From contig NZ_FBXK01000001.1 in NCBI RefSeq assembly GCF_900013425.1, forward strand, positions 866,501-930,500: a stretch of 64,000 bases of DNA, in the 5' to 3' direction. The position numbers were made by a program, and so were the translations under genes. Source of the stretch: Sphingobium sp. Z007 (lineage in GTDB: Bacteria > Pseudomonadota > Alphaproteobacteria > Sphingomonadales > Sphingomonadaceae). Below the pieces are notes generated by a model, which saw only the letters and a program-made list of their open reading frames with translations, was not told the DNA's origin and ran no database searches. Below are positions 1-64,000 of this stretch, in pieces (position 1 is the first letter of the stretch; every line of letters starts with the position of its first letter).

Positions 1-120
1 GTGTGGCCGTCGACCAAGACGGGGTCGGTGGTGATGACGGCGGCCCAGCTTTCAATGCTATTGGAAGGCATCGACTGGCGGCGACCGGAACGCACTTTCA
101 CCCCTTCATTGGCGGGGTAA
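1..120 (+). pseudogene. tnpB: IS66 family accessory protein TnpB, C-terminal piece (cut by window edge)
   Basis: Frame 1 is open from the first base to a TAA at 118-120. It encodes the usual end of IS66 TnpB, with the motifs WPSTKTG and LLEGIDWRRP just before the stop. The start lies outside the window. It is followed at normal IS66 spacing by tnpC, so it belongs to the same element. Whether the upstream part is intact cannot be seen. Confidence 0.8.
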
Positions 121-180
121 AACGCCCATTTTCTGGCACTTTTATTAGCATTGCGACCGCCGATCTGCTATATAATCGCG

Positions 181-1508
181 GTGTCGGACGCAGGCCTTTT
201 CACTCCTGACAAAGATGCTCGGATCGCCGAGCTTGAAGCTGCATTGGCCGCCGCCCATGCCGATATTTCCGCCCGCGATATCCTGATTGATACGCTGCGC
301 GTGCAGATCGCACGCCTCAAGCGGATGCAGTTCGGCAAGTCGTCCGAGAAGCTCGATACCCAGATCGCTCAGCTTGAGCTGGCGCTCGAAGAACTTGAAG
401 GCGAGGCCATCGCCGCCGCCGCACGTCGAGGCGATCCGGCCGTCGATCGGCCGTCGCCGGTTCGAGCGCTGCCCGCCCATCTGCCGCGCGAGGAACAGCG
501 GATCGAGCCTGAGCAGGGTAACTGCACCTGTCCCGACTGCGGCGGCGAGCTGCGGCCGCTGGGACAAGATAGCGATGAGATGCTCGATGCTGTGCCTGTG
601 CAGTGGCGTGTCGTTCGGACCATCCGCCCCAAGTATAGCTGCCGGTCCTGCGAGAAGATCGTGCAGGCGCCCGCGCCGGTAAAGGCGATAGCGCGGGGCA
701 AGGCGACCTTCGGCACGCTGGCCCATGTCGTCGTCTCCAAGTTCGACCATCATCTGCCGCTTTACCGTCAGGCCGAGATCATGGCCGCCCAAGGCATCGA
801 GATCGACCGCTCGACGCTGGCAGGGTGGGTCGGGCAAGCATCTGTCCTGCTCGATCCGATCATCAGCCGCATCCGGGAGGTTGGGCTGACCGCTTCAAAG
901 ATCCACACCGACGATACGCCGGTGCCTATGCTCGATCCAGGACGTGGCAAGACGGCGACTGGCAGGCTCTGGACCTATGCCGTCGATGATCGCGGCTCTG
1001 GTGCGACCTCGCCGCCGTTGGTCTGGTATGAGTTCACCACCGACCGCACCGGCGCGCATCCCCAACGACAGCTAGCCAACTTCACCGGCTATCTCCAGGC
1101 CGATGGCTATGCCGGATACGACAAGCTCTACGACACCAACCGCGTCACCGAGGTCGCCTGCTGGGCGCATTTTCGTCGCAAGATCTTCGACATCCACGCC
1201 ACCAAGCCGACACCGCTCACCACTGATCTGCTGGAACGCATCGGCCAACTCTATGAGATCGAGGCAGAGGTTCGCGGCCATCAGCCCGATATCCGACGAC
1301 GAAGCCGGCAGGAACGCACCAAGCCATTGATCGACGAACTGCACGAGGCGCTCGACGATGCCCTGCGCCGTCTTTCGCCCAAGTCGGAGATGGCCAAGGC
1401 GATCGCTTATGGCCGCAAGCGCTGGATCGCGCTCACGCGCTTCCTCGACGATGGCCGACTGGAGATTGACAATAACATAGCCGAGCGCGCCATGCGCTGC
1501 GTGGCAAC
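181..1508 (+). pseudogene. tnpC: IS66 family transposase TnpC, 3' end lost
   Basis: DDE transposase of an IS66 element. The GTG at 181 gives the typical coiled-coil start (IAELEAALAAAHADI); an in-frame TTG at 151 is the alternative. A zinc-ribbon CPDCGGEL lies near residue 120, and the catalytic-domain segments HTDDTPVPMLDPG and LQADGYAGYDKLY follow. IS66 homology runs to NNIAERAMRCVA (about 1505). There it stops where about 35-60 further residues (GRKNYLFAGS-like, then a WNW ending) would be expected. The frame stays open to 3657 only because it reads antisense through the recombinase fragment and then enters the oxidoreductase gene. The long chimeric frame is therefore not a protein. Confidence 0.8.
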
Positions 1509-1533
1509 GACCGATTCATACTACACCTCCTCT

Positions 1534-2575
1534 TCAAATGTCCGGAAACAGGGACTTTTGGTTTTCCATTTTGATGCGACACGGGCCTCTGTGACGCGGG
1601 AACTGGGTCACTTCGTCCTTTTCCAGGTCCGTGGCTCGGATTTGGTGCGGCGCATCGGGTACAACTTGGTCGGTAGGGAGCACGCCCTCCTTGATCAGTC
1701 GACGGACCCGATGGGCAGTAACCCCAAGCTTTTTGGCGGCTTCGGTCAGCGTGAGCCACTCTCCATTCTTTTCGGCGGATCGGTAGCCGTGGATTTTGTG
1801 GACAGTGCGCAGCGAGCCGACACGGCGCGCTGTCCAGGTCATGCCTTGTCCGGTTTGCATTCCCATCCGGTTGAGAGTGGCGGCAATGTCTGCATCGGAC
1901 CACCGGGTGGCCATGGATCGAATGATGGCAAGGGCGGCTTCGGGCGTACTCTGGCCATGTTCGCCGGCCCTGGGTTTGCGAATGCGCAGCTGGGAGTGCT
2001 GGCCACCTTTCCAGTGGATCGTCAAAATGACTTCACGTTGCTCTTCATCGACGTCAGCGATAATATCAGTCACGAGGGCGCGAAGGAGCTGCTGACGACA
2101 ACGCATGTCAACGGTAGGCGCGCGCCAAGCGCTCTCCAGGTCGGTGGCAATGCCAGCAAAATCGGGTGTCGGCGCGGTCAGATCGATTTGTCGCGCTTGG
2201 GCCAAACCCGCTTCACAGGCTTCCACACGCCTGAGCGCTGCTTCCCAGCTATTCTCGAGTTGGGCAGCGATCAGGCGGTTATCAGGGTCGCAGGCAGCAT
2301 AGCGACGTTCAGCGAGAGATGCCTCGTATCGGGCTTGCTGCAAGTCCAGCTCCACCATGCGGTGCCGTTCTTCCAGATTATCCCGATGCGCCCGATCAGC
2401 TTCCATTGCGGCCTCGATCGCCATCGGCGTCACGGCTCTCAATATCTCTTTGCCTATGGCAGGGTCGATGCGAGATGCGCCAAAAGTCATGCATCGTGGC
2501 TTGGCCAGCATCTGGTTGATACGTTCGCAGCGGTAATAGGGATGACCCGGAGGCCGGCCCGAATAGACAACGCCC
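1534..2575 (-). pseudogene. Large serine recombinase, C-terminal fragment
   Basis: The minus-strand frame ends at 1534 and encodes the C-terminal part of a large serine site-specific recombinase. A zinc-ribbon-like piece (HPYYRCERINQM) is followed by a long coiled-coil region (HRDNLEERHRMVELDLQQAR) and a C-terminal segment with an excisionase-like helix-turn-helix (LTLTEAAKKLGVTAHRVRR). The N-terminal resolvase domain with the catalytic Ser is missing. Homology ends near 2570, where the plus strand becomes the oxidoreductase gene. The fragment is sandwiched between a truncated IS66 and a truncated metabolic gene, as expected for debris of an integrated element. It cannot be catalytically active. 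Confidence 0.7.
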
Positions 2576-3709
2576 AACCGATCGATGGCCCGATCAGTGT
2601 CGTGCAGATCACGCACGAACTGCGTGGCGAAGCAATCGACACCATCGCCGTCGTTTCAAGTGCGCCGGAAAAATTCAACATATCCGACTTCGCACCGGGC
2701 ACCACGCTCCATCACCGCGATGAGCTTGATTTGGTGCAGCGGCGTTTTCGTGAAAAGAGCGGCGTATCCGTCATCGTCTACGAACAGACTTGTGCGACGG
2801 AACTCCGCCGGCGGCGGGGCAAGAAGCTGGCTGTCGATCCGGCGCGACGCGTGATCATCAACGACCGCGTCTGTGAGGGCTGCGGTGATTGTTCGGTGCA
2901 GTCGAACTGTCTTTCGGTTCAACCGCTCGAAACCGAGTTCGGGCGCAAGCGGACAATCGACCAATCGGCCTGCAACAAGGACTTTTCGTGCGTCAAGGGC
3001 TTCTGTCCGTCATTCGTAACAGTCGAAGGCGGGGAACGCGCCAGACCAGCAGGCATCGACTATGAGAATGCCCTTTTCGACAGTCTGCCCGAGCCTGCCG
3101 TGCGCGGGACCGAAAAATCGTTCGGCGTGATGGTTACCGGCATCGGGGGAACCGGCGTGGTCACCATCTCAAACCTCATCGGCGCGGCAGCGCAGGCGGA
3201 GGGAAAATCGGTTCAGGCACTTGACCTCACCGGTCTCGCACAGAAGTTCGGCGCAGTGTATTGTCATCTCAAAGTCGCCGACAACGCTGATCAGTTGCGC
3301 GCAACCCGACTTTCGGTGGGCCAGTGTGACCTGTTGATCGGCGCCGACCTTGTGACAGCAGCGTCCGACGAGTCGCTCTCGCGTCTGCGTTCCGGTGCCA
3401 CCGTTGCGGTCGTCAATGATCATGCCACTGTCACCGGTGCTTTCACACGGGACCGTGACTTCACTGTGCCGGTTTTCGCGCAACGTGCCGCAATCGAACG
3501 ATTCTGCGGTGCTGGACGGGTTACCTTCATAGAGGCGACCGAACTAGCCGAACAACTGACAGGCAACACAATCGGTGCCAACATAATGCTGTTAGGCTTC
3601 ACCTGCCAAATGGGCTGGCTTCCAGTTGGGCATGGAGAGGTGGCCGGGTTTGTCTGAACAGGGATCGGCAACGGATAAGTGGATCGTCTGCCGGTTGTTT
3701 CGTCGAATT

Positions 3710-3770
3710 GCCGATATGGGCCGTCATTCCGGTCGGGCTACGCCCTCCCTGCATGACGGCCCATATCGGC
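3710..3770. terminator. Long hairpin inside the end of the IS3 element
   Basis: An 18-bp perfect inverted repeat (GCCGATATGGGCCGTCAT, 3710-3727 against 3753-3770) surrounds a smaller GGGC-TA-CGCCC hairpin. It lies just downstream of the orfB stop codon and lacks a T-run. It may act as a transcription block or protect the transposase gene from read-through. The structure is directly visible; the function is inferred. Confidence 0.55.
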
Positions 3771-3778
3771 GGCCAAAT

Positions 3779-4606
3779 TCATGCTGCCAGCATCAGCGGC
3801 AGGTTGTCAAAGTAGGTTTGATCCGGCGTCTTCGCGGCCAGGCTCGAATGCGGCCTGCGGCTATTGTAAAAGTTCAGATACCGACCGATCGAGCCCCGTG
3901 CTTCGCTGACCGCGCCATAGGCGTGCAGGTACACCTCCTCATATTTTACTGAACGCCACAGACGCTCGACGATGACGTTGTCGCGCCAGGCGCCTCTGCC
4001 GTCCATGCTGATGGCAATTTCCTCCCGGAGCAGCACGCTGGTGAAGGCCATGCTGGTGAACTGGCTGCCCTGGTCGGTGTTGAAAATCTCTGGCTTGCCA
4101 TAGCGGGCCAGCGCTTCTTCCAGAGCCTCGACACAAAAGTCGGCCTCCATCGTGATCGACACCCGCCAGGCCAGCACCTTGCGGCTGAACCAGTCAACGA
4201 TGGCAACGAGATAGACGAAGCCCTTGGCCATCGGGATGTAGCTGATATCGGTTGCCCAGACATGGTTGGGCCGCACGATCGCCAGTTTGCGCAGCAAATA
4301 GGGGTAGATCTTGTGCCCCGGCGCAGGCTTCGAGGTGTTCGGGCGGCGGTAGATCGCCTCGATCGCCATCTTCTTCATCAGCGTTGTAACGTGCAGACGC
4401 CCGACCTTGATGCCCTCCTGCAACAGCAGATCGCGGAGCATCCGGCTGCCCGCAAACGGAAACTCCATGTGCAGCTCGTCGATCCGGCGCACGGTGCCCA
4501 AGTCGGCGACCGACACCGGCTTGGGCAGGTAATAGACGCTGCCCCGGCTCATCCCCAACTCCCGTGCCTGCCGCGTCAGCGGCAGCGCGTGCGAGCGGTC
4601 GATCAT
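3779..4606 (-). CDS. IS3-family transposase OrfB
   Basis: Catalytic half of the transposase. Visible DDE integrase features are HVWATDISYIPM (first Asp), IFNTDQGSQFTS (second Asp) and the DNVIVERLWRSVKYEEVY block with the catalytic Glu. The C-terminus YNSRRPHSSL is typical of the family. The frame is open far upstream of the conserved region and overlaps orfA. The working product is therefore probably an OrfAB fusion made by -1 frameshifting; I give the first good Met of the conserved region. It appears intact. Confidence 0.85.
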   Translation of the reverse strand: MIDRSHALPLTRQARELGMSRGSVYYLPKPVSVADLGTVRRIDELHMEFPFAGSRMLRDLLLQEGIKVGRLHVTTLMKKMAIEAIYRRPNTSKPAPGHKIYPYLLRKLAIVRPNHVWATDISYIPMAKGFVYLVAIVDWFSRKVLAWRVSITMEADFCVEALEEALARYGKPEIFNTDQGSQFTSMAFTSVLLREEIAISMDGRGAWRDNVIVERLWRSVKYEEVYLHAYGAVSEARGSIGRYLNFYNSRRPHSSLAAKTPDQTYFDNLPLMLAA

Positions 4607-4917
4607 CGCTTTGCGCTCGGCAACAGTCCCGCCTTCCCGAGCGCGCCGGCCAAAAAATCGTTCACAAGCGTCAACTCGCCAATCTTGGCGTGCAGCGTCT
4701 TTACATCGATCGCTGGTTCCGCCGCTTCGCTGGCGCCTTCCACGCCGAAAACACCCGCAGCCCCTTCCAACAACTGCGTCCGCCATGTCGTGATCTGGTT
4801 CGCGTGAACGTCGAACTGCTGCGACAACTCCGCCAGCGTCTTCTCGCCCTTCACGGCAGCCAATGCCACCTTCGCCTTGAAGGCCGGGCTGTGGTTCCGG
4901 CGTGGTCTTCTGCTCAT
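4603..4917 (-). CDS. IS3-family transposase OrfA (helix-turn-helix protein)
   Basis: A DNA-binding protein of 104 residues starting MSRRPRRNHSPAFKAKVAL. A helix-turn-helix (KTLAELSQQFDVHANQITTW) and a C-terminal leucine-rich helix (IGELTLVNDFLAGALGKAG) precede the stop. It recognises the element ends and is fused to OrfB by frameshifting in this family. Upstream in-frame Met codons exist but lie in the terminal repeat region, so the Met at 4917 is preferred. Confidence 0.8.
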   Translation of the reverse strand: MSRRPRRNHSPAFKAKVALAAVKGEKTLAELSQQFDVHANQITTWRTQLLEGAAGVFGVEGASEAAEPAIDVKTLHAKIGELTLVNDFLAGALGKAGLLPSAKR

Positions 4918-5837
4918 CTGCTCTCCTGTCATGCAGCCCCTGTGGCCGCTGTCAGGCAGAATATCCACTTATCCCCATGTGCAGTTTTGCCAGGCCACCT
5001 CTTGGATCGCTCGAGCAGGCCATCGAGTCCAACGGTGTCGCCGTGCCCGCCAATCTCCAGGCGTTCGCACTGGGACGCATGTTGGCTCACGATCCGGCCG
5101 CGGTCACGAAGTTGGCTGAGGCCGGCAAGCCGCGTCGCGATAGTTTGGCAATGTCAGAAACGGTCGATGAACTTGTCGAGCGGAGGCGAGTCGATCTTGT
5201 GGCCTATCAGGGCGAAGCCTTGGCGGCTCGCTTCCTGTCACTAGTAGAATCGGCACGGCAGGCCGAGAAATTAATTGCGCCTTTGTCGTCCAGCTTGACC
5301 GAGGCAGTCGCGCGCAATTTTTACAAACTGCTCGCCTATAAGGACGAATATGAGGTGGCCAGGCTGTTCAGCGACGGAACCTTCCTCGATACGCTAAAGC
5401 AAGGGTTCAGCGGTGACTACACGCTCCGCTTCCATATGGCGCCGCCAATCTTTTCGAAACTTGATCCGGCGACCAGTCGCCCCAAAAAGCGCGAATTCAA
5501 GCCATGGATGCTGTACGGGCTGCGCTTTTTGTCTAAGTTCAACGGCCTGCGCGGTACTGTTTTAGATCCGTTCGGTTACAGCGAAGAGCGCCGTGCTGAG
5601 CGTGCGTTAATCGAACGATATGAAATGTTCATGCGTGACATACTCGGTCAGTTGTCAGTCGTGAAATTCGATCATGCTCTCGCTCTGGCGCGCTGGCCAC
5701 AAATGATCCGGGGGTATGGCCCGGTGAAGACCGAACGTATGATCAAAGCAGACTTAGCGTTGCCCTCGCTACGGGCAGCTTTTGACGCCAATCCAAGTGA
5801 TTATACGAGCCATCCCCCTAAAGTTGCGACCGCATAA

Positions 5838-6172
5838 GCGCAGCGCAACTCTTCAACGCCAAGATCTCGGGTGGGCATTCGCTGGGCAGCACCCTTTATC
5901 ACGCGAAGGGTGGCAGCGGTCGGGCCATGGCCGACATGCCGCTGGTCATAGCGGGATTATGCACTCGTACGGCGCGCAAATGGCGACGATAAGTCGTGCG
6001 CCGCTTGCTCCCTAGACGGTAAAGATTTGGGCCTGGCGAGTCGCGGCAAATAGCAGCGCTAACTAACCTCCAAATCGTTCATCCAGCGTTGGGAATCTGG
6101 AAAACAGTCCGAGACAGTCGCCCGGGAGCCTGCGCCTGTCTCGGCAGAAGCAGCTTGCGGGCCTCAATTTTT
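5838..6172. other. Gene-free junction region
   Basis: This stretch lies between the broken oxidoreductase and the first oxygenase operon. The frame from about 5840 to 5990 on the plus strand encodes a short stretch (AQLFNAKISGGHSLGSTLYH) that reads like protein, ends at a stop, and has no start codon of its own. It may be the tail of another lost gene, but I do not recognise it. The remainder shows no gene. Confidence 0.35.
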
Positions 6173-6202
6173 TTGCATATAGTGCATCGCATTGCCTAAA
6201 AT
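6173..6202 (+). promoter_or_regulatory. Candidate sigma-70 promoter with an operator-like dyad
   Basis: TTGCAT (6173-6178) and TAAAAT (6197-6202) are separated by 18 bp, about 45 bp upstream of the oxygenase start. Between them lies GTGCATCGCATTGCC (6182-6196), whose half-sites and spacing resemble the perfect palindrome at 37116-37131. A regulator bound there would block or reposition polymerase. The elements are visible; use as a promoter is inferred. Confidence 0.45.
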
Positions 6203-6247
6203 GATCGCCCTTGTTGTGCGAGCTTGATGAGCTTTGCGGAGAGAAGA

Positions 6248-7612
6248 ATGACCGGAAATCCCAGCCTTGTCGACACTGTCGAATCGACCCAATCGCGCGA
6301 AATTTTCTGGGACAAAGACGTATACAATCTCGAACTGGAGCGGATTTTCGGACGGTCATGGCTGTTCCTGGGCCACGAATCTCTTCTGCCAAAACCCGGT
6401 GACTTCATCACTACGTATATGGCCGAAGACAAAGTCATCCTGTCGCATCAGCCCGATGGTTCATTCCGGGCGTTCATCAATTCATGTACCCATCGCGGCA
6501 ACCAGATTTGCCACGCCGACAGCGGCAATGCGAAGGCTTTCGTCTGCAACTATCACGGTTGGGTTTACGGGCAGGACGGCAGCCTCGTGGATGTGCCGCT
6601 CGAATCGCGATGCTATCACGGCCAACTTGATAAAGCGCGACTGGGCGCCAAACATGTCCGGGTAGAAACCTACAAGGGTTTCATTTTCGGCTGCGGCGAT
6701 GCTGACGCACCAAGCCTCGAGGAATATCTGGGCGAATTCTGCTGGTATCTTGATACGATTTGGGAAGGCGCCGGCGGCGGGCTGGAATTGCTCGGCCCTC
6801 CGATGAAAAGCATTCTGGCTTGTAACTGGAAGGTGCCGACCGAAAATTTCGTCGGTGACGGATATCATGTTGGCTGGACCCACGCCGGTGCCTTGCATGG
6901 GATTGGCGGAGAACTCGCCGGTTTGGCTGGCAATCGCGCTGAAATGCCGTTCGAAGATCTCGGTCTTCAATTCACAACTCGGCACGGCCACGGATTTGGC
7001 GTGATCGACAATGCCGCCCCCGCTATCCACGTCAAGCGAGATGGTTGGGCAAAATATCTGGCCGACACGCGCGGTGAAGTGCTGCGGAAATTCGGGCCAG
7101 AGCGTGAGCGTCTTTATGTCGGTCACTGGAATTGCTCGATCTTCCCGAGTTGTTCGTTCCTTTATGGCACCAACACATTCAAAGTCTGGCATCCGCGGGG
7201 ACCGCATGAGATTGAGGTTTGGACTTATACGATGGTGCCGCGCGACGCAGACCGGGAAACCAAGAGCATCATTCAGCGCGAAGCGAGCCGGAGTTTCGGA
7301 ACGGCCGGAACGCTGGAAAGCGACGATGGCGAGAACATGTCGTCAGCCACATTTGTCAATCGCGGAAACATCACTCGCGACGGGCGGATGGACTCCAGCA
7401 TGGGCGTTGGCTTCGAAGGGCCGCATCCGGTCTATCCAGGGATCGTCGGTTCCAGCTTTATCGGGGAGACGTCCCATCGGGGTTTCTATCGCTTCTGGAA
7501 GGAATTGCTGGATGCACCCAATTGGGATGCCGTGAAAGCGAACGACAGCGTATGGGACTCAGTTTTCCTCAATCGCGACTACTGGACGGCAAAGCTCGAC
7601 GCGGCCGAGTAG
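6248..7612 (+). CDS. Ring-hydroxylating oxygenase, alpha subunit (Rieske type)
   Basis: Large subunit (454 aa) of a dioxygenase that adds O2 across an aromatic ring to give a cis-dihydrodiol. The Rieske 2Fe-2S ligands are C80/H82 and C100/H103 (CTHRGNQ and CNYHGW). The mononuclear iron site is in FVGDGYHVGWTH (D204, H207, H212), with the third ligand probably in SDDGENMS. The ATG at 6248 is chosen because GGAG stands 6 nt upstream; an ATG at 6227 has no ribosome site. The beta subunit follows at 7664. The sequence type is the naphthalene/biphenyl-like branch seen in sphingomonads. No dedicated ferredoxin or reductase is adjacent, so electrons probably come from the proteins at 35723 and 61697. 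Confidence 0.9.
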   Translation: MTGNPSLVDTVESTQSREIFWDKDVYNLELERIFGRSWLFLGHESLLPKPGDFITTYMAEDKVILSHQPDGSFRAFINSCTHRGNQICHADSGNAKAFVCNYHGWVYGQDGSLVDVPLESRCYHGQLDKARLGAKHVRVETYKGFIFGCGDADAPSLEEYLGEFCWYLDTIWEGAGGGLELLGPPMKSILACNWKVPTENFVGDGYHVGWTHAGALHGIGGELAGLAGNRAEMPFEDLGLQFTTRHGHGFGVIDNAAPAIHVKRDGWAKYLADTRGEVLRKFGPERERLYVGHWNCSIFPSCSFLYGTNTFKVWHPRGPHEIEVWTYTMVPRDADRETKSIIQREASRSFGTAGTLESDDGENMSSATFVNRGNITRDGRMDSSMGVGFEGPHPVYPGIVGSSFIGETSHRGFYRFWKELLDAPNWDAVKANDSVWDSVFLNRDYWTAKLDAAE

Positions 7613-7663
7613 TCGGTCACGAGCCCTAAAGCTTTTTCATAACTTACCGAAACCGGAGTGTTT

Positions 7664-8188
7664 ATGTCGGTTGAACGAGTTCTGGCGGGATTAGACGTCC
7701 AGTACGCCATAGATATGCACTACCGCGCCGAAGTTCGATTATGGCAGACCGGACAATATCGCGAGTGGTTGAATAATATGGTAGCCGAGGACATCCATTA
7801 CTGGATGCCGATCTACGAACAGCGATTTCTTAGGGACCGTCGTCCTGACCCGACGCCTGACGACGCCGCGATATATAATGACGATTATGGCGAACTTGAT
7901 CAACGCGTTCAGCGACTTTATACGGGTACCGTGTGGATGGAGGATCCGCCTTCCAAAATCCGTTACTTCGTCAGCAATATCGAAGCGTTCGACACGGGGA
8001 ACGGAGAATTCGACGTCTATTCGAACGTGCTCGTTTATCGGAATCGCCGCCAGCTTGAGATGACTGTGCATACACTCGGGCGCGAAGACAAGCTGCGCCG
8101 CGTTGACGACGGGTTTAAGGTCTTCCGACGTAAGCTACTGCTCGATGCAAGGGTTACCCAAGACAAGAACCTGTATTTTTTCTGTTGA
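7664..8188 (+). CDS. Ring-hydroxylating oxygenase, beta subunit
   Basis: Small structural subunit (174 aa) of the alpha3-beta3 oxygenase with the product at 6248. Family features are the EVRLWQTGQYREWLNNM helix, the EDIHYWMPIYE strand and the C-terminal LDARVTQDKNLYFFC. The ATG at 7664 follows a GGAG at 5-nt spacing; the in-frame GTG at 7658 overlaps that site and is less likely. It is 51 bp downstream of the alpha gene and presumably cotranscribed. It has no metal sites of its own. Confidence 0.88.
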   Translation: MSVERVLAGLDVQYAIDMHYRAEVRLWQTGQYREWLNNMVAEDIHYWMPIYEQRFLRDRRPDPTPDDAAIYNDDYGELDQRVQRLYTGTVWMEDPPSKIRYFVSNIEAFDTGNGEFDVYSNVLVYRNRRQLEMTVHTLGREDKLRRVDDGFKVFRRKLLLDARVTQDKNLYFFC

Positions 8189-8224
8189 ACGTGCGCCGCA
8201 GAGCGCTGGAGAGGGAGACTCGAT

Positions 8225-9322
8225 ATGGAAGCTTATGCCGCGATCATCGAACGCAAGGGGGGTGAGTTCGTTCTTGATGCGATCGACATCGAGGAACCCC
8301 GCGACAACGAAGTGCTTGTCAAGATCGCTGCGGCCGGGATGTGCCACACTGATCTGACTGTACGAGACCAATACTATCCAACGCCGCTTCCTGCCGTCTT
8401 GGGCCATGAAGGATCAGGAATTGTCGAAAAGGTCGGGCGCGGCGTCACCACAGTTAAAGCTGGCGACAAGGTAGTGTTGTCGTTTAGCTATTGCGGAACC
8501 TGCCCGTCATGCATGAAAGGTCACCAGGCTTATTGCCCAAGCCTTTTTCCACTCAATTTCATGGGGCGCAGGCTGGACGGAACGACCCCGATCCGGCGCA
8601 ATGGAGAAGAGTTGAATGCATGCTTCTTCGGTCAGTCCTCGTTCGCAACCTACTCAATCGCGAATGAAAACAACTGCGTAAAGGTCGCCGACTCCGCCCA
8701 GATCGAGTTGCTTGGTCCATTGGGTTGCGGAATTCAAACCGGTGCAGGCGCTGTCCTAAACGCCCTGCAGCCCGCCCCGGGTTCGTCGATCGCAATCTTT
8801 GGCGTCGGCTCAGTCGGGCTCAGTGCTGTGATGGCCGCTAAGGCTTCCGGTTGCCTTAAGATTATTGCAGTCGATCGCAATCCAACGCGGCTTCAATTGG
8901 CTCGTGAACTAGGCGCGACTGATCTTGTCGATGCAACGACCACCAATGCCCAAGAGGCGATTATTGCCCGAACCAATGGCGGCGCGGACTATGCGATCGA
9001 TACCACTGCCATACCTCAAGTTCTGCGAAGCGCAGTGGACAGTACGCATACGATGGGGGAAACAGCCGTCGTCGGCGGTGCGGCGTTGGGCACCGAATTC
9101 ACGCTTGATATGAACAACATGCTTTTCGGTCGCAAGCTACGTGGGGTGGTCGAAGGCTCAAGCACTCCCCAAGTCTTTATTCCGCAACTAATTGCCATGC
9201 GAGAGGCCGGCCTTTTTCCGTTCGAGCGGCTATGTACGTTCTACGATTTTGACCAGATTAATCAGGCTGTCGAAGACACAGAAAAAACAGGTAATGCGAT
9301 TAAGGCCATTCTCAAGATGTGA
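8225..9322 (+). CDS. Zinc-dependent aryl-alcohol dehydrogenase (XylB-like)
   Basis: A medium-chain dehydrogenase of 365 aa that would oxidise a benzyl-type alcohol to the aldehyde with NAD. The catalytic zinc site is AGMCHTDL with GHEGSGIV, the structural zinc loop is CGTCPSCMKGHQAYC, and the Rossmann motif GVGSVG is followed by an acidic residue (VDRN) that favours NAD. A strong GAGAGGGAG ribosome site precedes the ATG. It is third in the operon begun at 6248. It could serve the XylMA products encoded at 53497-55767; substrate unproven. Confidence 0.88.
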   Translation: MEAYAAIIERKGGEFVLDAIDIEEPRDNEVLVKIAAAGMCHTDLTVRDQYYPTPLPAVLGHEGSGIVEKVGRGVTTVKAGDKVVLSFSYCGTCPSCMKGHQAYCPSLFPLNFMGRRLDGTTPIRRNGEELNACFFGQSSFATYSIANENNCVKVADSAQIELLGPLGCGIQTGAGAVLNALQPAPGSSIAIFGVGSVGLSAVMAAKASGCLKIIAVDRNPTRLQLARELGATDLVDATTTNAQEAIIARTNGGADYAIDTTAIPQVLRSAVDSTHTMGETAVVGGAALGTEFTLDMNNMLFGRKLRGVVEGSSTPQVFIPQLIAMREAGLFPFERLCTFYDFDQINQAVEDTEKTGNAIKAILKM

Positions 9323-9786
9323 TTTGGCGATACAGCCGTGTTTGATCGATCTTGGCATCAGAGCGGGTGAGATTGATTATTTAACCGTATTTTAGATATA
9401 CTACAAAGGCAGCCTATCCATTACAGGGATGATTGTAGTTATTGATGTAACTCATTAGGATATTTGCACCTATTGATGTGAAAACATACTCCGTCATTGG
9501 CCTGTTTCGAGAATTAGTCTATATCTCGTTAAATGTGGTCTGCGGTCGTCTAGAGAGGGGTATTGTGTTTATGTGACTGCCTCAGTGCCAACTGCATATC
9601 GTCCTATGCGCTTTTATGCGGGTGCCTGGTAAACTTTTGACGTACGCGCGATGACCTTAATTGATTGGATTTCGTAACATGCCTTCAGTCAGTTCCGAAG
9701 CTAAAATTAAAGGCGGTTAGTCGGTCGAAATACACCGTGCCGATCTCGGGTTACGACCAAGTTGTTTAGTCCTATCTGTTTACGCA
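9323..9786. other. A/T-rich intergenic region, no gene seen
   Basis: 464 bp between the alcohol dehydrogenase and the transporter. It has stops in all frames and is visibly richer in A and T than its neighbours. A short direct repeat TATTGATGT occurs near 9438 and 9470. I see no convincing terminator hairpin, tRNA or promoter, although the transporter promoter must lie here. Confidence 0.5.
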
Positions 9787-11277
9787 ATGCGGCTTTCAAT
9801 TGAAGACTTGGTAAAGTTTAAAATGAATCAGGATGATTACAAGTCACAAAGTAGCAGACGGATGAATTCGATCGATAAACGGGGCACCAGCGTCTGGTCA
9901 AACTGTTCAGACACCTCTCCAGTTGGAAACGGACTTCGAGATGCCCGGCGATATTGGGCGGCTCTCTCGATCTGGTGTGCGATAATTCTAACCATTATTG
10001 ACGCATCGATCGCTAGTGTTGCACTGCCCTTCATCTCCAAAGGGCTTCAACTGACCGCCGCGAAGTCGGTGTGGGTGATCAACGCCTATCAGATAGCAAT
10101 CGTAATGGCCCTTTTGCCGATGGCAAAGGTGAGCGATATACTCGGCTACAAGAAAGTCTATCTGTCAGGCATTTTGCTTTTCATGATCGCCGCCTCTGGC
10201 AGTATCTTCGCTGGTAGCCTGACTATGCTCGCTGTCGCGCGTTTTGTGCAGGGAATTGGTGCGGCCGCGGTAATGGTAACCAGCGGAGCTTTGGTCCGGT
10301 CAATTTATCCTCCCGAACTCGTCCCGCGTGGAATTGGCTACAATACCATTGCCGTTTCCTTCGCCTCTGCATCGGGGCCAGCGGCATGCGCAGTGGTCCT
10401 CTCGTTTGCAAATTGGCATGCGGTGTTTGCCGTGGGCCTTCCGTTTGGTCTGGTTGCGCTAGCGCTCGGATGGTGGGCTCTCCCTTCCACGGCGTCTGCG
10501 AAACGCTCTTTTGACACGATTTCGGCACTAATGTGCTGTCTGGGTTTCGCTGCAGGTTTTTCTATTCTCAGTGATTTGGCCCAAAACTCCTCCTCAGAAT
10601 GGACATTCATTAAAGTCGGCGTTGCGGTTTCTGCTATATTTTTCCTCCGGAAGCGTACTTCTATCAGCCATGAGTCGATGGTACCACTGGATTTGCTGAA
10701 GATGGGCTCTCTTCGTTTAGCATATGGCATGTCCGCTTCAGCTTATGCAGTTATGATACTGATAACACTATCATTTCCTTTCGTTCTACAACAACGGTTG
10801 CATTTCGGGCCTGAATTGATCGGCATGCTCATGGTTCCGCTGCCGATCGGCATCATGATTGCCGCATTCGTTGCCGGCCGCCTAGTTAATCGCTTTTCGT
10901 CGGCCGGGTTGTGTAGTTCGGGATTAATCTCACTTGCGGGAGGAGCAATTTGCCTTTCGTTTATACATCCGGGCAGCTCAGTGTTCTTGATAATTGCAGC
11001 GGTGGCCATTTGCGGTTTGGGTTTTGGGATTTTCCAAGTCCCGAACAACCATAGTATGTTGGCTACCGCACCCCATTCTCGCGCTGGAGCGGCTTCTGCA
11101 ATGCTTTCCTTGTCACGGTTGATCGGCCAAACGCTAGGAGCATTACTGGCGGCGTCGCTCTTTCGCATGATCGGCGCGCAGAGTGATGCGCCAATTGTAG
11201 TTGCTGCTTTCATCGCTTTGACAGTGGCGAGCATAACGTTACTAATAAGATATCGAACAATAGTCTCGATAGGCTGA
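9787..11277 (+). CDS. MFS transporter, 14-helix DHA2 (EmrB/QacA-like) type
   Basis: A major-facilitator membrane protein (496 aa) with about 14 hydrophobic segments. Motif A-like KVSDILGYKKVYLSG follows helix 2 and motif C-like ASGPAACAVV lies in helix 5. Proteins of this type export drugs or aromatic compounds by proton antiport. Several in-frame Met codons (9787, 9823, 9862) precede the first helix near residue 60, so the exact start is uncertain. It is isolated between the oxygenase operon and the IS mosaic and may protect the cell from toxic aromatics; that role is a guess. Confidence 0.8.
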   Translation: MRLSIEDLVKFKMNQDDYKSQSSRRMNSIDKRGTSVWSNCSDTSPVGNGLRDARRYWAALSIWCAIILTIIDASIASVALPFISKGLQLTAAKSVWVINAYQIAIVMALLPMAKVSDILGYKKVYLSGILLFMIAASGSIFAGSLTMLAVARFVQGIGAAAVMVTSGALVRSIYPPELVPRGIGYNTIAVSFASASGPAACAVVLSFANWHAVFAVGLPFGLVALALGWWALPSTASAKRSFDTISALMCCLGFAAGFSILSDLAQNSSSEWTFIKVGVAVSAIFFLRKRTSISHESMVPLDLLKMGSLRLAYGMSASAYAVMILITLSFPFVLQQRLHFGPELIGMLMVPLPIGIMIAAFVAGRLVNRFSSAGLCSSGLISLAGGAICLSFIHPGSSVFLIIAAVAICGLGFGIFQVPNNHSMLATAPHSRAGAASAMLSLSRLIGQTLGALLAASLFRMIGAQSDAPIVVAAFIALTVASITLLIRYRTIVSIG

Positions 11278-11280
11278 ATA

Positions 11281-11472
11281 ATAGAGGTTGAGGCGTGGTA
11301 TGTCCGTGCCCGGGGGCATTTCCCCAACGATGATGCTGCCACCAAACTGCTATATCTGATCTTGAACCGATCGGAGAAAGAGTGGAAAATGCCCCCGCGT
11401 GAGTGGAACATGGCGAAGGCGCAATTTGCCGTGCTCTTCGGCGAACGTTTCATCAGGGCCATGACGGCCTGA
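11281..11472 (+). pseudogene. IS256-family transposase remnant (C-terminus)
   Basis: Starting 3 bp after the transporter stop, a frame without a start codon encodes the characteristic end of IS256/mutator transposases (HFPNDDAATKLLYLIL, then FAVLFGERFIRAMTA and TGA at 11470-11472). Everything upstream has been lost. Only about 63 codons remain. Confidence 0.7.
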
Positions 11473-12270
11473 TGGTCAACCGCCTCGCCGCACACGAAAT
11501 TCCTGACAGTCCCGCGGCCAGCGAAGCCCCGGCTGGGCGGCAACGCGCCGATCGCCCCCGCAAAACCAACCGGGGCTCTCTGCCTGCGCATTTGGAACGG
11601 ATCGAGCAGGTCATCGATATCGACGATAAGGCCTGTCCCTGCTGCGCCGGCACTCTCCACCAGATCGGCGAGGATGTGGCCGAGCGGCTCGACGTCGTTC
11701 CTATTACTTTTCGTGTGCTGTTCACAAGCCGCCCGCGCTACGGCGGCCGTTCCTGCGAGAGCGCTGTCGTTCAGGCGCCGGCACCGGCGCGCATCATTGA
11801 AGGCGGCATCCCGACCGAAGCGCTGATCGCGCAGGTGCTGGTCGCTAAATATGCCGACCATTTGCCGCTCTATCGACAGGCCCAGATCTACGCCCGGCGG
11901 GGTATCCACCTGGACCGCTCGACGCTGGCAGATTGGGTCGGCCGGGCTGCATGGTATCTGCGCCCTTTGCGAGAGCGTATTCTTGCCGAGTTGCGGCAAG
12001 CCGAGCGGCTGTTCGCTGATGAGACGACTGCCCCGGTGCTCGATCCGGGACGCGGACGAACTAAGACGGGTCAGCTATGGGCCTACGCCCGTGACGATCG
12101 ACCATGGGTGGCGGCGACCCGCCAATGGTCGCCTATGTCTACGCCCCAGATCGCAAAGCGGAACGGCCCGAGGCGCATCTCGGCACCTTTGCGGGCATCC
12201 TGCAGGTCGACGGCTATAGTGGCTATGCCGCACTTGCGCGGCGGCGCCAGCAGGTGCAACTCGCCTGTTG
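11473..12270 (+). pseudogene. tnpC: IS66 TnpC fragment with frameshift
   Basis: A middle piece of a second, different IS66 transposase. The zinc ribbon (CPCCAGTLHQIGEDV), the YADHLPLYRQAQIY helix and the first catalytic segment (FADETTAPVLDPGRGRTK) are in one frame up to about 12107. The continuation (VAYVYAPDRKAERPEAHLG, LQVDGYSGYAAL) is in another, so one base has been gained or lost there. Homology stops near 12270, before the rest of the catalytic domain. The N-terminus is also missing. Confidence 0.8.
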
Positions 12271-12386
12271 CGCGACGATCTGGGGTTCTTCCGCATCTTT
12301 GGTGCAAGTTGAGGGATTCACACGCGAATCGGGTGAGTGCATAGAGTCGGGATTACGGTCAGCGATGGTATTTGCTCGTGGTCCAG

Positions 12387-12944
12387 ATGTCTTCGGTTTC
12401 TCCCGTTCCTGCAGGTTTGACGATTGTCAGTCGCGACGAAACAGCGGACGGGAGGCTCCATTTGGATGTGAGGCCAGTTCAGCGTTCCTCCTCGTGCCCC
12501 GGTTGCGGACGGCACTCGAGCAGCGTGCATAGCCATTACCAGCGCCATCTCTCGGATTTGCCCTGGCATGGACGGATTGTGGCGATGCGCCTCACGGCGC
12601 GGCGCTTTCGCTGCAGGACGCCTGATTGCAGGGTGCAGATATTCACGGAGCGATTGCCCGGGGTCGCCGCTTCGAGGGCGCAACGCTCCGATCGGCTTGC
12701 AGAGAGCCAGCGCGCTATGGCTCTTGTAGCGGGCGGTGAGCCGGGCTCCCGCCTCGCCCATAGGTTGGCGATGCCGGTGAGCGGCGATACATTGCTGCGG
12801 ATGATCCGGTCGGCGCCTGTGCCGGGTTTCGTTGCCCCTACGATCGTGGGCATCGACGATTGGGCGTGGCGGCGCGGACAGCGCTACGGAACGATCATCT
12901 GCGACCTGGAGCGTATCCATCCGGCGAGACGCGCCTTGTCGTGA
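12387..12944 (+). pseudogene. ISL3-family transposase, N-terminal part only
   Basis: The ATG at 12387 begins an ISL3 transposase. A zinc-binding N-terminus (CPGCGRHSS and CRTPDCRV) is followed by a helix-turn-helix region and the start of the catalytic domain (VGIDDWAWRRGQRYGTIICD, first Asp). Family homology stops after CDLER (about 12912), where full proteins continue for another 200 or more residues. It has been cut by whatever brought in the downstream IS66. Confidence 0.75.
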
Positions 12945-12995
12945 GGTAGGGGCCTGCTCTTAAGAACGCTCTCGATAGCACGCTTAGAACAGTGG

Positions 12996-13343
12996 ATGCG
13001 GCAGATAACGGTAATGACCGGGCCGGAACGGCGGCGGCGTTGGAGCGACGAGGAACGACTGCAGATTTTGGCAGAAGCCTTTGCGCCTGGGGCCAGCGTT
13101 TTGGCTGTGGCACGGCGGCACGACATTTCCACGGCGCGGATTTACACATGGCGCAGCAAGCTGCGACAACCGCCCGCCCTGACCGAGTTCGCCGAGGCGG
13201 TGGTAGACGATGGCGCCCAGCAAGGCGGGCAACAGGCGGGGATGCCGGTGATCATCATCGATCTCGGCGCCAAGGGACGCGTGAACGTATCAGCTGCGGC
13301 ATCACCTGCATTGGTGTCGGCGGCGCTGAAGGCCTTGCGATGA
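12996..13343 (+). CDS. tnpA: IS66 family protein TnpA
   Basis: A small DNA-binding protein (115 aa) of IS66 elements, recognised by RRRRWSDEERLQILAEAFAPG and the helix-turn-helix VLAVARRHDISTARIYTWR. The Met at 13014 is an alternative start. The stop overlaps the tnpB start (ATGA), the usual coupling in this family. Confidence 0.85.
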   Translation: MRQITVMTGPERRRRWSDEERLQILAEAFAPGASVLAVARRHDISTARIYTWRSKLRQPPALTEFAEAVVDDGAQQGGQQAGMPVIIIDLGAKGRVNVSAAASPALVSAALKALR

Positions 13344-13681
13344 TCCCAGCAGGAGCACGGGTGTGGATCGCAATGGGCCATACCGATATGCGTCGCGGCA
13401 TGCAGAGCCTCGCGGCGATGGTGCAGCAGAGTTTTTCGCAAGACCCATTTGCCGGCGATCTTTGAGTCTTTCGCGGGCGTAACGGGTCGCTGGTGAAGAT
13501 AATCTGGCACGACGGTCTCGGGATGTCGCTTTATTCGAAGCGGTTGGAACGGGGGAAGTTTATTTGGCCCTCCGCGAAGGACGGCGTAGTCTCGCTGACG
13601 AGCTCACAGCTGGCCTGTTTGCTCGACGGCGTGGACTGGCGGAACCCGCAATATAGCTGGCGCCCGCAGAGCGCGGGATAA
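13340..13681 (+). pseudogene. tnpB: IS66 accessory protein TnpB with internal stop codon
   Basis: Reading from the ATG at 13340 gives the canonical TnpB start (GARVWIAMGHTDMRRGMQSL). At 13463-13465 a TGA interrupts the conserved core between PFAGDL and VFRGRNGS. The same frame continues without shift through SLYSKRLERGKFIWPS and LLDGVDWRNP to the normal end at 13681. One substitution (or a sequencing error) explains it. Only readthrough could make full-length protein. Confidence 0.85.
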
Positions 13682-13725
13682 GCGCGGCTTTTCTTCATCA
13701 AGGCCGCATTTTCCGCTTCAACCGG

Positions 13726-15417
13726 GTGGCTTTCTATGATTCCATCCTGGTTGTGGACGCCGCCGTTTCGCCCCTGCCTGACGACATCGAAGCGCTCAAG
13801 GCGCTGGTCCGGCTCAGCACGCAGCGCGCAGATGAAGCCGAACAGCGGGCCACGAGTGCCGAGGCTGAACTGGCCAATGCCCGTGCCCGGGAGAGCGCCA
13901 CCGAGGCCTTGATCTCCCACTACAAGTTGCAGATCGCCAAGCTCAAGCGTGAACAGTATGGCCCCAGTGCCGAACGCACCCGCCGGCTGCTCGCGCAGAT
14001 GGAGTTTGAGCTCGAAGATCTGGAGGCTGACGCCGCCGAAGATGATCTTGCCGCCGAGACCGCCGCCGCAAAGGCAACAAACGTCACGGCCTTTGAACGC
14101 AAGAGGCCGGTCAGGAAGCCGTTCCCCGACCACTTGCCCCGTGAACGCGTCGTCGTCCCGGCGCCTTGTTCTTGCCCGTCCTGCGGTGGCATGCGCCTCT
14201 CGAAGCTGGGCGAGGATGTGACCGAGACGCTGGAGGTGATCCCGCGCGCCTGGAAGATCATCCAGACCGTGCGCGAGAAGTTCTCCTGCCGTGACTGCGA
14301 GAAGATCACGCAGCCGCCCGCGCCATTCCATGTCGTGCCGCGTGGCTGGGCGGGTCCAAGCTTCCTCGCCATGCTGCTGTTCGAGAAGTATGGGCAGCAC
14401 CAGCCTCTCAACCGCCAGGCCGAGCGTTTCACCCGTGAAGGCGTGCCGCTGAGCGTTTCCACGCTCGCTGACCAGGTCGGCGCGGCTTCCTTCGCCTTGA
14501 TGCCGATCTTCCGGCTGATTGAGGCCCATGTCTTTGCCGCCGAACGCGTACATGGCGACGACACTACCGTGCCGGTCATGGCCAAGGGCAAGACCGATAC
14601 CGGTCGATTATGGGATTATGTCCGGGACGACCGCCCGTTTGGCGGCGCCGATCCGCCAGCGGTCGTTTTCTATTATTCGCGCGACCGGCGCGGCGAACAT
14701 CCCCAGGCGCATCTCGCGTCCTGGTCCGGGATTCTGCAGGCAGATGCTTATGCGGGCTATTTCGAGCTGTACGCTCCAGACCGCCAGCCTGGTCTCATCC
14801 TGGAGGCAGGATGCTTTGCCCATGCACGCAGGAAGTTCTTCGAACTCGCCGACGTCGAGGGCGCAGCGCGCAAGAAGAGCCGCGGCGAGCGAGCCAGTCC
14901 CATCTATCCGATTGCGCTGGAGGCGGTGCAGAAGCTGGACGCCCTGTTCGACGTTGAGCGCGGTATCAACGGCAAGACACCAGCGGAGCGGCTTGCCGCC
15001 CGTCAGGAGTTGAGCGCGCCGCTGATCGCCGAACTGCACGACTGGTTGAACGCCCAACTCGCCAAGCTGTCGCGTAACCATGATCTCGCCAAGGCCATCA
15101 ACTATATGCTCCGGCGCTGGGACGCCTTCACCCGCTTCCTCATCGATGGGAGGGTATGCCTCACGAACAACGCAGCGGAACGGGCGCTGCGTTGTGTGCC
15201 ACTCGGGCGGAAAGCATGGCTATTTTGCGGCTCCGATCGCGGCGGTCAGCGCGCCGCCATCATGTTTTCACTCATTCAGAGCTGTCGCCTCAACGACGTC
15301 GATCCCCAGGCTTGGCTCGCTGACGTCCTCGCCCGCATCGCCGGTCATCCGGCTAATCGGCTTGGCGATCTACTCCCATGGAATTGGAAACCAACAGCGT
15401 TGAAGCTGGAGCCGTGA
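13726..15417 (+). CDS. tnpC: IS66 family transposase TnpC
   Basis: An apparently complete transposase of about 555-563 aa. It has an N-terminal coiled coil, the zinc ribbon CSCPSCGGMRLSKLGEDV, the segment HGDDTTVPVMAKGKTDTG with the first catalytic Asp, LQADAYAGYFELY, and the C-terminal block NNAAERALRCVPLGRKAW ending in LLPWNW. GTG at 13726 or GTG at 13753 could be the start; neither has a striking ribosome site. It has the full C-terminal region that the copy at 181 lacks. Confidence 0.85.
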   Translation: MAFYDSILVVDAAVSPLPDDIEALKALVRLSTQRADEAEQRATSAEAELANARARESATEALISHYKLQIAKLKREQYGPSAERTRRLLAQMEFELEDLEADAAEDDLAAETAAAKATNVTAFERKRPVRKPFPDHLPRERVVVPAPCSCPSCGGMRLSKLGEDVTETLEVIPRAWKIIQTVREKFSCRDCEKITQPPAPFHVVPRGWAGPSFLAMLLFEKYGQHQPLNRQAERFTREGVPLSVSTLADQVGAASFALMPIFRLIEAHVFAAERVHGDDTTVPVMAKGKTDTGRLWDYVRDDRPFGGADPPAVVFYYSRDRRGEHPQAHLASWSGILQADAYAGYFELYAPDRQPGLILEAGCFAHARRKFFELADVEGAARKKSRGERASPIYPIALEAVQKLDALFDVERGINGKTPAERLAARQELSAPLIAELHDWLNAQLAKLSRNHDLAKAINYMLRRWDAFTRFLIDGRVCLTNNAAERALRCVPLGRKAWLFCGSDRGGQRAAIMFSLIQSCRLNDVDPQAWLADVLARIAGHPANRLGDLLPWNWKPTALKLEP

Positions 15418-15434
15418 TCTCATAGCATCACGGC

Positions 15435-15701
15435 ATGGAATTTGGCCCGCAACCCGAACTCATTGAATCCTCTCTTTGCCGGTCCATCGAACAGGCGGGC
15501 GTACGGCTGACCATCAACATCGTGCGGATCGCCACCGAACGCGGTTGGTCCCTCGAGGTCGTCAACGAGCACGGCACCTCGACGGTCTGGGACAATCTAT
15601 TCCCCACCGACCGCGATGCCGATGCTGCATTCCGCGATGTGCTCGCTCAAGAAGGCGTCGAGGTGAAGCGCCCCGGGTTTCCAGGAGGCTCCAACTTGTG
15701 A
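15435..15701 (+). CDS. Small hypothetical protein carried by the IS66 element
   Basis: 88 codons follow tnpC closely (ATG at 15435). The protein has a strand-rich look (GVRLTINIVRIATERGWSLEVV, TVWDNLFPTDRDADAAF). Small orfs of this kind commonly trail tnpC in proteobacterial IS66 elements; their function is unknown. The last dozen codons (from 15664) come from the end of the inserted IS3 element, so the natural C-terminus has probably been replaced. Confidence 0.6.
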   Translation: MEFGPQPELIESSLCRSIEQAGVRLTINIVRIATERGWSLEVVNEHGTSTVWDNLFPTDRDADAAFRDVLAQEGVEVKRPGFPGGSNL

Positions 15702-16231
15702 GAAGGAGCATCCGTTATGAGCAAGACAACCAACAAATTTTCACCTGAAGTCCGCGAGCGGGCGGTTCGTATGGTGGTGGAGCAGCGGGCCGAGTACGGC
15801 TCGGAATGGGAAGTGATGAAGTCGATCGCGGCGAAGATCGGCTGCTCGCTGGAGACGCTGCGCCGGTGGTGCCGCGAGGAGGCGAGCCGACGAGCGGGGC
15901 CAGCGGCGCTGGCGGCGGATGACCGGGAATGGACTTGTAACGGATTTGCGCCGGTCACCTGAGCGATTAGAGTTCGCAACAGGAGACCGACGAGATGATC
16001 AAGCCCACAGAAGAGTTCAAGCAGGAGGCGGTGCGGATTGCGCTGACCAGCGGATTGCCCCGCGCCCGGGTCGCATCGGATTTGGGGATAGGGAAGTCGA
16101 CGCTGGGCAAGTGGGTATCACAGTATCGGCCCAGTGATCTGGTTTCAGCGCCGCAGGCAGATCTGGCGCGTGAGAATGAACGCCTTCGCCTTGAGAACCG
16201 TGTACTGCGGGAGGAGAGGGAAGTATTAAAA

Positions 16232-16458
16232 AACCGTCGCCGGCTGAGCCCGCCTGTGCGCGGTAGAAACGGGTCGTGCTATGGTGCGGCCGGGAGGGTC
16301 GCGGCCGATGGCTTATTGGAGGCATGATACCCCGTAAAAAAACGTGGCCCGTGGGTGTTTGCGTACTTGAGAGTGGTGACGCCGTTTTGCGGCGATCCCG
16401 ATTAGGAAGATGACGTTTAGCATCGCCCATACCCTCCTGTTTTGAAGGAGGACTTGGA
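16232..16458 (+). ncRNA. Candidate bridge RNA (seekRNA) region of the IS110 element
   Basis: IS110-group elements encode a guide RNA in the non-coding stretch left of the transposase; its loops pair with donor and target DNA. Here 227 bp are free of coding sequence. CGTGGCC at 16343-16349 is the exact reverse complement of GGCCACG at 17821-17827, the target DNA immediately right of the insertion. A run GTAAAAAAA just before it resembles the A-rich left target side. Fold and transcription were not tested. The locus assignment rests on family knowledge; the guide match is a 7-mer and could be chance. Confidence 0.5.
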
Positions 16459-17817
16459 ATGGAACGATCAAAATCTGGCGCGTTGTCTATGGTCAATCCA
16501 CGCGCCGCTGCCATCGACATCGGGTCGACCATGCATATGGCGGCCATAAATCCGGACGCCGATGATAATCCGGTACGAGCGTTTGGCACATTCACCGGCG
16601 ATCTCCATGATATGGCCCGCTGGTTCAAGACGTATGGCGTCACGACTGTCGCGATGGAATCGACCGGTGTTTACTGGATTCCGGCCTATGAAGTGCTTGA
16701 AGGACACGGCTTTGAAGTGATCCTGGTCAATGCGCGATATGCCAAGAATGTACCGGGTCGCAAAACCGACGTCAGCGACGCTGCATGGTTGCAACGCCTG
16801 CACAGCTACGGGCTGCTGCGGGGGAGTTTCCGTCCCGAGGCGGGCGTGGCGACCATGCGTGCCTATCTGCGGCAGCGCGAGCGGCTGATCGAATATGCCG
16901 CCTCACATATTCAGCACATGCAGAAGGCGCTGATGGAAATGAATGTGCAACTCCATCATGTCGTCTCCGACATCACCGGCGTGACGGGCATGCGGATCAT
17001 CAGGGCCATTGTGAGCGGGGAACGTACGCCCAACACGCTGGCGCAAATGCGCGACGTCCGCTGTCATGCGACTATTGAGACCATTTGTGCGGCATTATCG
17101 GGGAACTGGCGGGACGAGCATATCTTCGCCCTTGGCCAATCCCTGGCCCTATTCGACTTCTACCAAACCAAAGTTCTCGAATGTGATCGAAAGCTTGAGG
17201 TCGCGCTCCAGGCGCTCGAAATCGACGAGGGACATGATGTTCGCCAGCTCCCAAAAGTCCGAACCAAAAGGCGGCAGGTGAACACGCCTGACTTCGAGGT
17301 CCGGTCTGCACTCTATCGCGTGCTGGGAGTAGACCTGACGCAGATCCACGGAATCGGCCCGTCGCTCGCGCTCAAGCTGGTTGGCGAGTGCGGGACCGAT
17401 CTTGCCGCATGGCCCAGTTCAAAGCATTTTACCTCCTGGCTGTGCCTGGCGCCGGGCAACAAGATATCCGGCGGTAAATTGCTGTCGTCCAAAACCCGAC
17501 GCTCCTCAAGCCGCGCAGCTGCACTTCTACGCCTGGCAGCAACCACCATTGGCCGAAGCGACACCGCACTTGGGGCGTTCTACCGTCGATTGTCGGCACG
17601 CGCTGGAAAAGCCAAGGCAGTGACCGCGACCGCACGCAAAATCGCGGTGCTGTTCTATAACAGCCTGCGCCACGGCATGGCCTATCATGATCCCGGCGCC
17701 TCACAATATGAGGAACGCTACCGCAGCCGGGTGATCGGAAATCTGCAGCGCCGTGCCAAGGCCTTCGGCTTCATCCTGCATGAAATGCCTGCGGAGCCTG
17801 ATATGGCTGTTTCTTAG
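16459..17817 (+). CDS. IS110-family transposase (DEDD recombinase)
   Basis: A 452-aa recombinase. The N-terminal RuvC-like domain shows AIDIGSTMH (Asp), ESTGVYWIP (Glu) and GRKTDVSDAAWLQ (two Asp). The C-terminal Tnp_20 domain has IHGIGPSLALKLVGECG and the SWLCLAPGNKISGGK segment typical of the family. A strong AGGAGG stands before the ATG. The stop codon lies at the very right end of the element. It appears intact and has the usual length. Confidence 0.9.
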   Translation: MERSKSGALSMVNPRAAAIDIGSTMHMAAINPDADDNPVRAFGTFTGDLHDMARWFKTYGVTTVAMESTGVYWIPAYEVLEGHGFEVILVNARYAKNVPGRKTDVSDAAWLQRLHSYGLLRGSFRPEAGVATMRAYLRQRERLIEYAASHIQHMQKALMEMNVQLHHVVSDITGVTGMRIIRAIVSGERTPNTLAQMRDVRCHATIETICAALSGNWRDEHIFALGQSLALFDFYQTKVLECDRKLEVALQALEIDEGHDVRQLPKVRTKRRQVNTPDFEVRSALYRVLGVDLTQIHGIGPSLALKLVGECGTDLAAWPSSKHFTSWLCLAPGNKISGGKLLSSKTRRSSSRAAALLRLAATTIGRSDTALGAFYRRLSARAGKAKAVTATARKIAVLFYNSLRHGMAYHDPGASQYEERYRSRVIGNLQRRAKAFGFILHEMPAEPDMAVS

Positions 17818-17850
17818 GAAGGCCACGCAGTTCTTCGCGAGCCAAAGGCC

Positions 17851-18708
17851 GTGAAGTTTGCTTTTGTGCATAGCTGGCGGCACCGGTGGCCCGTTGAACT
17901 GCTCTGCCGTGTCATGCTTGTCAGTGAGCGCGGCTATCGATCCTGGCGCTCGAGACCGATCAGCCAACGTGCGCGCACGGATATGAAAGTGCTGGCACAT
18001 ATCCGGGAACAGTATCGCCTCAGCCTTGGCAGCTATGGTCGTCCGAGGATGACAATGGAACTCAAGGAGGTCGGCCTCGCCGTTGGCGAGCGCCGGGTCG
18101 GTCGGCTGATGAAGATCAACGGGATCAAGCCTGTCCGCACCCGCAGGCACAAGGTGACAACGGACAGCCATCATCGCCTGGGGGTCGCAGCGAACTGGCT
18201 GGACGGCGACTTCGCCGCCGATGCGCCCAACCGTAAATGGGCAGGCGACATCACCTATATCTGGACGTCGGAGGGCTGGCTCTATCTTGCCGTCATTCTC
18301 GACCTGCATAGCCGTCGCGTCGTTGGCTGGGCAGTCAGCGACAGGATGAAGAAGGATCTGGCGATCAGGGCGCTGGATATGGCGGTGCGCCTGCGCCAGC
18401 CTCCAGAAGGCTGCCTTTTTCATTCGGATCGCGGCAGCCAATATTGTTCTTACGACTATCAGAAAAAGCTGCAGGCCTATGGCCTGCGTCCATCGATGAG
18501 CGGCAAGGGAAATTGTTACGACAATGCCTCCGTCGAGACCTTCTTCAAATCCCTGAAGGCGGAACTCATCTGGCGGCAGAGCTGGCCAACGCGGCGTCAG
18601 GCGGAAGCTGCCATCTTCCAGTACATCAATGGATTCTACAACACCCGTCGCCGCCATTCATATCTGGGCGGCATCAGCCCGCTCGCATTCGAAGCCAGGG
18701 TGGCATAA
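17851..18708 (+). CDS. IS3-family transposase OrfB (middle element)
   Basis: A DDE transposase (285 aa) starting with GTG that overlaps the orfA stop. The catalytic residues are visible in [20 protein letters not shown] (first Asp), [14 protein letters not shown] (second Asp) and [20 protein letters not shown] (Glu). The ending [15 protein letters not shown] is normal. It is intact, but its partner orfA is interrupted, so the element can only move if OrfA is supplied from elsewhere. Confidence 0.88.
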
Positions 18709-18855
18709 TGAGATAGGTGACCGGCGCAAATCCGTTACAAGTCCAGAACGCCTGAGGTTGCTGGAGCGCGAAGTGAAGGAACTACGCCGGGCCAACGAGA
18801 TTTTGCGCAAGGCATCTGCGTATTTTGCGATGGCGGAGCTCGACCGCCCCGGGAG

Positions 18856-19764
18856 ATGATGATGGCGTTCATCGACGTCCATCGCGAGGATTTGGGTATC
18901 GAGCCGATCTGCCGGGAACTGGCAATCGCCCCATCCTCCTACCATGAACACGCCGCGCGTCGTGCCGATCCCGGCAGGCGTCCAGCACGTGCGCAGCGTG
19001 ATGACGAGATCAGGGAGCAGATCAAGCGGGTCCATGAGGCCAGCTTCGGTCTCTATGGCGCACGCAAGGTCTGGCACCAGATGCGGCGTGAAGGCATCAT
19101 GGTGGCGAAATGCACGGTGGAACGATTAATGCGCGCCATGGGGCTGGCAGGCGTCCGTCGTGGGAAGAAGACGATCACCACCATCAGCAACCCGAAGGCG
19201 CCGTGTCCGCTGGACAAGGTCAATCGGGCATTTCGCGTCAGCCGGCCAAACGCCCTGTGGGTCGTCGATTTCACCTACGTGCATACTTGGGCAGGCTTCG
19301 TCTATGTCGCCTTCGTGATTGATGCTTTTGCCCGGCGGATTGTCGGATGGAAGGTCAGCACGTCAGCCACTGCCAGCTTCGTTCTGGATGCCCTGGAGCA
19401 GGCGATTCATGCCCGCAGGCCAGATCCCGATGATGGACTGATCCACCATAGCGATAGGGGAGTTCAATATCTTGCGATGAACTATACCCAGCGCTTGGCC
19501 GAGGCCAAACTCGTCCCCTCGGTCGGTAGCGTCGGTGATTCCTACGACAACGCCTTAGCCGAGACGATCAACGGCCTTTACAAGGCCGAGGTCATCTGGC
19601 GGCAGCGATCATGGCCAAGCGTTTCGGCCGTGGAAATGGCAACGCTGCGCTGGGTCGATTGGTACAATAATCACCGGCTCTTCGGCCCTATCGGGCACAT
19701 CCCGCCCGCTGAGGCCGAAGACAATTACTATGCAGCCCTCGAGAACCTCGATATGGCTGCATAG
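18856..19764 (+). CDS. IS3-family transposase OrfB (outer element)
   Basis: A DDE transposase of about 302 aa. It has [20 protein letters not shown] (first Asp), [13 protein letters not shown] (second Asp) and [19 protein letters not shown] (Glu), ending in [16 protein letters not shown]. Consecutive ATG codons begin at 18856 and overlap the orfA TGA. The coding sequence is intact although orfA upstream is split by the nested element. Confidence 0.9.
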
Positions 19765-19803
19765 CCAAATGAAAACTGCCTCCTGAAAACCCGGGGCGCT
19801 TCA

Positions 19804-20884
19804 GGGTGTTACTCCTGACCAACTCGTCTGGACAAGATCGGCCTATATCGCACCCGACAACTACAAAGCCGCGCTGGCACGGATCATCGATGCCCATCAC
19901 GCGCTGCCGATCGCGGCGGTATGGGGTCAGGGCACGACGTCCTCATCGGACGGCCAGTTCTTCCGCTCGGGTAAGCGCGGCAGCGGCGCCGGGGACTTCA
20001 ACGCCAAATACGGCGTCGATCCGGGCTTTTCCTTTTACACGCACGTCTCCGATCAGCACGGCCCCTATCATGTCACTGTCATCTCGGCCGCAACACACGA
20101 GGCACCCTATGTACTCGACGGCCTGCTTCACCATAGCACCGGGCTGGGGATCGACACGCATTACACCGACACCGGTGGCGCGACCGATCACGTTTTCGCA
20201 CTGTGTCGGATGCTCGGATTCCGCTTCTGCCCGCGCCTGCGTGACTTTCCCGATCGCCGGATGGCGTGCGTCGATGCCCCTGGACAGTATCCCTTGCTGA
20301 AACCACTAATGGGTAACCGGGTGAAGGTCGATGTCATCCGCCAGCATTGGGACGAAATCGTCCGTCTCGTCGCCTCGATGAAAGCGGGTGCCGTCCTGCC
20401 CTTGGCAATGCTGCGCAAACTCGCCGCCTATGAGCGCCAGAACCAGCTCGACCTCGCACTCCGTGAGATCGGCCGCGTCGAGCGCACGATCTTCATGCTC
20501 GATTGGCTGGAAAGCCCCGCATTGCGCCGACGCTGTCAGGCCGGCCTCAACAAGTCCGAACAGCGCCACTTCCTCACGCAGGCAATCTGCACTTTCAAAC
20601 AGGGCCGCATCGCCGATCGCTCCCACGAGGCCCAGCAATTCCGCGCCTCGGGCCTTAATCTCATCATTGCCGCGATTGTCTATTGGAACTCGACCTACAT
20701 CGCGGATGCGGTCGCGCCTCTTCGCACGATCGGCGAAGACGTGTCGGACGAACTGTTGGCGCACACCTCGCCCGTTGGCTGGGGGCATATCGCCTTCTCA
20801 GGCGACTTCCTATGGGATCGCGCGGCCGCGATGCCAGCTAAACGGCGACCGCTCAACCTGGCACGGACGAGCGGGGCCACTTGA
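19804..20884 (+). pseudogene. tnpA: Tn3-family transposase TnpA, C-terminal third
   Basis: The frame entering from the IS3 end (QGVTPDQLVW) carries the catalytic core of a Tn3 transposase: AAVWGQGTTSSSDGQFFR, DFNAKYGVDPGFSFYTHVSD, HHSTGLGIDTHYTDTGGATD, then KSEQRHFLTQAICTFKQGRI and a TGA at 20882-20884. About the first 600-650 residues are absent, so it is inactive. The outer IS3 element sits exactly at the truncation point. Confidence 0.88.
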
Positions 20885-21235
20885 TGCAAGCACATGTTTC
20901 GCTATCTGTACTCGCTTAGCGCAATTCAGATAACATCCGTTGCGACAAACTCATAATGGAAACTACAGCCTGTCGCCTGAATGGTCGCGAAGCGGCGCAA
21001 CCCGCACTAAAGACCAAAACCGATGGCTTTTCAGTCTTCTACACCCACCCGCGCACAGGTCTCATAAGACTGGTCTTTCAACTCGTTGACCAAGCGGGGA
21101 CCGAGCGGATGAGTATGCGTGTTGCTTCACCCGCGATCATGCGCAATAATACGGCCCTGCTGTAATTCCAGCTTGGGTATGCTGGAGCCATGTCAGATGA
21201 TGTTCAGATCGCTACATAACTCAAATCGGATTATC
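20885..21235. other. End of the Tn3 remnant and leader of the IclR gene
   Basis: 31 bp after the tnpA stop, CTTAGCG (20915-20921) matches the inner end of Tn3-type 38-bp inverted repeats, so 20915-20952 may be the old right end. The outer bases do not finish in the usual CCCC, which makes this doubtful. A frame at 20956-21165 (69 codons) has no family resemblance or clear ribosome site and is probably chance. A weak CCAGC/GCTGG hairpin lies at about 21171-21188. Confidence 0.3.
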
Positions 21236-22042
21236 ATGGACCACCAAAAAAAAGTAATAGATTCGACTGAAGATAAATTCGAAGACAATGATAGTCCGAG
21301 AAAGTCGATTCAATCGGTTGAAATTGGAGTAAGAGTCCTCCTGGCTTTGATGAAGAAGGGGGAGGGGGCGTATCTCCGAGAAGTCGCTGAGAATTCCGGC
21401 CTATCTCGTAGCCAAGCTCATCGTTATTTGCTGTCTTTTGTCAATACCGAAGTGGTCGAGCAGGACCAAAAGAGCGGACGATATTCGCTAGGGAGCTTCG
21501 CAGTACGTCTGGGCTTGGCGGCGATGGCCCGACTGGACACCGTACGGATAGCTAACATGCATTTGGAAAATCTGCTGGCAGAATTGAAGGCCACGGGCTT
21601 GCTCTGCGTTTGGGGCGACTACGGTCCGACGGTCATTCGGTGGGTCGATGGAGGAATGCCGCTGTCTACATCGCTGCACACGGGGTCAGTCCTTCCGTTG
21701 CAGACGTCATCGACCGGCATCCTCTTCTTGGCGTATTGTCCCCGAGCACAGACTTGGGAACGGGTCAAACTGGAACGGGCGGAAGGCATTATTGTTGATG
21801 ACCTCAGGCTTGAGGCCCTGATTGACGAGGCGAGGCAACTTGGTTTCGCGCGTACTTTCGGAACTTTCGTGCCGGGACTATCAGCCGTGTCAGCGCCGAT
21901 CCTAGACTCGCAAAATCGCTTGGTTGCGACGGTAAGTGTCCTAGCCCGCTCTCAACATAAAGCGGTTTTCAGCGAGGCCAAGATGGCAAAAATTATCGAG
22001 GCAGCGCAAGGCGCAAGCAGGGCGCTCGGCTGGCAGGGCTAG
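21236..22042 (+). CDS. IclR-family transcriptional regulator
   Basis: A 268-aa regulator. The N-terminal winged helix-turn-helix is VRVLLALMKKGEGAYLREVA with SGLSRSQAHRYLLSFV. The C-terminal effector domain shows the family segments SSTGILFLAYCPR, GFARTFGTFVPGLSAVSAPI and LVATVSVLARS. The ATG at 21236 is chosen because upstream in-frame starts lie in non-conserved sequence. IclR proteins commonly sense aromatic acids. It faces the alkylphenol/UbiD operon, whose last gene ends at 22208, and could control that or the oxygenase operons; its target is not known. Confidence 0.88.
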   Translation: MDHQKKVIDSTEDKFEDNDSPRKSIQSVEIGVRVLLALMKKGEGAYLREVAENSGLSRSQAHRYLLSFVNTEVVEQDQKSGRYSLGSFAVRLGLAAMARLDTVRIANMHLENLLAELKATGLLCVWGDYGPTVIRWVDGGMPLSTSLHTGSVLPLQTSSTGILFLAYCPRAQTWERVKLERAEGIIVDDLRLEALIDEARQLGFARTFGTFVPGLSAVSAPILDSQNRLVATVSVLARSQHKAVFSEAKMAKIIEAAQGASRALGWQG

Positions 22043-22207
22043 CCCGGTCGCAGAAGGGTAATCTGGGATTCCTGTTGAGATGAGGCAACGGCATGGTCAT
22101 GAGAAGCAAATCAGGTGAGGCAATGCGCAGTTCACCTACTAGTGCTAACTGTAATGCTTGGTTCGATAAATCCGATAAATCCCGAGACTTAACTTTTATG
22201 TTCCATA

Positions 22208-22456
22208 TCACGTGCTCTCTCGCACAATTTTTGCTCCGAGCGACGCTAGGCGCGCCTCCAACCGAGCGAGGAGCGATGCACGCACCGGCTTTCCAGCTAT
22301 CAGCTTACGCCACGTATTGTAACTTATGCCGAACTGCGCGTTGAGCGCCTCATCGGTGAGATGGGTTACCATCGCTTGCATCTGCCGCACCAGATGAGGA
22401 TCGACAGCTCTGCACCCGTTAGAGCTACCGACTTTGGGAAAACTATGGTCCTGCAT
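22208..22456 (-). CDS. Small helix-turn-helix-like protein, unknown function
   Basis: 82 aa with an AGAGAGAGA ribosome site before the ATG. The central part (THLTDEALNAQFGISYNTWR) looks like a helix-turn-helix, followed by a basic helix (RASLLARLEARLASLG). It starts 14 bp after the cytochrome gene and is probably the last gene of the operon. It might be a small regulator. I do not recognise a named family. Confidence 0.6.
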   Translation of the reverse strand: MQDHSFPKVGSSNGCRAVDPHLVRQMQAMVTHLTDEALNAQFGISYNTWRKLIAGKPVRASLLARLEARLASLGAKIVREST

Positions 22457-22470
22457 AGAATCTCTCTCTC

Positions 22471-22836
22471 TTACGGCTCTTTCGTTGTCTGAATCGCAGT
22501 GGCTGGTTTTGAGGGCTTTCCGCGCATGATGTGAGCATAAATTTCATCAATTTCCGCTTCGCTTAATTCCGTTGGACGAAATGGCGGCATCTCGATTAAT
22601 CCCTGCCGCACAACCGCGCGCAAATATTCAAGCTCAAGATCTTTCCGACCGATCAGTGCTGGCACTGGTCGCCCTGCTTGCTGAAGTAACATGGTTGCCG
22701 GGTGTCCTGGGCCAGGATCGTGGCATCCGGCGCACATCAACGCATAGTTTTCCGCGCCGTCAGCCTTCTGATCTTTCGCTTCGGCGATGCAGCCGCTCAG
22801 CGTAACTAGAAGCGACATGGCAAAGACTATTTTCAT
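22471..22836 (-). CDS. c-type cytochrome, probable electron acceptor of the flavoprotein dehydrogenase (PchC-like)
   Basis: 121 aa. An N-terminal signal with a lipobox (LVTLSGC, Cys about residue 16) predicts a lipid-anchored periplasmic protein. The single haem site CAGCH and a Met ligand region MPPFRPTELS define a class I cytochrome c domain. It lies 32 bp downstream of a 4-cresol-dehydrogenase-like flavoprotein, as the cytochrome subunit does in p-cresol methylhydroxylase. The lipoprotein signal is unusual, since the known PchC is soluble. Confidence 0.85.
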   Translation of the reverse strand: MKIVFAMSLLVTLSGCIAEAKDQKADGAENYALMCAGCHDPGPGHPATMLLQQAGRPVPALIGRKDLELEYLRAVVRQGLIEMPPFRPTELSEAEIDEIYAHIMRGKPSKPATAIQTTKEP

Positions 22837-22868
22837 TATGCCTCCAACTCGATTGATCGCCCTCCAAA

Positions 22869-24335
22869 TCAGGCGGATGCAAATAGCCCCGTGGGGTCGA
22901 GAGCCTTCTTAACCTTATCGTGCAGTATCGATAGTCCACCCTCAGCGAACGTCTTGTCGACGGTTGCACGCAGACCCGGTTCGGTGAACACTTGACCAAA
23001 CCCGGCGGTCGCCTGCATCGCAATTAAAGCTTCGGCACATTGGCGACTGCGCTCAACACTATTTTTGTCCCCGCCAGCGGAAGGTAGAAACTGGCGGTGA
23101 TTGGCGGACCGCCAGATGGCAACAGTTTCGCTGAGGAGGTCGAAACCGTGTTGCGCGCAGGCGTCACGTGAAAGCGCGTAGAGCCGCATCACTTCTTCCC
23201 CATCGACCGGGCTCACCGGATTCACTGTGAGCGCTTGGCCGCCGCTCCATCCCGCGACCTGCGTCGGTGGGCTTGCCACAGCACCGGTCATCGTGCCCAT
23301 CCTCCATGACCAAAGCCTGGGATCGACACCCTCTCCGTTTGCAATGACTTTCGCTCCAGGAACTGAACCAAAGGCACTCTTTACGCTATCCCACAGAAGC
23401 GAAACGTTGTCCGGCAAACCGTAAAGCGCGCCATAGAGGTTCCAGTATCCTAGCCCCATCAACTGGCCGGCCGCCTTGACGGCGCTTGCCGCCATGGGAC
23501 CTTGACCGGCAAAGTCGCGACGCTTTCTGCCGAGCAAAGCGGCTTCATGCAAGGCATTACCTACGGCTACGCCATTGGCGACGACCATGTTGAGCTTGAG
23601 CGGTCCGAGCACGTCAAACATCGGCGCAAGCCCTTCCTCGTCGGAGACAGTGACCATGAATGTCTTGGAAGCTGGCGGTACTGGCATCAACCAGGTCCCA
23701 ACCTTGGTCGGCACGGCAAAATCAGATTGCGTGAACAGCCCGTCAATCCAAGGGCCGTAGCCGAACTTGAACAGCTGCCAGCAGGTGCTCTTGGGCATGG
23801 CACCCATGCCGGTGCGAACCATCTTGCCATCGGCAAGCATGACCTCGAGTCCGCACTGCATCAGGAAATGATCAGAATAGGGCGTGTACCCTGCGCTACG
23901 GCTAACGAAGCTGGCAGCCACGCTCGCGTCGGGATTGCCGGTAAAATCGATCCACAGCTTAATTCCCTTGCCTTTGATATAGGCGTCAAGCTCGCGAAAG
24001 GTGACGCCGGGTTCCACCAGGCAATACGCCAGTGACTCATTCACCTCGAGGACTCGGTTCATGCGCTGCAAATCAAGCACTATGACCTGATCCAGGCCAA
24101 CTTTTTCAAGTCCGTGCGCACCATTACAGACGGGCTGCAGCACAGCACCGGCCTTTTTTGCTGTGGCAAGTGCCGCCGTCAGCTGTCCCACATCGCTAGG
24201 CATCACGACACCGATTGGAGTCGCAAGCGCTGTAGCGTAACGAGACAGTATTTTTGCAGATCGTTCTACCGCTGCGGTACCCAAGACGGCTTCGAGCGCT
24301 GCAAGCGCAGCCTTCTGGCGGGCTTGATCTGTCAT
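22869..24335 (-). CDS. VAO/4-cresol dehydrogenase family flavoprotein (divergent copy)
   Basis: A 488-aa FAD-binding oxidoreductase. The PCMH-type FAD domain is seen in VVMPSDVGQLTAALATAKKA, VLDLQRMNRVLEVNE and LVEPGVTFRELDAY, and the cap domain follows. The ATG at 24335 has GAGGAA 6 nt upstream. It starts 10 bp after the VdcD stop and is followed by the cytochrome gene. Compared with its neighbour at 27542 it lacks the Tyr-Arg pair that holds the phenolate (GQVF instead of GEYR) and the GGGH segment (GGQA here). It may therefore act on another substrate or be a partner subunit. No signal peptide is seen. Confidence 0.82.
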   Translation of the reverse strand: MTDQARQKAALAALEAVLGTAAVERSAKILSRYATALATPIGVVMPSDVGQLTAALATAKKAGAVLQPVCNGAHGLEKVGLDQVIVLDLQRMNRVLEVNESLAYCLVEPGVTFRELDAYIKGKGIKLWIDFTGNPDASVAASFVSRSAGYTPYSDHFLMQCGLEVMLADGKMVRTGMGAMPKSTCWQLFKFGYGPWIDGLFTQSDFAVPTKVGTWLMPVPPASKTFMVTVSDEEGLAPMFDVLGPLKLNMVVANGVAVGNALHEAALLGRKRRDFAGQGPMAASAVKAAGQLMGLGYWNLYGALYGLPDNVSLLWDSVKSAFGSVPGAKVIANGEGVDPRLWSWRMGTMTGAVASPPTQVAGWSGGQALTVNPVSPVDGEEVMRLYALSRDACAQHGFDLLSETVAIWRSANHRQFLPSAGGDKNSVERSRQCAEALIAMQATAGFGQVFTEPGLRATVDKTFAEGGLSILHDKVKKALDPTGLFASA

Positions 24336-24345
24336 CGTGTCTTCC

Positions 24346-24579
24346 TCACTTGCCAACTTGCTGAAGAATCTTGGGATAGCGATCTAGATTTGCCGCATCG
24401 ACAGCGAAGTCCGCCGAACGCGCACCAACCCCAATGGTGCTAGCGGGCTCGCTGTCGCGCCATGAGAAACAGCATGTAATACAGCGAAAGATCGTCCAAA
24501 CGACGGTGTCGTCCTGCCGCCCTTGATAGTCTACTATCGCGTTAGCTCTCGAACAGCGTGGACACAGCATATCGCTCAT
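24346..24579 (-). CDS. vdcD: Non-oxidative hydroxyarylic acid decarboxylase, small subunit D (VdcD-like)
   Basis: 77 aa with two Cys pairs (CPRC near the start and CITCC) forming a rubredoxin-like zinc ribbon, plus TVVWTIFRC and FSWRDSEP, the signature of VdcD/ShdD proteins. These accompany UbiD-type decarboxylases of vanillate or 4-hydroxybenzoate. The start ATG overlaps the UbiD-like stop (ATGA at 24576-24579), so translation is coupled. The protein is slightly longer at its C-terminus than I expect for the family. Confidence 0.85.
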   Translation of the reverse strand: MSDMLCPRCSRANAIVDYQGRQDDTVVWTIFRCITCCFSWRDSEPASTIGVGARSADFAVDAANLDRYPKILQQVGK

Positions 24580-26030
24580 TGTGCAACTCCTTGCTGAAGT
24601 ACCCGGATGGCTTTGCTCAGGGCATCGATTTCCAGGCCGGTTGGCGGGTTGACAAGATGCGCTTCGCCAATGGGGTCGGGACGCAGATAGCTTGTCGCGT
24701 CGATGATCAGGCGATGGCCCTTGCCCGGAACGACCGCCGACGGATCGATCGGCACGGCCGGCATGTTCGGCAGCACGATGATATCGTCGGCGCGGGTGCG
24801 GGTTGAAAGCGCCCACATGACCTGATTTAGGTCAAAGGGATCTACATCGGCATCGACCATGATCAGATTCTTGAGGTACATCACACCGTGAGGGGTGCTC
24901 AGCGCGCGTAGGGCAACGGTCTTGGCAAAACCAGCCATCCGGTTCTTGACAGAAATAATTCCTGTCAACCCATGTTGGTAGAGCGCATTGACTGCGGTTA
25001 CTTCTGGAAAGTCCTTGCGCAACTGTGCGTAAATCGGCGCCGACGTGTGCAGCCCGATGAGCGTATCATGTTCGGTCCATCCACGACCGATGTAGATATT
25101 TTCGAAGATCGGGTCTCGACGATGTGAGACAGCGGTGACTTTGAAGAGTGGCGCCTTCCGGACGCCGCTATAGGAGCCAGGGAATTCGCCGAATGGTCCT
25201 TCCAAGACTCGTTCGCCCAATTGCATTTCAGCTTCTATAACGATTTCGCTGTCCGCGAGAATATCGACACCGTTTCCCGACTTGGTCAGTCTGATCGGCG
25301 CACCCATCATCGCGGATGCGTAGGAGTATTCGGATTCCTCATAACCTATGGGAGTGGCTGCGAAGACGGCAAGCCCCGGGTGATTACCGAGCATTACCGC
25401 AATTTTGAGCGGCAGACCGGTACGTTCAGCGGCCATGATCTGCCGACCCATGTCGTGCGACGGAATGGTCATTAGGCTGAAGCAATCCGGGCCTTGCAGC
25501 TGCAGCCGGTAGATGCCGACATTCTGTTTGCCAAAATTGTCGGGATCTTCCGGATCGCGCGATGCGACTGATGCCTTTCCGAGGTAAAAGCCGCCATCAT
25601 ATTCATTGATACGGTATACTGGCAGAATATCATAGAGATTAATTCCGCTTTCTACCCGACACTCGTGGACCGGAGCTTGCTCCTCCGGAACAAAGCTGAT
25701 CTGCGCCTCGGCGTCGCCCCACCGACCGGCTATCTCAAAAAAGAGTTCGCGTATCGTCGTGCCTTTCGGACGCCCTAAAAGTAGCGCGATATTGTCCCAC
25801 GAACCGTGTACGCCGACCACGGTCCGCTTGCCAGGATAGCCCGCAATGTTGTCGAATATGATGGCAGGCGCGCCGCTGGCATCGCGCGAAGCTGCAACAG
25901 CGATGTTTCGCAGGTCTGGTTCCGGCATCACCCGATCACTCCAGGTGATCGCTTGGCCTGCATCTTTAAGCAGTTCCAGAAAATCGCGCAAAGAGGAAAT
26001 GCCGCGCGCCCTATCGGCCAAATCGTTCAT
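24576..26030 (-). CDS. vdcC: UbiD-family prenylated-FMN decarboxylase (VdcC-like)
   Basis: 484 aa. The family decarboxylates aromatic acids such as 4-hydroxybenzoate or vanillate with prenylated FMN. SSLRDFLELLKDAGQ at the start, the region around GKQNVGIYRLQLQ, and EGPFGEFPGSYSG (containing the conserved Glu residues of the cofactor site) identify it. The ATG at 26030 has an AAGGA upstream; a start 13 codons earlier lacks support. It lies between the aldehyde dehydrogenase and VdcD genes. UbiX at 29670 would make its cofactor. Confidence 0.9.
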   Translation of the reverse strand: MNDLADRARGISSLRDFLELLKDAGQAITWSDRVMPEPDLRNIAVAASRDASGAPAIIFDNIAGYPGKRTVVGVHGSWDNIALLLGRPKGTTIRELFFEIAGRWGDAEAQISFVPEEQAPVHECRVESGINLYDILPVYRINEYDGGFYLGKASVASRDPEDPDNFGKQNVGIYRLQLQGPDCFSLMTIPSHDMGRQIMAAERTGLPLKIAVMLGNHPGLAVFAATPIGYEESEYSYASAMMGAPIRLTKSGNGVDILADSEIVIEAEMQLGERVLEGPFGEFPGSYSGVRKAPLFKVTAVSHRRDPIFENIYIGRGWTEHDTLIGLHTSAPIYAQLRKDFPEVTAVNALYQHGLTGIISVKNRMAGFAKTVALRALSTPHGVMYLKNLIMVDADVDPFDLNQVMWALSTRTRADDIIVLPNMPAVPIDPSAVVPGKGHRLIIDATSYLRPDPIGEAHLVNPPTGLEIDALSKAIRVLQQGVAQ

Positions 26031-26052
26031 GTCCCGTTCCTTCCGCTGCCGT

Positions 26053-27498
26053 TCAGTGGCTGCTGGCAATAGCCGTTGCAGATTGGATTGTTACCCATTT
26101 CCATTCGGTCATGATCTCAAGATCTGCTTCGGTTCCTTCCCGTCCGAACCCGGAAGCTTTGGTTCCCCCGAATGGAACATGCGGTTCATCGTACAGGGTT
26201 GGGGCGTTGATGTGCACCATTCCGCTCTCGGCTTCCCTGGCAAAGCGCAAGGCTTTGTCGAGGTCGCGCGTGAATATCGCGGCAGAGAGGCCATAGTCGG
26301 TCTCGTTGGCCAGTTTGATCGCTTCTTCGAGCGTATCGAACGGATAGAGCGACGTTACAGGCCCAAAGGTTTCTTCTGCAAACACGGTCATATCAGCAGT
26401 AACGCCGCTGAGCACCGTGGCAGCGCAGCAGTTGCCATTCCATTCACCGCCGGCGAGCACTTCAGCGCCCTTGGCGCGGGCATCATCGACATGGCTGCGC
26501 ACACGATCACGCTGGCGGCTGGAAATGATCGGCCCTAACATGGTGGTTGGATCGCGAAGGTCGCCCGTTCTGGCGCCAGTGGCTGCGGCGGCGAAGGCTT
26601 TGGCAAAAGCTTCGAATACGGGGCGTTCAACGTAAATACGAGAAGCGCCCATACATACCTGACCTTGATACATAAAAATACTGAACAGCGCTGCGCTAAC
26701 AGCTTTGTCCAGATCGGCGTCGGCACAGACGATCAGGGGGCTCTTGCCACCCAGTTCAAGCGTATATTTCTTAAGGTTCCTCGCTGCGATTTCGGCAATG
26801 TGCTTGCCCACGCGGGACGAACCGGTGAATGTTATCGCGGCAACATTGGCGTGGCCGGTAAGAGCATCTCCGATCTCCGCGCCATTTCCGTAGACGATGT
26901 TGAACAAGCCATCGGGTACGCCCGCCTCACGCCACAGCCCGGCGAGTAGATCGGCAAGGCGCGGCGCAGCTTCCGAAGGAAGCAGTACAAAAGCGTTGCC
27001 GGTCGCCAGCGCCATGGCCGACTGCTTTATACCCTTGATGAGAGGCACGTTGAACGGGGTTATGCCTGCCACGACGCCCACGGGCAGGCGCAAGCTCATG
27101 CTGAAACGACCTGGGGTGTCGGACGGGATTGTTTCGCCTCGGACGCGGCGAGGAACGCCTGCGGCTGCGCGCAAAAAACCGATACCAAATCGGGTCTCAA
27201 ACCCTGCCTTGGCGACAGGCGAGCCGACCTCGTCGATCAATACGTCCTGGAACTTGGCGATATCCCTTTCCAGTATCTCTGCTGCCTTGACCATCCAGCC
27301 TTCGCGAACTGCGGCCGGCAGATCACGGTGGAGGCGAAATGCAACAGTTCCTGCCTGTACCGCGCGATCGACATCGTCGACAGTGCCAGCCGCTACTCTT
27401 GCATATACACTGTCGTCGATCGGGTTGAGATCGTTGAAGTAGGCGTTGCCACCCGGCGCTACCGGGGCTCCGCCGATCCAGTGGTCCAAATTCTTCAT
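26053..27498 (-). CDS. Aldehyde dehydrogenase, aromatic-aldehyde type
   Basis: An NAD(P)-dependent dehydrogenase of 481 aa. It contains the catalytic Glu in LELGGKSPLIV, the catalytic Cys in QGQVCMGASR and the cofactor loop FTGSSRVGKHIAE. The sequence type is close to benzaldehyde or vanillin dehydrogenases. From its place between a 4-alkylphenol-oxidising flavoprotein and a hydroxybenzoate decarboxylase, the likely job is 4-hydroxybenzaldehyde (or vanillin) to the acid. The Met at 27498 begins the usual MKNLDHWIGG; the frame upstream is open but not conserved. Confidence 0.88.
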   Translation of the reverse strand: MKNLDHWIGGAPVAPGGNAYFNDLNPIDDSVYARVAAGTVDDVDRAVQAGTVAFRLHRDLPAAVREGWMVKAAEILERDIAKFQDVLIDEVGSPVAKAGFETRFGIGFLRAAAGVPRRVRGETIPSDTPGRFSMSLRLPVGVVAGITPFNVPLIKGIKQSAMALATGNAFVLLPSEAAPRLADLLAGLWREAGVPDGLFNIVYGNGAEIGDALTGHANVAAITFTGSSRVGKHIAEIAARNLKKYTLELGGKSPLIVCADADLDKAVSAALFSIFMYQGQVCMGASRIYVERPVFEAFAKAFAAAATGARTGDLRDPTTMLGPIISSRQRDRVRSHVDDARAKGAEVLAGGEWNGNCCAATVLSGVTADMTVFAEETFGPVTSLYPFDTLEEAIKLANETDYGLSAAIFTRDLDKALRFAREAESGMVHINAPTLYDEPHVPFGGTKASGFGREGTEADLEIMTEWKWVTIQSATAIASSH

Positions 27499-27541
27499 TG
27501 CTCTTCGATCCTTGATTTGGGCGCGGAACCCGCGGCTTCGA

Positions 27542-29101
27542 TCATGACAGCGCGCGCATCGCTTTGGGCCAGATGCCCTGCTTGCCCGGTGAGAGGATGC
27601 CATTTGGGTCCATTACATCCTTGATGCGATGGTGAACGTCCCACAGCGCGCCGTCATTATGCTTATAGGTCTTGGCGATCTGATCCATGAAAGCGAGGTG
27701 GGTGCGGTACTCTCCAAAGCCGCCTTCCGCCGCCTCATTGACCAGCAAACCAAACAGATCGTAGGCACCTTTGCGCATAGCCTCATCAGCCCGGTCGTAC
27801 ATGATCATCAGGATGTGATGCATGTCGCGCCAACCGACGAGAAACTCGCCGATATAATCGAACCCATGGTCATGGCAGCGCCGCTTGATGAGATTATATT
27901 GCGCAAGAGCTTCCGAGCCACTTGGCGCGGATATCGGTGAGAAGTTAATATGCCCGCCGCCACCAACCCAGTTCATGATGCTAAATTCAGTCATATTTGG
28001 CTCCCCGCGCATCAGTCGCACGCGGTAGTCCCAGGCCGGGTCGTTCTCACGGTTGAGATACAATTTGGCCCCCGGGATGCTCATCAGCGCGTCCTCGACG
28101 ATCTTCCAGTTGTTCGCGATCACAGGAAGTGGTCCATACAGCGCCCCATAGTAATTCCACATCCCCAAATGCAGGTCCGAGGCGATCCGAGTGCGGATTG
28201 AAGGTGGCAGGGGGCCCTTGCCATCGAAGTAATGACGACGCGTCGTCTTGGCAGACGCTTCCCACAAAAGATCAACTGCGACAGCGGCGTTGGGGATTAT
28301 CTGATTAACCTTGAGCGGGCGCGTGATCTCGAAGATAGCCTCGAGGTCCTCTTCCCGCTGGTAAGTTATCATGAAAGGTTTGTAGCCGGGGGGTTCAGGC
28401 ATCAGCCAGATGCCCATTTTGGTAACTACGCCGAAGTTTGATTGGGTGAACATGCCGTCGAACTGAGGCCCAGAGGCGTGCTTGGTCGCCTGCCAATGTT
28501 TCGAGCCTGCAAGAGCCCCCTGGCCGGTCCGTATCACGTCGCCGTCAGCGAGCACCACTTCCATGCCGCACTGCATGATGAAATGGTCGCCATAAGGCGT
28601 ATAGCCTGCCCCATGCTCCAGCGCGTTGCCCATCACGCCGCCCCATGCCGGTGCAGCTGGATCAACCCACAACTTACTGCCAATTGCGCGCAGGTGCCGG
28701 TATAACTGCATGTACGATACACCCGGTTCGACAAGAGCGTAACCGTATTTTTCGTTGACTTCGAGAATTCTGTTCATGCGTCGCAGGTCGAGGATGACGT
28801 AGCCGGACTTGCGGGGGGCAGGGCCGCCATAGGCAAGATTTCGACCGGTGCCGATCGTCCAGAGCGGGATTTTGTATGCGTTGGCGATCGCCAGGATCTT
28901 CTGAATCTGTTCGACCCCGTCAGGTGCAACCGCTGCGGACGGCAGCATGGCATCATCGGCTAGTGGCGAATAAGCGTCGCGATAACTCGAAAGAGGTTGT
29001 TCATCAATGAACACCCACGCTTTGCCTACCACCCCGACGAGCTCGTCAAGCGCCTTTTCGAAGTCGGCAGGTGCAATTCCCTGGGGAAGAATAGGGCTCA
29101 T
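27542..29101 (-). CDS. 4-cresol dehydrogenase / vanillyl-alcohol oxidase family flavoprotein
   Basis: 519 aa. FAD-binding segments are LWTIGTGRNLAYGGPAPR and DLRRMNRILEVNEKYGYALV. The substrate-side Tyr-Arg pair is present in FGEYRTHLAF, as are LVGWRDMHHILMIMYDR and the family ending MDPNGILSPGKQGIWPK. GGGHINFSP may carry the flavin-linking His; that alignment is from memory. Such enzymes oxidise 4-alkylphenols or 4-hydroxybenzyl alcohols via a quinone methide. The start overlaps the stop of the Tat-signal gene (ATGA). The native acceptor could be the cytochrome at 22471 or O2. Confidence 0.88.
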   Translation of the reverse strand: MSPILPQGIAPADFEKALDELVGVVGKAWVFIDEQPLSSYRDAYSPLADDAMLPSAAVAPDGVEQIQKILAIANAYKIPLWTIGTGRNLAYGGPAPRKSGYVILDLRRMNRILEVNEKYGYALVEPGVSYMQLYRHLRAIGSKLWVDPAAPAWGGVMGNALEHGAGYTPYGDHFIMQCGMEVVLADGDVIRTGQGALAGSKHWQATKHASGPQFDGMFTQSNFGVVTKMGIWLMPEPPGYKPFMITYQREEDLEAIFEITRPLKVNQIIPNAAVAVDLLWEASAKTTRRHYFDGKGPLPPSIRTRIASDLHLGMWNYYGALYGPLPVIANNWKIVEDALMSIPGAKLYLNRENDPAWDYRVRLMRGEPNMTEFSIMNWVGGGGHINFSPISAPSGSEALAQYNLIKRRCHDHGFDYIGEFLVGWRDMHHILMIMYDRADEAMRKGAYDLFGLLVNEAAEGGFGEYRTHLAFMDQIAKTYKHNDGALWDVHHRIKDVMDPNGILSPGKQGIWPKAMRALS

Positions 29102-29673
29102 GACCGGTGTCCTTCCAATTCATAAACCCACGAAGTCAGCATACCCGGGCTGCTGTCGGGCAGCGAGCACTCGGCTGATGTGCAGATGTTCGCCGATGGC
29201 TCAGATCTGCCATCAACGGCGTCACGCAACTTTTGCGCGACCGCCACTGGCCAGTCGTGCGCTGCGGCCTCGAGGAGGCGAGCTTCGCCCACGGTCCGAT
29301 GAACCCACCTACTGTCTGTATAATGATGTTGCCAAAGAAGACGCGAATAAGCGCCACGATGGCTCAACACCATGCCGGCGATCATCGCGGCGGGGTCAGA
29401 GGTTAGCCCAACAATCATGCCTACTGGCGCTTCGAGCTCTTCGAGCAACCCGTTGAGCGAGCGGTCGATACGGATTACTTTATCTACTGATCCGCCAACA
29501 GCCCACGCGGAGGCGAACTGGCGGCTTTCGGGGACGGCGCTTTCCTCAACCAACGTGACGCCATAGTGCGCTCTTGGCATTCTAAGAAGAAAGCTTCCCA
29601 AGCCTGTTGCTGCAGCTCCGGCCGCGCAGGCCCCTAACACATCCCTACGTCTGATCATCCAATCCATCATCAC
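29098..29673 (-). CDS. Tat-signal protein of unknown function, coupled to the flavoprotein gene
   Basis: 191 aa. The N-terminus MIRRRDVLGACAAGAAATG is a twin-arginine signal, so the protein is exported folded. The mature part shows no family I recognise. Its start overlaps the UbiX stop and its stop overlaps the flavoprotein start, which argues for a fixed-ratio partnership. By analogy with gluconate dehydrogenase subunit 3, a small Tat-signal subunit, it may carry the signal-less flavoprotein across the membrane. That role is inference. Confidence 0.7.
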   Translation of the reverse strand: MMMDWMIRRRDVLGACAAGAAATGLGSFLLRMPRAHYGVTLVEESAVPESRQFASAWAVGGSVDKVIRIDRSLNGLLEELEAPVGMIVGLTSDPAAMIAGMVLSHRGAYSRLLWQHHYTDSRWVHRTVGEARLLEAAAHDWPVAVAQKLRDAVDGRSEPSANICTSAECSLPDSSPGMLTSWVYELEGHRS

Positions 29674-30281
29674 TGCCTTTCGGGTTGGAGTGGGGTCGAA
29701 GTTTCGGCGCGTTCGCCGGTAAGGCCCTGCCAGCGATCCTGTATGTTACCATGTACGCCAAACTGATCGAGCACCCGCATACAGCTATGATCGACGATGT
29801 CGCACAGGTCGATGGGGCGGCTATAAAATGCAGGAACCGGAGGAAAAATCACCGCTCCCATTTCAGTGCATGCGATCATGTTGCGCAGGTGTGCGAGGTT
29901 TAGCGGTGTTTCACGCGTCATCATCACCAATTTGCGCCTTTCCTTGAGCATGACGTCAGCTGCGCGTGTGATCAAATTGTCGGATAGCCCGTTGGCAACC
30001 GCGGCGAGCGTCCTCATCGAACATGGAGCGATCACCATACCCTCGCACAGGAAAGAACCGCTCGCGATGCTTGCGCCAACATTGCGAATGCTGTGAAGAA
30101 CATCGGCGGCATCCTCGATCTGCTGACGACCGTTAACAAGTTCCTCGCGGATGTTAAGCAAGGCGGCTTGCGACATGATGAGATGGGTTTCCCAGCCTCC
30201 ATGATCTCTCAGCATTGATAATAGACGCTGCCCATATATCGCACCTGTCGCTCCGGTTATGGCGACGACAATACGTTTCAT
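29670..30281 (-). CDS. vdcB: Flavin prenyltransferase UbiX (VdcB-like)
   Basis: 203 aa. The enzyme attaches a prenyl group to FMN, producing the cofactor of UbiD decarboxylases. Diagnostic motifs are VVAITGATGAIYGQRLL, the APCSM region in MVIAPCSMRTLAAVANG, and the flavin/prenyl-binding TRETPLNLAHLRNM. It is the first gene of the minus-strand operon that ends near 22208. The separate UbiD and VdcD genes lie about 3.6 kb downstream, with the oxidation genes placed between them. Confidence 0.92.
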   Translation of the reverse strand: MKRIVVAITGATGAIYGQRLLSMLRDHGGWETHLIMSQAALLNIREELVNGRQQIEDAADVLHSIRNVGASIASGSFLCEGMVIAPCSMRTLAAVANGLSDNLITRAADVMLKERRKLVMMTRETPLNLAHLRNMIACTEMGAVIFPPVPAFYSRPIDLCDIVDHSCMRVLDQFGVHGNIQDRWQGLTGERAETSTPLQPERQ

Positions 30282-30371
30282 GGGTGGGTCGCAGCCAAAA
30301 CCGATTGTTTTAGACAGTCAGTGAAGAGAACTGCGATCGTCATTGTTCTGCCGCCTTCATGTTGCCAAGTA

Positions 30372-30400
30372 CCAGGGACGGCGTGTGTCACCGCCCCTGG
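30372..30400 (-). terminator. Hairpin after the TonB receptor gene
   Basis: CCAGGGACGG (30372-30381) pairs with CCGCCCCTGG (30391-30400). In the minus-strand transcript the single mismatch becomes a G-U pair, giving a full 10-bp stem. It stands 10 bp past the receptor stop codon and before the UbiX operon. There is no T-run, so termination strength is unclear. Confidence 0.5.
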
Positions 30401-30409
30401 CCCCAATGA

Positions 30410-32875
30410 TCAATACTTGTAGCCTACTTTGAGGAACCATTCGCGTGGTCGGGAATAAGTGGCGCCTGCCGCACCGCCAACGTCCAAATCGACATATCCG
30501 CCTTGGATGTAGCGCTTGTCAGCCAAATTGGTTACACCAGCAGTTACGGTGAAATGTTCCCCCGGCAGCGCGTAAGATGCGTTCGCACCAAAGACGCTGT
30601 AGCCTGATTGGTACAGCTGCGGGCTGTTGACTGCATCCTTGAAGGTGCCGCTTTGATAGTACCAATCACCTCGGATTGACAGCTTACCATTGTCGTTGTC
30701 GAATGCGGTAATGTTGGCTGCCACCGTCGTCGTCCACTCGGGCACGAAGGCGAATTTCGAACCCAAATTGACGGGAAACGCTGACGGATCAACTGTGCGA
30801 TATTTGGCGTCGAGATAACCTAGGCCATAATCAATCCGCAGCCAATCGGTTGGAGCTGCCTGTCCTTCGACCTCGAAGCCTTTGATCCGTCCCTTGCCGG
30901 CGTTGCGTACCTTCGGCGCGATCCCCTCGTTCACGACGATCTGGATGTCGGAGTAATCCGATTGAAACAACGCCAGGTTCAAGCGAAGGCGCCGATCGAA
31001 CAGTTCGGTTTTAAGGCCGATTTCATACGATGTCACGAATTCCGGTGTAAACGAGGGCGTGACTTGTTCGGCCGGGAAGATGCGCTGGCTGAAGCCACCA
31101 TTTTTAAAGCCCTTCGAGTAGGAGGCATACCCCATGATGTCATCCGTGAACTGGTAGTTCGCCGCGACCGACGGTGTCCATTCCTTCGCCTTTGCATTAA
31201 CCTCGACGGCAGGCATGGTATGGTTGCCGCCGGGATTGACCGCCGCAGGCACACACGCCGGGTCAGGGAACCCATTTGGCAGAAGCTGCGGTACCGCCTG
31301 TCCGACAATGCAGCGACTATACTGTATAAATACGCCATCAGGATATGGCGGAAGTACGCCTTGCGTATAATCACGCGTAATGACCTGCGCCGAAGGATCG
31401 AAGCGTTTGGTCTCATCTGTGTAGCGAATACCGGGAGTTATTGACAGGCGATCTGTAACGTCGAACGTTGCCTGAAGATAAGCGGCGTAGCTGTCATTGT
31501 TAATTTTGCCACCGCTGAAGAAATTAGCAAAGCCGAATCGTAATGGTTCGATGTCCTCACCTTTCTCCTTAAGGTAAAAGGCACCCAAGGTGAATTTAAG
31601 CCGGTCATCTAGTACGCTTCCTATCAGTTGAAGCTCCTGTGACGCCTGCCAGAGATCGATATTGTTGGTAAGACCCAGCACCTCAAGCGGGGTCACGTCA
31701 AAATCAAATTCAATAGTCGACTTCTGGTCGCGATAGGCGCTGATCGACTTAAGCGTCACATCTCCCATGTCGTATTCCAGCGTCAAGTTCGTTCCCCAGA
31801 GGTCGAAATCGGATCGGTTGGGGCCACCGGCCCAGGTCTCGTCGATGTCGTCGGTTAGCCAACGAGAGGAGACGCAATTGGGATTACTAACTGGAGCAAG
31901 CTCTCCAGGTGCGCCGCACTGCCCAGCACCGCCGCCAAGTTTGTTATATCCGAAGTTGGAGCTGGGAAATGCCACCGTCCGACCGTTAATGTTCACGATC
32001 TGCAATAGGTCGGGCGAGTCCCGATTCTCAACGAGCGTGTAGGCTGCTGATGCTTCTCGGCGGATGTTCACGTCGCCCGCGAGGGTCGCGGTGAAAGCAT
32101 CGCTAGGTTCCCACTTAAACGTTACACGTCCTGAAAAGCTGTCCTTGTCGCCTTGCCGGCCGCCGTCGAACAAGCGACGTTGGTACCCGTCTCGCGTTTC
32201 GTAGGAGGCAACTGCGCGCATGGCGAGTGTATCGCTGATGGGTATATTCACAATGCCCTTAACGTCGGCTCGGTTGAACCGTCCGGTTGTCGCCTCAAGC
32301 TGCAACTCGAATTTGTCCGTCGGCTGTTTGCTGTTGACAATGATTGCGCCGCCGATCGTATTCTTGCCAAACAGTGTGCCCTGCGGCCCGCGCAGAATCT
32401 GCACACTGCCGATATCGGCCATGTCGAGCAGACCGCCGACCGAACGCGCAACATAGACGCCATCAACATAGATTCCGACACCAGGATCTACTGTGATATT
32501 GAAGTCGGTTTGACCGACACCGCGGATGAAGGCTGTGAGCGACGCGCTAGACCCAGAGATATTGCCTACCGGCTGAATATTGACGTTTGGTGCGTAGGAT
32601 GCGACCTGCGCCACGTTAGCGATCTGCCGGTCTTCAATCATACTGCCGCTCATTGCCGTGATGGCAATTGGCGTGTCCTGCGCATTCTCCTCGCGTTTGC
32701 GTGCGGTTACGACAATATCGTCGAGACCTCGCCTGCTCTGCTCACTAGCGGCTTGGGGAGCTGCCGCATCCTGGGCCCAGGCCGAGGTCGACGATGCGAC
32801 TATATATCCAATCGCTAAGCTGCTGCCCGCCAAAAAGAATGCCCGCTTCCTAGCAATGCGCAAAATAGTGTTCAT
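30410..32875 (-). CDS. TonB-dependent outer-membrane receptor
   Basis: 821 aa. A signal peptide ends about residue 35 (ASSTSAWAQ), a TonB-box-like DDIVVTARKREENAQ follows, then the plug domain (GQTDFNITVDPGVGIYVDGV, LRGPQGTLFGKNTIGGAI). The beta barrel ends in the aromatic-terminated strand WFLKVGYKY. The ATG at 32875 has GGGAGAG upstream. Sphingomonads use many such receptors for hydrophobic or large substrates. Its place between the UbiD operon and an oxygenase operon suggests uptake of an aromatic compound, not an iron chelate. Confidence 0.9.
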   Translation of the reverse strand: MNTILRIARKRAFFLAGSSLAIGYIVASSTSAWAQDAAAPQAASEQSRRGLDDIVVTARKREENAQDTPIAITAMSGSMIEDRQIANVAQVASYAPNVNIQPVGNISGSSASLTAFIRGVGQTDFNITVDPGVGIYVDGVYVARSVGGLLDMADIGSVQILRGPQGTLFGKNTIGGAIIVNSKQPTDKFELQLEATTGRFNRADVKGIVNIPISDTLAMRAVASYETRDGYQRRLFDGGRQGDKDSFSGRVTFKWEPSDAFTATLAGDVNIRREASAAYTLVENRDSPDLLQIVNINGRTVAFPSSNFGYNKLGGGAGQCGAPGELAPVSNPNCVSSRWLTDDIDETWAGGPNRSDFDLWGTNLTLEYDMGDVTLKSISAYRDQKSTIEFDFDVTPLEVLGLTNNIDLWQASQELQLIGSVLDDRLKFTLGAFYLKEKGEDIEPLRFGFANFFSGGKINNDSYAAYLQATFDVTDRLSITPGIRYTDETKRFDPSAQVITRDYTQGVLPPYPDGVFIQYSRCIVGQAVPQLLPNGFPDPACVPAAVNPGGNHTMPAVEVNAKAKEWTPSVAANYQFTDDIMGYASYSKGFKNGGFSQRIFPAEQVTPSFTPEFVTSYEIGLKTELFDRRLRLNLALFQSDYSDIQIVVNEGIAPKVRNAGKGRIKGFEVEGQAAPTDWLRIDYGLGYLDAKYRTVDPSAFPVNLGSKFAFVPEWTTTVAANITAFDNDNGKLSIRGDWYYQSGTFKDAVNSPQLYQSGYSVFGANASYALPGEHFTVTAGVTNLADKRYIQGGYVDLDVGGAAGATYSRPREWFLKVGYKY

Positions 32876-33040
32876 TTTTCTCTCCCTGATAGAATAAAGT
32901 GAAATTTCCACCACATTTATCCTTTATATTATTATTATAAGTACTTAAAGTAATCGTTTATCAAGTGAAACAACCTAGATACAACTAGTAACAATTCTTC
33001 CGTCTGGAAAATTGACTAAATGTCATGTCCATGAACGATT

Positions 33041-33331
33041 TTATTTATAAGGCCGATCTTTGAACGAGGTTATTAGCCTTCCGAAAAACTGCTTGAAGAT
33101 CTGGGTTAATGAGCGTTGCTCAAAGACTTGAACAGTGCCACCGATAGATGAATCCCTTGATGCCAGTTCCTGATCGGGAACAATAGCGTCACATTTGTCG
33201 AGCCTTGCGAAATCAGCATGGCAATCGCCATTTCTCGCTGCAATATTGTGCGCCCATGCAGAAAACTCTCCAAAGATCAGCTTAGCGGCCATAGAGTCAA
33301 CGGACGGCTCTGTTTGTTCTTCGATCAACAT
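33041..33331 (-). CDS. Small hypothetical protein, doubtful
   Basis: 96 codons from the ATG at 33331 (MLIEEQTEPSVDSMAAKLIF), 25 bp downstream of the isomerase gene on the same strand. The composition looks protein-like (KCDAIVPDQEL, QIFKQFFGRLITSF). I see no family, signal or strong ribosome site. It could also be chance in the leader of the TonB receptor gene. Confidence 0.35.
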   Translation of the reverse strand: MLIEEQTEPSVDSMAAKLIFGEFSAWAHNIAARNGDCHADFARLDKCDAIVPDQELASRDSSIGGTVQVFEQRSLTQIFKQFFGRLITSFKDRPYK

Positions 33332-33356
33332 AAACACGATTCCAAATCAAAATAGA

Positions 33357-33950
33357 CTATCGGCTATTGATCAAGTACGATTCAAGAAAATCGAGCCGAT
33401 CGTTGCCCCAAAATATCTGTTCATCGACAAACATTAGCGGTGCGCCAAACACACCCCTCTGGTAAGCTTGACTCCGCACTTTACGAAATTCGTTCCGGCC
33501 AATGGACGAATTAACAAACTGTAACAATGCATCAGCATCAAGCCCTACGTCGTGGGCGCACCGACGCAGCTCACTGGCATTGCCTGGATCGATGCCAATC
33601 CCCCAGATCTGATGGTACGCTGCCGTTACAAATGCCTCGGCCTTACCTTGGCTGCGAGCGTAGAGCACCGCGCAATTCCAGTCCGCACAGGCGAAACTGG
33701 CGGGGAACTTCAATGGCGCTGCATATTTGATAGCCCACCGCTGCAGATCGGCCATCATGACCTTGATCTTCGGCACCACTTCCCGGTTGGAGGGCCCATA
33801 ATTGCCGGCAGCAATTTTCGCTTCTGGAATGTCAATCGGCCAATATTCGAGCGTGCAACCTGTCTTGCGTGCCAAGTCTGGAAGCTTTAGCTGCGCAAGA
33901 TAGCTAAAGGGACTAATAAAATCGAAATAGAAATCGATCGTTTTGTTCAT
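33357..33950 (-). CDS. 2-hydroxychromene-2-carboxylate isomerase family protein (NahD-like)
   Basis: 197 aa of the DsbA/kappa-GST-like fold. IDFYFDFISPFSYLAQLKL carries the catalytic Ser, and the end VFGAPLMFVDEQIFWGNDRLDF is typical. NahD converts 2-hydroxychromene-2-carboxylate to the benzylidenepyruvate in naphthalene breakdown. The ATG overlaps the oxygenase stop (33947-33950). With BphC at 36102 and the NahE start at 63904 this supplies the upper naphthalene-type steps. Confidence 0.88.
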   Translation of the reverse strand: MNKTIDFYFDFISPFSYLAQLKLPDLARKTGCTLEYWPIDIPEAKIAAGNYGPSNREVVPKIKVMMADLQRWAIKYAAPLKFPASFACADWNCAVLYARSQGKAEAFVTAAYHQIWGIGIDPGNASELRRCAHDVGLDADALLQFVNSSIGRNEFRKVRSQAYQRGVFGAPLMFVDEQIFWGNDRLDFLESYLINSR

Positions 33951-35209
33951 GAATTGAACTCGTATCCAACCAGCTTCTCATAGTTGTGCCAAAATCCGAT
34001 AATTGCGCCCTCGGTGACCAGATGATCGGCGTCATCCGGGCTACCGCCACCCATGGCGATGTAGGATGTCGCGTCATTCTCGCCAATAATGGATCGCTGC
34101 ACGATCTCGACCGCTTCGCCATCTTCCATCGAGATCAGCCCGGCAGGCCCGATCAGATTCGCCTGTTTTTGCCGGATCGATTGCATCTCGGCGTCATCGT
34201 CCGCGTACCCGAAATGGGTCCAGACAAGTTCAAACGCATTGGTGCCCTGCGTCACAATTTGCCGGACCGCCAGCGTGTTCTGAATCTGCTGGAGAACCAG
34301 GTTTGGGAACACGGCGAGGATGACGAGGGAAACTCCGTCATCGAATTCCTGCCGACCCTTCAGGAGCGACATATCCTGAAGCTTGAACTCAGTATCGAAA
34401 GTTCGTGAGTCGCCATAGGCCTTTTTGTCTGACGCATCGTCGTTACTCGCAGCAATCGAGTAAAGCAGCGAATGGCGCTTGCTCGCGTCCATGACACTCT
34501 TGCCAGTCTGGGTAGAGCGGTAGAGCCCAAAAGTATTATGAAACAGATGGAGCAAGCTCGCATGATAGGGGTCGCGGGTGTTTTCCGCATAAAGCTTCCA
34601 GTTGCCGTGAACCTTCTGCCGTTGATCTCCAAGAACCTTGATTGGCTTGCACATGATGCGCGCGATTTGCTCGACCACAATCGGACCTAAGAAGTCCGTT
34701 AGAGGTTCAACAGTCTCTGAAAAAGTTGCAAACACAAGGCCATCTACCGAGCCAGCGCGCAACTTCTTAAGACCATGCTGCTTCATGTCGAAGTCGCTTG
34801 GCATGCCGCCTTGACCCTTGAGCCCGCGGCGGAACGGAACCCCGACGAGATTACCTTCCAAATCGTAAGCCCACTGATGATACACGCATTCAAGGTTGGG
34901 CCGGTTGCCGCGAACCTCGCGGCAGACCATTGCACCGCGGTGGGCGCAGCGGTTCACCATAACATGAACTCGGCCGTCGCTTGCGCGGGTTACTATCACC
35001 GGCGTTTCACCGATGAACGTGGACTTAAAGTCACCCGCCTCAGGCACCTCTGCTTCCAGAGCGACGAACGACCAGGTCTCACCCTGGAAGATTTGCTCTT
35101 GTTCGCGCCGGTAATAGGCCGGATCAGTGAATACCCGATAAGGAACACGGTAGCCAGCTGTGCCCGTCGTTTCCGAAGCCACTTTGTCTTTAAGCGCTGT
35201 TTCTACCAT
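33947..35209 (-). CDS. Salicylate-type ring hydroxylase, alpha subunit (Rieske)
   Basis: 420 aa. The Rieske ligands are C88/H90 and C108/H111 (CAHRGAMVC and CVYHQW). The iron site is TRDPYHASLLH (D213, H216, H221). CVYHQW and SRD/TRDxYHxxLLH are features of the salicylate/anthranilate/NagG-like branch, which hydroxylates aromatic acids. It is the last oxygenase gene of a minus-strand operon that begins with bphC. It depends on external electron carriers, with the ferredoxin at 35723 cotranscribed. Confidence 0.88.
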   Translation of the reverse strand: MVETALKDKVASETTGTAGYRVPYRVFTDPAYYRREQEQIFQGETWSFVALEAEVPEAGDFKSTFIGETPVIVTRASDGRVHVMVNRCAHRGAMVCREVRGNRPNLECVYHQWAYDLEGNLVGVPFRRGLKGQGGMPSDFDMKQHGLKKLRAGSVDGLVFATFSETVEPLTDFLGPIVVEQIARIMCKPIKVLGDQRQKVHGNWKLYAENTRDPYHASLLHLFHNTFGLYRSTQTGKSVMDASKRHSLLYSIAASNDDASDKKAYGDSRTFDTEFKLQDMSLLKGRQEFDDGVSLVILAVFPNLVLQQIQNTLAVRQIVTQGTNAFELVWTHFGYADDDAEMQSIRQKQANLIGPAGLISMEDGEAVEIVQRSIIGENDATSYIAMGGGSPDDADHLVTEGAIIGFWHNYEKLVGYEFNS

Positions 35210-35231
35210 GGCTAAACTCCCAAAAAAAGCG

Positions 35232-35720
35232 TCAGATTGGACGAACCATCATCGTGTCCATGACATTGGTATCGAATACAGCGATCTTTGAAATAAAACG
35301 CGATTGATCTTCGTCGCATTCTATCTCGTCAATATACTTTCCAGAATTGTATATTGTCGTGTGCCCGTCGGTTCGCGTCATAAGAACGACGTAATTGGTT
35401 TGTGCGGTAACCGTTAATCCCCGTTCCGAAACGATGCGTGTTGGACCAAGAATATGGCGGTAGTTGTGAACGGGAAAGATATTCGCCTTGCGCAGTGACA
35501 CGATGCGGTCAAGCAGCATGCCCCTGCTGTCGCAGAATATCGCGGCTAACGTCAAATTGCGGTCAAAGTTTTCACGCGCTATGACCCTGTAGGTGCAATT
35601 GGATACAAAGAGTTCGGCCCATTCCTCCAGCCGATCTTCATCAATAAATTCAGCATGGGTTGCGTTTAAGTCGCTCGCAAATTGCTGCAGCCGAAGTCGA
35701 TCAAATGTCGCGCTGGTCAT
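35232..35720 (-). CDS. Salicylate-type ring hydroxylase, beta subunit
   Basis: 162 aa. RLEEWAELFVSNCTYRVIAREN and the MLLDRIVSLRKANIFPVHNYRH helix match the short beta subunits of salicylate hydroxylases (NagH-like). The ATG at 35720 comes 2 bp after the ferredoxin stop; the frame is open further upstream but that part overlaps the ferredoxin gene. It pairs with the alpha subunit at 33947. Confidence 0.86.
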   Translation of the reverse strand: MTSATFDRLRLQQFASDLNATHAEFIDEDRLEEWAELFVSNCTYRVIARENFDRNLTLAAIFCDSRGMLLDRIVSLRKANIFPVHNYRHILGPTRIVSERGLTVTAQTNYVVLMTRTDGHTTIYNSGKYIDEIECDEDQSRFISKIAVFDTNVMDTMMVRPI

Positions 35721-35722
35721 TT

Positions 35723-36049
35723 TCAGCTTGGCTCCCCCGGCTTGTCGATCCAAACCCAGCCCTCGTCGATTGCCACGGTGTAGGTCTTGATCGGTACTTG
35801 GCAGGGAAATGCCTTGGCTGCACCGGTGGCAATATCGAACGAGCCGCCATGAAACGGACATTCAATGATACCTCCATCCTGGTATCCGTCGGTCAGCATT
35901 GCGTTTCCATGGGTACACATATTATCGGTGACATATATATCCCCGCTGACGTAGTAGACAGCCAGTGCTGGCAAGTGCTCGAGGAACACGCCTACGGGCT
36001 CGCCCTCCTTCACATCGGCAACCGGGCAAAGGCGTACCTTATTTGACAT
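35723..36049 (-). CDS. bphA3: Rieske-type ferredoxin for ring-hydroxylating oxygenases (BphA3-like)
   Basis: 108 aa with the Rieske motifs CTHGNAML and CPFHGGSFD, and KVRLCPVADVKEGEPVGVFL at the start. It passes electrons from the reductase to the terminal oxygenases. It is the only ferredoxin of this type in the window, while six alpha subunits are present. In sphingomonads a single ferredoxin is known to serve several oxygenases. It lies between bphC and the salicylate hydroxylase genes. Confidence 0.92.
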   Translation of the reverse strand: MSNKVRLCPVADVKEGEPVGVFLEHLPALAVYYVSGDIYVTDNMCTHGNAMLTDGYQDGGIIECPFHGGSFDIATGAAKAFPCQVPIKTYTVAIDEGWVWIDKPGEPS

Positions 36050-36101
36050 CGTGCTATGTAATCCTCTTGCATTCTAGTTTGACAGCCGATCTCAAGCCCT
36101 C

Positions 36102-37001
36102 TTACATGAGAGGAACATCCATACCATATCCCTGGGCTTCATTTCCGTGACCGAAAATATCGCGGGTGTAGAATTCCTGCTGTTTGGGGGCTTTGCGGGC
36201 ACCCCATCCGAACTCCCACAACCACCCTGAAGGATTGGCGCAATAGAACGTAAGAGCTTGGTCGTTAGCATGCTTACCGAGCTGTAACGCAACATCGATT
36301 TGCCGCTCCCGCACGATATCGTGTGCAAGACCTACGTCGTCGAGATGGGTATATTCAAACATCAGGTGATTGATGCGCTTTTCCATCGGGCCGAGGCCGA
36401 AGGCGATCGAATGCTGGCGATCATTACAATGCATGAAGTAGGGCGACGCAACCATGCCGTTGGGCAGATGCAGATGGTATTCGACCGAACCGCGCAGGCC
36501 CAGCAAACCATAAAAGCTGGCTGCTGCGGCGACATCATCTTGGCGCAATATACAATGGCCGAGGCCCTCCGAACCGGTCAAGAAGCGCCCGAACATTGCC
36601 CGACCGGGGTGGAAAGGTTTATGAGCATCCACTTGAGGACCGTAAAAGATTTCGGTTGGGTTACCGCCTGGATCCACGAGTTTTGCCAGCGCCAGGACGC
36701 GGCGCTCACGCGCTTCGGCATCGCTCGCAACGGTAACTGCGATACCCGCAGCCGATAACTTGCCAACCATAGCCTCAAACTCGACTGGATCGCCAACCCG
36801 CCATCCGAGGTAGGCGAGGTCGTCGACCTCGCCCGCGTGTAGCACAATGCGATGGTGCCACGCGTCCATCCGGAGGTAGATGCGATCGCCCTCTCCGTCA
36901 TCGACGACTTCCATCCCGGCAACCTCGGCTGCGTAGGTCCGCCACGCAGCAAGATTTGTCACCGAAAGGCCGAGATATCCAAGCTCTGTGACCGATGGCA
37001 T
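36102..37001 (-). CDS. bphC: Extradiol dioxygenase, BphC/NahC type (two-domain vicinal oxygen chelate)
   Basis: 299 aa. It cleaves 2,3-dihydroxybiphenyl or 1,2-dihydroxynaphthalene next to the diol. Iron ligands are visible as His in GLGHCILRQDD, His in RQHSIAFGLG and Glu in GWLWEFGWG. The N-terminal domain TELGYLGLSVTNLAAW is typical. It is the first gene of the minus-strand operon, facing the divergent promoter region at 37002-37306. The substrate (biphenyl- or naphthalene-type diol) cannot be fixed by eye. Confidence 0.9.
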   Translation of the reverse strand: MPSVTELGYLGLSVTNLAAWRTYAAEVAGMEVVDDGEGDRIYLRMDAWHHRIVLHAGEVDDLAYLGWRVGDPVEFEAMVGKLSAAGIAVTVASDAEARERRVLALAKLVDPGGNPTEIFYGPQVDAHKPFHPGRAMFGRFLTGSEGLGHCILRQDDVAAAASFYGLLGLRGSVEYHLHLPNGMVASPYFMHCNDRQHSIAFGLGPMEKRINHLMFEYTHLDDVGLAHDIVRERQIDVALQLGKHANDQALTFYCANPSGWLWEFGWGARKAPKQQEFYTRDIFGHGNEAQGYGMDVPLM

Positions 37002-37115
37002 TGGCAGCTTCTCCCCTTAATCTTTGTTCCGGACGCTCTTTTTCGAGAAAGAGTCGCAGGCAGTCGCGCAATCGAGCACGGTCGCATGAAAGCGTCTAGC
37101 CCCATATTTCATAGT

Positions 37116-37131
37116 GTGCAATACATTGCAC
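37116..37131. promoter_or_regulatory. Perfect 16-bp palindrome in a divergent promoter region
   Basis: GTGCAATACATTGCAC is a perfect dyad between the bphC operon (minus) and the toluate-dioxygenase operon (plus). Each half contains TTGCAC on one strand, which could double as a -35 element in each direction. On the plus strand it is followed after 17 bp by a poor TACTAG. A protein bound here could control both operons. A CTCTTT/AAAGAG hairpin lies nearer bphC (about 37036-37053). Related half-sites occur at 6182, 42698 and 61627. Confidence 0.5.
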
Positions 37132-37306
37132 GACAAAAATTATCCGTGTACTAGGCTCAACGCAAGTCCGGGTTTCGAGTCGTTCCTTAGCACGAGGTGC
37201 GCGTTCCCTGTTTTTCCGGTGGATTTTGGGGAATCGTGGCTTGGCAGTTTGGGATCGTCATTATCGGCGGCTGACTGAGGTTCAATAAGTGCGGGAGAGA
37301 TCAAAC

Positions 37307-38719
37307 ATGAATGCTATGGAAGATCTGGCGGGCCGTATACAAAATCTGCAAGTCCTTCGGGGGCGTCTGCAATCCTGGCTGTCCAAGGATCCGGCGCGTG
37401 GTATATATCAGGTTGATCGCGCAGCTTTTACTGACCCCGATATTTTCGAGCTTGAGCTTAAGTATGTCTTCGAACGCAACTGGGTATTCGTTGCGCACGA
37501 GAGTCAGGTCGCCAAGCCGCACGATTTCGTCACGACGAAAATCGGGCGGGTGCCCATCATCATCTCGCGCGACAGGGCGGGTGTTATCCGCGGCATGATT
37601 AATGCCTGCGCGCATAGGGGGGCACGGGTATGTCGGGAGAAGGCTGGCAGCAAGAAGGTTTTCATGTGCCCGTTCCACGGATGGACATATTCGTCTGCAG
37701 GGGACCTTCTGGATGTAACGGAAGAAGCGGCTGGCGGCTATGCTCCCGCCTTCAACAAAGCCGATTTCGGCTTACCGCAAATTGCGCGCGTCGAAAGCTA
37801 TCGCGGCTTCATCTTCGCCAGCCTTACCGAAGACGTCTTACCGCTTGAGGATTATTTATCCGGTTCTAAAGCCTTCATTGATCTGCTGGTCGACCAATCA
37901 AAGAACGGCGAACTGGAGGTAATTCCTGGCGCAACGCGTTACCGTTATCGGGGTAACTGGAAAATGCAGGTTGAGAATGGGCTGGATGGGTACCACGTCA
38001 GCACGGTACACGCGAACTACTTCATGACCGTTCAAAGGCGTGTCCTAGGTGAATCGAAGAACGATACAAAAGCTATCGACTTTGCGAATTTCAATCGGCA
38101 GGATGGCGGCTCGTTTTCTTTCAAGAATGGCCATACTGTATTATGGGCTGACTACGCGAATTTCAGCGACCGGCCTAACTTTGAGGCGCTTGAGTGGCTC
38201 ACTGCCAGTCATGGCGATGAGAAAGCATTATGGATGAACAAGCGCATCCGCAATCTGCAACTGTTTCCTAATGTGTTTCTGATGGACCAGACCAGTAGTC
38301 AAATCAGGATCATTCAACCTGTGTCCGTCGATGAAACCGAAGTTACGACATATTGCATTGCGCCCGTTGGCGAAAGTGCCAAAGCCCGTGCTTTGCGGAT
38401 TCGCCAGTATGAAGACTTCTTCAACGCTAGCGGCATGGCCACGCCTGACGATCTAACTGAGTTTAATAATTGCCAGATCGCTTTTGCTGCCGGAGAAGGC
38501 CGGATGAACGACATGTCGCGCGGTGCCCCAAGGTGGGAACGGGGAGCCGGCCAATTCGGTGTGGGGTTGGGCGTAGACGCAGTTCTTAGCAGTCCCGCCG
38601 TGGCTGACGAAGGCCTTTACGTGGCGATTCACGATGAGTGGGTGAACCGGATGCACTTGGCGATTGATCGTGAAAGCGCTGAACTAATGGCTTTTGGGGA
38701 CAAGGAATTGATTTCTTGA
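37307..38719 (+). CDS. xylX: Benzoate/toluate 1,2-dioxygenase-type oxygenase, alpha subunit (XylX/BenA-like)
   Basis: 470 aa. The Rieske site is C101/H103 and C121/H124 (CAHRGARVC and CPFHGW). The iron site LDGYHVSTVH and the flanking NGLDGYHV are of the benzoate/toluate dioxygenase branch. It forms 1,2-dihydroxy-cyclohexadiene-carboxylates from benzoate or toluates. GGGAGAG precedes the ATG at 37307. No XylZ/BenC reductase follows; a PdxA-like gene takes that position. Confidence 0.88.
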   Translation: MNAMEDLAGRIQNLQVLRGRLQSWLSKDPARGIYQVDRAAFTDPDIFELELKYVFERNWVFVAHESQVAKPHDFVTTKIGRVPIIISRDRAGVIRGMINACAHRGARVCREKAGSKKVFMCPFHGWTYSSAGDLLDVTEEAAGGYAPAFNKADFGLPQIARVESYRGFIFASLTEDVLPLEDYLSGSKAFIDLLVDQSKNGELEVIPGATRYRYRGNWKMQVENGLDGYHVSTVHANYFMTVQRRVLGESKNDTKAIDFANFNRQDGGSFSFKNGHTVLWADYANFSDRPNFEALEWLTASHGDEKALWMNKRIRNLQLFPNVFLMDQTSSQIRIIQPVSVDETEVTTYCIAPVGESAKARALRIRQYEDFFNASGMATPDDLTEFNNCQIAFAAGEGRMNDMSRGAPRWERGAGQFGVGLGVDAVLSSPAVADEGLYVAIHDEWVNRMHLAIDRESAELMAFGDKELIS

Positions 38720-39210
38720 CGGACGTAGATGCAAGATGGGTAACGGTTTGCCGTTTTTTGGGCCGGGAGGCTCAAGCGCTCGATGAAAAAGACTGGGATT
38801 CCTGGCTCGCACTCTATGCCGAGGACGCTGAATATTGGGTGCCTGCCTGGGATGACCGCGAACGCCTGACGGTCGATCCGCAACGTGAAATTTCCCTGAT
38901 TTATTACCATAATCGGGGCGGGCTGGAAGATAGGATCTTTCGCATCCGGACTGGTCGGTCTTCGGCTAGTACGCCTCCTCCTCGTACACAGCATATATTT
39001 AGCCTGCTATCTCTGGAGGACACGGACGATGCGTTGCATGCGCGCACGTCATGGTCCGTGACATCGGTGCTTGAAGGGGATGTTACCGTCTACAGCGGAA
39101 CCGCGCACTATGATCTCTCTCCGGCAGGCAATTCCTTCGTAATCAGGCGCAAGAAGACGATTGTTATCAACGACGTCGCGAAGACCATGCTCGATGTCTA
39201 CAGCATCTAA
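38716..39210 (+). CDS. xylY: Benzoate/toluate-type oxygenase, beta subunit (XylY/BenB-like)
   Basis: 164 aa. LDEKDWDSWLALYAEDAEYWVPAW and the SLIYYHNRGGLEDRIFRI segment are diagnostic of BenB/XylY. Translation seems to start at the TTG (38716) that overlaps the alpha stop (TTGA); no ATG exists near the start of homology. The insertion-like stretch TGRSSASTPPPRTQH is the usual substrate-side loop. Confidence 0.87.
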   Translation: MTDVDARWVTVCRFLGREAQALDEKDWDSWLALYAEDAEYWVPAWDDRERLTVDPQREISLIYYHNRGGLEDRIFRIRTGRSSASTPPPRTQHIFSLLSLEDTDDALHARTSWSVTSVLEGDVTVYSGTAHYDLSPAGNSFVIRRKKTIVINDVAKTMLDVYSI

Positions 39211-40210
39211 CCGACTGATGGTCTCGTCAGGCCCTAGGCCGGTTGTTGGTACGCTGATAGGTGACCCAGCGGGTATCGGTCCGGAGGTTGTAGTCAAGGC
39301 CCTTGCAAGCGGTCGCGTTCACGACGAATCGGTCCCTGTTCTGGTCGGATCGGCCGCTGCCGTAGAGCGGGCTGTCGACTTCACAGGCGTGAAAGCGCGC
39401 GTTCGTATCATGAGATCGTTCGAGATGCCAAGCGACGATCGGGGCGTTATCGACGTGATTGATACCGGGGCCTTGCCCGCTGGGTTTCTACCGCTGGGCG
39501 AAGATACCGAGGCCGCGGGTCACGCCACCGCGGAATGGCTCGATCAACTGGACGCGCTAGCGCGAGACGGGTCCTTCGCGGCGACGATCATGGGTCCGAT
39601 CAGTACCGGCTCTCTCAAGATGGCAGGGAAGCTGGACAAAGTCATCAGCCCCACACCTGGTGAGAGCTATCTTGTTCTTTTGACCGGACCTTTACGAGTC
39701 GCGCATTTGACTGATCATATGCCCCTACGCCAAGTGATCGACGTCATAACGGCTGACTTGGTGGCTAGTGCTATCGGGCAGGTCAACGACGCCATGCGGT
39801 CCTGGGGCATTACCCACCCGAGGATTGTGGTTGCCGGGCTCAATCCCCATGCCATGGGCGACGAAGAGCGGCTCTCCATTGCGCCGGGTGTCGAGCAGGC
39901 GAAGGCCATGGGGATCGCCGTTGAAGGACCCGTCGCACCGGACTCGGTCTTCCGCCAGTGTATTGAGGGTCGCTACGACATGGTTTTGGCCATGTTCCAC
40001 GACCAGGGGCATATTGCCGTCAAGACGTGGGGATTTTCCGGCAACTGCGTGATCATGATGGGGCCGCCCTATCTCCACATGTCGGTTGCCCATGGCACTG
40101 CCTATGACATCGTCGGCACTGGCAAGGCGGACTCTTCAATGATGCTCAGCGCGATGCGCATCTGCGGACAACTCGCATCGGGACAGGGCTTTGGAGGAGA
40201 AACGAAATGA
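39194..40210 (+). CDS. PdxA-family dehydrogenase, possibly TphB-like cis-diol dehydrogenase
   Basis: 338 aa. PdxA signatures are TLIGDPAGIGPEVVVKAL, a metal His in AHLTDHMPLRQ, NPHAMGDEERLSI and AMFHDQGHIAVK. True PdxA makes pyridoxal phosphate precursors, but the terephthalate dihydrodiol dehydrogenase TphB belongs to the same family. The gene overlaps xylY and the next oxygenase gene (ATGA at 40207-40210). A role in rearomatising a dihydroxy-cyclohexadiene-carboxylate is therefore likely. The start could also be the ATG at 39218. Confidence 0.82.
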   Translation: MSTASNRLMVSSGPRPVVGTLIGDPAGIGPEVVVKALASGRVHDESVPVLVGSAAAVERAVDFTGVKARVRIMRSFEMPSDDRGVIDVIDTGALPAGFLPLGEDTEAAGHATAEWLDQLDALARDGSFAATIMGPISTGSLKMAGKLDKVISPTPGESYLVLLTGPLRVAHLTDHMPLRQVIDVITADLVASAIGQVNDAMRSWGITHPRIVVAGLNPHAMGDEERLSIAPGVEQAKAMGIAVEGPVAPDSVFRQCIEGRYDMVLAMFHDQGHIAVKTWGFSGNCVIMMGPPYLHMSVAHGTAYDIVGTGKADSSMMLSAMRICGQLASGQGFGGETK

Positions 40211-41487
40211 ATTCCATCGGACGGGTAGAGGCTGAACGATCCACTCCGACGGCGATCGACTACAGGGTCTACCACGAGCCGGACGTCTTCGCCGCTGAGC
40301 AGCGAAACGTCTTCAAAGGTCGAACCTGGTGCTACCTGGGGCTCGATGCGGAAGTCCCCAATGCTGGCGATTTTCGAGCGACGCATGTCGGCGAAACACC
40401 CGTGGTTTTGGTGCGTGGACGAGAGGGCCAGATTCATGCCTGGGTTAACCGATGCGCGCACAAAGGAGCAACGGTGTGCCGGTCGCTACGCGGCAACCAG
40501 GCAGATGGCGCGTTCGTCTGTGTATATCACCAGTGGGCATACGATGCCGAAGGTAAGCTGGTTGGCGTGCCGTTCCGGCGTGGCATGAAGGGCGTCGGGG
40601 GGTATGACAAGGATTTCGACCCGGCCAATCACTCGCTCGAAACGCTACGGGTTGAAAGCTACAAGGGGATGGTGTTCGGAACGTTTTCGTTGGAGATGGA
40701 GCCGCTTGAGGATTTCCTGGGTCCTGTGATGCGCAAATATATTGATAGGGTTTTCCATCGTCCAGTCAAAGTGCTGGGCTATGCACGTCAGTACATGTCC
40801 GGCAACTGGAAGCTCTATTCCGAAAACAGTCGGGATAGCTATCATGGTGCCTTGCTGCACCTGTTCTATCCAACCTTCGGCATCTATCGCCAAAGCCAGG
40901 ACAGCGCCGGGGAGCTTGCCGAGCAAGGCTTCCATAACGTCTTTACCGTCTCAAAGCCTAAGGGTGACATCGATTATACGTCATTTGGTGACGAGGCCAA
41001 TCGGGAGATGCAGGGGGCCACGAAATTGCAGGATGAAAGTCTACTCCAGTTCCGGCCGGAGATTGCAGATGATATCGGGCTGCATATTCAGTCGCTGTTT
41101 CCATCCGTTGTGCTGCAGCAGATCCAAAACACGCTGGCGACGCGACAGATCGTGACACATAGCGTTGACAAGACCGAACTGGTCTGGACCTATTTTGGTT
41201 ACGCCGATGACGATGAGGAAACGACCCGACACCGGCTGCGCAACCTGAATTTGGTGGGACCTTCCGGGCTGATATCGATGGAGGACGGCGAGGCGGTTGA
41301 ACTGTGCCAGCAAGGTACCGTTGGAGCGGAAGGCAAATACAACTTCATCGAAATGGGCGGGGATGACGTGCGCGGATACTACGCGCCGATGGGCATGGAT
41401 GAGAACGCCGTACGCGGGTTCTGGAAAGGATATCTGGAGCTGATGGACGATGCTTTAGCCCCTTCGACCGCGGAGGTGCTCGCGTGA
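40207..41487 (+). CDS. Salicylate-type ring hydroxylase, second alpha subunit
   Basis: 426 aa, of the same branch as the protein at 33947 (VRGREGQIHAWVNRCAHKG, CVYHQWAYDAEGKLVGVPF). The Rieske ligands are C83/H85 and C105/H108, so the spacing between the two ligand pairs is two residues longer than in the other five alpha subunits. The iron site is SRDSYHGALLH. It probably converts salicylate or a substituted salicylate to a catechol feeding the meta operon downstream. Confidence 0.88.
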   Translation: MNSIGRVEAERSTPTAIDYRVYHEPDVFAAEQRNVFKGRTWCYLGLDAEVPNAGDFRATHVGETPVVLVRGREGQIHAWVNRCAHKGATVCRSLRGNQADGAFVCVYHQWAYDAEGKLVGVPFRRGMKGVGGYDKDFDPANHSLETLRVESYKGMVFGTFSLEMEPLEDFLGPVMRKYIDRVFHRPVKVLGYARQYMSGNWKLYSENSRDSYHGALLHLFYPTFGIYRQSQDSAGELAEQGFHNVFTVSKPKGDIDYTSFGDEANREMQGATKLQDESLLQFRPEIADDIGLHIQSLFPSVVLQQIQNTLATRQIVTHSVDKTELVWTYFGYADDDEETTRHRLRNLNLVGPSGLISMEDGEAVELCQQGTVGAEGKYNFIEMGGDDVRGYYAPMGMDENAVRGFWKGYLELMDDALAPSTAEVLA

Positions 41488-41963
41488 GCCTGGTTGATCC
41501 CGTTCTACAGGGTCTTGTCGATTCTTTGAACGCTGCTTATGGTCTTTGCTTGGATGACGGACGGCTCGAGGAGTGGCCGGAGTTCTTCGTGGATGACTGT
41601 TTATATCAAGTGATAGCCCGCGAGAACGTGGACAACGGCTTTCCGGCTGCGGTCATGTATTGCGACAGCAAAGGCATGCTCGCCGACCGCGTGGTCGCGT
41701 TGCGTCGAGCCAACGTCTTTCCTGAACACTTCAGTCGCCACTTGATCTCGCGAGCGGTCCTAACGGCGGTCGATGCTCACGTGGTTACTGCTGAGGCGAG
41801 CTATGCCGTGCTGCAAACCCGTAACGACGGTGAGACGCGCATTTACAACGCGGGGAAGTATGTTGATCGGTTTCTTGTTGAGGACGGCGCTGCAATGCTC
41901 ATGAGCCGAACGTGCGTCTACGATACCCACCGCATTGCCACCCTGCTGGCGACGCCGATCTGA
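41484..41963 (+). CDS. Salicylate-type ring hydroxylase, second beta subunit
   Basis: 159 aa. RLEEWPEFFVDDCLYQVIAREN and MLADRVVALRRANVFPEHFSRH parallel the protein at 35232. The GTG start overlaps the alpha stop (GTGA at 41484-41487). It is the structural partner of the subunit at 40207. Confidence 0.87.
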   Translation: MSLVDPVLQGLVDSLNAAYGLCLDDGRLEEWPEFFVDDCLYQVIARENVDNGFPAAVMYCDSKGMLADRVVALRRANVFPEHFSRHLISRAVLTAVDAHVVTAEASYAVLQTRNDGETRIYNAGKYVDRFLVEDGAAMLMSRTCVYDTHRIATLLATPI

Positions 41964-42018
41964 CAGTAGAGATTTTTCTGCGGTCGTTTTTACTGAAAGA
42001 TGCAAGAGGAGAACCACA

Positions 42019-42624
42019 ATGCAGTTGTTCATCAGCCCCGGTGCCTGCTCGCTCGCTCCACATATTGCCCTTCTCGAAATTGGTGCGGATTTTGAAGCGG
42101 TAAAGGTCGATCTCGCCACCCGCAAGACCGACGCAGGCGACAATTTTTTGATGGTCAATTCCTCCGGGAAAGTCCCGGCCCTTGTCTTGGACAGTGGCCA
42201 AATTTTGACGGAAAATCCGGCTATTTTGCTTTATGTCGCTGATCAGAGTCCGTTATCTGGGCTGGCACCAAGCGAGGGGAGCCTTGAGCGCTATCAGTTT
42301 TTGAGCCGTCTCAACTTCCTAAGCTCTGAATTCCACAAGGCCTTTGTGCCCCTATTTGCTCCCGGAACGTCTGACGATCTCAAGGCGGCAGCAGCAGTAT
42401 CGGTCCAGAATCACCTTTCTCTGCTCGAAAAGGAGCTAACCGGTCGAGATTATTACGCCGGCAATGCGTTCAGCGTTGCGGATATTTACCTGTTCGTGAT
42501 GCTGGGATGGACGCGATATGTGGGGATCGATATGTCCGGCTATCCCGCGCTTGGCGCTTATTCCGGCAAGATCGGTCAGCGTCCCGCAGTGGGGGCCGCG
42601 TTCAAAGCTGAGGGATTGGACTGA
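42019..42624 (+). CDS. bphK: Glutathione S-transferase, BphK type
   Basis: 201 aa, beta-class GST. The N-terminus MQLFISPGACSLAPHIALLE carries the catalytic Cys, SSGKVPALVLDSGQILTE binds glutathione, and the C-terminal helical domain contains FSVADIYLFVMLGW. Such genes sit in many biphenyl/PAH clusters, where they are thought to dechlorinate or detoxify intermediates. AGGAG precedes the ATG. It is the last gene of the operon started at 37307. Confidence 0.9.
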   Translation: MQLFISPGACSLAPHIALLEIGADFEAVKVDLATRKTDAGDNFLMVNSSGKVPALVLDSGQILTENPAILLYVADQSPLSGLAPSEGSLERYQFLSRLNFLSSEFHKAFVPLFAPGTSDDLKAAAAVSVQNHLSLLEKELTGRDYYAGNAFSVADIYLFVMLGWTRYVGIDMSGYPALGAYSGKIGQRPAVGAAFKAEGLD

Positions 42625-42646
42625 GCCTTCGCAAAATGCGTCTCGC

Positions 42647-42750
42647 AGGCACATAATCCGCGACATGCATTCCCCATTTGCAAATGCGTTCTCTTTAGTG
42701 CAATAATGAGTAAGTCGTTTGAAGCGTTCTAAGCAATGCATTTCCCATTT
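42647..42750 (+). promoter_or_regulatory. Putative control region of the meta-cleavage operon
   Basis: Three things are visible. A 15-bp direct repeat (ATGCATTCCCCATTT at 42665-42679 and ATGCATTTCCCATTT at 42736-42750, one mismatch) spans 71 bp start to start. GTGCAAT at 42698-42704 is one half of the 37116 palindrome. AGGCAC-N5-CCGC at 42647-42661 has the GG/GC spacing of a sigma-54 promoter but a poor -12. The next gene starts at 42808. Function is inferred from position only. Confidence 0.4.
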
Positions 42751-42807
42751 TAGCGACAGAAAATAGCGGCGCAGGAGTGTAGAAAATGATAGATTGGGAG
42801 AGCTAAG

Positions 42808-43656
42808 GTGGCCGTAATGAAAGATGTCGCGCGCCCCGAGATCGGCACGTCGCTGGTTGTCGATGGCAGTGTAACCAACTATCATGATGTGGGAGAGGGC
42901 GCTCCGGTTCTGCTGATCCACGGATCCGGTCCCGGAGTAACCGCTTGGGCTAATTGGCGGCTAAACATGCCTGAACTTGCCAAGCGTTTCCGCGTTATCG
43001 CACCGGATATGTTTGGGTTCGGCTATTCCGATTCCAAGGGCAGGATCGAAGACAAGCAGGTCTGGGTCAGCCAGTTAGTCACCTTGCTTGACGAAATGGG
43101 TATCGACAAGGTGTCAATGGTCGGCAACTCGTTCGGCGGCGGTATTACCCTCGCTTTCATGATCGCCCATCCAGATCGCGTGGAACGGGCTGTGCTAATG
43201 GGGCCGGCGGGCATTAATTTTCCGATCACACCGGCACTGGATCAAGTCTGGGGCTATGAACCATCGGTAGAGGCCATGCGCTCTTCTCTAAAGTTTCTGG
43301 CTTGGGATCAGAGCAGGCTGACGGAAGACCTGATCCAGTCCCGGTACGAAGCGAGCGCGCGACCGGACGCGCATGAGCCCTATCACGCGACCTTTGGCGG
43401 CGAAGACCGTCAGCGCAATGTAGCGATGTTGGCAAGCCGCGAAGAAGATATTGCCGCGTTGAAGCATGAGACACTGATCCTGCACGGTCGTTTCGATCAG
43501 GTCATTCCGTTGGACTCGAGTGTGCGCATGGCAAATCTGCTGCCCCGCGCCGACTTGCAGGTGTTCGGCGAGTGCGGCCATTGGGTCCAGATCGAACGGA
43601 TGGCCAGTTTCAATCGAATTGTGTCTGAATTTTTCACCAACGGCCTGAAGGCCTGA
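42808..43656 (+). CDS. xylF: 2-hydroxymuconate semialdehyde hydrolase (XylF/DmpD-like)
   Basis: An alpha/beta hydrolase of 282 aa that cleaves the ring-fission product of catechols. HGSGPGVTAWANWRLN forms the oxyanion region, GNSFGGG is the nucleophile elbow (Ser), HGRFDQVIPLD carries the Asp and CGHWVQIE the His. The GTG at 42808 has GGGAGAG at good spacing; an ATG lies 9 bp later. It is the first gene of the meta operon. Confidence 0.9.
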   Translation: MAVMKDVARPEIGTSLVVDGSVTNYHDVGEGAPVLLIHGSGPGVTAWANWRLNMPELAKRFRVIAPDMFGFGYSDSKGRIEDKQVWVSQLVTLLDEMGIDKVSMVGNSFGGGITLAFMIAHPDRVERAVLMGPAGINFPITPALDQVWGYEPSVEAMRSSLKFLAWDQSRLTEDLIQSRYEASARPDAHEPYHATFGGEDRQRNVAMLASREEDIAALKHETLILHGRFDQVIPLDSSVRMANLLPRADLQVFGECGHWVQIERMASFNRIVSEFFTNGLKA

Positions 43657-43675
43657 TTGGACTAGGAGAACTAGA

Positions 43676-44599
43676 ATGGCTTTGACCGGTGTACTCCGCC
43701 CTGGATATGTGCAGTTGCGGGTTCTGGACCTTGAAGAGTCCATCCTTCATTATCGCGACCGGATCGGTCTCAATCTCGTCAGCGTTGAAGGCGGTCGCGC
43801 CTTTTTCCAGGCTTTCGATGAGTTTGACCGCCACAGCATCATCCTGCGCGAGGCGGATTCGGCCGGTCTGGACAGAATGGGGTTCAAGGTCGCGAAGGAT
43901 TCGGACTTGGATCATTTTGCCGAGCGCCTGCTCGATGCGGGCGTGCATGTCGATGTCATTCCGGCCGGTGAGGAACCCGGGGTTGGGCGGAAGATCCGTT
44001 TCAATACGCCAACCGGACATATGTTCGACCTTTTTGCGGAAATGGAGCTGTCCGAAACCGGACCTGCAGTCCGAAATCCCGATGTCTGGATTGCCGAACC
44101 GCGAGGAATGCGCGCGACGCGTTTTGATCATTGCGCACTCAACGGCGTGGACATTTCAGCAAGCGCCAAGATTTTCGTCGAAGCTCTGGACTTCTCAGTA
44201 ACCGAGGAATTGGTCGACGAAGCCTCCGGTCAACGCCTCGGAATATTCCTGTCGTGCAGCAACAAGGCCCACGACGTCGCTTTTCTGGGATATCCGGAAG
44301 ACGGCCGTATTCACCACACCTCTTTCTGCCTTGAATCCTGGCATGACGTCGGGCACGCAGCTGACATTATCAGCCGTTACGATATCTCGCTCGATATCGG
44401 GCCGACGCGCCATGGTATCACCCGCGGCCAGACGATCTATTTCTTCGACCCGTCCGGCAATCGCAACGAGACGTTCAGCGGCGGTTATTTCTACTATCCG
44501 GACAACCCACGCCGCATGTGGCAGGCCGAGAATGCCGGCAAGGCGATCTTCTATTATGAAAAGGCACTGAACGACCGCTTCATGACGGTCAATACCTGA
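43676..44599 (+). CDS. xylE: Catechol 2,3-dioxygenase (XylE-like)
   Basis: 307 aa. Extradiol enzyme of the I.2.A type. Iron ligands are His in RFDHCALNG, His in RIHHTSFCLE and Glu in SGNRNETFSGG; the ending YYPDNPRRMW is typical. It opens catechol or methylcatechols to 2-hydroxymuconate semialdehydes. It lies between xylF and a HbpS-like gene; a XylT-like ferredoxin that could reactivate it is at 50351. Confidence 0.94.
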   Translation: MALTGVLRPGYVQLRVLDLEESILHYRDRIGLNLVSVEGGRAFFQAFDEFDRHSIILREADSAGLDRMGFKVAKDSDLDHFAERLLDAGVHVDVIPAGEEPGVGRKIRFNTPTGHMFDLFAEMELSETGPAVRNPDVWIAEPRGMRATRFDHCALNGVDISASAKIFVEALDFSVTEELVDEASGQRLGIFLSCSNKAHDVAFLGYPEDGRIHHTSFCLESWHDVGHAADIISRYDISLDIGPTRHGITRGQTIYFFDPSGNRNETFSGGYFYYPDNPRRMWQAENAGKAIFYYEKALNDRFMTVNT

Positions 44600-44601
44600 C
44601 C

Positions 44602-45033
44602 ATGGACGGCCTGGTGACCATCCGGACAATCGGACACGCCCTTGCCGCTCAAGCGGTTTCGGCTTCGGTTGCCAAGGGACAGGAAGCCGGCTGCGCGGTC
44701 GTTGCCGCAGTCATCGGGGGAGGGGGCGATTTGGTGGCAATGCTGCGCGCGAGCGGCGCACCATTCCCCTCGTCGCAGATCGCTCAGGACAAGGCTTATA
44801 CCGCTGCCAGCTTCAGGGTTTCGACCCTTGAAGTGTACCAGATGGTAGCGGGCAATCCAGCTCTGAGCACCGGTCTGGCGATTCAACCGGGAATTGTAAT
44901 GTTCGGCGGAGGACTGCCGATCGTAATCGACGGCGAATTCGTCGGCGCAATCGGCGTCTCGGGTGGGTCTGAAGAACTCGATATTGCATGTGCGAACGCC
45001 GGCTTGTCAGCGATCGGCGGGCGACAGCATTAA
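44602..45033 (+). CDS. HbpS/GlcG-family (DUF336) protein
   Basis: 143 aa with IAQDKAYTAASFRVST and the glycine-rich end GGGLPIVIDGEFVGAIGVSGG, the mark of the GlcG/HbpS family. It begins 2 bp after xylE. Members are common inside aromatic meta-cleavage operons; some bind haem or small molecules, but the role here is unknown. Confidence 0.85.
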   Translation: MDGLVTIRTIGHALAAQAVSASVAKGQEAGCAVVAAVIGGGGDLVAMLRASGAPFPSSQIAQDKAYTAASFRVSTLEVYQMVAGNPALSTGLAIQPGIVMFGGGLPIVIDGEFVGAIGVSGGSEELDIACANAGLSAIGGRQH

Positions 45034-45073
45034 ATGGTCTGCGCGCGCAAATAAGATGGAACGAAGTAAGCAG

Positions 45074-46558
45074 ATGAACAGCAATATGTCTAGATCCGTG
45101 ACCGACACCATTCTTAATTTCATCGCGGGTTCATATCGCGAGGGCGGGGATGGCAAGACGTTTGTCAACGTCAATCCGGCGACCGGCCGGGAGATTGGCA
45201 CGGTTCATGAAGCGAGCGAAGCTGACGTGGCCGACGCTGTCGCGGCGGCAAAGGCAGCGCTCAATGGTCCGTGGGGCAGTATGACGACGGCCGAACGGCT
45301 TAAGCTGATTAGTGCCGTAGCCACGGAGATCGAGCGTCGTTCGGACGACTTTCTCGAGGCCGAGGTAGCCGACACGGGCAAACCGCGTCACATTGCCTCG
45401 CACATCGACATTCCTCGCGGCGCCGCGAATTTTCGCATGTTCGCCGATGTCGTAGCGACCATGCCAACTGAATCCTTTAACACGCCAACGCCTGATGGCG
45501 GGCAGGCGATCAACTATGCCGTGCGCAAGCCCAAGGGCGTGATCGCGGTGATATGCCCGTGGAATTTTCCATTGCTGCTTATGACTTGGAAGGTCGGACC
45601 CGCTCTGGCCTGCGGTAATACGGTGGTGGTCAAGCCGTCGGAAGAGACGCCCAGGACCGCGACCCTCTTGGGCGAGGTGATGAATGCAGTCGGGATGCCC
45701 GAGGGTGTGTTCAATGTCGTCCATGGTTTCGGCGCGGGTTCGGCTGGGGAATATCTGACTTCACACAAGGACGTCGACGCAATTACCTTCACCGGCGAGA
45801 CCGGAACTGGCCAGGCGATCATGCAGAAGGCCGCTGTCGGGGTCCGGGACGTTTCTTTCGAGCTCGGCGGCAAGAATGCGGCGATCGTCTTTGCCGACGC
45901 CGATCTCGACAAGGCAATCGAGGGACTTTCGCGCTCGGTCTTCCTCAACACCGGCCAGGTCTGCCTCGGCACGGAGAGGGTCTATGTCGAACGTCCGCTA
46001 TACGACGAATTTGTCCGGCGGATGGCGCGGGCCGCAGAGGCGTTTAGACCCGGCGCCATCGGCGATCCGGCCTATCTTGGCCCGCTGATCAGCGCGGAGC
46101 ACCGAGACAAGGTCCTCAACTATTACGCGAAAGCGATAGAAGAAGGGGCAACGGTCGTGGTCGGCGGCGGGATCCCCAAGATCGATGGAGAGCACGCGGA
46201 CGGCTTCTATATCGAGCCAACATTATGGACCGGCCTTGCGCACGACAGCACCGTGATGCGCGAAGAAATCTTCGGACCATGCTGCGGGGTTATTCCGTTC
46301 GACACGGAGGATGAGGTCACCGCACTGGCCAACGACACCGCTTATGGTCTGTGCGCGACGGTATGGACCGAGAATGTCTCGCGCGCGCACCGGGTGGCTG
46401 CGACCATGCGCGTGGGCGTGTGCTGGGTCAACTGCTGGTTCCTGCGCGATTTGCGCACGGCATTTGGCGGATCGGGTCAATCCGGGATCGGCCGGGAGGG
46501 GGGCGTCCATAGCCTCGAATTCTACACTGAAACCGCAAATATCTGCCTGAAGCTTTGA
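45074..46558 (+). CDS. xylG: 2-hydroxymuconate semialdehyde dehydrogenase (XylG/DmpC-like)
   Basis: 494 aa aldehyde dehydrogenase. The catalytic Glu is in FELGGKNAAIVFADADL and the catalytic Cys in LNTGQVCLGTERVYVER; the end FGGSGQSGIGREGG is usual. It oxidises the semialdehyde to 2-hydroxymuconate for the oxalocrotonate branch. The Met at 45074 is preferred; an in-frame ATG at 45056 is possible. Confidence 0.9.
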   Translation: MNSNMSRSVTDTILNFIAGSYREGGDGKTFVNVNPATGREIGTVHEASEADVADAVAAAKAALNGPWGSMTTAERLKLISAVATEIERRSDDFLEAEVADTGKPRHIASHIDIPRGAANFRMFADVVATMPTESFNTPTPDGGQAINYAVRKPKGVIAVICPWNFPLLLMTWKVGPALACGNTVVVKPSEETPRTATLLGEVMNAVGMPEGVFNVVHGFGAGSAGEYLTSHKDVDAITFTGETGTGQAIMQKAAVGVRDVSFELGGKNAAIVFADADLDKAIEGLSRSVFLNTGQVCLGTERVYVERPLYDEFVRRMARAAEAFRPGAIGDPAYLGPLISAEHRDKVLNYYAKAIEEGATVVVGGGIPKIDGEHADGFYIEPTLWTGLAHDSTVMREEIFGPCCGVIPFDTEDEVTALANDTAYGLCATVWTENVSRAHRVAATMRVGVCWVNCWFLRDLRTAFGGSGQSGIGREGGVHSLEFYTETANICLKL

Positions 46559-46562
46559 GATC

Positions 46563-47375
46563 ATGAACATGGAAAGCACGATAGACCCTCAGGTCATTCA
46601 ACAAGCCGCCGAATTGTTGCGCGGCGCAGCGATAAGCGGAACGCCCGTGACGCCGGTACGCGATCTCATATCGGCCGGTGGCGTTGATGCGGCCTATGCC
46701 GTGCAGGAGGTCAATACGCGACACTATCTCGACAGCGGTCGAAGGCTGGTTGGCCGCAAGATCGGCCTTACTTCGCTTGCGGTCCAAAGGCAGCTTGGTG
46801 TCGATCAGCCCGATTACGGTATGCTGTTTGCCGATATGGACGTTCCCGAGGGCATACCGATCTCACTTAATCAGGTCATTCAACCCAAGGTTGAGGCGGA
46901 GATCGCCATCGTCATCGGCCGCGACCTTCTCTATCCGGACCTTACGACTGCCGAAATGATCCGAGCGGTGGAATATGTCGTGCCGGCGATCGAGATCGTC
47001 GATAGCCGTGTAGCCAACTGGGACATTCGCATCTGGGATACTGTGGCCGATAATGCCTCCAGCGGCCTGTTTGTGCTGGGAGCCGTCCCGCGCAAACTCG
47101 AGGCGCTCGACTTGCGCGAGTGCGGAATGGTCATGGAGATCAAGAGTGAGCCTGTTTCAGTCGGGGCAGGCATCGCCTGCCTGGGCAGCCCGATCACCGC
47201 ATCGTTGTGGCTGGCGCGGGTCATGGCGCGCGTCGGGCGTCCGTTGCTCGAAGGCGACGTGATCCTGTCGGGCGCACTCGGGCCCATGGCGGGGGTGAGC
47301 CGCGGCGATGTTGTGGAAGCAAGAATTAACGGAGTCGGAACGGTACGGGCGGCCTTCGCCGCCGACGCCGTCTGA
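46563..47375 (+). CDS. xylJ: 2-oxopent-4-enoate (2-hydroxypenta-2,4-dienoate) hydratase (XylJ-like)
   Basis: 270 aa of the FAH/hydratase-decarboxylase family. [34 protein letters not shown] with metal-binding Glu residues, [18 protein letters not shown] and [12 protein letters not shown] are all characteristic. It adds water to give 4-hydroxy-2-oxopentanoate. It starts 4 bp after xylG. Confidence 0.9.
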
Positions 47376-47397
47376 AGATTGGAAGAGAAACAAGCAT

Positions 47398-48336
47398 ATG
47401 GCAAAGATGAAGTGTGCGATCATCGGCTCGGGAAATATTGGTACTGATCTGATGATCAAGTTGCTGAAAGGTTCGGACAGGCTCGAACTCGCCGTAGTGG
47501 TTGGCATCGACCCGGCTTCAGAGGGTCTCGCTATGGCCCGCGAGCGAGGAGTGACGACTACGCACGATGGCATCGAGGGGCTACGCAAGCTTCCAGTCTA
47601 TCCAGAAATTGGCATCGTCTTTGATGCTACCTCGGCTTACGCTCACAAGGAGCACGACGCCGCCCTGCAAAAGGACGGCAAGCTGGTCGTCGACCTGACA
47701 CCTGCTGCGCTGGGGCCGTTTTTCGTGCCACCGGTCGATAGCGCGCTGGATGACCATGTTCGCAACGTGAACATGGTTACCTGCGGAGGCCAGGCGACTA
47801 TCCCGATCGTCGCGGCGGTGTCGCGCGTGAGCCCAGTTCATTATGCTGAGATTGTCGCATCGGTTTCGTCGCGCTCGGCGGGACCGGGTACGCGAGCCAA
47901 TATCGACGAATTTACCCGGACAACGGCGAAGGCGATCGAAGTCGTCGGCGGTGCGAGCCGCGGGCGTGCGATTATCATTCTCAATCCCGCCGAACCGCCG
48001 ATGATCATGCGCGACACGATCTTCACGCTGACTGATCAAGTCGATGAGGACAAGATCCGCCAGTCTGTGCAGGACATGGTGGCGACCGTTCAGTCCTATG
48101 TTCCCGGCTATCGTCTCAAGCAGGAAGTGCAGTTCGAGCGGTTCGGCTCTAATCAGCCGCTGAAAATTCCCGGCTATGGCGAGTTCGCTGGTCTGAAGAC
48201 CAGCGTTTTTCTCGAAGTCGAGGGTGCGGGCGATTACCTGCCCAAATATTCGGGTAACCTCGACATCATGACCGCCGCTGCCAAAGCAGCCGGTGAGAGG
48301 CTTGCCCAGAAACACCTTGAGAAGGCGGCATCATGA
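47398..48336 (+). CDS. xylQ: Acetaldehyde dehydrogenase, acylating (XylQ/DmpF-like)
   Basis: 312 aa. NAD-binding is [16 protein letters not shown], the catalytic Cys is in [14 protein letters not shown], and the inter-domain segment [16 protein letters not shown] is typical. It turns aldolase-derived acetaldehyde into acetyl-CoA. Its gene overlaps the aldolase gene (ATGA at 48333), as expected for proteins that form a channelling complex. Confidence 0.93.
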
Positions 48337-49364
48337 CTTTCGATCCCGAAACCGACAAGCTTTACATACAGGACGTCACCCTTCGTGACGGCATGCACGC
48401 CATACTTCATATGTACGGCACCGATAGCGTCCGCACGATCGCCAAGGTCCTTGACGATGCTGGTGTCGATGCTATCGAAGTATCGCACGGCGATGGCCTC
48501 AATGGCACCTCGTTCAACTATGGGTTTGGTGCCCACACTGATTGGGAATGGATCGAGGCGGCAGCCGACGTGATCAAACGGGCTGTGCTGACCACGCTGC
48601 TTGTGCCGGGCATAGGCACGGTCGAAGAACTCCGTCGCGCTTATACATTGGGCGTTCGCTCTGTGCGGGTTGCTACCCATTGCACCGAAGCGGACGTTGC
48701 CAAGCAGCATATCGGCATTGCTCGAGATCTCGGCATGGACGTCTCGGGCTTTCTCATGATGAGCCATATGATAGACGCCGAAGCTTTGGCCCAGCAAGCA
48801 CTGCTGATGGAAAGTTATGGCGCGCACTGCGTCTATGTGACGGACAGTGGTGGTGCGCTCGACATGGACGGCGTGCGCGATCGGTTGCGCGCGTACGATC
48901 GCGTGCTCAAGCCGACGACCCAGCGTGGTATGCATGCCCATCACAATCTTTCATTAGGTGTCGCAAATTCAATCGTTGCCGCCCAGGAAGGAGCTGTACG
49001 GATTGACGCTAGTCTCGCCGGTATGGGAGCGGGGGCGGGCAACGCGCCGCTTGAGGTGTTCATTGCCGCCGCTGACCGCAAGGGCTGGAATCATGGATGC
49101 GATGTCATGGCGCTGATGGACGCGGCCGAAGACATTATCCGCCCGTTGCAGGATCGCCCGGTCCGGGTCGATCGCGAAACGCTCAGCCTCGGTTACGCCG
49201 GCGTCTATTCAAGCTTCCTACGCCACGCCGAAAAAGCGGCCGGGCAATATGGTCTCGATACCCGCGAGATCCTGATCGAACTGGGCAAGCGGCGCATGGT
49301 CGGCGGGCAGGAAGACATGATCGTCGATGTCGCGCTCGATCTCGTTTCCGCGCGAGCGGCATAG
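48333..49364 (+). CDS. xylK: 4-hydroxy-2-oxovalerate aldolase (XylK/DmpG-like)
   Basis: 343 aa. [18 protein letters not shown] at the N-terminus and the metal-binding [13 protein letters not shown] segment define the family. The C-terminal communication domain ([19 protein letters not shown]) contacts the dehydrogenase. It splits 4-hydroxy-2-oxovalerate to pyruvate and acetaldehyde. Confidence 0.94.
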
Positions 49365-49368
49365 GTAG

Positions 49369-50145
49369 ATGGCCATGGATAAACTTGCACGATATGCGGA
49401 AACTTTGGATGGTGCGGCGTTGGGTGCCCACGCTACACCACAGTTAACGTCCAGCGATCCAAATCTGAGTGTGGCTGATGCGTATCAGGTCCAGAAGCTC
49501 TCGGTTGATCGTCGCTTGGCGCGCGGCGAACGCCGGATCGGCGTCAAGATGGGGCTCACCAGCAGGGCCAAGATGCTGCAGGTCGGTGTCAATGAAGTAG
49601 CCTGGGGCCGTTTGACCGATGCGATGCTGATCGAGGAAGGTGCGGCGATGTCGCGCGCACGCTTCGTTCATCCTCGGGTTGAACCGGAAGTGGCCTTCCT
49701 GATGAAGGCACCGCTCTGCGGCCGGGTCACTGCCGCTCAAGCGCTCGCAGCGGTCGAAGCCATCGCACCTGCAATGGAGATCATCGACAGCCGCTACGAA
49801 AACTTCAAGTTCGCGCTTTCCGACGTGATTGCCGACAACACCTCGTCCTCCGGCCTCGTAATCGGGCCGTGGAATGATCCGACCAAGGATTTCTCGAATC
49901 TGGGTGTGATAGTCGAGATAAACGGACAGGTGATAGAGGTCGGTTCGACCGCCGCCATCCTGGGTCACCCCCTTCGATCGCTCGTCGCAGCAGCGCGGCT
50001 CGTCGCCGAAGGCGGGGAAGGGATTTCGGCAGGTGATATTGTCATGGCAGGCGGGATCACCGCCGCGCCAACGCTCGCGCCGGGCCAGACTGTACGCACG
50101 ACAATTCAAGGGCTTGGTTCTGTTATGTTCCGGGTGGAGGCGTAA
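49369..50145 (+). CDS. xylI: 4-oxalocrotonate decarboxylase (XylI/DmpH-like)
   Basis: 258 aa, paralogous to the hydratase at 46563 (GVKMGLTSRAKMLQVGVNE, RVEPEVAFLMK, AMEIIDSRYENFKFALSDV). The decarboxylase branch is supported by DNTSSSGLVIGPW and by the adjacent tautomerase. It removes CO2 from 2-oxo-3-hexenedioate, in complex with the hydratase. Confidence 0.9.
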   Translation: MAMDKLARYAETLDGAALGAHATPQLTSSDPNLSVADAYQVQKLSVDRRLARGERRIGVKMGLTSRAKMLQVGVNEVAWGRLTDAMLIEEGAAMSRARFVHPRVEPEVAFLMKAPLCGRVTAAQALAAVEAIAPAMEIIDSRYENFKFALSDVIADNTSSSGLVIGPWNDPTKDFSNLGVIVEINGQVIEVGSTAAILGHPLRSLVAAARLVAEGGEGISAGDIVMAGGITAAPTLAPGQTVRTTIQGLGSVMFRVEA

Positions 50146-50358
50146 ATGCCGATCATCGAAGTAAATCTGCTCGAAGGGCGATCGGCTGAGGACAAGGAGC
50201 GACTGATTCACGCACTTACCGAGGCAGCGATAAGTTCCATTGCTGCGCCCCGTGAATCTGTGCGGATTATCTTGCGGGAGATGCAAGCGGAACATTTTGC
50301 GGTGGGTGGGCTATCATTTGCAGCGAAGGCCGCGGAAGCGGCATTGCGTGATGCCTGA
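50146..50358 (+). CDS. xylH: 4-oxalocrotonate tautomerase (XylH/DmpI-like)
   Basis: 70 aa including the initiator. The mature N-terminal Pro (MPIIEVNLLEGRSAEDKERL) is the catalytic base, and Arg residues near RESVRIILREM bind the substrate. It starts immediately after the decarboxylase stop. The C-terminal AVGGLSFAAKAA is normal. It converts 2-hydroxymuconate to the keto form. Confidence 0.93.
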   Translation: MPIIEVNLLEGRSAEDKERLIHALTEAAISSIAAPRESVRIILREMQAEHFAVGGLSFAAKAAEAALRDA

Positions 50359-50629
50359 ACCCTATGAGATTCGTATAGTGGGCGGAGCGCACTTCCGTTG
50401 TGCGGCGGACGAACGGGTTCTAATCGCGATGGAGCGATGCGGAGAGAATGACATAGGAGTAGGTTGCCGGGGTGGCGGCTGTGGTATTTGCCGCATCAGG
50501 GTCGTCGATGGCGATTACCGAACCGGTAAGATGAGTACGGCGAGAGTCTCCGAGGCAGAACGGGAAGCGGGCTTTGCTCTTGCTTGCCGATTGTTTCCGG
50601 CGAGTGACCTTTTGATCGAAGTTGGATAA
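50351..50629 (+). CDS. xylT: 2Fe-2S plant-type ferredoxin (XylT-like)
   Basis: 92 aa with the cluster motif CRGGGCGICRIRVVDGDY and a later Cys (LACRLF). In toluene and phenol pathways such ferredoxins re-reduce the iron of inactivated catechol 2,3-dioxygenase. It overlaps the tautomerase gene by 8 bp. Here it lies at the far end of the operon, whereas xylT normally stands directly upstream of xylE. Confidence 0.87.
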   Translation: MPEPYEIRIVGGAHFRCAADERVLIAMERCGENDIGVGCRGGGCGICRIRVVDGDYRTGKMSTARVSEAEREAGFALACRLFPASDLLIEVG

Positions 50630-50647
50630 ATTCTAAGGAGAGTTGCG

Positions 50648-52147
50648 ATGGCTACCCAGTTGAAGAGCGACACAAACGACTACGGAATCAAGAGTGAATA
50701 TGGCCACTTTATCGGGGGAGAGTGGATCGCCGGTGACAGCGGTAAGACAATTGACCTAGTCAACCCTGCAACCGGACAGATCCTTACCAAGATCCAGGCC
50801 GGCAATGCAAAGGATGTCGAACGCGCAGTTGCTGCCGCTAAAGGCGCTTTCCCTAAGTGGTCGGAAAGCTCGCCCGCTGAGCGTCAGGATATTCTGATAG
50901 AGGTCGCCCGGCGGCTTAAGGCACGGCATCAGCATTACGCAACGCTCGAAACGCTGAACAACGGCAAGCCTATCCGCGAATCGATGTATTTTGACATGCC
51001 GCAGGCTATCGGCCAATTTGAACTGTTCGCCGGAGCGGCCTATGGCCTTCATGGACAGACCATGGATTATCCTGACGCCGTGGGCATCGTTCATCGCGAG
51101 CCGCTGGGGGTCTGTGCTCAGATCATCCCCTGGAACGTGCCGATGCTTATGATGGCGTGCAAGATTGCCCCCGCCCTTGCTTCGGGTAACACGGTAGTGC
51201 TCAAACCTGCAGAGACGGTATGCCTGTCAGTGATCGAATTCTTCGTGGAAATGGCCGATCTTCTGCCGCCGGGCGTTATCAACGTGGTCACCGGTTACGG
51301 CGCTGACGTTGGCGAGGCGCTTGTCACTCACGAGGACGTCCGTAAGGTGGCGTTCACCGGTTCGGTGGGAACGGCCCGCCGGATCATGCAGTATGCTTCG
51401 ATCAATATCATCCCGCAGACGCTGGAATTGGGCGGCAAATCCGCTCACATCGTCTGTGCCGATGCCGATATCAATGCTGCGGTCGAAAGCGCGACGATGT
51501 CCACCGTGCTGAACAAGGGCGAGGTTTGCCTGGCGGGTTCGCGTCTCTTCCTGCACGAAACGATCCAGGAAGAGTTCCTGGCCAAGTTCAAGGTGGCACT
51601 AGAAGGCATTCGTCAGGGCGATCCGCTTGATTTCGCGACGCAACTCGGCGCGCAGGCGTCGAAGATGCAGATGGACAAGGTCGAGAGCTATCTCAATATG
51701 GCGACCGAAGAAGGTGCTACCATTTTGACTGGCGGCACCCGTAATGCCAGCCTTGCAGATGGGCATTTCATCATGCCGACGGTCTTTACCAACGTCAACA
51801 ACTCGATGCGCATCGCGCGCGAGGAGATTTTCGGGCCCGTCACCAGTGTCATCAGTTGGAAAGACGAGGAGGAGATGATGAAGGCGGCCAACGATACGAA
51901 CTATGGCCTCGCTGGGGGCATCTGGACCCGCGACATTATGCGTGCGCACCGCCTGGCGCGTAAGCTCGAAACCGGCACAGTGTGGATCAACCGCTATTAC
52001 AATCTTAAGGCAAATATGCCGCTGGGCGGCTACAAACAGAGTGGTTTCGGTCGTGAATTCAGTCATGAAGTACTCAATCATTACACCCACACCAAATCGG
52101 TCGTGGTTAACCTGCAGGAAGGTCGCACTGGTATGTTCGATCAGTAA
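50648..52147 (+). CDS. Aldehyde dehydrogenase (XylC/NahF-like candidate)
   Basis: 499 aa. The catalytic Glu is in TLELGGKSAHIVCADADI and the Cys in NKGEVCLAGSRLFLHE; FTGSVGTARRIMQ binds the cofactor. GGAG precedes the ATG. It could oxidise benzaldehydes (after XylMA and the alcohol dehydrogenase) or salicylaldehyde (after NahE); the sequence alone does not decide. It follows the meta operon and precedes a cis-diol dehydrogenase. Confidence 0.85.
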   Translation: MATQLKSDTNDYGIKSEYGHFIGGEWIAGDSGKTIDLVNPATGQILTKIQAGNAKDVERAVAAAKGAFPKWSESSPAERQDILIEVARRLKARHQHYATLETLNNGKPIRESMYFDMPQAIGQFELFAGAAYGLHGQTMDYPDAVGIVHREPLGVCAQIIPWNVPMLMMACKIAPALASGNTVVLKPAETVCLSVIEFFVEMADLLPPGVINVVTGYGADVGEALVTHEDVRKVAFTGSVGTARRIMQYASINIIPQTLELGGKSAHIVCADADINAAVESATMSTVLNKGEVCLAGSRLFLHETIQEEFLAKFKVALEGIRQGDPLDFATQLGAQASKMQMDKVESYLNMATEEGATILTGGTRNASLADGHFIMPTVFTNVNNSMRIAREEIFGPVTSVISWKDEEEMMKAANDTNYGLAGGIWTRDIMRAHRLARKLETGTVWINRYYNLKANMPLGGYKQSGFGREFSHEVLNHYTHTKSVVVNLQEGRTGMFDQ

Positions 52148-52187
52148 TTTCTGACCGATCGACACGTAAATGGTGGAGGAGAAGGCA

Positions 52188-52988
52188 TTGTCTGCAAGGC
52201 TTGATGGACAGGTGGCGTTGCTGACCGGTGGCGCAACTGGGATCGGGGCAGCGGTCGTCGCCCGATATATAGAGGAGGGCGCCAGGGTAGGTGTCCTCGT
52301 CAGGGGTGAAGACCAGGCCAAACTCGTGCGTTCGCGCCACGGCGACAAGGTTGTGGTGGTGGTGGGAGACGTGCGGTCCTATGCGGACAATGCCCGCGCC
52401 GTGGCGGAAACTGTCAGGGCATTCGGAAAGCTTGATGTCTTTGTCGGAAATGTTGGGATCTGGGATTTTATGGTGCCGCTAGAGCAGCAGGAGCCCGAAC
52501 AGCTTGCTAAGGTCTTTGATGAAATCTTTGATGTAAATCTGAAAGGCTATTTTCTAGGTGCCCGGGCGGCCATTCCTGAACTCAGGAAGGTTAAGGGCAG
52601 CATCATTTTCACCGCCTCGACTTCGAGCTACTATACCGGTGGGGGAGGCACGTTGTACGTTGCGTCGAAACACGCCGTTCTTGGCCTGGTCAAGCAACTG
52701 GCTTGGGAACTAACGCCCGACATCAGGGTCAACGGTGTTGCGCCGGGCGGGACACGCACCCCGCTCAGCGGTGCGATGACCGGAGGTTTTTCAGACACGA
52801 AAATGGAACAGATGCCGGGGCTTGACGTCCTGATATCCGAAATGACCCCGCTTGGGCGGATCGCGGAGCCTGCCGATCACGCAGGTCTGTACGCCCTCTT
52901 GGCCTCGCGGCGGGACTCTTCATACGTGACCGGAACGGTGCTGCTTAGCGATGGCGGCATCGGCATCGGTAAGCGCCCTCAAGGTTGA
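52188..52988 (+). CDS. bphB: cis-dihydrodiol dehydrogenase, BphB/NahB-like SDR
   Basis: 266 aa short-chain dehydrogenase. [13 protein letters not shown] binds [13 protein letters not shown] and [15 protein letters not shown] are typical of BphB/NahB, and YVASKHA carries the active Tyr and Lys. The TTG at 52188 is preferred because GGAGGAG stands 7 nt upstream; the ATG at 52170 has no ribosome site. It rearomatises the cis-diols made by the ring dioxygenases. Ribosome spacing and position suggest cotranscription with the aldehyde dehydrogenase. Confidence 0.88.
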
Positions 52989-53044
52989 ACAGCATACAAC
53001 TGGCCTAAGGCCGTTAATAGCAAGCACATCGGAGGGAAACGGCC

Positions 53045-53425
53045 ATGGCTGAGAGATTTCAATTTTCTGATCTTCTCATCATTTCGGGAGTCATGGGCGC
53101 TGCTAGGTGGAAGCCGACCCATCTAGGCCCAACGGTATCTCCCCCTCAACTCGTGGAATTCGGCGGCAATCTGACGAGAGATCGTGCGGAACGAATGATG
53201 GCGCATGCCGAAGCTGGAGGGCTTGCGATTTATGGGATTGGCCAGCTGAGCTACCATCGGGCGCCGGTCGATAAGACGGTGGTTTATCCAATCGACGCTT
53301 TTTATGCCCACGGTCAATATACGTCCGTTATTGCTACTATGAACCGTGTTGCCGTACTGCTCGATAACGCTCAAAAAGTGGATGTCCAGGAATTGGCTGG
53401 AAAGATGATCCGGGTCGATAACTGA
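53045..53425 (+). CDS. Hypothetical protein of the aromatic cluster
   Basis: 126 aa. GGAGGGAAA precedes the ATG, and codon use resembles its neighbours. Segments such as FSDLLIISGVMGAARWKPTH, NLTRDRAERMMAHAEAGGL and YPIDAFYAHGQYTS suggest a small soluble enzyme or binding protein. I do not recognise a family. It follows bphB in the same direction and meets the xylA gene head-on. Confidence 0.65.
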   Translation: MAERFQFSDLLIISGVMGAARWKPTHLGPTVSPPQLVEFGGNLTRDRAERMMAHAEAGGLAIYGIGQLSYHRAPVDKTVVYPIDAFYAHGQYTSVIATMNRVAVLLDNAQKVDVQELAGKMIRVDN

Positions 53426-53496
53426 TTTGTTTCGATGTCACCCTCTGCCATAGCCGCGATCGACAGGGGGCTTGAGAGCGGTCCCTACCATGTCGG

Positions 53497-54537
53497 CTAA
53501 CGTACGTCGCTGCGGTCCACGAAACGGTCTGCGGAGATCGCATCGGGAGCTAACCCGGCCTCGAGTAATTCTGCTTCCGCGAGGTCAACCATGGCGGGCG
53601 GTCCGCAAAGATAGGCCTCATACCGCATCTCAATTGGCAGTTCAGCAATCTGCTGGGTCACCGGACCTCTGGCGCCCTGCCAAGGGCTATCGGCCGCCTC
53701 GTCAGAAAGCACCGGGATGAAATCGAATGGCCCCCTCCAGGTGGCCTTGAGTCTCCCGATTTCATCAAGACAATAAAGGTTGGTCCGGGTTCTTGCGCCA
53801 TAAAGAAGCGTTACCGGCCGCGTCGCCCCCAGCGCAAGTGCTTCCTGTAATATGGAGATGATAGGCGCAAGGCCGCTGCCGCCTGCAATGCACAGAATGG
53901 GCGCTGCGCTTTGCTTCAAGTGGAACGCGCCATAGGGTGCTCTCAACGTCAAAGAAGCCCCGACCCGATCATCTGCGAACAGCCAGTCCGTGAACGCGCC
54001 GCCCGGGACATGGCGGACGTGGAATTGCAAGTTCCGGGTCGAGCCTGCTATGGGAGCGAAAGCGAACGAATAGCTTCGTAGACCATCCACACCCGGCGCA
54101 CCAATATCTGCATACTGACCAGGGACGAAGGAAAGCGGCCGGTCCAGCTCGACCGTAAGATTGATAATGTCAGGGCAAAGCCGAGGAACTGACACGATTG
54201 TTGCGCGATAGTCGTCCACGGTTTGCTGGACCGTCAGTGGCGCGTCGAGTGCAATCGTCAAGTCTGACCGGGGTATCGCTTGACAGGCTAGCCTGTATCC
54301 AGCGAGCAACTCATCACGTTCCAGAGCCAGCGCCGAAGGACTGAGCTCCCTTATTTTGCCGTCAAGAAGCTTGAACTTGCACGTGCCGCAGGACCCGACT
54401 TTACAATCATGAGGCATCGCCAAGCCCTCTGTAAGCATGGCTTCGAGCAACGTCTTGTCTTGAGCGACCAGCAGTGTCCGGGCTTCCGAGGCAAAAATTA
54501 CCTTGTTGCGTTGGGGCTTCTTCAAGAAGGAAAACAT
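53497..54537 (-). CDS. xylA: Xylene monooxygenase electron-transfer component (XylA-like)
   Basis: 346 aa. The N-terminal plant-type ferredoxin domain has CKVGSCGTCKFKLL and a later Cys (LACQAIPR), followed by the FAD domain (RSYSFAFAP) and NADH domain (CIAGGSGLAPIISILQ, YLCGPPAMVD). It feeds electrons to XylM, whose gene lies immediately upstream. It might also substitute for the missing reductase of XylXY, but that is speculation. Confidence 0.9.
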   Translation of the reverse strand: MFSFLKKPQRNKVIFASEARTLLVAQDKTLLEAMLTEGLAMPHDCKVGSCGTCKFKLLDGKIRELSPSALALERDELLAGYRLACQAIPRSDLTIALDAPLTVQQTVDDYRATIVSVPRLCPDIINLTVELDRPLSFVPGQYADIGAPGVDGLRSYSFAFAPIAGSTRNLQFHVRHVPGGAFTDWLFADDRVGASLTLRAPYGAFHLKQSAAPILCIAGGSGLAPIISILQEALALGATRPVTLLYGARTRTNLYCLDEIGRLKATWRGPFDFIPVLSDEAADSPWQGARGPVTQQIAELPIEMRYEAYLCGPPAMVDLAEAELLEAGLAPDAISADRFVDRSDVR

Positions 54538-54663
54538 AAAGCGGATCTACTATGTTGAGTGAGGGCGGTGCGGTGAAGACAAGGGAGCGTCATCCCATAA
54601 GGATGACGCTCAGTTCACATAGAGACAATCAAACGCGTACGTCTCCATGCGGGGTGGACGGTT

Positions 54664-55767
54664 TCATGCAGTGGCGAGCCACTGCGGCCAGCCGGCCTGC
54701 GCATTCGCGGCATCTGCCAACTTGCGCTCGCCGGGCGATGCGAACCTTGTATCCCAGTCTTGCAGACGCGGCTGGGCTATGAACCGGTGCCAGATCGGAG
54801 GGACAAGTCCGCAGAGGAAACACAGGAACAATGACGGCATCTGCGGCGCGTCGCACTCGGGTTGGAGTTCGTAGAACGGTGTGTGGCCATCGAGGTGGTG
54901 GTTGATGTGGTTTGTAATCTCCACCCCGATCGGACGGGAGATCATGCCCAGATGGTTCCAGGCATGATGCTTGGCGATTGGTTCGCCTTCAATCCGGATC
55001 AGCCCGTAGTGCTGGAAGTAATTGAAGCCTTCGATCAACATTTTGGCGAGAAAAATGGCGACGGCAGTGGCGATACCAGCAACAGGCCCCGCGAGTAAGG
55101 TTGCCCCGCCAACAATTGTGCCAAGCAGGATTGGGAGTAGCCACATCGCGTTGCGCCAGCTCCACGTCGAATAGCCCATGCGTGATAGCATTTCGCCCTG
55201 TTTTTCCCAAGTATCACGATAAGAACCCCACGTCGCCGAAAGGACGAAGCTGTAGATCGTCTGCCCTCGGGGCGGCGTGTCGCTATCCTTCTGCGTGTCT
55301 AGGTGGACGTGATGGGTGACGATATGCGCGATATCGCGATTGGGGTCGCCGTAAAAGGCGCTAAGCCCCTTGGCGAGAGCGCGCGGGAACCAGTGCCGAC
55401 GGTGCATGAGTTCGTGCGCCACGGGCAAGGTGGGAACCGAGGATAGCCAGGCAAGGCTGGCGATCGACCCAGCCAATTGCCAGGATGAACTCGGTGCCCC
55501 CCAAATTAGGTTGGAGCCTGATTCAACAGAGTAGGCAAAAGCGAGATAGAGCGCAATCATCAGCGGAAAATGCAAGTAGATAGCGAAATCCGCAGCGGCC
55601 GATATGCCGCGCACGCGCATCTTGCGATCACTAGGCAAGGCGATGTCCAGCAGCATGAGCACAGGGAATGTACCAATGCCGAGCCACACAAATGGCCCGC
55701 CAAGGACAAATCCGGCGATGGCCGCGAGTGTAACCATAGGCACCAGATAATATCGCAGTGCGTCCAT
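54664..55767 (-). CDS. xylM: Xylene monooxygenase hydroxylase (XylM-like), membrane di-iron enzyme
   Basis: 367 aa, close to the known size. Several membrane segments and the three His boxes of the AlkB/XylM family are present: HELMHRRH, HIVTHHVHLD and NHINHHLDGH. It oxidises aryl methyl groups to alcohols. The ATG at 55767 starts the conserved MDALRYYLVPMV. It follows two oxygenase pairs in the same operon. Confidence 0.92.
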   Translation of the reverse strand: MDALRYYLVPMVTLAAIAGFVLGGPFVWLGIGTFPVLMLLDIALPSDRKMRVRGISAAADFAIYLHFPLMIALYLAFAYSVESGSNLIWGAPSSSWQLAGSIASLAWLSSVPTLPVAHELMHRRHWFPRALAKGLSAFYGDPNRDIAHIVTHHVHLDTQKDSDTPPRGQTIYSFVLSATWGSYRDTWEKQGEMLSRMGYSTWSWRNAMWLLPILLGTIVGGATLLAGPVAGIATAVAIFLAKMLIEGFNYFQHYGLIRIEGEPIAKHHAWNHLGMISRPIGVEITNHINHHLDGHTPFYELQPECDAPQMPSLFLCFLCGLVPPIWHRFIAQPRLQDWDTRFASPGERKLADAANAQAGWPQWLATA

Positions 55768-55903
55768 TTCATCTCTCCATCCGAAAGACAGCAAACAATT
55801 CAGACCAAAGGAATGAATCGGGCGGTCAGAAATCATCCCGTCATCATCAATTTTGTTAACGGCGACCAGCACAGCTTGCTTAATACCGTAAGCTATAGGC
55901 TGA

Positions 55904-56455
55904 TTAGAGAAAGATGTTAAGATTTTTACTGAGGAGAACATTATGCTTTAGAATGATACGACGCATCACTAACTGAAAACTATTTTCTACTTCACGCCAG
56001 ATATCGATACGGTTGCCGATCAGCGAGTCTTCCTCGCGTTCATTACGATTGCGATATGCATAGAAGTTGGAGAAAACCTGGTACTCGCCGGGTATTGCGG
56101 TCAGTTCTACCTCAACATTTGTAATGATGTGAGTATAACGCGTGGCGGGATCCTCGGACCAGGCAGTACCTGTTTCCAATCGAGAGAGACGTTTCTTAAT
56201 TTCGGTAAGATTATCATTATAATAGGCCATCCTGGTCAAGTCCTTGACCTGGTCTGTTTTGTCACGGCGATAGCGAGTCTCGATGCCAGGCATATGGTAA
56301 AGCAAATCGTCGGCCAGCAGCTTGACCCAATCGACGTAATTTTCTTCGTCGAGCATCCGCGCTTCGCGGTATAGCGTCTGTGTCAAACTATGCGTCTGTT
56401 CAACGGAGGCGCTCTGTCCAGTGGTTGGACGTTCCAATGTAGCATTCTGTATCAT
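55904..56455 (-). CDS. Ring-hydroxylating oxygenase, beta subunit (partner of 56470)
   Basis: 183 aa. LTQTLYREARMLDEENYVDWVK, DLLYHMPGIETRYRR and the tail HNVLLSKNLNIFL are of the naphthalene/biphenyl-type beta family. The Met at 56455 fits the operon, starting 14 bp after the alpha stop. It is distinct in sequence from the beta subunits at 7664 and 57864. Confidence 0.87.
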   Translation of the reverse strand: MIQNATLERPTTGQSASVEQTHSLTQTLYREARMLDEENYVDWVKLLADDLLYHMPGIETRYRRDKTDQVKDLTRMAYYNDNLTEIKKRLSRLETGTAWSEDPATRYTHIITNVEVELTAIPGEYQVFSNFYAYRNRNEREEDSLIGNRIDIWREVENSFQLVMRRIILKHNVLLSKNLNIFL

Positions 56456-56469
56456 TGCAGTGATCCTTT

Positions 56470-57837
56470 TCAGAGCGCGAACAGGCCGGGGAGATTGCGT
56501 GTATCGCCAACGCCGGAAAGGCGAGGTTCCGGCCGTTGGGGCATCGTGTCCAGCTTGTCGGCCTCCATCATATCGAGCCACCGCTGGTAAAAGCCCCGCT
56601 GGTTGGCATCGTTATATTGCCCGCGGTAAACGATACCCGGAAGCGTATCATGGTCGATCTGGCGTGAAATACCGCAACGGTAGTGCAGGCGTTCGTGACG
56701 CGTGATTACACCACGGTTTACGGTGGTGCAGTTGCTCCAGTTCTCACCATCATCCATCTCGAACGTGCCTCCCGGGCCAAAGGTTTGCATGACCCCCTTT
56801 GTGATTTCATCCTTGATGTCATCAGGCATCGTCTTGTTGACGATCACCCAAGTCTTAAGCTCGAATTCCATAGGGCCTTTGGGCTGCCACTGCCGGAAGG
56901 TCGAAATACCTGGCAGGAACGATACGTTGGGGAAGATCGAGGCAGAAGCGACCGATCCGAAGATCTTTGAGCGCATTTCACCAAGCCGTTGGGCCATCTT
57001 CGGGCGAATTCTCTCATAATATTCGAGAACTTTCGGTCGGCCCAGCAGGAACAGGTCGCCCACACCTTCGGTGCCAAACTCCCACCCATGGCCATTGACG
57101 CTGGCATGGTAGGAATTTTCCATATCGATCGGCGGAAAGGGCTCGCCGTTGTTCATCGAGCGGCAGCCTGAATCATGCGTCCATCCAGCATGGTAGGCGT
57201 CGCCGATGAAATTTTCGACGCCAAACTTCCAGTTGGCGTTCATCACTGACTTGATGCAGCCGCCGATCAGTTCGGTGCCGCCGTCCTCGTTGTCGAGCAG
57301 CATGTCCAGATACCAGCGGAAGTCGCCCAGCCAAGCATCTAGGCTAGGACCGTCCTCGGCGAACGTCGCAAACACCAACCCCTTATAGCTGCCAACCCTG
57401 GCAACCTGCTTCAGCCCGTTCTTACGGCGATCAATATCGTTGTCGTCGTAACAATATTCCTCATGCATGCCTTTCAGATCGCCAGCAGTATCGAACGCCC
57501 AGCCGTGATAATTGCACACAAAGCGGCGGGTGTTACCTGCATCGGCGAAGCAAACTTTGTTGCCGCGATGGGGACAGGAATTCAAGAACACCCTGATCGA
57601 ACCGTCGGGCTGTCGCGCGACGATTACGCCATCCTCACCCATGTGGGTTGTCAGGAAATCGCCAGCCTTAGGCAACTGACTCTCATGGGCAACGAACAGC
57701 CAGGACCGTGCGAAGATACGATAGAGCTCTTCTTCATAGATATCCGCATCACTGAAGATCCTGCGATCGAGCCAGCCTTCCTTGAGATTCATGTAACGCG
57801 AAAACTCCGGCTCACGACCGATCCGCTCAATGCGCAT
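56470..57837 (-). CDS. Ring-hydroxylating oxygenase, alpha subunit
   Basis: 455 aa. The Rieske ligands are C88/H90 and C108/H111 (CPHRGNKVC and CNYHGW). The iron site is IGDAYHAGWTH (D213, H216, H221). The sequence resembles the biphenyl/PAH-type alpha subunits of sphingomonads (BphA1f-like), so this may be the main PAH dioxygenase; that is a judgement by eye. Middle of the sigma-54-type operon. Confidence 0.88.
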   Translation of the reverse strand: MRIERIGREPEFSRYMNLKEGWLDRRIFSDADIYEEELYRIFARSWLFVAHESQLPKAGDFLTTHMGEDGVIVARQPDGSIRVFLNSCPHRGNKVCFADAGNTRRFVCNYHGWAFDTAGDLKGMHEEYCYDDNDIDRRKNGLKQVARVGSYKGLVFATFAEDGPSLDAWLGDFRWYLDMLLDNEDGGTELIGGCIKSVMNANWKFGVENFIGDAYHAGWTHDSGCRSMNNGEPFPPIDMENSYHASVNGHGWEFGTEGVGDLFLLGRPKVLEYYERIRPKMAQRLGEMRSKIFGSVASASIFPNVSFLPGISTFRQWQPKGPMEFELKTWVIVNKTMPDDIKDEITKGVMQTFGPGGTFEMDDGENWSNCTTVNRGVITRHERLHYRCGISRQIDHDTLPGIVYRGQYNDANQRGFYQRWLDMMEADKLDTMPQRPEPRLSGVGDTRNLPGLFAL

Positions 57838-57863
57838 GTCATTCTCCTCTCAATGATTACATG

Positions 57864-58391
57864 TTAGAAAAATACGTTGATGTTGCTGTCGGGCAGTACC
57901 GCGTGATCAAGTGCTATTTCGCGCGCCGCCAATTTCCAGCCATCGGCATGCATACGCCAACGATCGGAGCGCCCGGCAGTAAGAACCCTTGTCAGGCCGT
58001 CGATGCGGTTGCGATGGATGACGATCACCGAGTGCACGATAGCCTCGTTTTCGGCATCCGCGCGCTCGACCTCAACATTTGAAACGACGCGGCGCACAAA
58101 ATTTGGCGGATCCTCAGCCCATACAAATCCGGAGCGCAGGCGATCGATCCTCAGCTTGAGCCGCGCAAGATTCTCGTTGAAAACGACGCCGACGCCAACC
58201 GCCGCGGGCGGCGAACGATCCGCCCGGAACCGCCGTCTCTTGAGCTCCATGCGATAAGTCACATCGTTGCACATGAATTCCAACCAATCCTCGAAGCGCT
58301 CCGCGTCGAGCAGACGCGCTTCGTGGTACAGGCGCTGAGTCAGGCCGGTGACACTCTCCGTGGACATCGGAGCGACGCCCGACTCAAGCAT
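57864..58391 (-). CDS. Ring-hydroxylating oxygenase, beta subunit (partner of 58384)
   Basis: 175 aa. LTQRLYHEARLLDAERFEDWLE, VTYRMELKRRRFRADR and the tail LDHAVLPDSNINVFF fit the family. The ATG at 58391 has GAGGAG 7 nt upstream and overlaps the alpha stop by 8 bp; an ATG 8 codons later is the alternative. Confidence 0.86.
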   Translation of the reverse strand: MLESGVAPMSTESVTGLTQRLYHEARLLDAERFEDWLEFMCNDVTYRMELKRRRFRADRSPPAAVGVGVVFNENLARLKLRIDRLRSGFVWAEDPPNFVRRVVSNVEVERADAENEAIVHSVIVIHRNRIDGLTRVLTAGRSDRWRMHADGWKLAAREIALDHAVLPDSNINVFF

Positions 58392-59730
58392 TGATTGTCT
58401 CCTCGGCGACCACTGAATTGATGTTGTAGGTGGGAACACCGGCCCAGTTGTCAGCCTGCATATGTTCCTGCCAACGGCGGTAGAAATAACGCTGGTTGTG
58501 CTCGCTCACCAATCCGGCGGCGATGTCGCCGGGGAAACCTTCGCGCGGCCCTGAACGGTTTAGCGCCATGTTGGTGAACACGTCCATTTGCGCTGTGCGC
58601 CATCCACGGGACTGTTCGGTGCAGGCAGCAAGATTATCGCCATCGTCGTTGTCGAAGAGGCCGGCCAGGCCGAAGGTCAGGCACTGATTGTCCAGGATCG
58701 CCGCCTGTATCTCGGCGGGCATGTCGTTTTCGACCATAGCCCAGGTCCACTGCTCGATTTGGCCCGGACCCTTGGGATGATAGACCCGGAACCAGTTGAG
58801 GCCCGGCAGGAACTGCAGGTTGGGAAAGATCGTGATATTGATCTGCGAACCCCAGAGCTGCTCGCCGCGCACCTTGCCCAGCCGTTCGATCACCTGTGGA
58901 CGATTGAATTCAAGATAGTCCAGCATTGGCTTTGGTTTGGGGTAGAAGGCATAGCCAGAAACCCCGTCGAGGGAGGTCAGGGCCATGTGGCCGTTCAACC
59001 CGGCAACGGAAAGCCCGCCGTCGAGATCCGTGCTCGAATTGCCGACGCTAAGACCGGCAAGATCCAGAGACTGCACCGCCCTCATCGCCCCGGCGTGCGC
59101 CCAGCCGAGATGATAGCCGTCGCCACAGACATTCTCTACTGGCAGCTTCCAATTACTGGCGAGCACCATCTTCTGGGTTTCACCGACGAGTGACGTTCCA
59201 CCCGGCATTGCATCGAGCCAGACGTCGAGGAAGAATTTTGCATCGCCAAGATAGTCTTCGAGTGAAGGCGGATCCGCATCGAAACAGCCAAAGACGAGGC
59301 CTTTATACTCAGCAACGTGGGCCACGGGAACAAGGCCCAGCCTGCTGCGGTCCAACTCACCGAAATAAGCTTCTTTCTCCAGCGGTACAGCGCTGAGCGA
59401 GCCGTCCGGTGCGAACGACCAGCCATGATAATTGCAGGTAAACGCCTTCGCGTTTCCTCGGTCGGAGCGGCAGATCCTGTTGCCGCGATGCGTGCAGCTG
59501 TTCAGGAAGGCCTTGATCGTTCCGTCCTTCTGGCGAATGACGATGACATCGTCCTCGCCCATAAAGGTACGGAAATAGTCGCCAGCCTCAGGAATCTGGC
59601 TAGTATGCACGAGGAACAGCCAGCACCGCCCGAAGATGCGTTCGAGCTCCTGCCGGTAAAGTTCCTCGCTCGAATATATCGCCCGCGATTGACGGCCCGT
59701 TGCCGTATCGACCAGTCCGGAAACATCCAT
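58384..59730 (-). CDS. Ring-hydroxylating oxygenase, alpha subunit
   Basis: 448 aa. The Rieske ligands are C79/H81 and C99/H102 (CTHRGNRIC and CNYHGW). The iron site is CGDGYHLGWAH (D204, H207, H212). It is of the same branch as the protein at 6248. First gene of a six-gene minus-strand operon (alpha, beta, alpha, beta, xylM, xylA), about 66 bp downstream of the start point predicted from the sigma-54 promoter. Confidence 0.88.
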   Translation of the reverse strand: MDVSGLVDTATGRQSRAIYSSEELYRQELERIFGRCWLFLVHTSQIPEAGDYFRTFMGEDDVIVIRQKDGTIKAFLNSCTHRGNRICRSDRGNAKAFTCNYHGWSFAPDGSLSAVPLEKEAYFGELDRSRLGLVPVAHVAEYKGLVFGCFDADPPSLEDYLGDAKFFLDVWLDAMPGGTSLVGETQKMVLASNWKLPVENVCGDGYHLGWAHAGAMRAVQSLDLAGLSVGNSSTDLDGGLSVAGLNGHMALTSLDGVSGYAFYPKPKPMLDYLEFNRPQVIERLGKVRGEQLWGSQINITIFPNLQFLPGLNWFRVYHPKGPGQIEQWTWAMVENDMPAEIQAAILDNQCLTFGLAGLFDNDDGDNLAACTEQSRGWRTAQMDVFTNMALNRSGPREGFPGDIAAGLVSEHNQRYFYRRWQEHMQADNWAGVPTYNINSVVAEETINA

Positions 59731-59805
59731 TCTGTCTTCCCTCTCCCAATGGCCGCCGTCAGATTCTCGCGGTCAGCGCGCTCCGACGCCTGTTCCAAGT
59801 GTTGT

Positions 59806-59822
59806 TAGCATGAACCGTGCCA
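59806..59822 (-). promoter_or_regulatory. Sigma-54 promoter of the oxygenase-xylMA operon
   Basis: On the minus strand the sequence reads TGGCAC-GGTTC-ATGCT. The -24 box is perfect, the -12 GC is at the exact 10-bp spacing, and there is one departure from TTGC. It faces the oxygenase operon and lies next to a divergently transcribed sigma-54 activator gene. Confidence 0.75.
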
Positions 59823-59886
59823 AATCATGGAACAGCGTATTTCCAGGAAGATTGCGCAGATGGGGTATCGCAGCCACCCGAAATAT

Positions 59887-59900
59887 CGACATATTTGTCG
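59887..59900. promoter_or_regulatory. Candidate upstream activator site
   Basis: CGACA-TATT-TGTCG is a perfect dyad centred about 97 bp upstream of the predicted start point, between the sigma-54 promoter and the activator gene. Activators of the XylR type bind dyads in this position. It differs from the published XylR site, so the assignment is tentative. Confidence 0.45.
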
Positions 59901-59950
59901 AATGCTGGGACTTCTATGGCAGCCAGTGGCCATATATGTTATGACGAGCC

Positions 59951-61591
59951 ATGAAGCATCTCCCCACATATGCCGATTTGACAAGCCGACTGCGGTTCTC
60001 GCCCGAACAGGGCCGCATCTGGCGTGACAGCGAACGTTGCGTTTTGCTCAGTAACTCGGCGCTGACCATGTTGCGGAACGCGATGGTCGTCCAGTTGGGT
60101 CTCGCCAGCGCGCGGCAGCTATTTTGGGAGTTAGGTTTCGCGGAAGGCGCGCGGTGTGCCGTGGAGGCAAAAAATCTTCGGCCCAACCGTGATTTTCTCG
60201 AAGCCTTTTCAGTGGGTCCGCAGGCTCATGCGTTGACCGGGTTCGGCTGGACCGAAATCGAAACTTTGGACAGCGACCTTGCAAGCGGCCATTTCGAAGG
60301 GCGTTTCCTGGTCCACGATTCGATCGAGGCGGGAATCCACCTTGCTACCGAAGGGATCAACGCCGATCCGGTGTGCTGGTTGCAGACCGGTTTCGCCAGC
60401 GGGTTTGCCAGTACATTTGCTGGACAGTCGATAATCATGCGCGAAATCGAGTGTCAGGGGATGGGTGATCCGGTCTGCGTGCTCCATGCTAAACCAGAAT
60501 CCGAATGGTCCGGCCTGGAGGATACGGAAAGGGCCGCGGTTCCGCTCGTGTCGGCTGGAGGTCAATGCCCAGAAACTGACTTTGTCGCCGGCGTATCTGC
60601 GGGCTTTCACGCAGTACGTAATCTAATCGAGCGGGCGGCGGGAACCGACGCCAGTCTGCTGTTCCTGGGGGAAACCGGCGTCGGCAAGGAGGTGTTTGCC
60701 AAGATGGCCCACCAACTTAGCCTTCGTCGAGATGCGCCTTTTGTCGCTCTGAATTGTGCTGCGATTCCTGAAGGTTTGATCGAAGCGGAACTATTTGGCG
60801 TGGCCAAGGGGGCTTTTACAGGAGCCGTGGCCAACCGGCTGGGGCGCTTCGAACTCGCCAACGGCGGCACGCTGTTTCTTGACGAGATTTCGATGCTCTC
60901 GCCATTGGCCCAAAGCAAAGTTTTGCGGGCAGTTCAGGAGGGCGAATTCGAACGGGTAGGAGACACCAAGACAATCCATGTGAATGTCCGCCTTATCGCC
61001 GCGTCGAATATTGATCTAGAGGCTGCTATGGCTGCGGGTGCCTTCCGGCCCGATCTGTATTTCCGCCTTTCTACGCTTCCGATACGTGTTCCGCCCTTGC
61101 GGGAGCGCAGGGAAGATATTCCGCGTTTGATGGAACATTTCCGGGCCAAATATGCCAGGCGCCACAGGCGTGCAGTTCAAGGTTTCACAGCGCGCTCGAT
61201 TAACGCGCTGCTGATGCATGATTATCCGGGAAATGTGAGGGAATTGGAGAGAATGGTAGAGCGCGCCGTTCTCCTTGCCGACGAAGCTGGTGCTATTGAC
61301 TTGGGGCATATTTTCATCGGGTCTGATCGGCTGCACGTCAAAAGCGGACTTGCTTTGAACGAGAAGGGCCACCTCGTCGGAGCGGATGCGCAGCAGGAAG
61401 AGACACCATCGATCGAGCAGCTTGCTGGCTTGATGCGTCAAAAGGGTGAAACGCTTGCGTCGATAGAACGTGTCATCGTACAGGCTGCAGTTGAAGCCAC
61501 TGGTGGCAACGTTGCTCAAGCGGCCAGAGATTTGGGGCTGACACGTCGGCAACTTGCCTTCAAGCTCGAGAAAATGCACCGACCCGACTGA
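59951..61591 (+). CDS. xylR: Sigma-54-dependent activator, XylR/DmpR type
   Basis: 546 aa. The N-terminal aromatic-sensing domain spans about 1-210 (FSVGPQAHALTGFGWTEIE; V4R part with INADPVCWLQTGFASGFAS and CQGMGDPVCVLHA). The AAA+ domain has Walker A GETGVGKE (about 240), GAFTGA (about 286) and GGTLFLDEI (about 300). The C-terminal Fis-type helix-turn-helix is GGNVAQAARDLGLTRRQLAF. Binding of an aromatic effector would activate the sigma-54 promoter at 59806. Any role at other operons is unproven. Confidence 0.92.
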   Translation: MKHLPTYADLTSRLRFSPEQGRIWRDSERCVLLSNSALTMLRNAMVVQLGLASARQLFWELGFAEGARCAVEAKNLRPNRDFLEAFSVGPQAHALTGFGWTEIETLDSDLASGHFEGRFLVHDSIEAGIHLATEGINADPVCWLQTGFASGFASTFAGQSIIMREIECQGMGDPVCVLHAKPESEWSGLEDTERAAVPLVSAGGQCPETDFVAGVSAGFHAVRNLIERAAGTDASLLFLGETGVGKEVFAKMAHQLSLRRDAPFVALNCAAIPEGLIEAELFGVAKGAFTGAVANRLGRFELANGGTLFLDEISMLSPLAQSKVLRAVQEGEFERVGDTKTIHVNVRLIAASNIDLEAAMAAGAFRPDLYFRLSTLPIRVPPLRERREDIPRLMEHFRAKYARRHRRAVQGFTARSINALLMHDYPGNVRELERMVERAVLLADEAGAIDLGHIFIGSDRLHVKSGLALNEKGHLVGADAQQEETPSIEQLAGLMRQKGETLASIERVIVQAAVEATGGNVAQAARDLGLTRRQLAFKLEKMHRPD

Positions 61592-61599
61592 TGCTGCTG

Positions 61600-61626
61600 T
61601 TGACGCTTCTTAACCAATTGTATAAT
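61600..61626 (+). promoter_or_regulatory. Candidate sigma-70 promoter of the reductase gene
   Basis: TTGACG (61600-61605) and a consensus TATAAT (61621-61626) are 15 bp apart, shorter than the 17-bp optimum. GTGCAAT (61627-61633), a half-site of the 37116 palindrome, follows the -10 directly and would cover the transcription start. Confidence 0.5.
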
Positions 61627-61696
61627 GTGCAATGGTAGATACATATTAGAATAGATATTAGGGTATGGATGTGTCCATCGAACTGGGAGGTAATAA

Positions 61697-62923
61697 GTGC
61701 GATCGGTAGCGATAGTAGGTGCCAATCTCGCTGGTGGGCGAGCGGCAGAGGCGCTGCGGCAGGCTGGATTCGACGGTCGGATATCGCTGATCGGTGAGGA
61801 GCCTTTGAGGCCCTACGAACGGCCGCCTTTATCAAAGGAGTTCCTTTGGAATACTTCCCAAGCTCCAGCCAATTTTTTCCTGCAGGATGAAGAATGGTAC
61901 GCCCAGAACAGGATCGATCTGCTGCTTAATACACGGGTCGAATCACTGGATTTGACCGGGGGCGGAGTGCGCCTGGCGGGTGGGCAGATGGTCATCGCTG
62001 ACAAGGTACTGCTAGCGACCGGTGGACACGCCCGCAAGCTCAACTTAGCAGGCGCTGAATGCTCCAACGTGCATTATCTGCGCACTTGTGAAGACGCCGC
62101 CAGAATGGCCGTCGATCTTCGGCCGGGGGCGCGGGTCGTCATCGTGGGGATGGGCGTGATTGGCGCTGAAGTGGCCGCTAGTGCGATCAAGCTGGGCTGT
62201 GATGTGACCGTAGTTGAGCCGTTGGCGGCGCCGATGGAGCGGGCGCTTGGCAAGCGGTTCGGGCAGTGGCTCGGCAATGAGCACCGCAAGCGAGGCGTCA
62301 AAACTCATTTCAACCGAGGCGTAACGGGATTCAAATTCGCGAACGAGCGTGTCTCCGCTGTCGAGATAGACGACGGCACTCTCATCCCCTGCGATGCTGT
62401 CGTTGTCGGAGTGGGGATCATTCCCGCAACGTCTCTTGCGATTGACGCAGGTTTGACAGTGAACAACGGGATCGTTGTCGATCGTCGATGCCAGACCAGT
62501 AATCCGGCGGTATTTGCCGCAGGTGATGTGGCCGAGCAGGATGGTTTTTTTGGCGGACGCTTCCGGCAGGAAACATATCAGAACGCGGTCGACCAAGCTC
62601 AGGCTGCGGCCTTGGCTATGCTGGGCCATGAGGTCGCTTACTGTAAGCCGATGTGGTATTGGAGCGATCAGTTCGATTTGAACATTCAGTTTTCGGGACA
62701 AATTCCGGTGCAGGCAGAAATCGTCGTTCGCGGGGATATCGAAAGCAACGCTTTCGTTGCTTTCTTCCTGTCAGACAAAATCATTGACGGCGTCCTCACC
62801 GTCAACAGGGCCGCTGATATGGGGATAGGCAAGCGACTTGTCGAACGTCGGTTGAGCGCCGGCGCGGATCGGCTAGGCGATACAGGCGTGTCTTTACGCG
62901 AATTGCTCCAGCAGGCAGCTTAG
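61697..62923 (+). CDS. bphA4: Ferredoxin reductase of the oxygenase system (BphA4-like)
   Basis: 408 aa FAD/NADH protein. FAD-binding is VAIVGANLAGGRAAEALR, NAD-binding VVIVGMGVIGAEVAAS, the second FAD motif NPAVFAAGDVAE, and PYERPPLSKEFL is typical of this family. The start is GTG at 61697 with GGGAGG upstream. It is the only reductase of this type in the window and probably supplies the Rieske ferredoxin at 35723. It has its own promoter, separate from any oxygenase gene. Confidence 0.92.
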   Translation: MRSVAIVGANLAGGRAAEALRQAGFDGRISLIGEEPLRPYERPPLSKEFLWNTSQAPANFFLQDEEWYAQNRIDLLLNTRVESLDLTGGGVRLAGGQMVIADKVLLATGGHARKLNLAGAECSNVHYLRTCEDAARMAVDLRPGARVVIVGMGVIGAEVAASAIKLGCDVTVVEPLAAPMERALGKRFGQWLGNEHRKRGVKTHFNRGVTGFKFANERVSAVEIDDGTLIPCDAVVVGVGIIPATSLAIDAGLTVNNGIVVDRRCQTSNPAVFAAGDVAEQDGFFGGRFRQETYQNAVDQAQAAALAMLGHEVAYCKPMWYWSDQFDLNIQFSGQIPVQAEIVVRGDIESNAFVAFFLSDKIIDGVLTVNRAADMGIGKRLVERRLSAGADRLGDTGVSLRELLQQAA

Positions 62924-62942
62924 CCATTTTTTGGCTAAGCTG
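62916..62942. terminator. Bidirectional terminator hairpin
   Basis: CAGCTTAGCCA (62916-62926) and TGGCTAAGCTG (62932-62942) form a perfect 11-bp stem with a five-T loop. It sits between two convergent genes and overlaps the reductase stop codon (TAG at 62921-62923). No long T-run follows on the plus strand. Confidence 0.7.
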
Positions 62943-62949
62943 AGGGTTC

Positions 62950-63735
62950 TTATCCGATCCCTCCGCCTGCAACGAATAGAGTCTGCCCGGTGATATAGGA
63001 CGCTTCCTCAGAGGCGAAAAAGCAAATTGCTGCGGCGAGTTCCTCGGGTTCGCCGAACCGAGCCATTGGGGTGTCGCGCACGGTCTGCTCCATGACCTTT
63101 ACAAAGCCTGATTTCACAGCATCGGTCATCGGAACAGGATCGCGTGGCGTTACACGCGTCACATTGACACCGCCCGGCGCAACGCAGTTGATGCGAACTC
63201 CGCTCGTTTCCAGTTCAAGCGATAAAGCGGCAGTCAATGCAGCGACCCCACCCTTGGCCGCAGCATAAGGCACCCGGTTTACGCCGCGCGTGGCGACAGA
63301 ACCGATGTTGACAATGGAACCGCGCCCGGCTGCCAACATAAACGGTAAAACGGCGTGGCAGGACCAAAGAGTCGGCCACAATGACCGGTTTATTTCAGCT
63401 ATGATCTCGTCTGATGTATAGTCCCAGTAGGGTTTGGCCCAAATAGTACCGCCAACGTTGTGAACCGCCACATCGATTCTTCCGAAGCGATCGGCAACCA
63501 GCCGGTACAGTTCGACGGCCCCCTCGCAAGTCTCTAGGTCGAAGTTGGCGGCGTGGACATTCGCGCCACTGGTCTGCAGCCGTTCGACCGCAGCCCGCGT
63601 AGCCTCAACGGCGCGGTCGGCGATGATTACGATCGCACCCTCTTCCGCCATGCGTGTGGCAGTGGCTAGCCCGATCCCCTGCGCTCCACCCGTCACGACT
63701 GCGACTTGTTTATCGAACCGTCTTGTCGAAGTCAT
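62950..63735 (-). CDS. xylL: 1,6-dihydroxycyclohexa-2,4-diene-1-carboxylate dehydrogenase (XylL/BenD-like SDR)
   Basis: 261 aa short-chain dehydrogenase. RFDKQVAVVTGGAQGIGLAT, HNVGGTIWAKPYWDY, YAAAKGGVAAL (Tyr, Lys) and the end ITGQTLFVAGGGIG match BenD/XylL. It converts benzoate or toluate dihydrodiols to catechols with loss of CO2. The xylX and xylY genes it should serve are 24 kb away. The start could also be the ATG at 63750, which has AAGG before it. Confidence 0.85.
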   Translation of the reverse strand: MTSTRRFDKQVAVVTGGAQGIGLATATRMAEEGAIVIIADRAVEATRAAVERLQTSGANVHAANFDLETCEGAVELYRLVADRFGRIDVAVHNVGGTIWAKPYWDYTSDEIIAEINRSLWPTLWSCHAVLPFMLAAGRGSIVNIGSVATRGVNRVPYAAAKGGVAALTAALSLELETSGVRINCVAPGGVNVTRVTPRDPVPMTDAVKSGFVKVMEQTVRDTPMARFGEPEELAAAICFFASEEASYITGQTLFVAGGGIG

Positions 63736-63816
63736 AATTAGGGCGTCCATCCTTAGCGAGCTCACGCAACGAACCGAAAAGCCGTATCGCGCTGCCCTTG
63801 TTTATCCTCTCGCCTT

Positions 63817-63842
63817 GTGTCATGCAAGGCAAAGCATTACAC
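63817..63842. promoter_or_regulatory. Inverted repeat in the xylL/nahE divergent promoter region
   Basis: GTGTCATGC (63817-63825) and GCATTACAC (63834-63842) are inverted copies with one mismatch and an 8-bp spacer. The region separates the minus-strand xylL-like gene from the plus-strand nahE-like gene. A regulator site is plausible; no partner is identified. Confidence 0.35.
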
Positions 63843-63903
63843 AATGAATAACGTCCAGCAGCTCGGCTGCATCATCGGACCAAATGTTAGGAGCGCCACG
63901 AAG

Positions 63904-64000
63904 ATGACCCATAGACTTATGACCCCTAGTGAGGTGACAGGTGCGTGGGCGATTATTCCCACTCCGGCGAAGGATAATGCGTCGGATTGGAGAGCGACGA
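63904..64000 (+). CDS. nahE: trans-o-hydroxybenzylidenepyruvate hydratase-aldolase (NahE-like), 5' end only
   Basis: The window ends 97 bp into this gene. The ATG at 63904 follows AGGAG. The 32 codons visible (TPSEVTGAWAIIPTPAKDN, then ASDWRAT) match the start of NahE/PhdJ aldolases of the dihydrodipicolinate synthase family. It would split the product of the NahD-like isomerase to an aromatic aldehyde and pyruvate. The identification rests on a short stretch. Confidence 0.75.
   Translation, partial: MTHRLMTPSEVTGAWAIIPTPAKDNASDWRAT

Follow-up and report, generated by a model that had tools for sequence, protein, structure and literature searches.

The window analysed here, a 64,000-nucleotide stretch of the Sphingobium sp. 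Z007 genome, carries at positions 22208-30281 of its minus strand a run of nine genes that had been picked out in a sequence-only reading. All nine open reading frames (ORFs) are present and tightly packed. The genes of the run and its neighbours are:

30410..32914, minus strand: TonB-dependent receptor, directly upstream of ubiX on the same strand
29670..30281, minus strand: ubiX, flavin prenyltransferase supplying prFMN (NF004685, 269 bits vs a cut-off of 188)
29098..29673, minus strand: Tat-signal protein (RRRDVLGA...), proposed Tat hitchhiker for FP1 (family alignments; no Pfam or NCBIfam family)
27542..29101, minus strand: flavoprotein 1 (FP1), of the VAO/PCMH 4-phenol dehydrogenase type (PF01565 and PF02913; PDB matches; residue table)
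26053..27498, minus strand: aldehyde dehydrogenase (ALDH) (PF00171; start set by alignment with relatives)
24576..26030, minus strand: UbiD/VdcC decarboxylase (NF041204, 672 bits; 7AE4; motifs)
24346..24579, minus strand: VdcD zinc-ribbon subunit (NF041205, 62.6 bits; two CXXC motifs)
22869..24335, minus strand: flavoprotein 2 (FP2), diverged, proposed non-catalytic subunit (PF01565 only; residue table, PP-loop, tree)
22471..22836, minus strand: mono-haem cytochrome c (CAGCH), proposed electron acceptor of FP1 (PF13442; motif)
22208..22456, minus strand: 82-aa HTH-like protein, last of the run (no family match)
21119..22042, plus strand: IclR/PcaR-type regulator, convergent with the operon (PF01614 and PF09339; TIGR02431 below cut-off)

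Adjacent genes overlap by 4 bases at ubiX/Tat gene, Tat gene/FP1 and ubiD/vdcD, and are otherwise separated by 10 (vdcD/FP2), 14 (cytochrome/HTH), 22 (ALDH/ubiD), 32 (FP2/cytochrome) or 43 bases (FP1/ALDH). These lengths depend on the chosen starts, which are those of the coordinates above rather than of the longest ORFs (27603 for ALDH, 26069 for ubiD, 24356 for FP2). The Tat gene is assigned a GTG start at 29673 that overlaps the ubiX stop; an alternative ATG lies at 29670. Neither promoter-like sites (7 vs 6.8 in shuffled sequence) nor terminator-like sites (8 vs 9.8) are in excess within the region. Family models match ubiX, ubiD, vdcD, ALDH, the flavoproteins and the cytochrome, and the identities first proposed for these genes hold. 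The decarboxylase genes are indeed split by the oxidation genes, with ubiX standing apart from ubiD/vdcD.

All of the genes except the HTH gene recur together in other genomes, and their arrangement is thus more than chance. These eight genes keep their order and their common strand on pNL1 of Novosphingobium aromaticivorans F199, Sphingobium fuliginis KK22 p1, S. yanoikuyae SJTF8 pF2, and at many other sphingomonad loci. Rearranged versions are found in Beta- and Gammaproteobacteria, so that the combination spans three proteobacterial classes. The locus comparison comprised 74 loci fetched with an FP2 profile, which biases it toward the presence of FP2. As a gene set the module is already known from pNL1, on which p-cresol genes have been predicted (PMC3946609), and from Paraburkholderia BN5; the portions of the pNL1 literature covered yielded no discussion of the roles of the UbiD or Tat genes. 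The 82-aa HTH protein, which has no match in Pfam or NCBIfam at E 0.001, had been counted as part of the operon; its ORF is present, but besides the window it is found only at L012-L014 among the 74 loci (tblastn, E 1e-6), and it does not belong to the conserved module. Other sphingomonads have homologues of the TonB-dependent receptor upstream of the module, and many have homologues of the IclR/PcaR-type protein, a candidate regulator of the operon, near it. The run could instead be a vestigial or mosaic catabolic island, in which transposition keeps genes together without a single pathway. Such an island would suit the ORFs at about 18-20 kb that look by eye like transposase genes and come with an ALIL pseudoknot, as well as the many catabolic genes elsewhere in the window; yet the frames are intact, starts overlap and synteny extends over three classes, and we hold this reading to be very improbable.

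FP1 contains FAD_binding_4 (PF01565) and FAD-oxidase_C (PF02913) domains, and its key residues are Y91, A150, P151, H384, Y465 and R466. In eugenol oxidase, phenolate binding is ascribed to Y91/Y471/R472 (PMC11148156), which the FP1 triad Y91/Y465/R466 matches. Dehydrogenases of this family are described as having Pro or Ile plus a small residue at the flavin N5, in place of Leu plus Asp/Glu (PMC7617285); by this criterion Pro151 and Ala150 of FP1 form a dehydrogenase-type pair. Among 68 FP1-class proteins, including that of the window, A150 is kept in 61 and P151 in 65; L054 (Allonocardiopsis) has the oxidase pair D/L at these columns. FP1 also retains the flavin-linking His (H384). In the same source this His is given for oxidases, although one dehydrogenase (VAD) combines His with Pro (PMC7617285); as a strict PCMH would have a tyrosyl-FAD link and no such His, we do not class FP1 as one. 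This residue, and the 8S7P series ("Oxidoreductase") and eugenol oxidase as the solved structures nearest to FP1 in sequence, would be expected if FP1 were a cytoplasmic, O2-using oxidase of the vanillyl-alcohol/eugenol oxidase type and the Tat protein had another role. The Pro151/Ala150 pair, the cytochrome c gene in the cluster, and the way in which either the Tat family or an FP1-borne Tat signal tracks cytochrome-linked FP1 relatives (below) argue against this, and we consider such an oxidase quite unlikely. Given its dehydrogenase signature, its phenolate triad and the cytochrome c gene in the operon, FP1 is probably, together with that cytochrome, a periplasmic flavocytochrome. The cytochrome belongs to Cytochrome_CBB3 (PF13442) and has a lipobox-like signal, LSGC (identified by eye). 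Its gene follows FP1 in Paraburkholderia, several Rhodocyclaceae, Cycloclasticus and other gamma loci; at sphingomonad loci the two genes are not adjacent.

By a motif rule, no Tat signal is found on the FP1 of the window. The Tat-signal protein, for which neither Pfam nor NCBIfam gives a match at E 0.001, is present and far from incidental. It is a conserved partner of FP1: a Tat-family ORF is found at 55 of 66 FP1 loci; of these 55, 40 are not themselves sequences of the profile, but many are closely related to sequences that are. The twin Arg is invariant in 21 members of the family and nearly invariant in 57. The 11 FP1 loci that lack the family comprise four in which FP1 carries its own Tat signal (L047, L053, L057, L072), four whose corresponding end is truncated or rearranged (L005, L030, L051, L067), the oxidase-type L054, and L042 and L055, which are unexplained, having FP1 and a cytochrome without a recognised Tat partner. 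The own-signal loci are related gamma loci and may represent one event. At later gamma loci outside the profile (L112-L116, L120-L122) the family again adjoins a flavoprotein and a cytochrome, in the order cytochrome-Tat protein-flavoprotein at L112-L114. As a background, Tat-like ORFs of 120-260 aa amount to 10/278, including three members of the Tat family. A small protein with a twin-arginine signal beside an FAD enzyme without one is what is expected of a hitchhiker pair, and we read the Tat-signal protein as carrying the signal-less FP1 to the periplasm. A crystallised precedent is the gamma-alpha-beta glucose dehydrogenase BcGDH, which likewise has a small Tat hitchhiker partner, a signal-less FAD subunit and a haem c subunit (PMC6719666). 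However, the BcGDH flavoprotein is GMC-type, and the Tat protein of the window, which has no Pfam family, is likened to its counterpart by role only. PCMH is reported to be periplasmic, yet its flavoprotein has no predicted signal peptide, and a rival suggestion is that the signal peptide of the cytochrome guides such flavoproteins out (PMC12724174).

FP2 is ~36% identical to FP1 and matches FAD_binding_4 (PF01565) with no second domain. It lacks both the phenolate triad and the flavin-linking His, and its PP-loop is altered. Thus, of the original proposal for this gene, the flavoprotein family stands and a second alkylphenol enzyme becomes unlikely; FP2 is more likely a non-catalytic subunit. 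The p-cresol methylhydroxylase (PCMH) of Geobacter metallireducens is an alpha-alpha'-beta2 complex with an FAD-free alpha' subunit. The genes of the module resemble it in encoding two related flavoproteins and a cytochrome c, and differ in the distance between FP2 and FP1. A rather unlikely alternative is that FP2 serves the decarboxylase, for example in prFMN oxidation, and not FP1. At 54 of the 74 loci, which were fetched by the FP2 profile, the first gene matched beyond vdcD is FP2. Conversely, at L074 FP2 follows FP1 and the cytochrome, and no ubiD is found on that 7-kb contig, whereas L043, L046, L058 and L070 have ubiD without an FP2 match, as do L049 and L072, whose contigs end soon after.

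The best solved relatives of the ALDH are salicylaldehyde, vanillin and benzaldehyde dehydrogenases. UbiD exceeds the cut-off of the VdcC model (NF041204, cut-off 650), has 7AE4 as its best PDB match, and in alignment with it contains the motifs VGIYR and EGPFGEFPG (ERE-region); VdcD is well above its NF041205 cut-off of 30. UbiX scores 250.7 bits against the VdcB model, below the cut-off of 290, while meeting the UbiX-family model, and the set is therefore filed as UbiX plus VdcCD rather than strict VdcB. VdcCD enzymes have been assayed on both vanillic acid and 4-hydroxybenzoate (PMC8379154). In gene content and motifs the set resembles the VdcBCD/ShVdcCD vanillate and 4-hydroxybenzoate decarboxylase, but here the genes sit inside an alkylphenol oxidation operon, with ubiX displaced.

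Oxidation followed by decarboxylation, the route first suggested, keeps its logic, since the combination is conserved over three classes: a plausible sequence is 4-methylphenol to aldehyde to acid, with UbiD/VdcD acting in the decarboxylating direction. Phenol as the end product, however, fits the window genome less well. This genome encodes PobA, so plain 4-hydroxybenzoate already has an exit there, and no protein of two phenol-hydroxylase families (PF02332, PF07976) was found in it. Proteins of PF02332, the phenol/toluene family of diiron hydroxylases, are encoded on the BN5 plasmid and by 7 of the 10 beta/gamma carrier genomes that were searched; of the 21 sphingomonad carriers searched, 20 lack them. 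The Rugosibacter-type family as a whole often has PF02332 too (34/121). From these gene distributions, phenol is an end product that fits Beta- and Gammaproteobacterial carriers better than the window genome. In sphingomonads the acid may be ring-substituted, or phenol may go on by a step other than these hydroxylases. The first of these options, with the same enzymes, would make the sphingomonad substrate a ring-substituted 4-methylphenol (2,4-xylenol or creosol), decarboxylation bypassing acids that PobA cannot take and yielding o-cresol or guaiacol. PobA, encoded in 10 of 21 sphingomonad carriers as well as in the window genome, leaves plain 4-hydroxybenzoate there with no need of a phenol route, and both this and the scarcity of PF02332 favour ring substitution, as do the two acids on which VdcCD enzymes were assayed. 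The BN5 metabolite data, on the other hand, fit p-cresol: the genome authors assign its oxidation to pchCF/pchA, report 4-hydroxybenzoate in cells grown on toluene, and name phenol hydroxylase genes of pBN2 (PMC6351602). By our inference, pchCF/pchA are the module's own genes. We regard a ring-substituted sphingomonad substrate as possible but somewhat doubtful.

The reading we favour, with a little more confidence than doubt, is a two-compartment 4-methylphenol pathway. What the sequences show is the gene content, the synteny, the active-site residues, and the association of the Tat protein with FP1 and with cytochrome-linked relatives; substrate, export route, direction, end product and subunit make-up are deduced from these. 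Its substrate would be p-cresol or a ring-substituted relative. FP1 would fold with FAD in the cytoplasm and cross the membrane folded, with the small Tat-signal protein as its carrier; in the periplasm, with FP2 as a non-catalytic companion, it would act as a water-using 4-phenol dehydrogenase, passing electrons to the lipoprotein cytochrome c. ALDH would then oxidise the aldehyde to a 4-hydroxybenzoate-type acid, which UbiD/VdcD, using prFMN from UbiX, would decarboxylate; the phenol or substituted phenol so formed would enter catechol meta-cleavage. Such a decarboxylative exit would explain why UbiX/UbiD/VdcD are kept in an alkylphenol operon of oil- and PAH-degraders and would extend pathway predictions that end at 4-hydroxybenzoate, as for BN5.

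PchACXF of Pseudomonas putida, named in gene order, is p-cresol methylhydroxylase, a flavocytochrome. The module shares with it a VAO/PCMH flavoprotein, a cytochrome c and an aldehyde dehydrogenase, and differs in adding a second, diverged flavoprotein and a decarboxylase. The gamma loci L111 and L113 have an ALDH, a cytochrome, a small Tat-signal protein and a flavoprotein together; the flavoproteins of L111-L114, 42-47% identical to FP1, have Ser in place of H384. The small Tat protein may answer an old puzzle, the export of such a methylphenol-oxidising enzyme, and a conserved partner whose place is apparently taken in one lineage by a Tat signal on the flavoprotein makes the PCMH export puzzle testable. 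A broader proposal, to which we give an even chance, has two parts: that this family, with the pchX-position protein of classical PCMH clusters among its members, serves p-cresol-methylhydroxylase-type flavocytochromes generally as a dedicated export carrier, and was replaced in one lineage by a flavoprotein-fused signal; and that the module is a widespread aerobic route from p-cresol to phenol by decarboxylation, joining the benzene/phenol pathway instead of protocatechuate. Another sphingomonad system, the bisphenol F oxidoreductase BpfAB, also pairs a PCMH-like flavoprotein with a lipoprotein cytochrome c, but the genes clustered with it encode a Baeyer-Villiger oxygenase and a hydrolase, not ALDH and UbiD (PMC12724174). 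The module itself is common to many pollutant-degrading bacteria.

Nine ORFs had been described on the minus strand in the sequence-only reading, and all are present as described. Read down the minus strand, with the gene that lies upstream, the order is:

30410-32914, minus strand: TonB receptor, upstream of the operon
minus strand: ubiX
29098-29673, minus strand: Tat-signal protein
27542-29101, minus strand: FP1, the first flavoprotein
minus strand: aldehyde dehydrogenase (ALDH)
minus strand: ubiD
minus strand: vdcD
22869-24335, minus strand: FP2, the second flavoprotein
minus strand: cytochrome c
22208-22456, minus strand: HTH-like protein (82 aa)

There are start/stop overlaps at the ubiX/Tat, Tat/FP1, and ubiD/vdcD junctions, and elsewhere neighbouring genes lie 10 to 43 bases apart. 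At its far end, the operon faces a convergent IclR-type gene, and a promoter/terminator scan gave no signal above background. The source genome is 4.94 Mb in 7 contigs, the window being positions 866501-930500 of contig C1. About 2-4 kb past the distal end of the operon, transposase-like ORFs were seen by eye (17851-19764), beside which lies an ALIL pseudoknot (Rfam RF01497; 18817-18931). The HTH-like gene closes the operon in four strains only: the window's and, among 74 loci examined, three Sphingobium spp. (L012-L014).

By its sequence, FP1 is a 4-phenol protein of the VAO/PCMH family. The phenolate triad is present as Y91, Y465, and R466 (by comparison with the eugenol-oxidase numbering quoted in PMC11148156), H384 occupies the flavin-linking His column, and Ala150/Pro151 lie at the flavin N5. 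At this N5 pair, oxidases have Leu plus Asp/Glu and dehydrogenases have Pro/Ile plus a small residue, according to PMC7617285; thus, FP1 pairs the dehydrogenase residues with a His of the oxidase type. A set of 68 full-length proteins, the window's among them, was picked for H384, Y465, and R466; of these, 68 have Y91, 65 have P151, and 61 have A150. In the N5 columns of L054, a relative from Allonocardiopsis, D and L are found, the oxidase expectation. Electrons from FP1 would pass to the operon's cytochrome, which carries a CAGCH motif and a lipobox-like LSGC and whose gene directly follows FP1 in many beta and gamma loci. Bisphenol F, an idea taken from PMC12724174, is disfavoured as a substrate because the cluster holds ALDH/UbiD rather than BVMO/hydrolase. 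An FP1-like paralogue in which Leu-Lys replaces the phenolate-site Tyr-Arg and His384 is kept occurs in L046 (14920-16488), L058, L061, L070, L121, and L124, and possibly acts on a different substrate.

The small Tat-signal protein matches no known family in Pfam or NCBIfam. Among the 8000 best candidates scored in a protein database, 63 homologues were found (the window's own included), none with a functional name, and in a 21-member alignment the RR and two His are invariant. This family is associated with FP1: a 57-member profile finds a member in 55 of 66 FP1 loci, 15 of them direct profile rows and many others close kin of rows, while L044, L050, L056, and L069 have less closely related members that lie outside the profile. 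In the first three of these the Tat gene is placed after the cytochrome, and in L064 it is broken into two frames. Of the 11 FP1 loci without a family member, four carry a Tat signal on FP1's own N-terminus (L047, L053, L057, L072), and in four that end is cut or rearranged (L005, L030, L051, L067). The others are the oxidase-type L054, and L042 and L055, for which we have no explanation. In L057, positions 4066-6068, directly upstream of the Tat-fused FP1, encode a Rieske oxygenase together with a fusion protein of the SnoaL-CDGSH type; L047 and L053 contain ORFs similar to this pair.

FP1 relatives occur in 11 of 369 sampled genomes of the gammaproteobacterial class, and 13 stretches from such genomes were examined (L123, which repeats L046, was left out). 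A Tat-family member stands beside a flavoprotein and a cytochrome in eight (L112-L116, L120-L122), and three have neither family member nor cytochrome (L117, L118, L124). L119 has a Tat-like ORF that is unrecognised by the family profile, and in L111 a Tat-signal protein with a weak profile match (9.6 bits with filters off) lies between cytochrome and flavoprotein. Classically, the order is pchC-pchX-pchF, part of pchACXF; the cytochrome-Tat protein-flavoprotein order of L112-L114 is the same.

Tat signals were called by a motif and hydrophobicity rule rather than a signal-peptide predictor, and among 278 other ORFs (120-260 aa) this rule marks 10 as Tat-like, three of the 10 being family members. 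Among 45 representative flavoproteins, a Tat partner (an adjacent family member in 25, an own signal in three, a Tat-like ORF in two) is present for 30 of 39 that are cytochrome-linked versus one of six that are cytochrome-less. The Fisher P of 0.008, or 0.0003 if six second copies in clusters holding a family member are counted in, is illustrative, since the rows are not independent by descent, the Tat-like ORFs of L111 and L119 are additions made by eye, and a script scored cytochromes within 8 kb. L042 and L055, with a cytochrome and no partner, stand against the Tat-partner reading; in L051 (cytochrome without partner) and L078 (partner without cytochrome) the contig ends. We infer that the Tat protein may be a hitchhiker that exports FP1, for which the BcGDH Tat hitchhiker provides a working precedent (PMC6719666). 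An alternative, suggested in PMC12724174, is that export of the flavoprotein is guided by the signal peptide of the cytochrome.

That FP2 is a second alkylphenol enzyme is less likely, because catalytic residues are missing; the PP-loop (GxGRN/GxGKN in FP1) is also replaced, and FAD_binding_4 is kept, as in the window's FP2. Outside the FP1 class there are 61 full-length proteins, a few of them paralogues of another sort such as the Leu-Lys type of L046/L058/L061/L070; none of the 61 has the Tyr-Arg pair, and 55 lack the His. A 41-protein tree supports FP1 as a group, at 100/99 when the L046/L061 type is counted in and 98/91 when it is not. Opposite this group, the 17 FP2 rows cluster at a weak 76/37, and FP2 is not taken as one proven clade. 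The simplest reading is that FP2 would be a non-catalytic companion subunit, as is the alpha' subunit of Geobacter PCMH. That FP2, the next matched gene after vdcD in 54 of 74 loci (5 plasmid and 69 genome), is a helper of the decarboxylase is the less likely alternative.

The gene set and its assignment to p-cresol are already known. Plasmid matches showed the eight genes without the HTH gene in identical order on three sphingomonad plasmids (pNL1 of Novosphingobium aromaticivorans DSM 12444, S. fuliginis KK22 p1, and S. yanoikuyae SJTF8 pF2). By tblastn an FP2 100% identical to the window's is encoded in L012-L014, so that a Sphingobium is the probable host of the window. Paraburkholderia aromaticivorans BN5 has two copies of the module, with a gene order unlike that of the sphingomonads:

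pBN2 copy: Tat protein-FP1-cytochrome-ALDH-ubiD-vdcD-FP2-ubiX
pBN3 copy: as pBN2 from FP1 onward; an IS5-family transposase precedes a shortened FP1

When species genomes were searched with a profile of FP2, 69 loci came from the best 80 of 309 relatives; with FP2 as the query, its presence in this set is biased, and the neighbouring genes are outside the query. FP1, ubiD, vdcD, and FP2 occur together in Cycloclasticus, further gammaproteobacterial MAGs, and Rhodocyclaceae/Rugosibacter, most with a cytochrome match. In one Myxococcota-assigned MAG (L043), ubiD/vdcD lie on the strand opposite to the genes for a Tat protein, FP1, cytochrome, and a further flavoprotein.

UbiD and VdcD are predicted to form a VdcCD-type decarboxylase. 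UbiD exceeds the curated VdcC cut-off and has its ERE-region motifs, and VdcD has its two CXXC. The best solved relative of UbiD is 7AE4, S. hydroxybenzoicus VdcCD, which was assayed on vanillic acid and 4-hydroxybenzoate and strictly needs VdcD (PMC8379154). Among the papers listed from an open-licence library, we found none on UbiD acting downstream of p-cresol oxidation in aerobic organisms and no description of a Tat partner of PCMH; the listed co-mentions of 'p-cresol methylhydroxylase' and 'twin-arginine' concern other subjects, judged by title. Older subscription papers, including those of 1999 (pNL1) and 1994 (PCMH), lie outside this scope.

For BN5 (PMC6351602), p-cresol oxidation is assigned to pchCF/pchA, which are probably the module's genes; 4-hydroxybenzoate was seen in toluene-grown cells, pBN2 carries dmpKLMNOP and xylE, and the main text lacks the word 'decarboxylase'. 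In a survey of 32 carriers hand-chosen from the 74 loci and pBN2, PF02332 proteins are encoded on pBN2 and by seven of the 10 genomes from beta/gamma carriers, several of these 10 being MAGs, versus 1 of 21 sphingomonad carriers; PobA is above cut-off in 2 of the 10 (a third, G021, is below it) and in 10 of the 21. The family of one beta carrier (G030) comprises 121 genomes, of which 34 have PF02332; the two that exceed the VdcC cut-off both do, and two such carriers are too few for a test of phenol-hydroxylase co-occurrence. The window's genome encodes PobA and has no match to PF02332 or PF07976, the PF02332 search being validated by its matches in carrier genomes. Its HpaB-family protein (L083), which by eye we take to be like CoA-dehydratase relatives, is not claimed as a phenol hydroxylase. 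Much of a catechol meta-cleavage pathway lies at 43676-49364 of the window, with catechol 2,3-dioxygenase, 2-hydroxymuconic semialdehyde dehydrogenase, and 4-hydroxy-2-oxovalerate aldolase above cut-offs and the hydratase below its model cut-off. Given these distributions and the meta pathway, phenol is a good candidate for the end product in the Beta/Gamma carriers; in sphingomonads, either the true substrate is a substituted acid or there is a phenol hydroxylase of another kind. At 59951-61591, the window also encodes a XylR/DmpR-type sigma-54 activator with a V4R domain (best NCBIfam match MobR, under the model cut-off), and a similar regulator adjoins the module divergently in Cycloclasticus (L062, 2825-4510).
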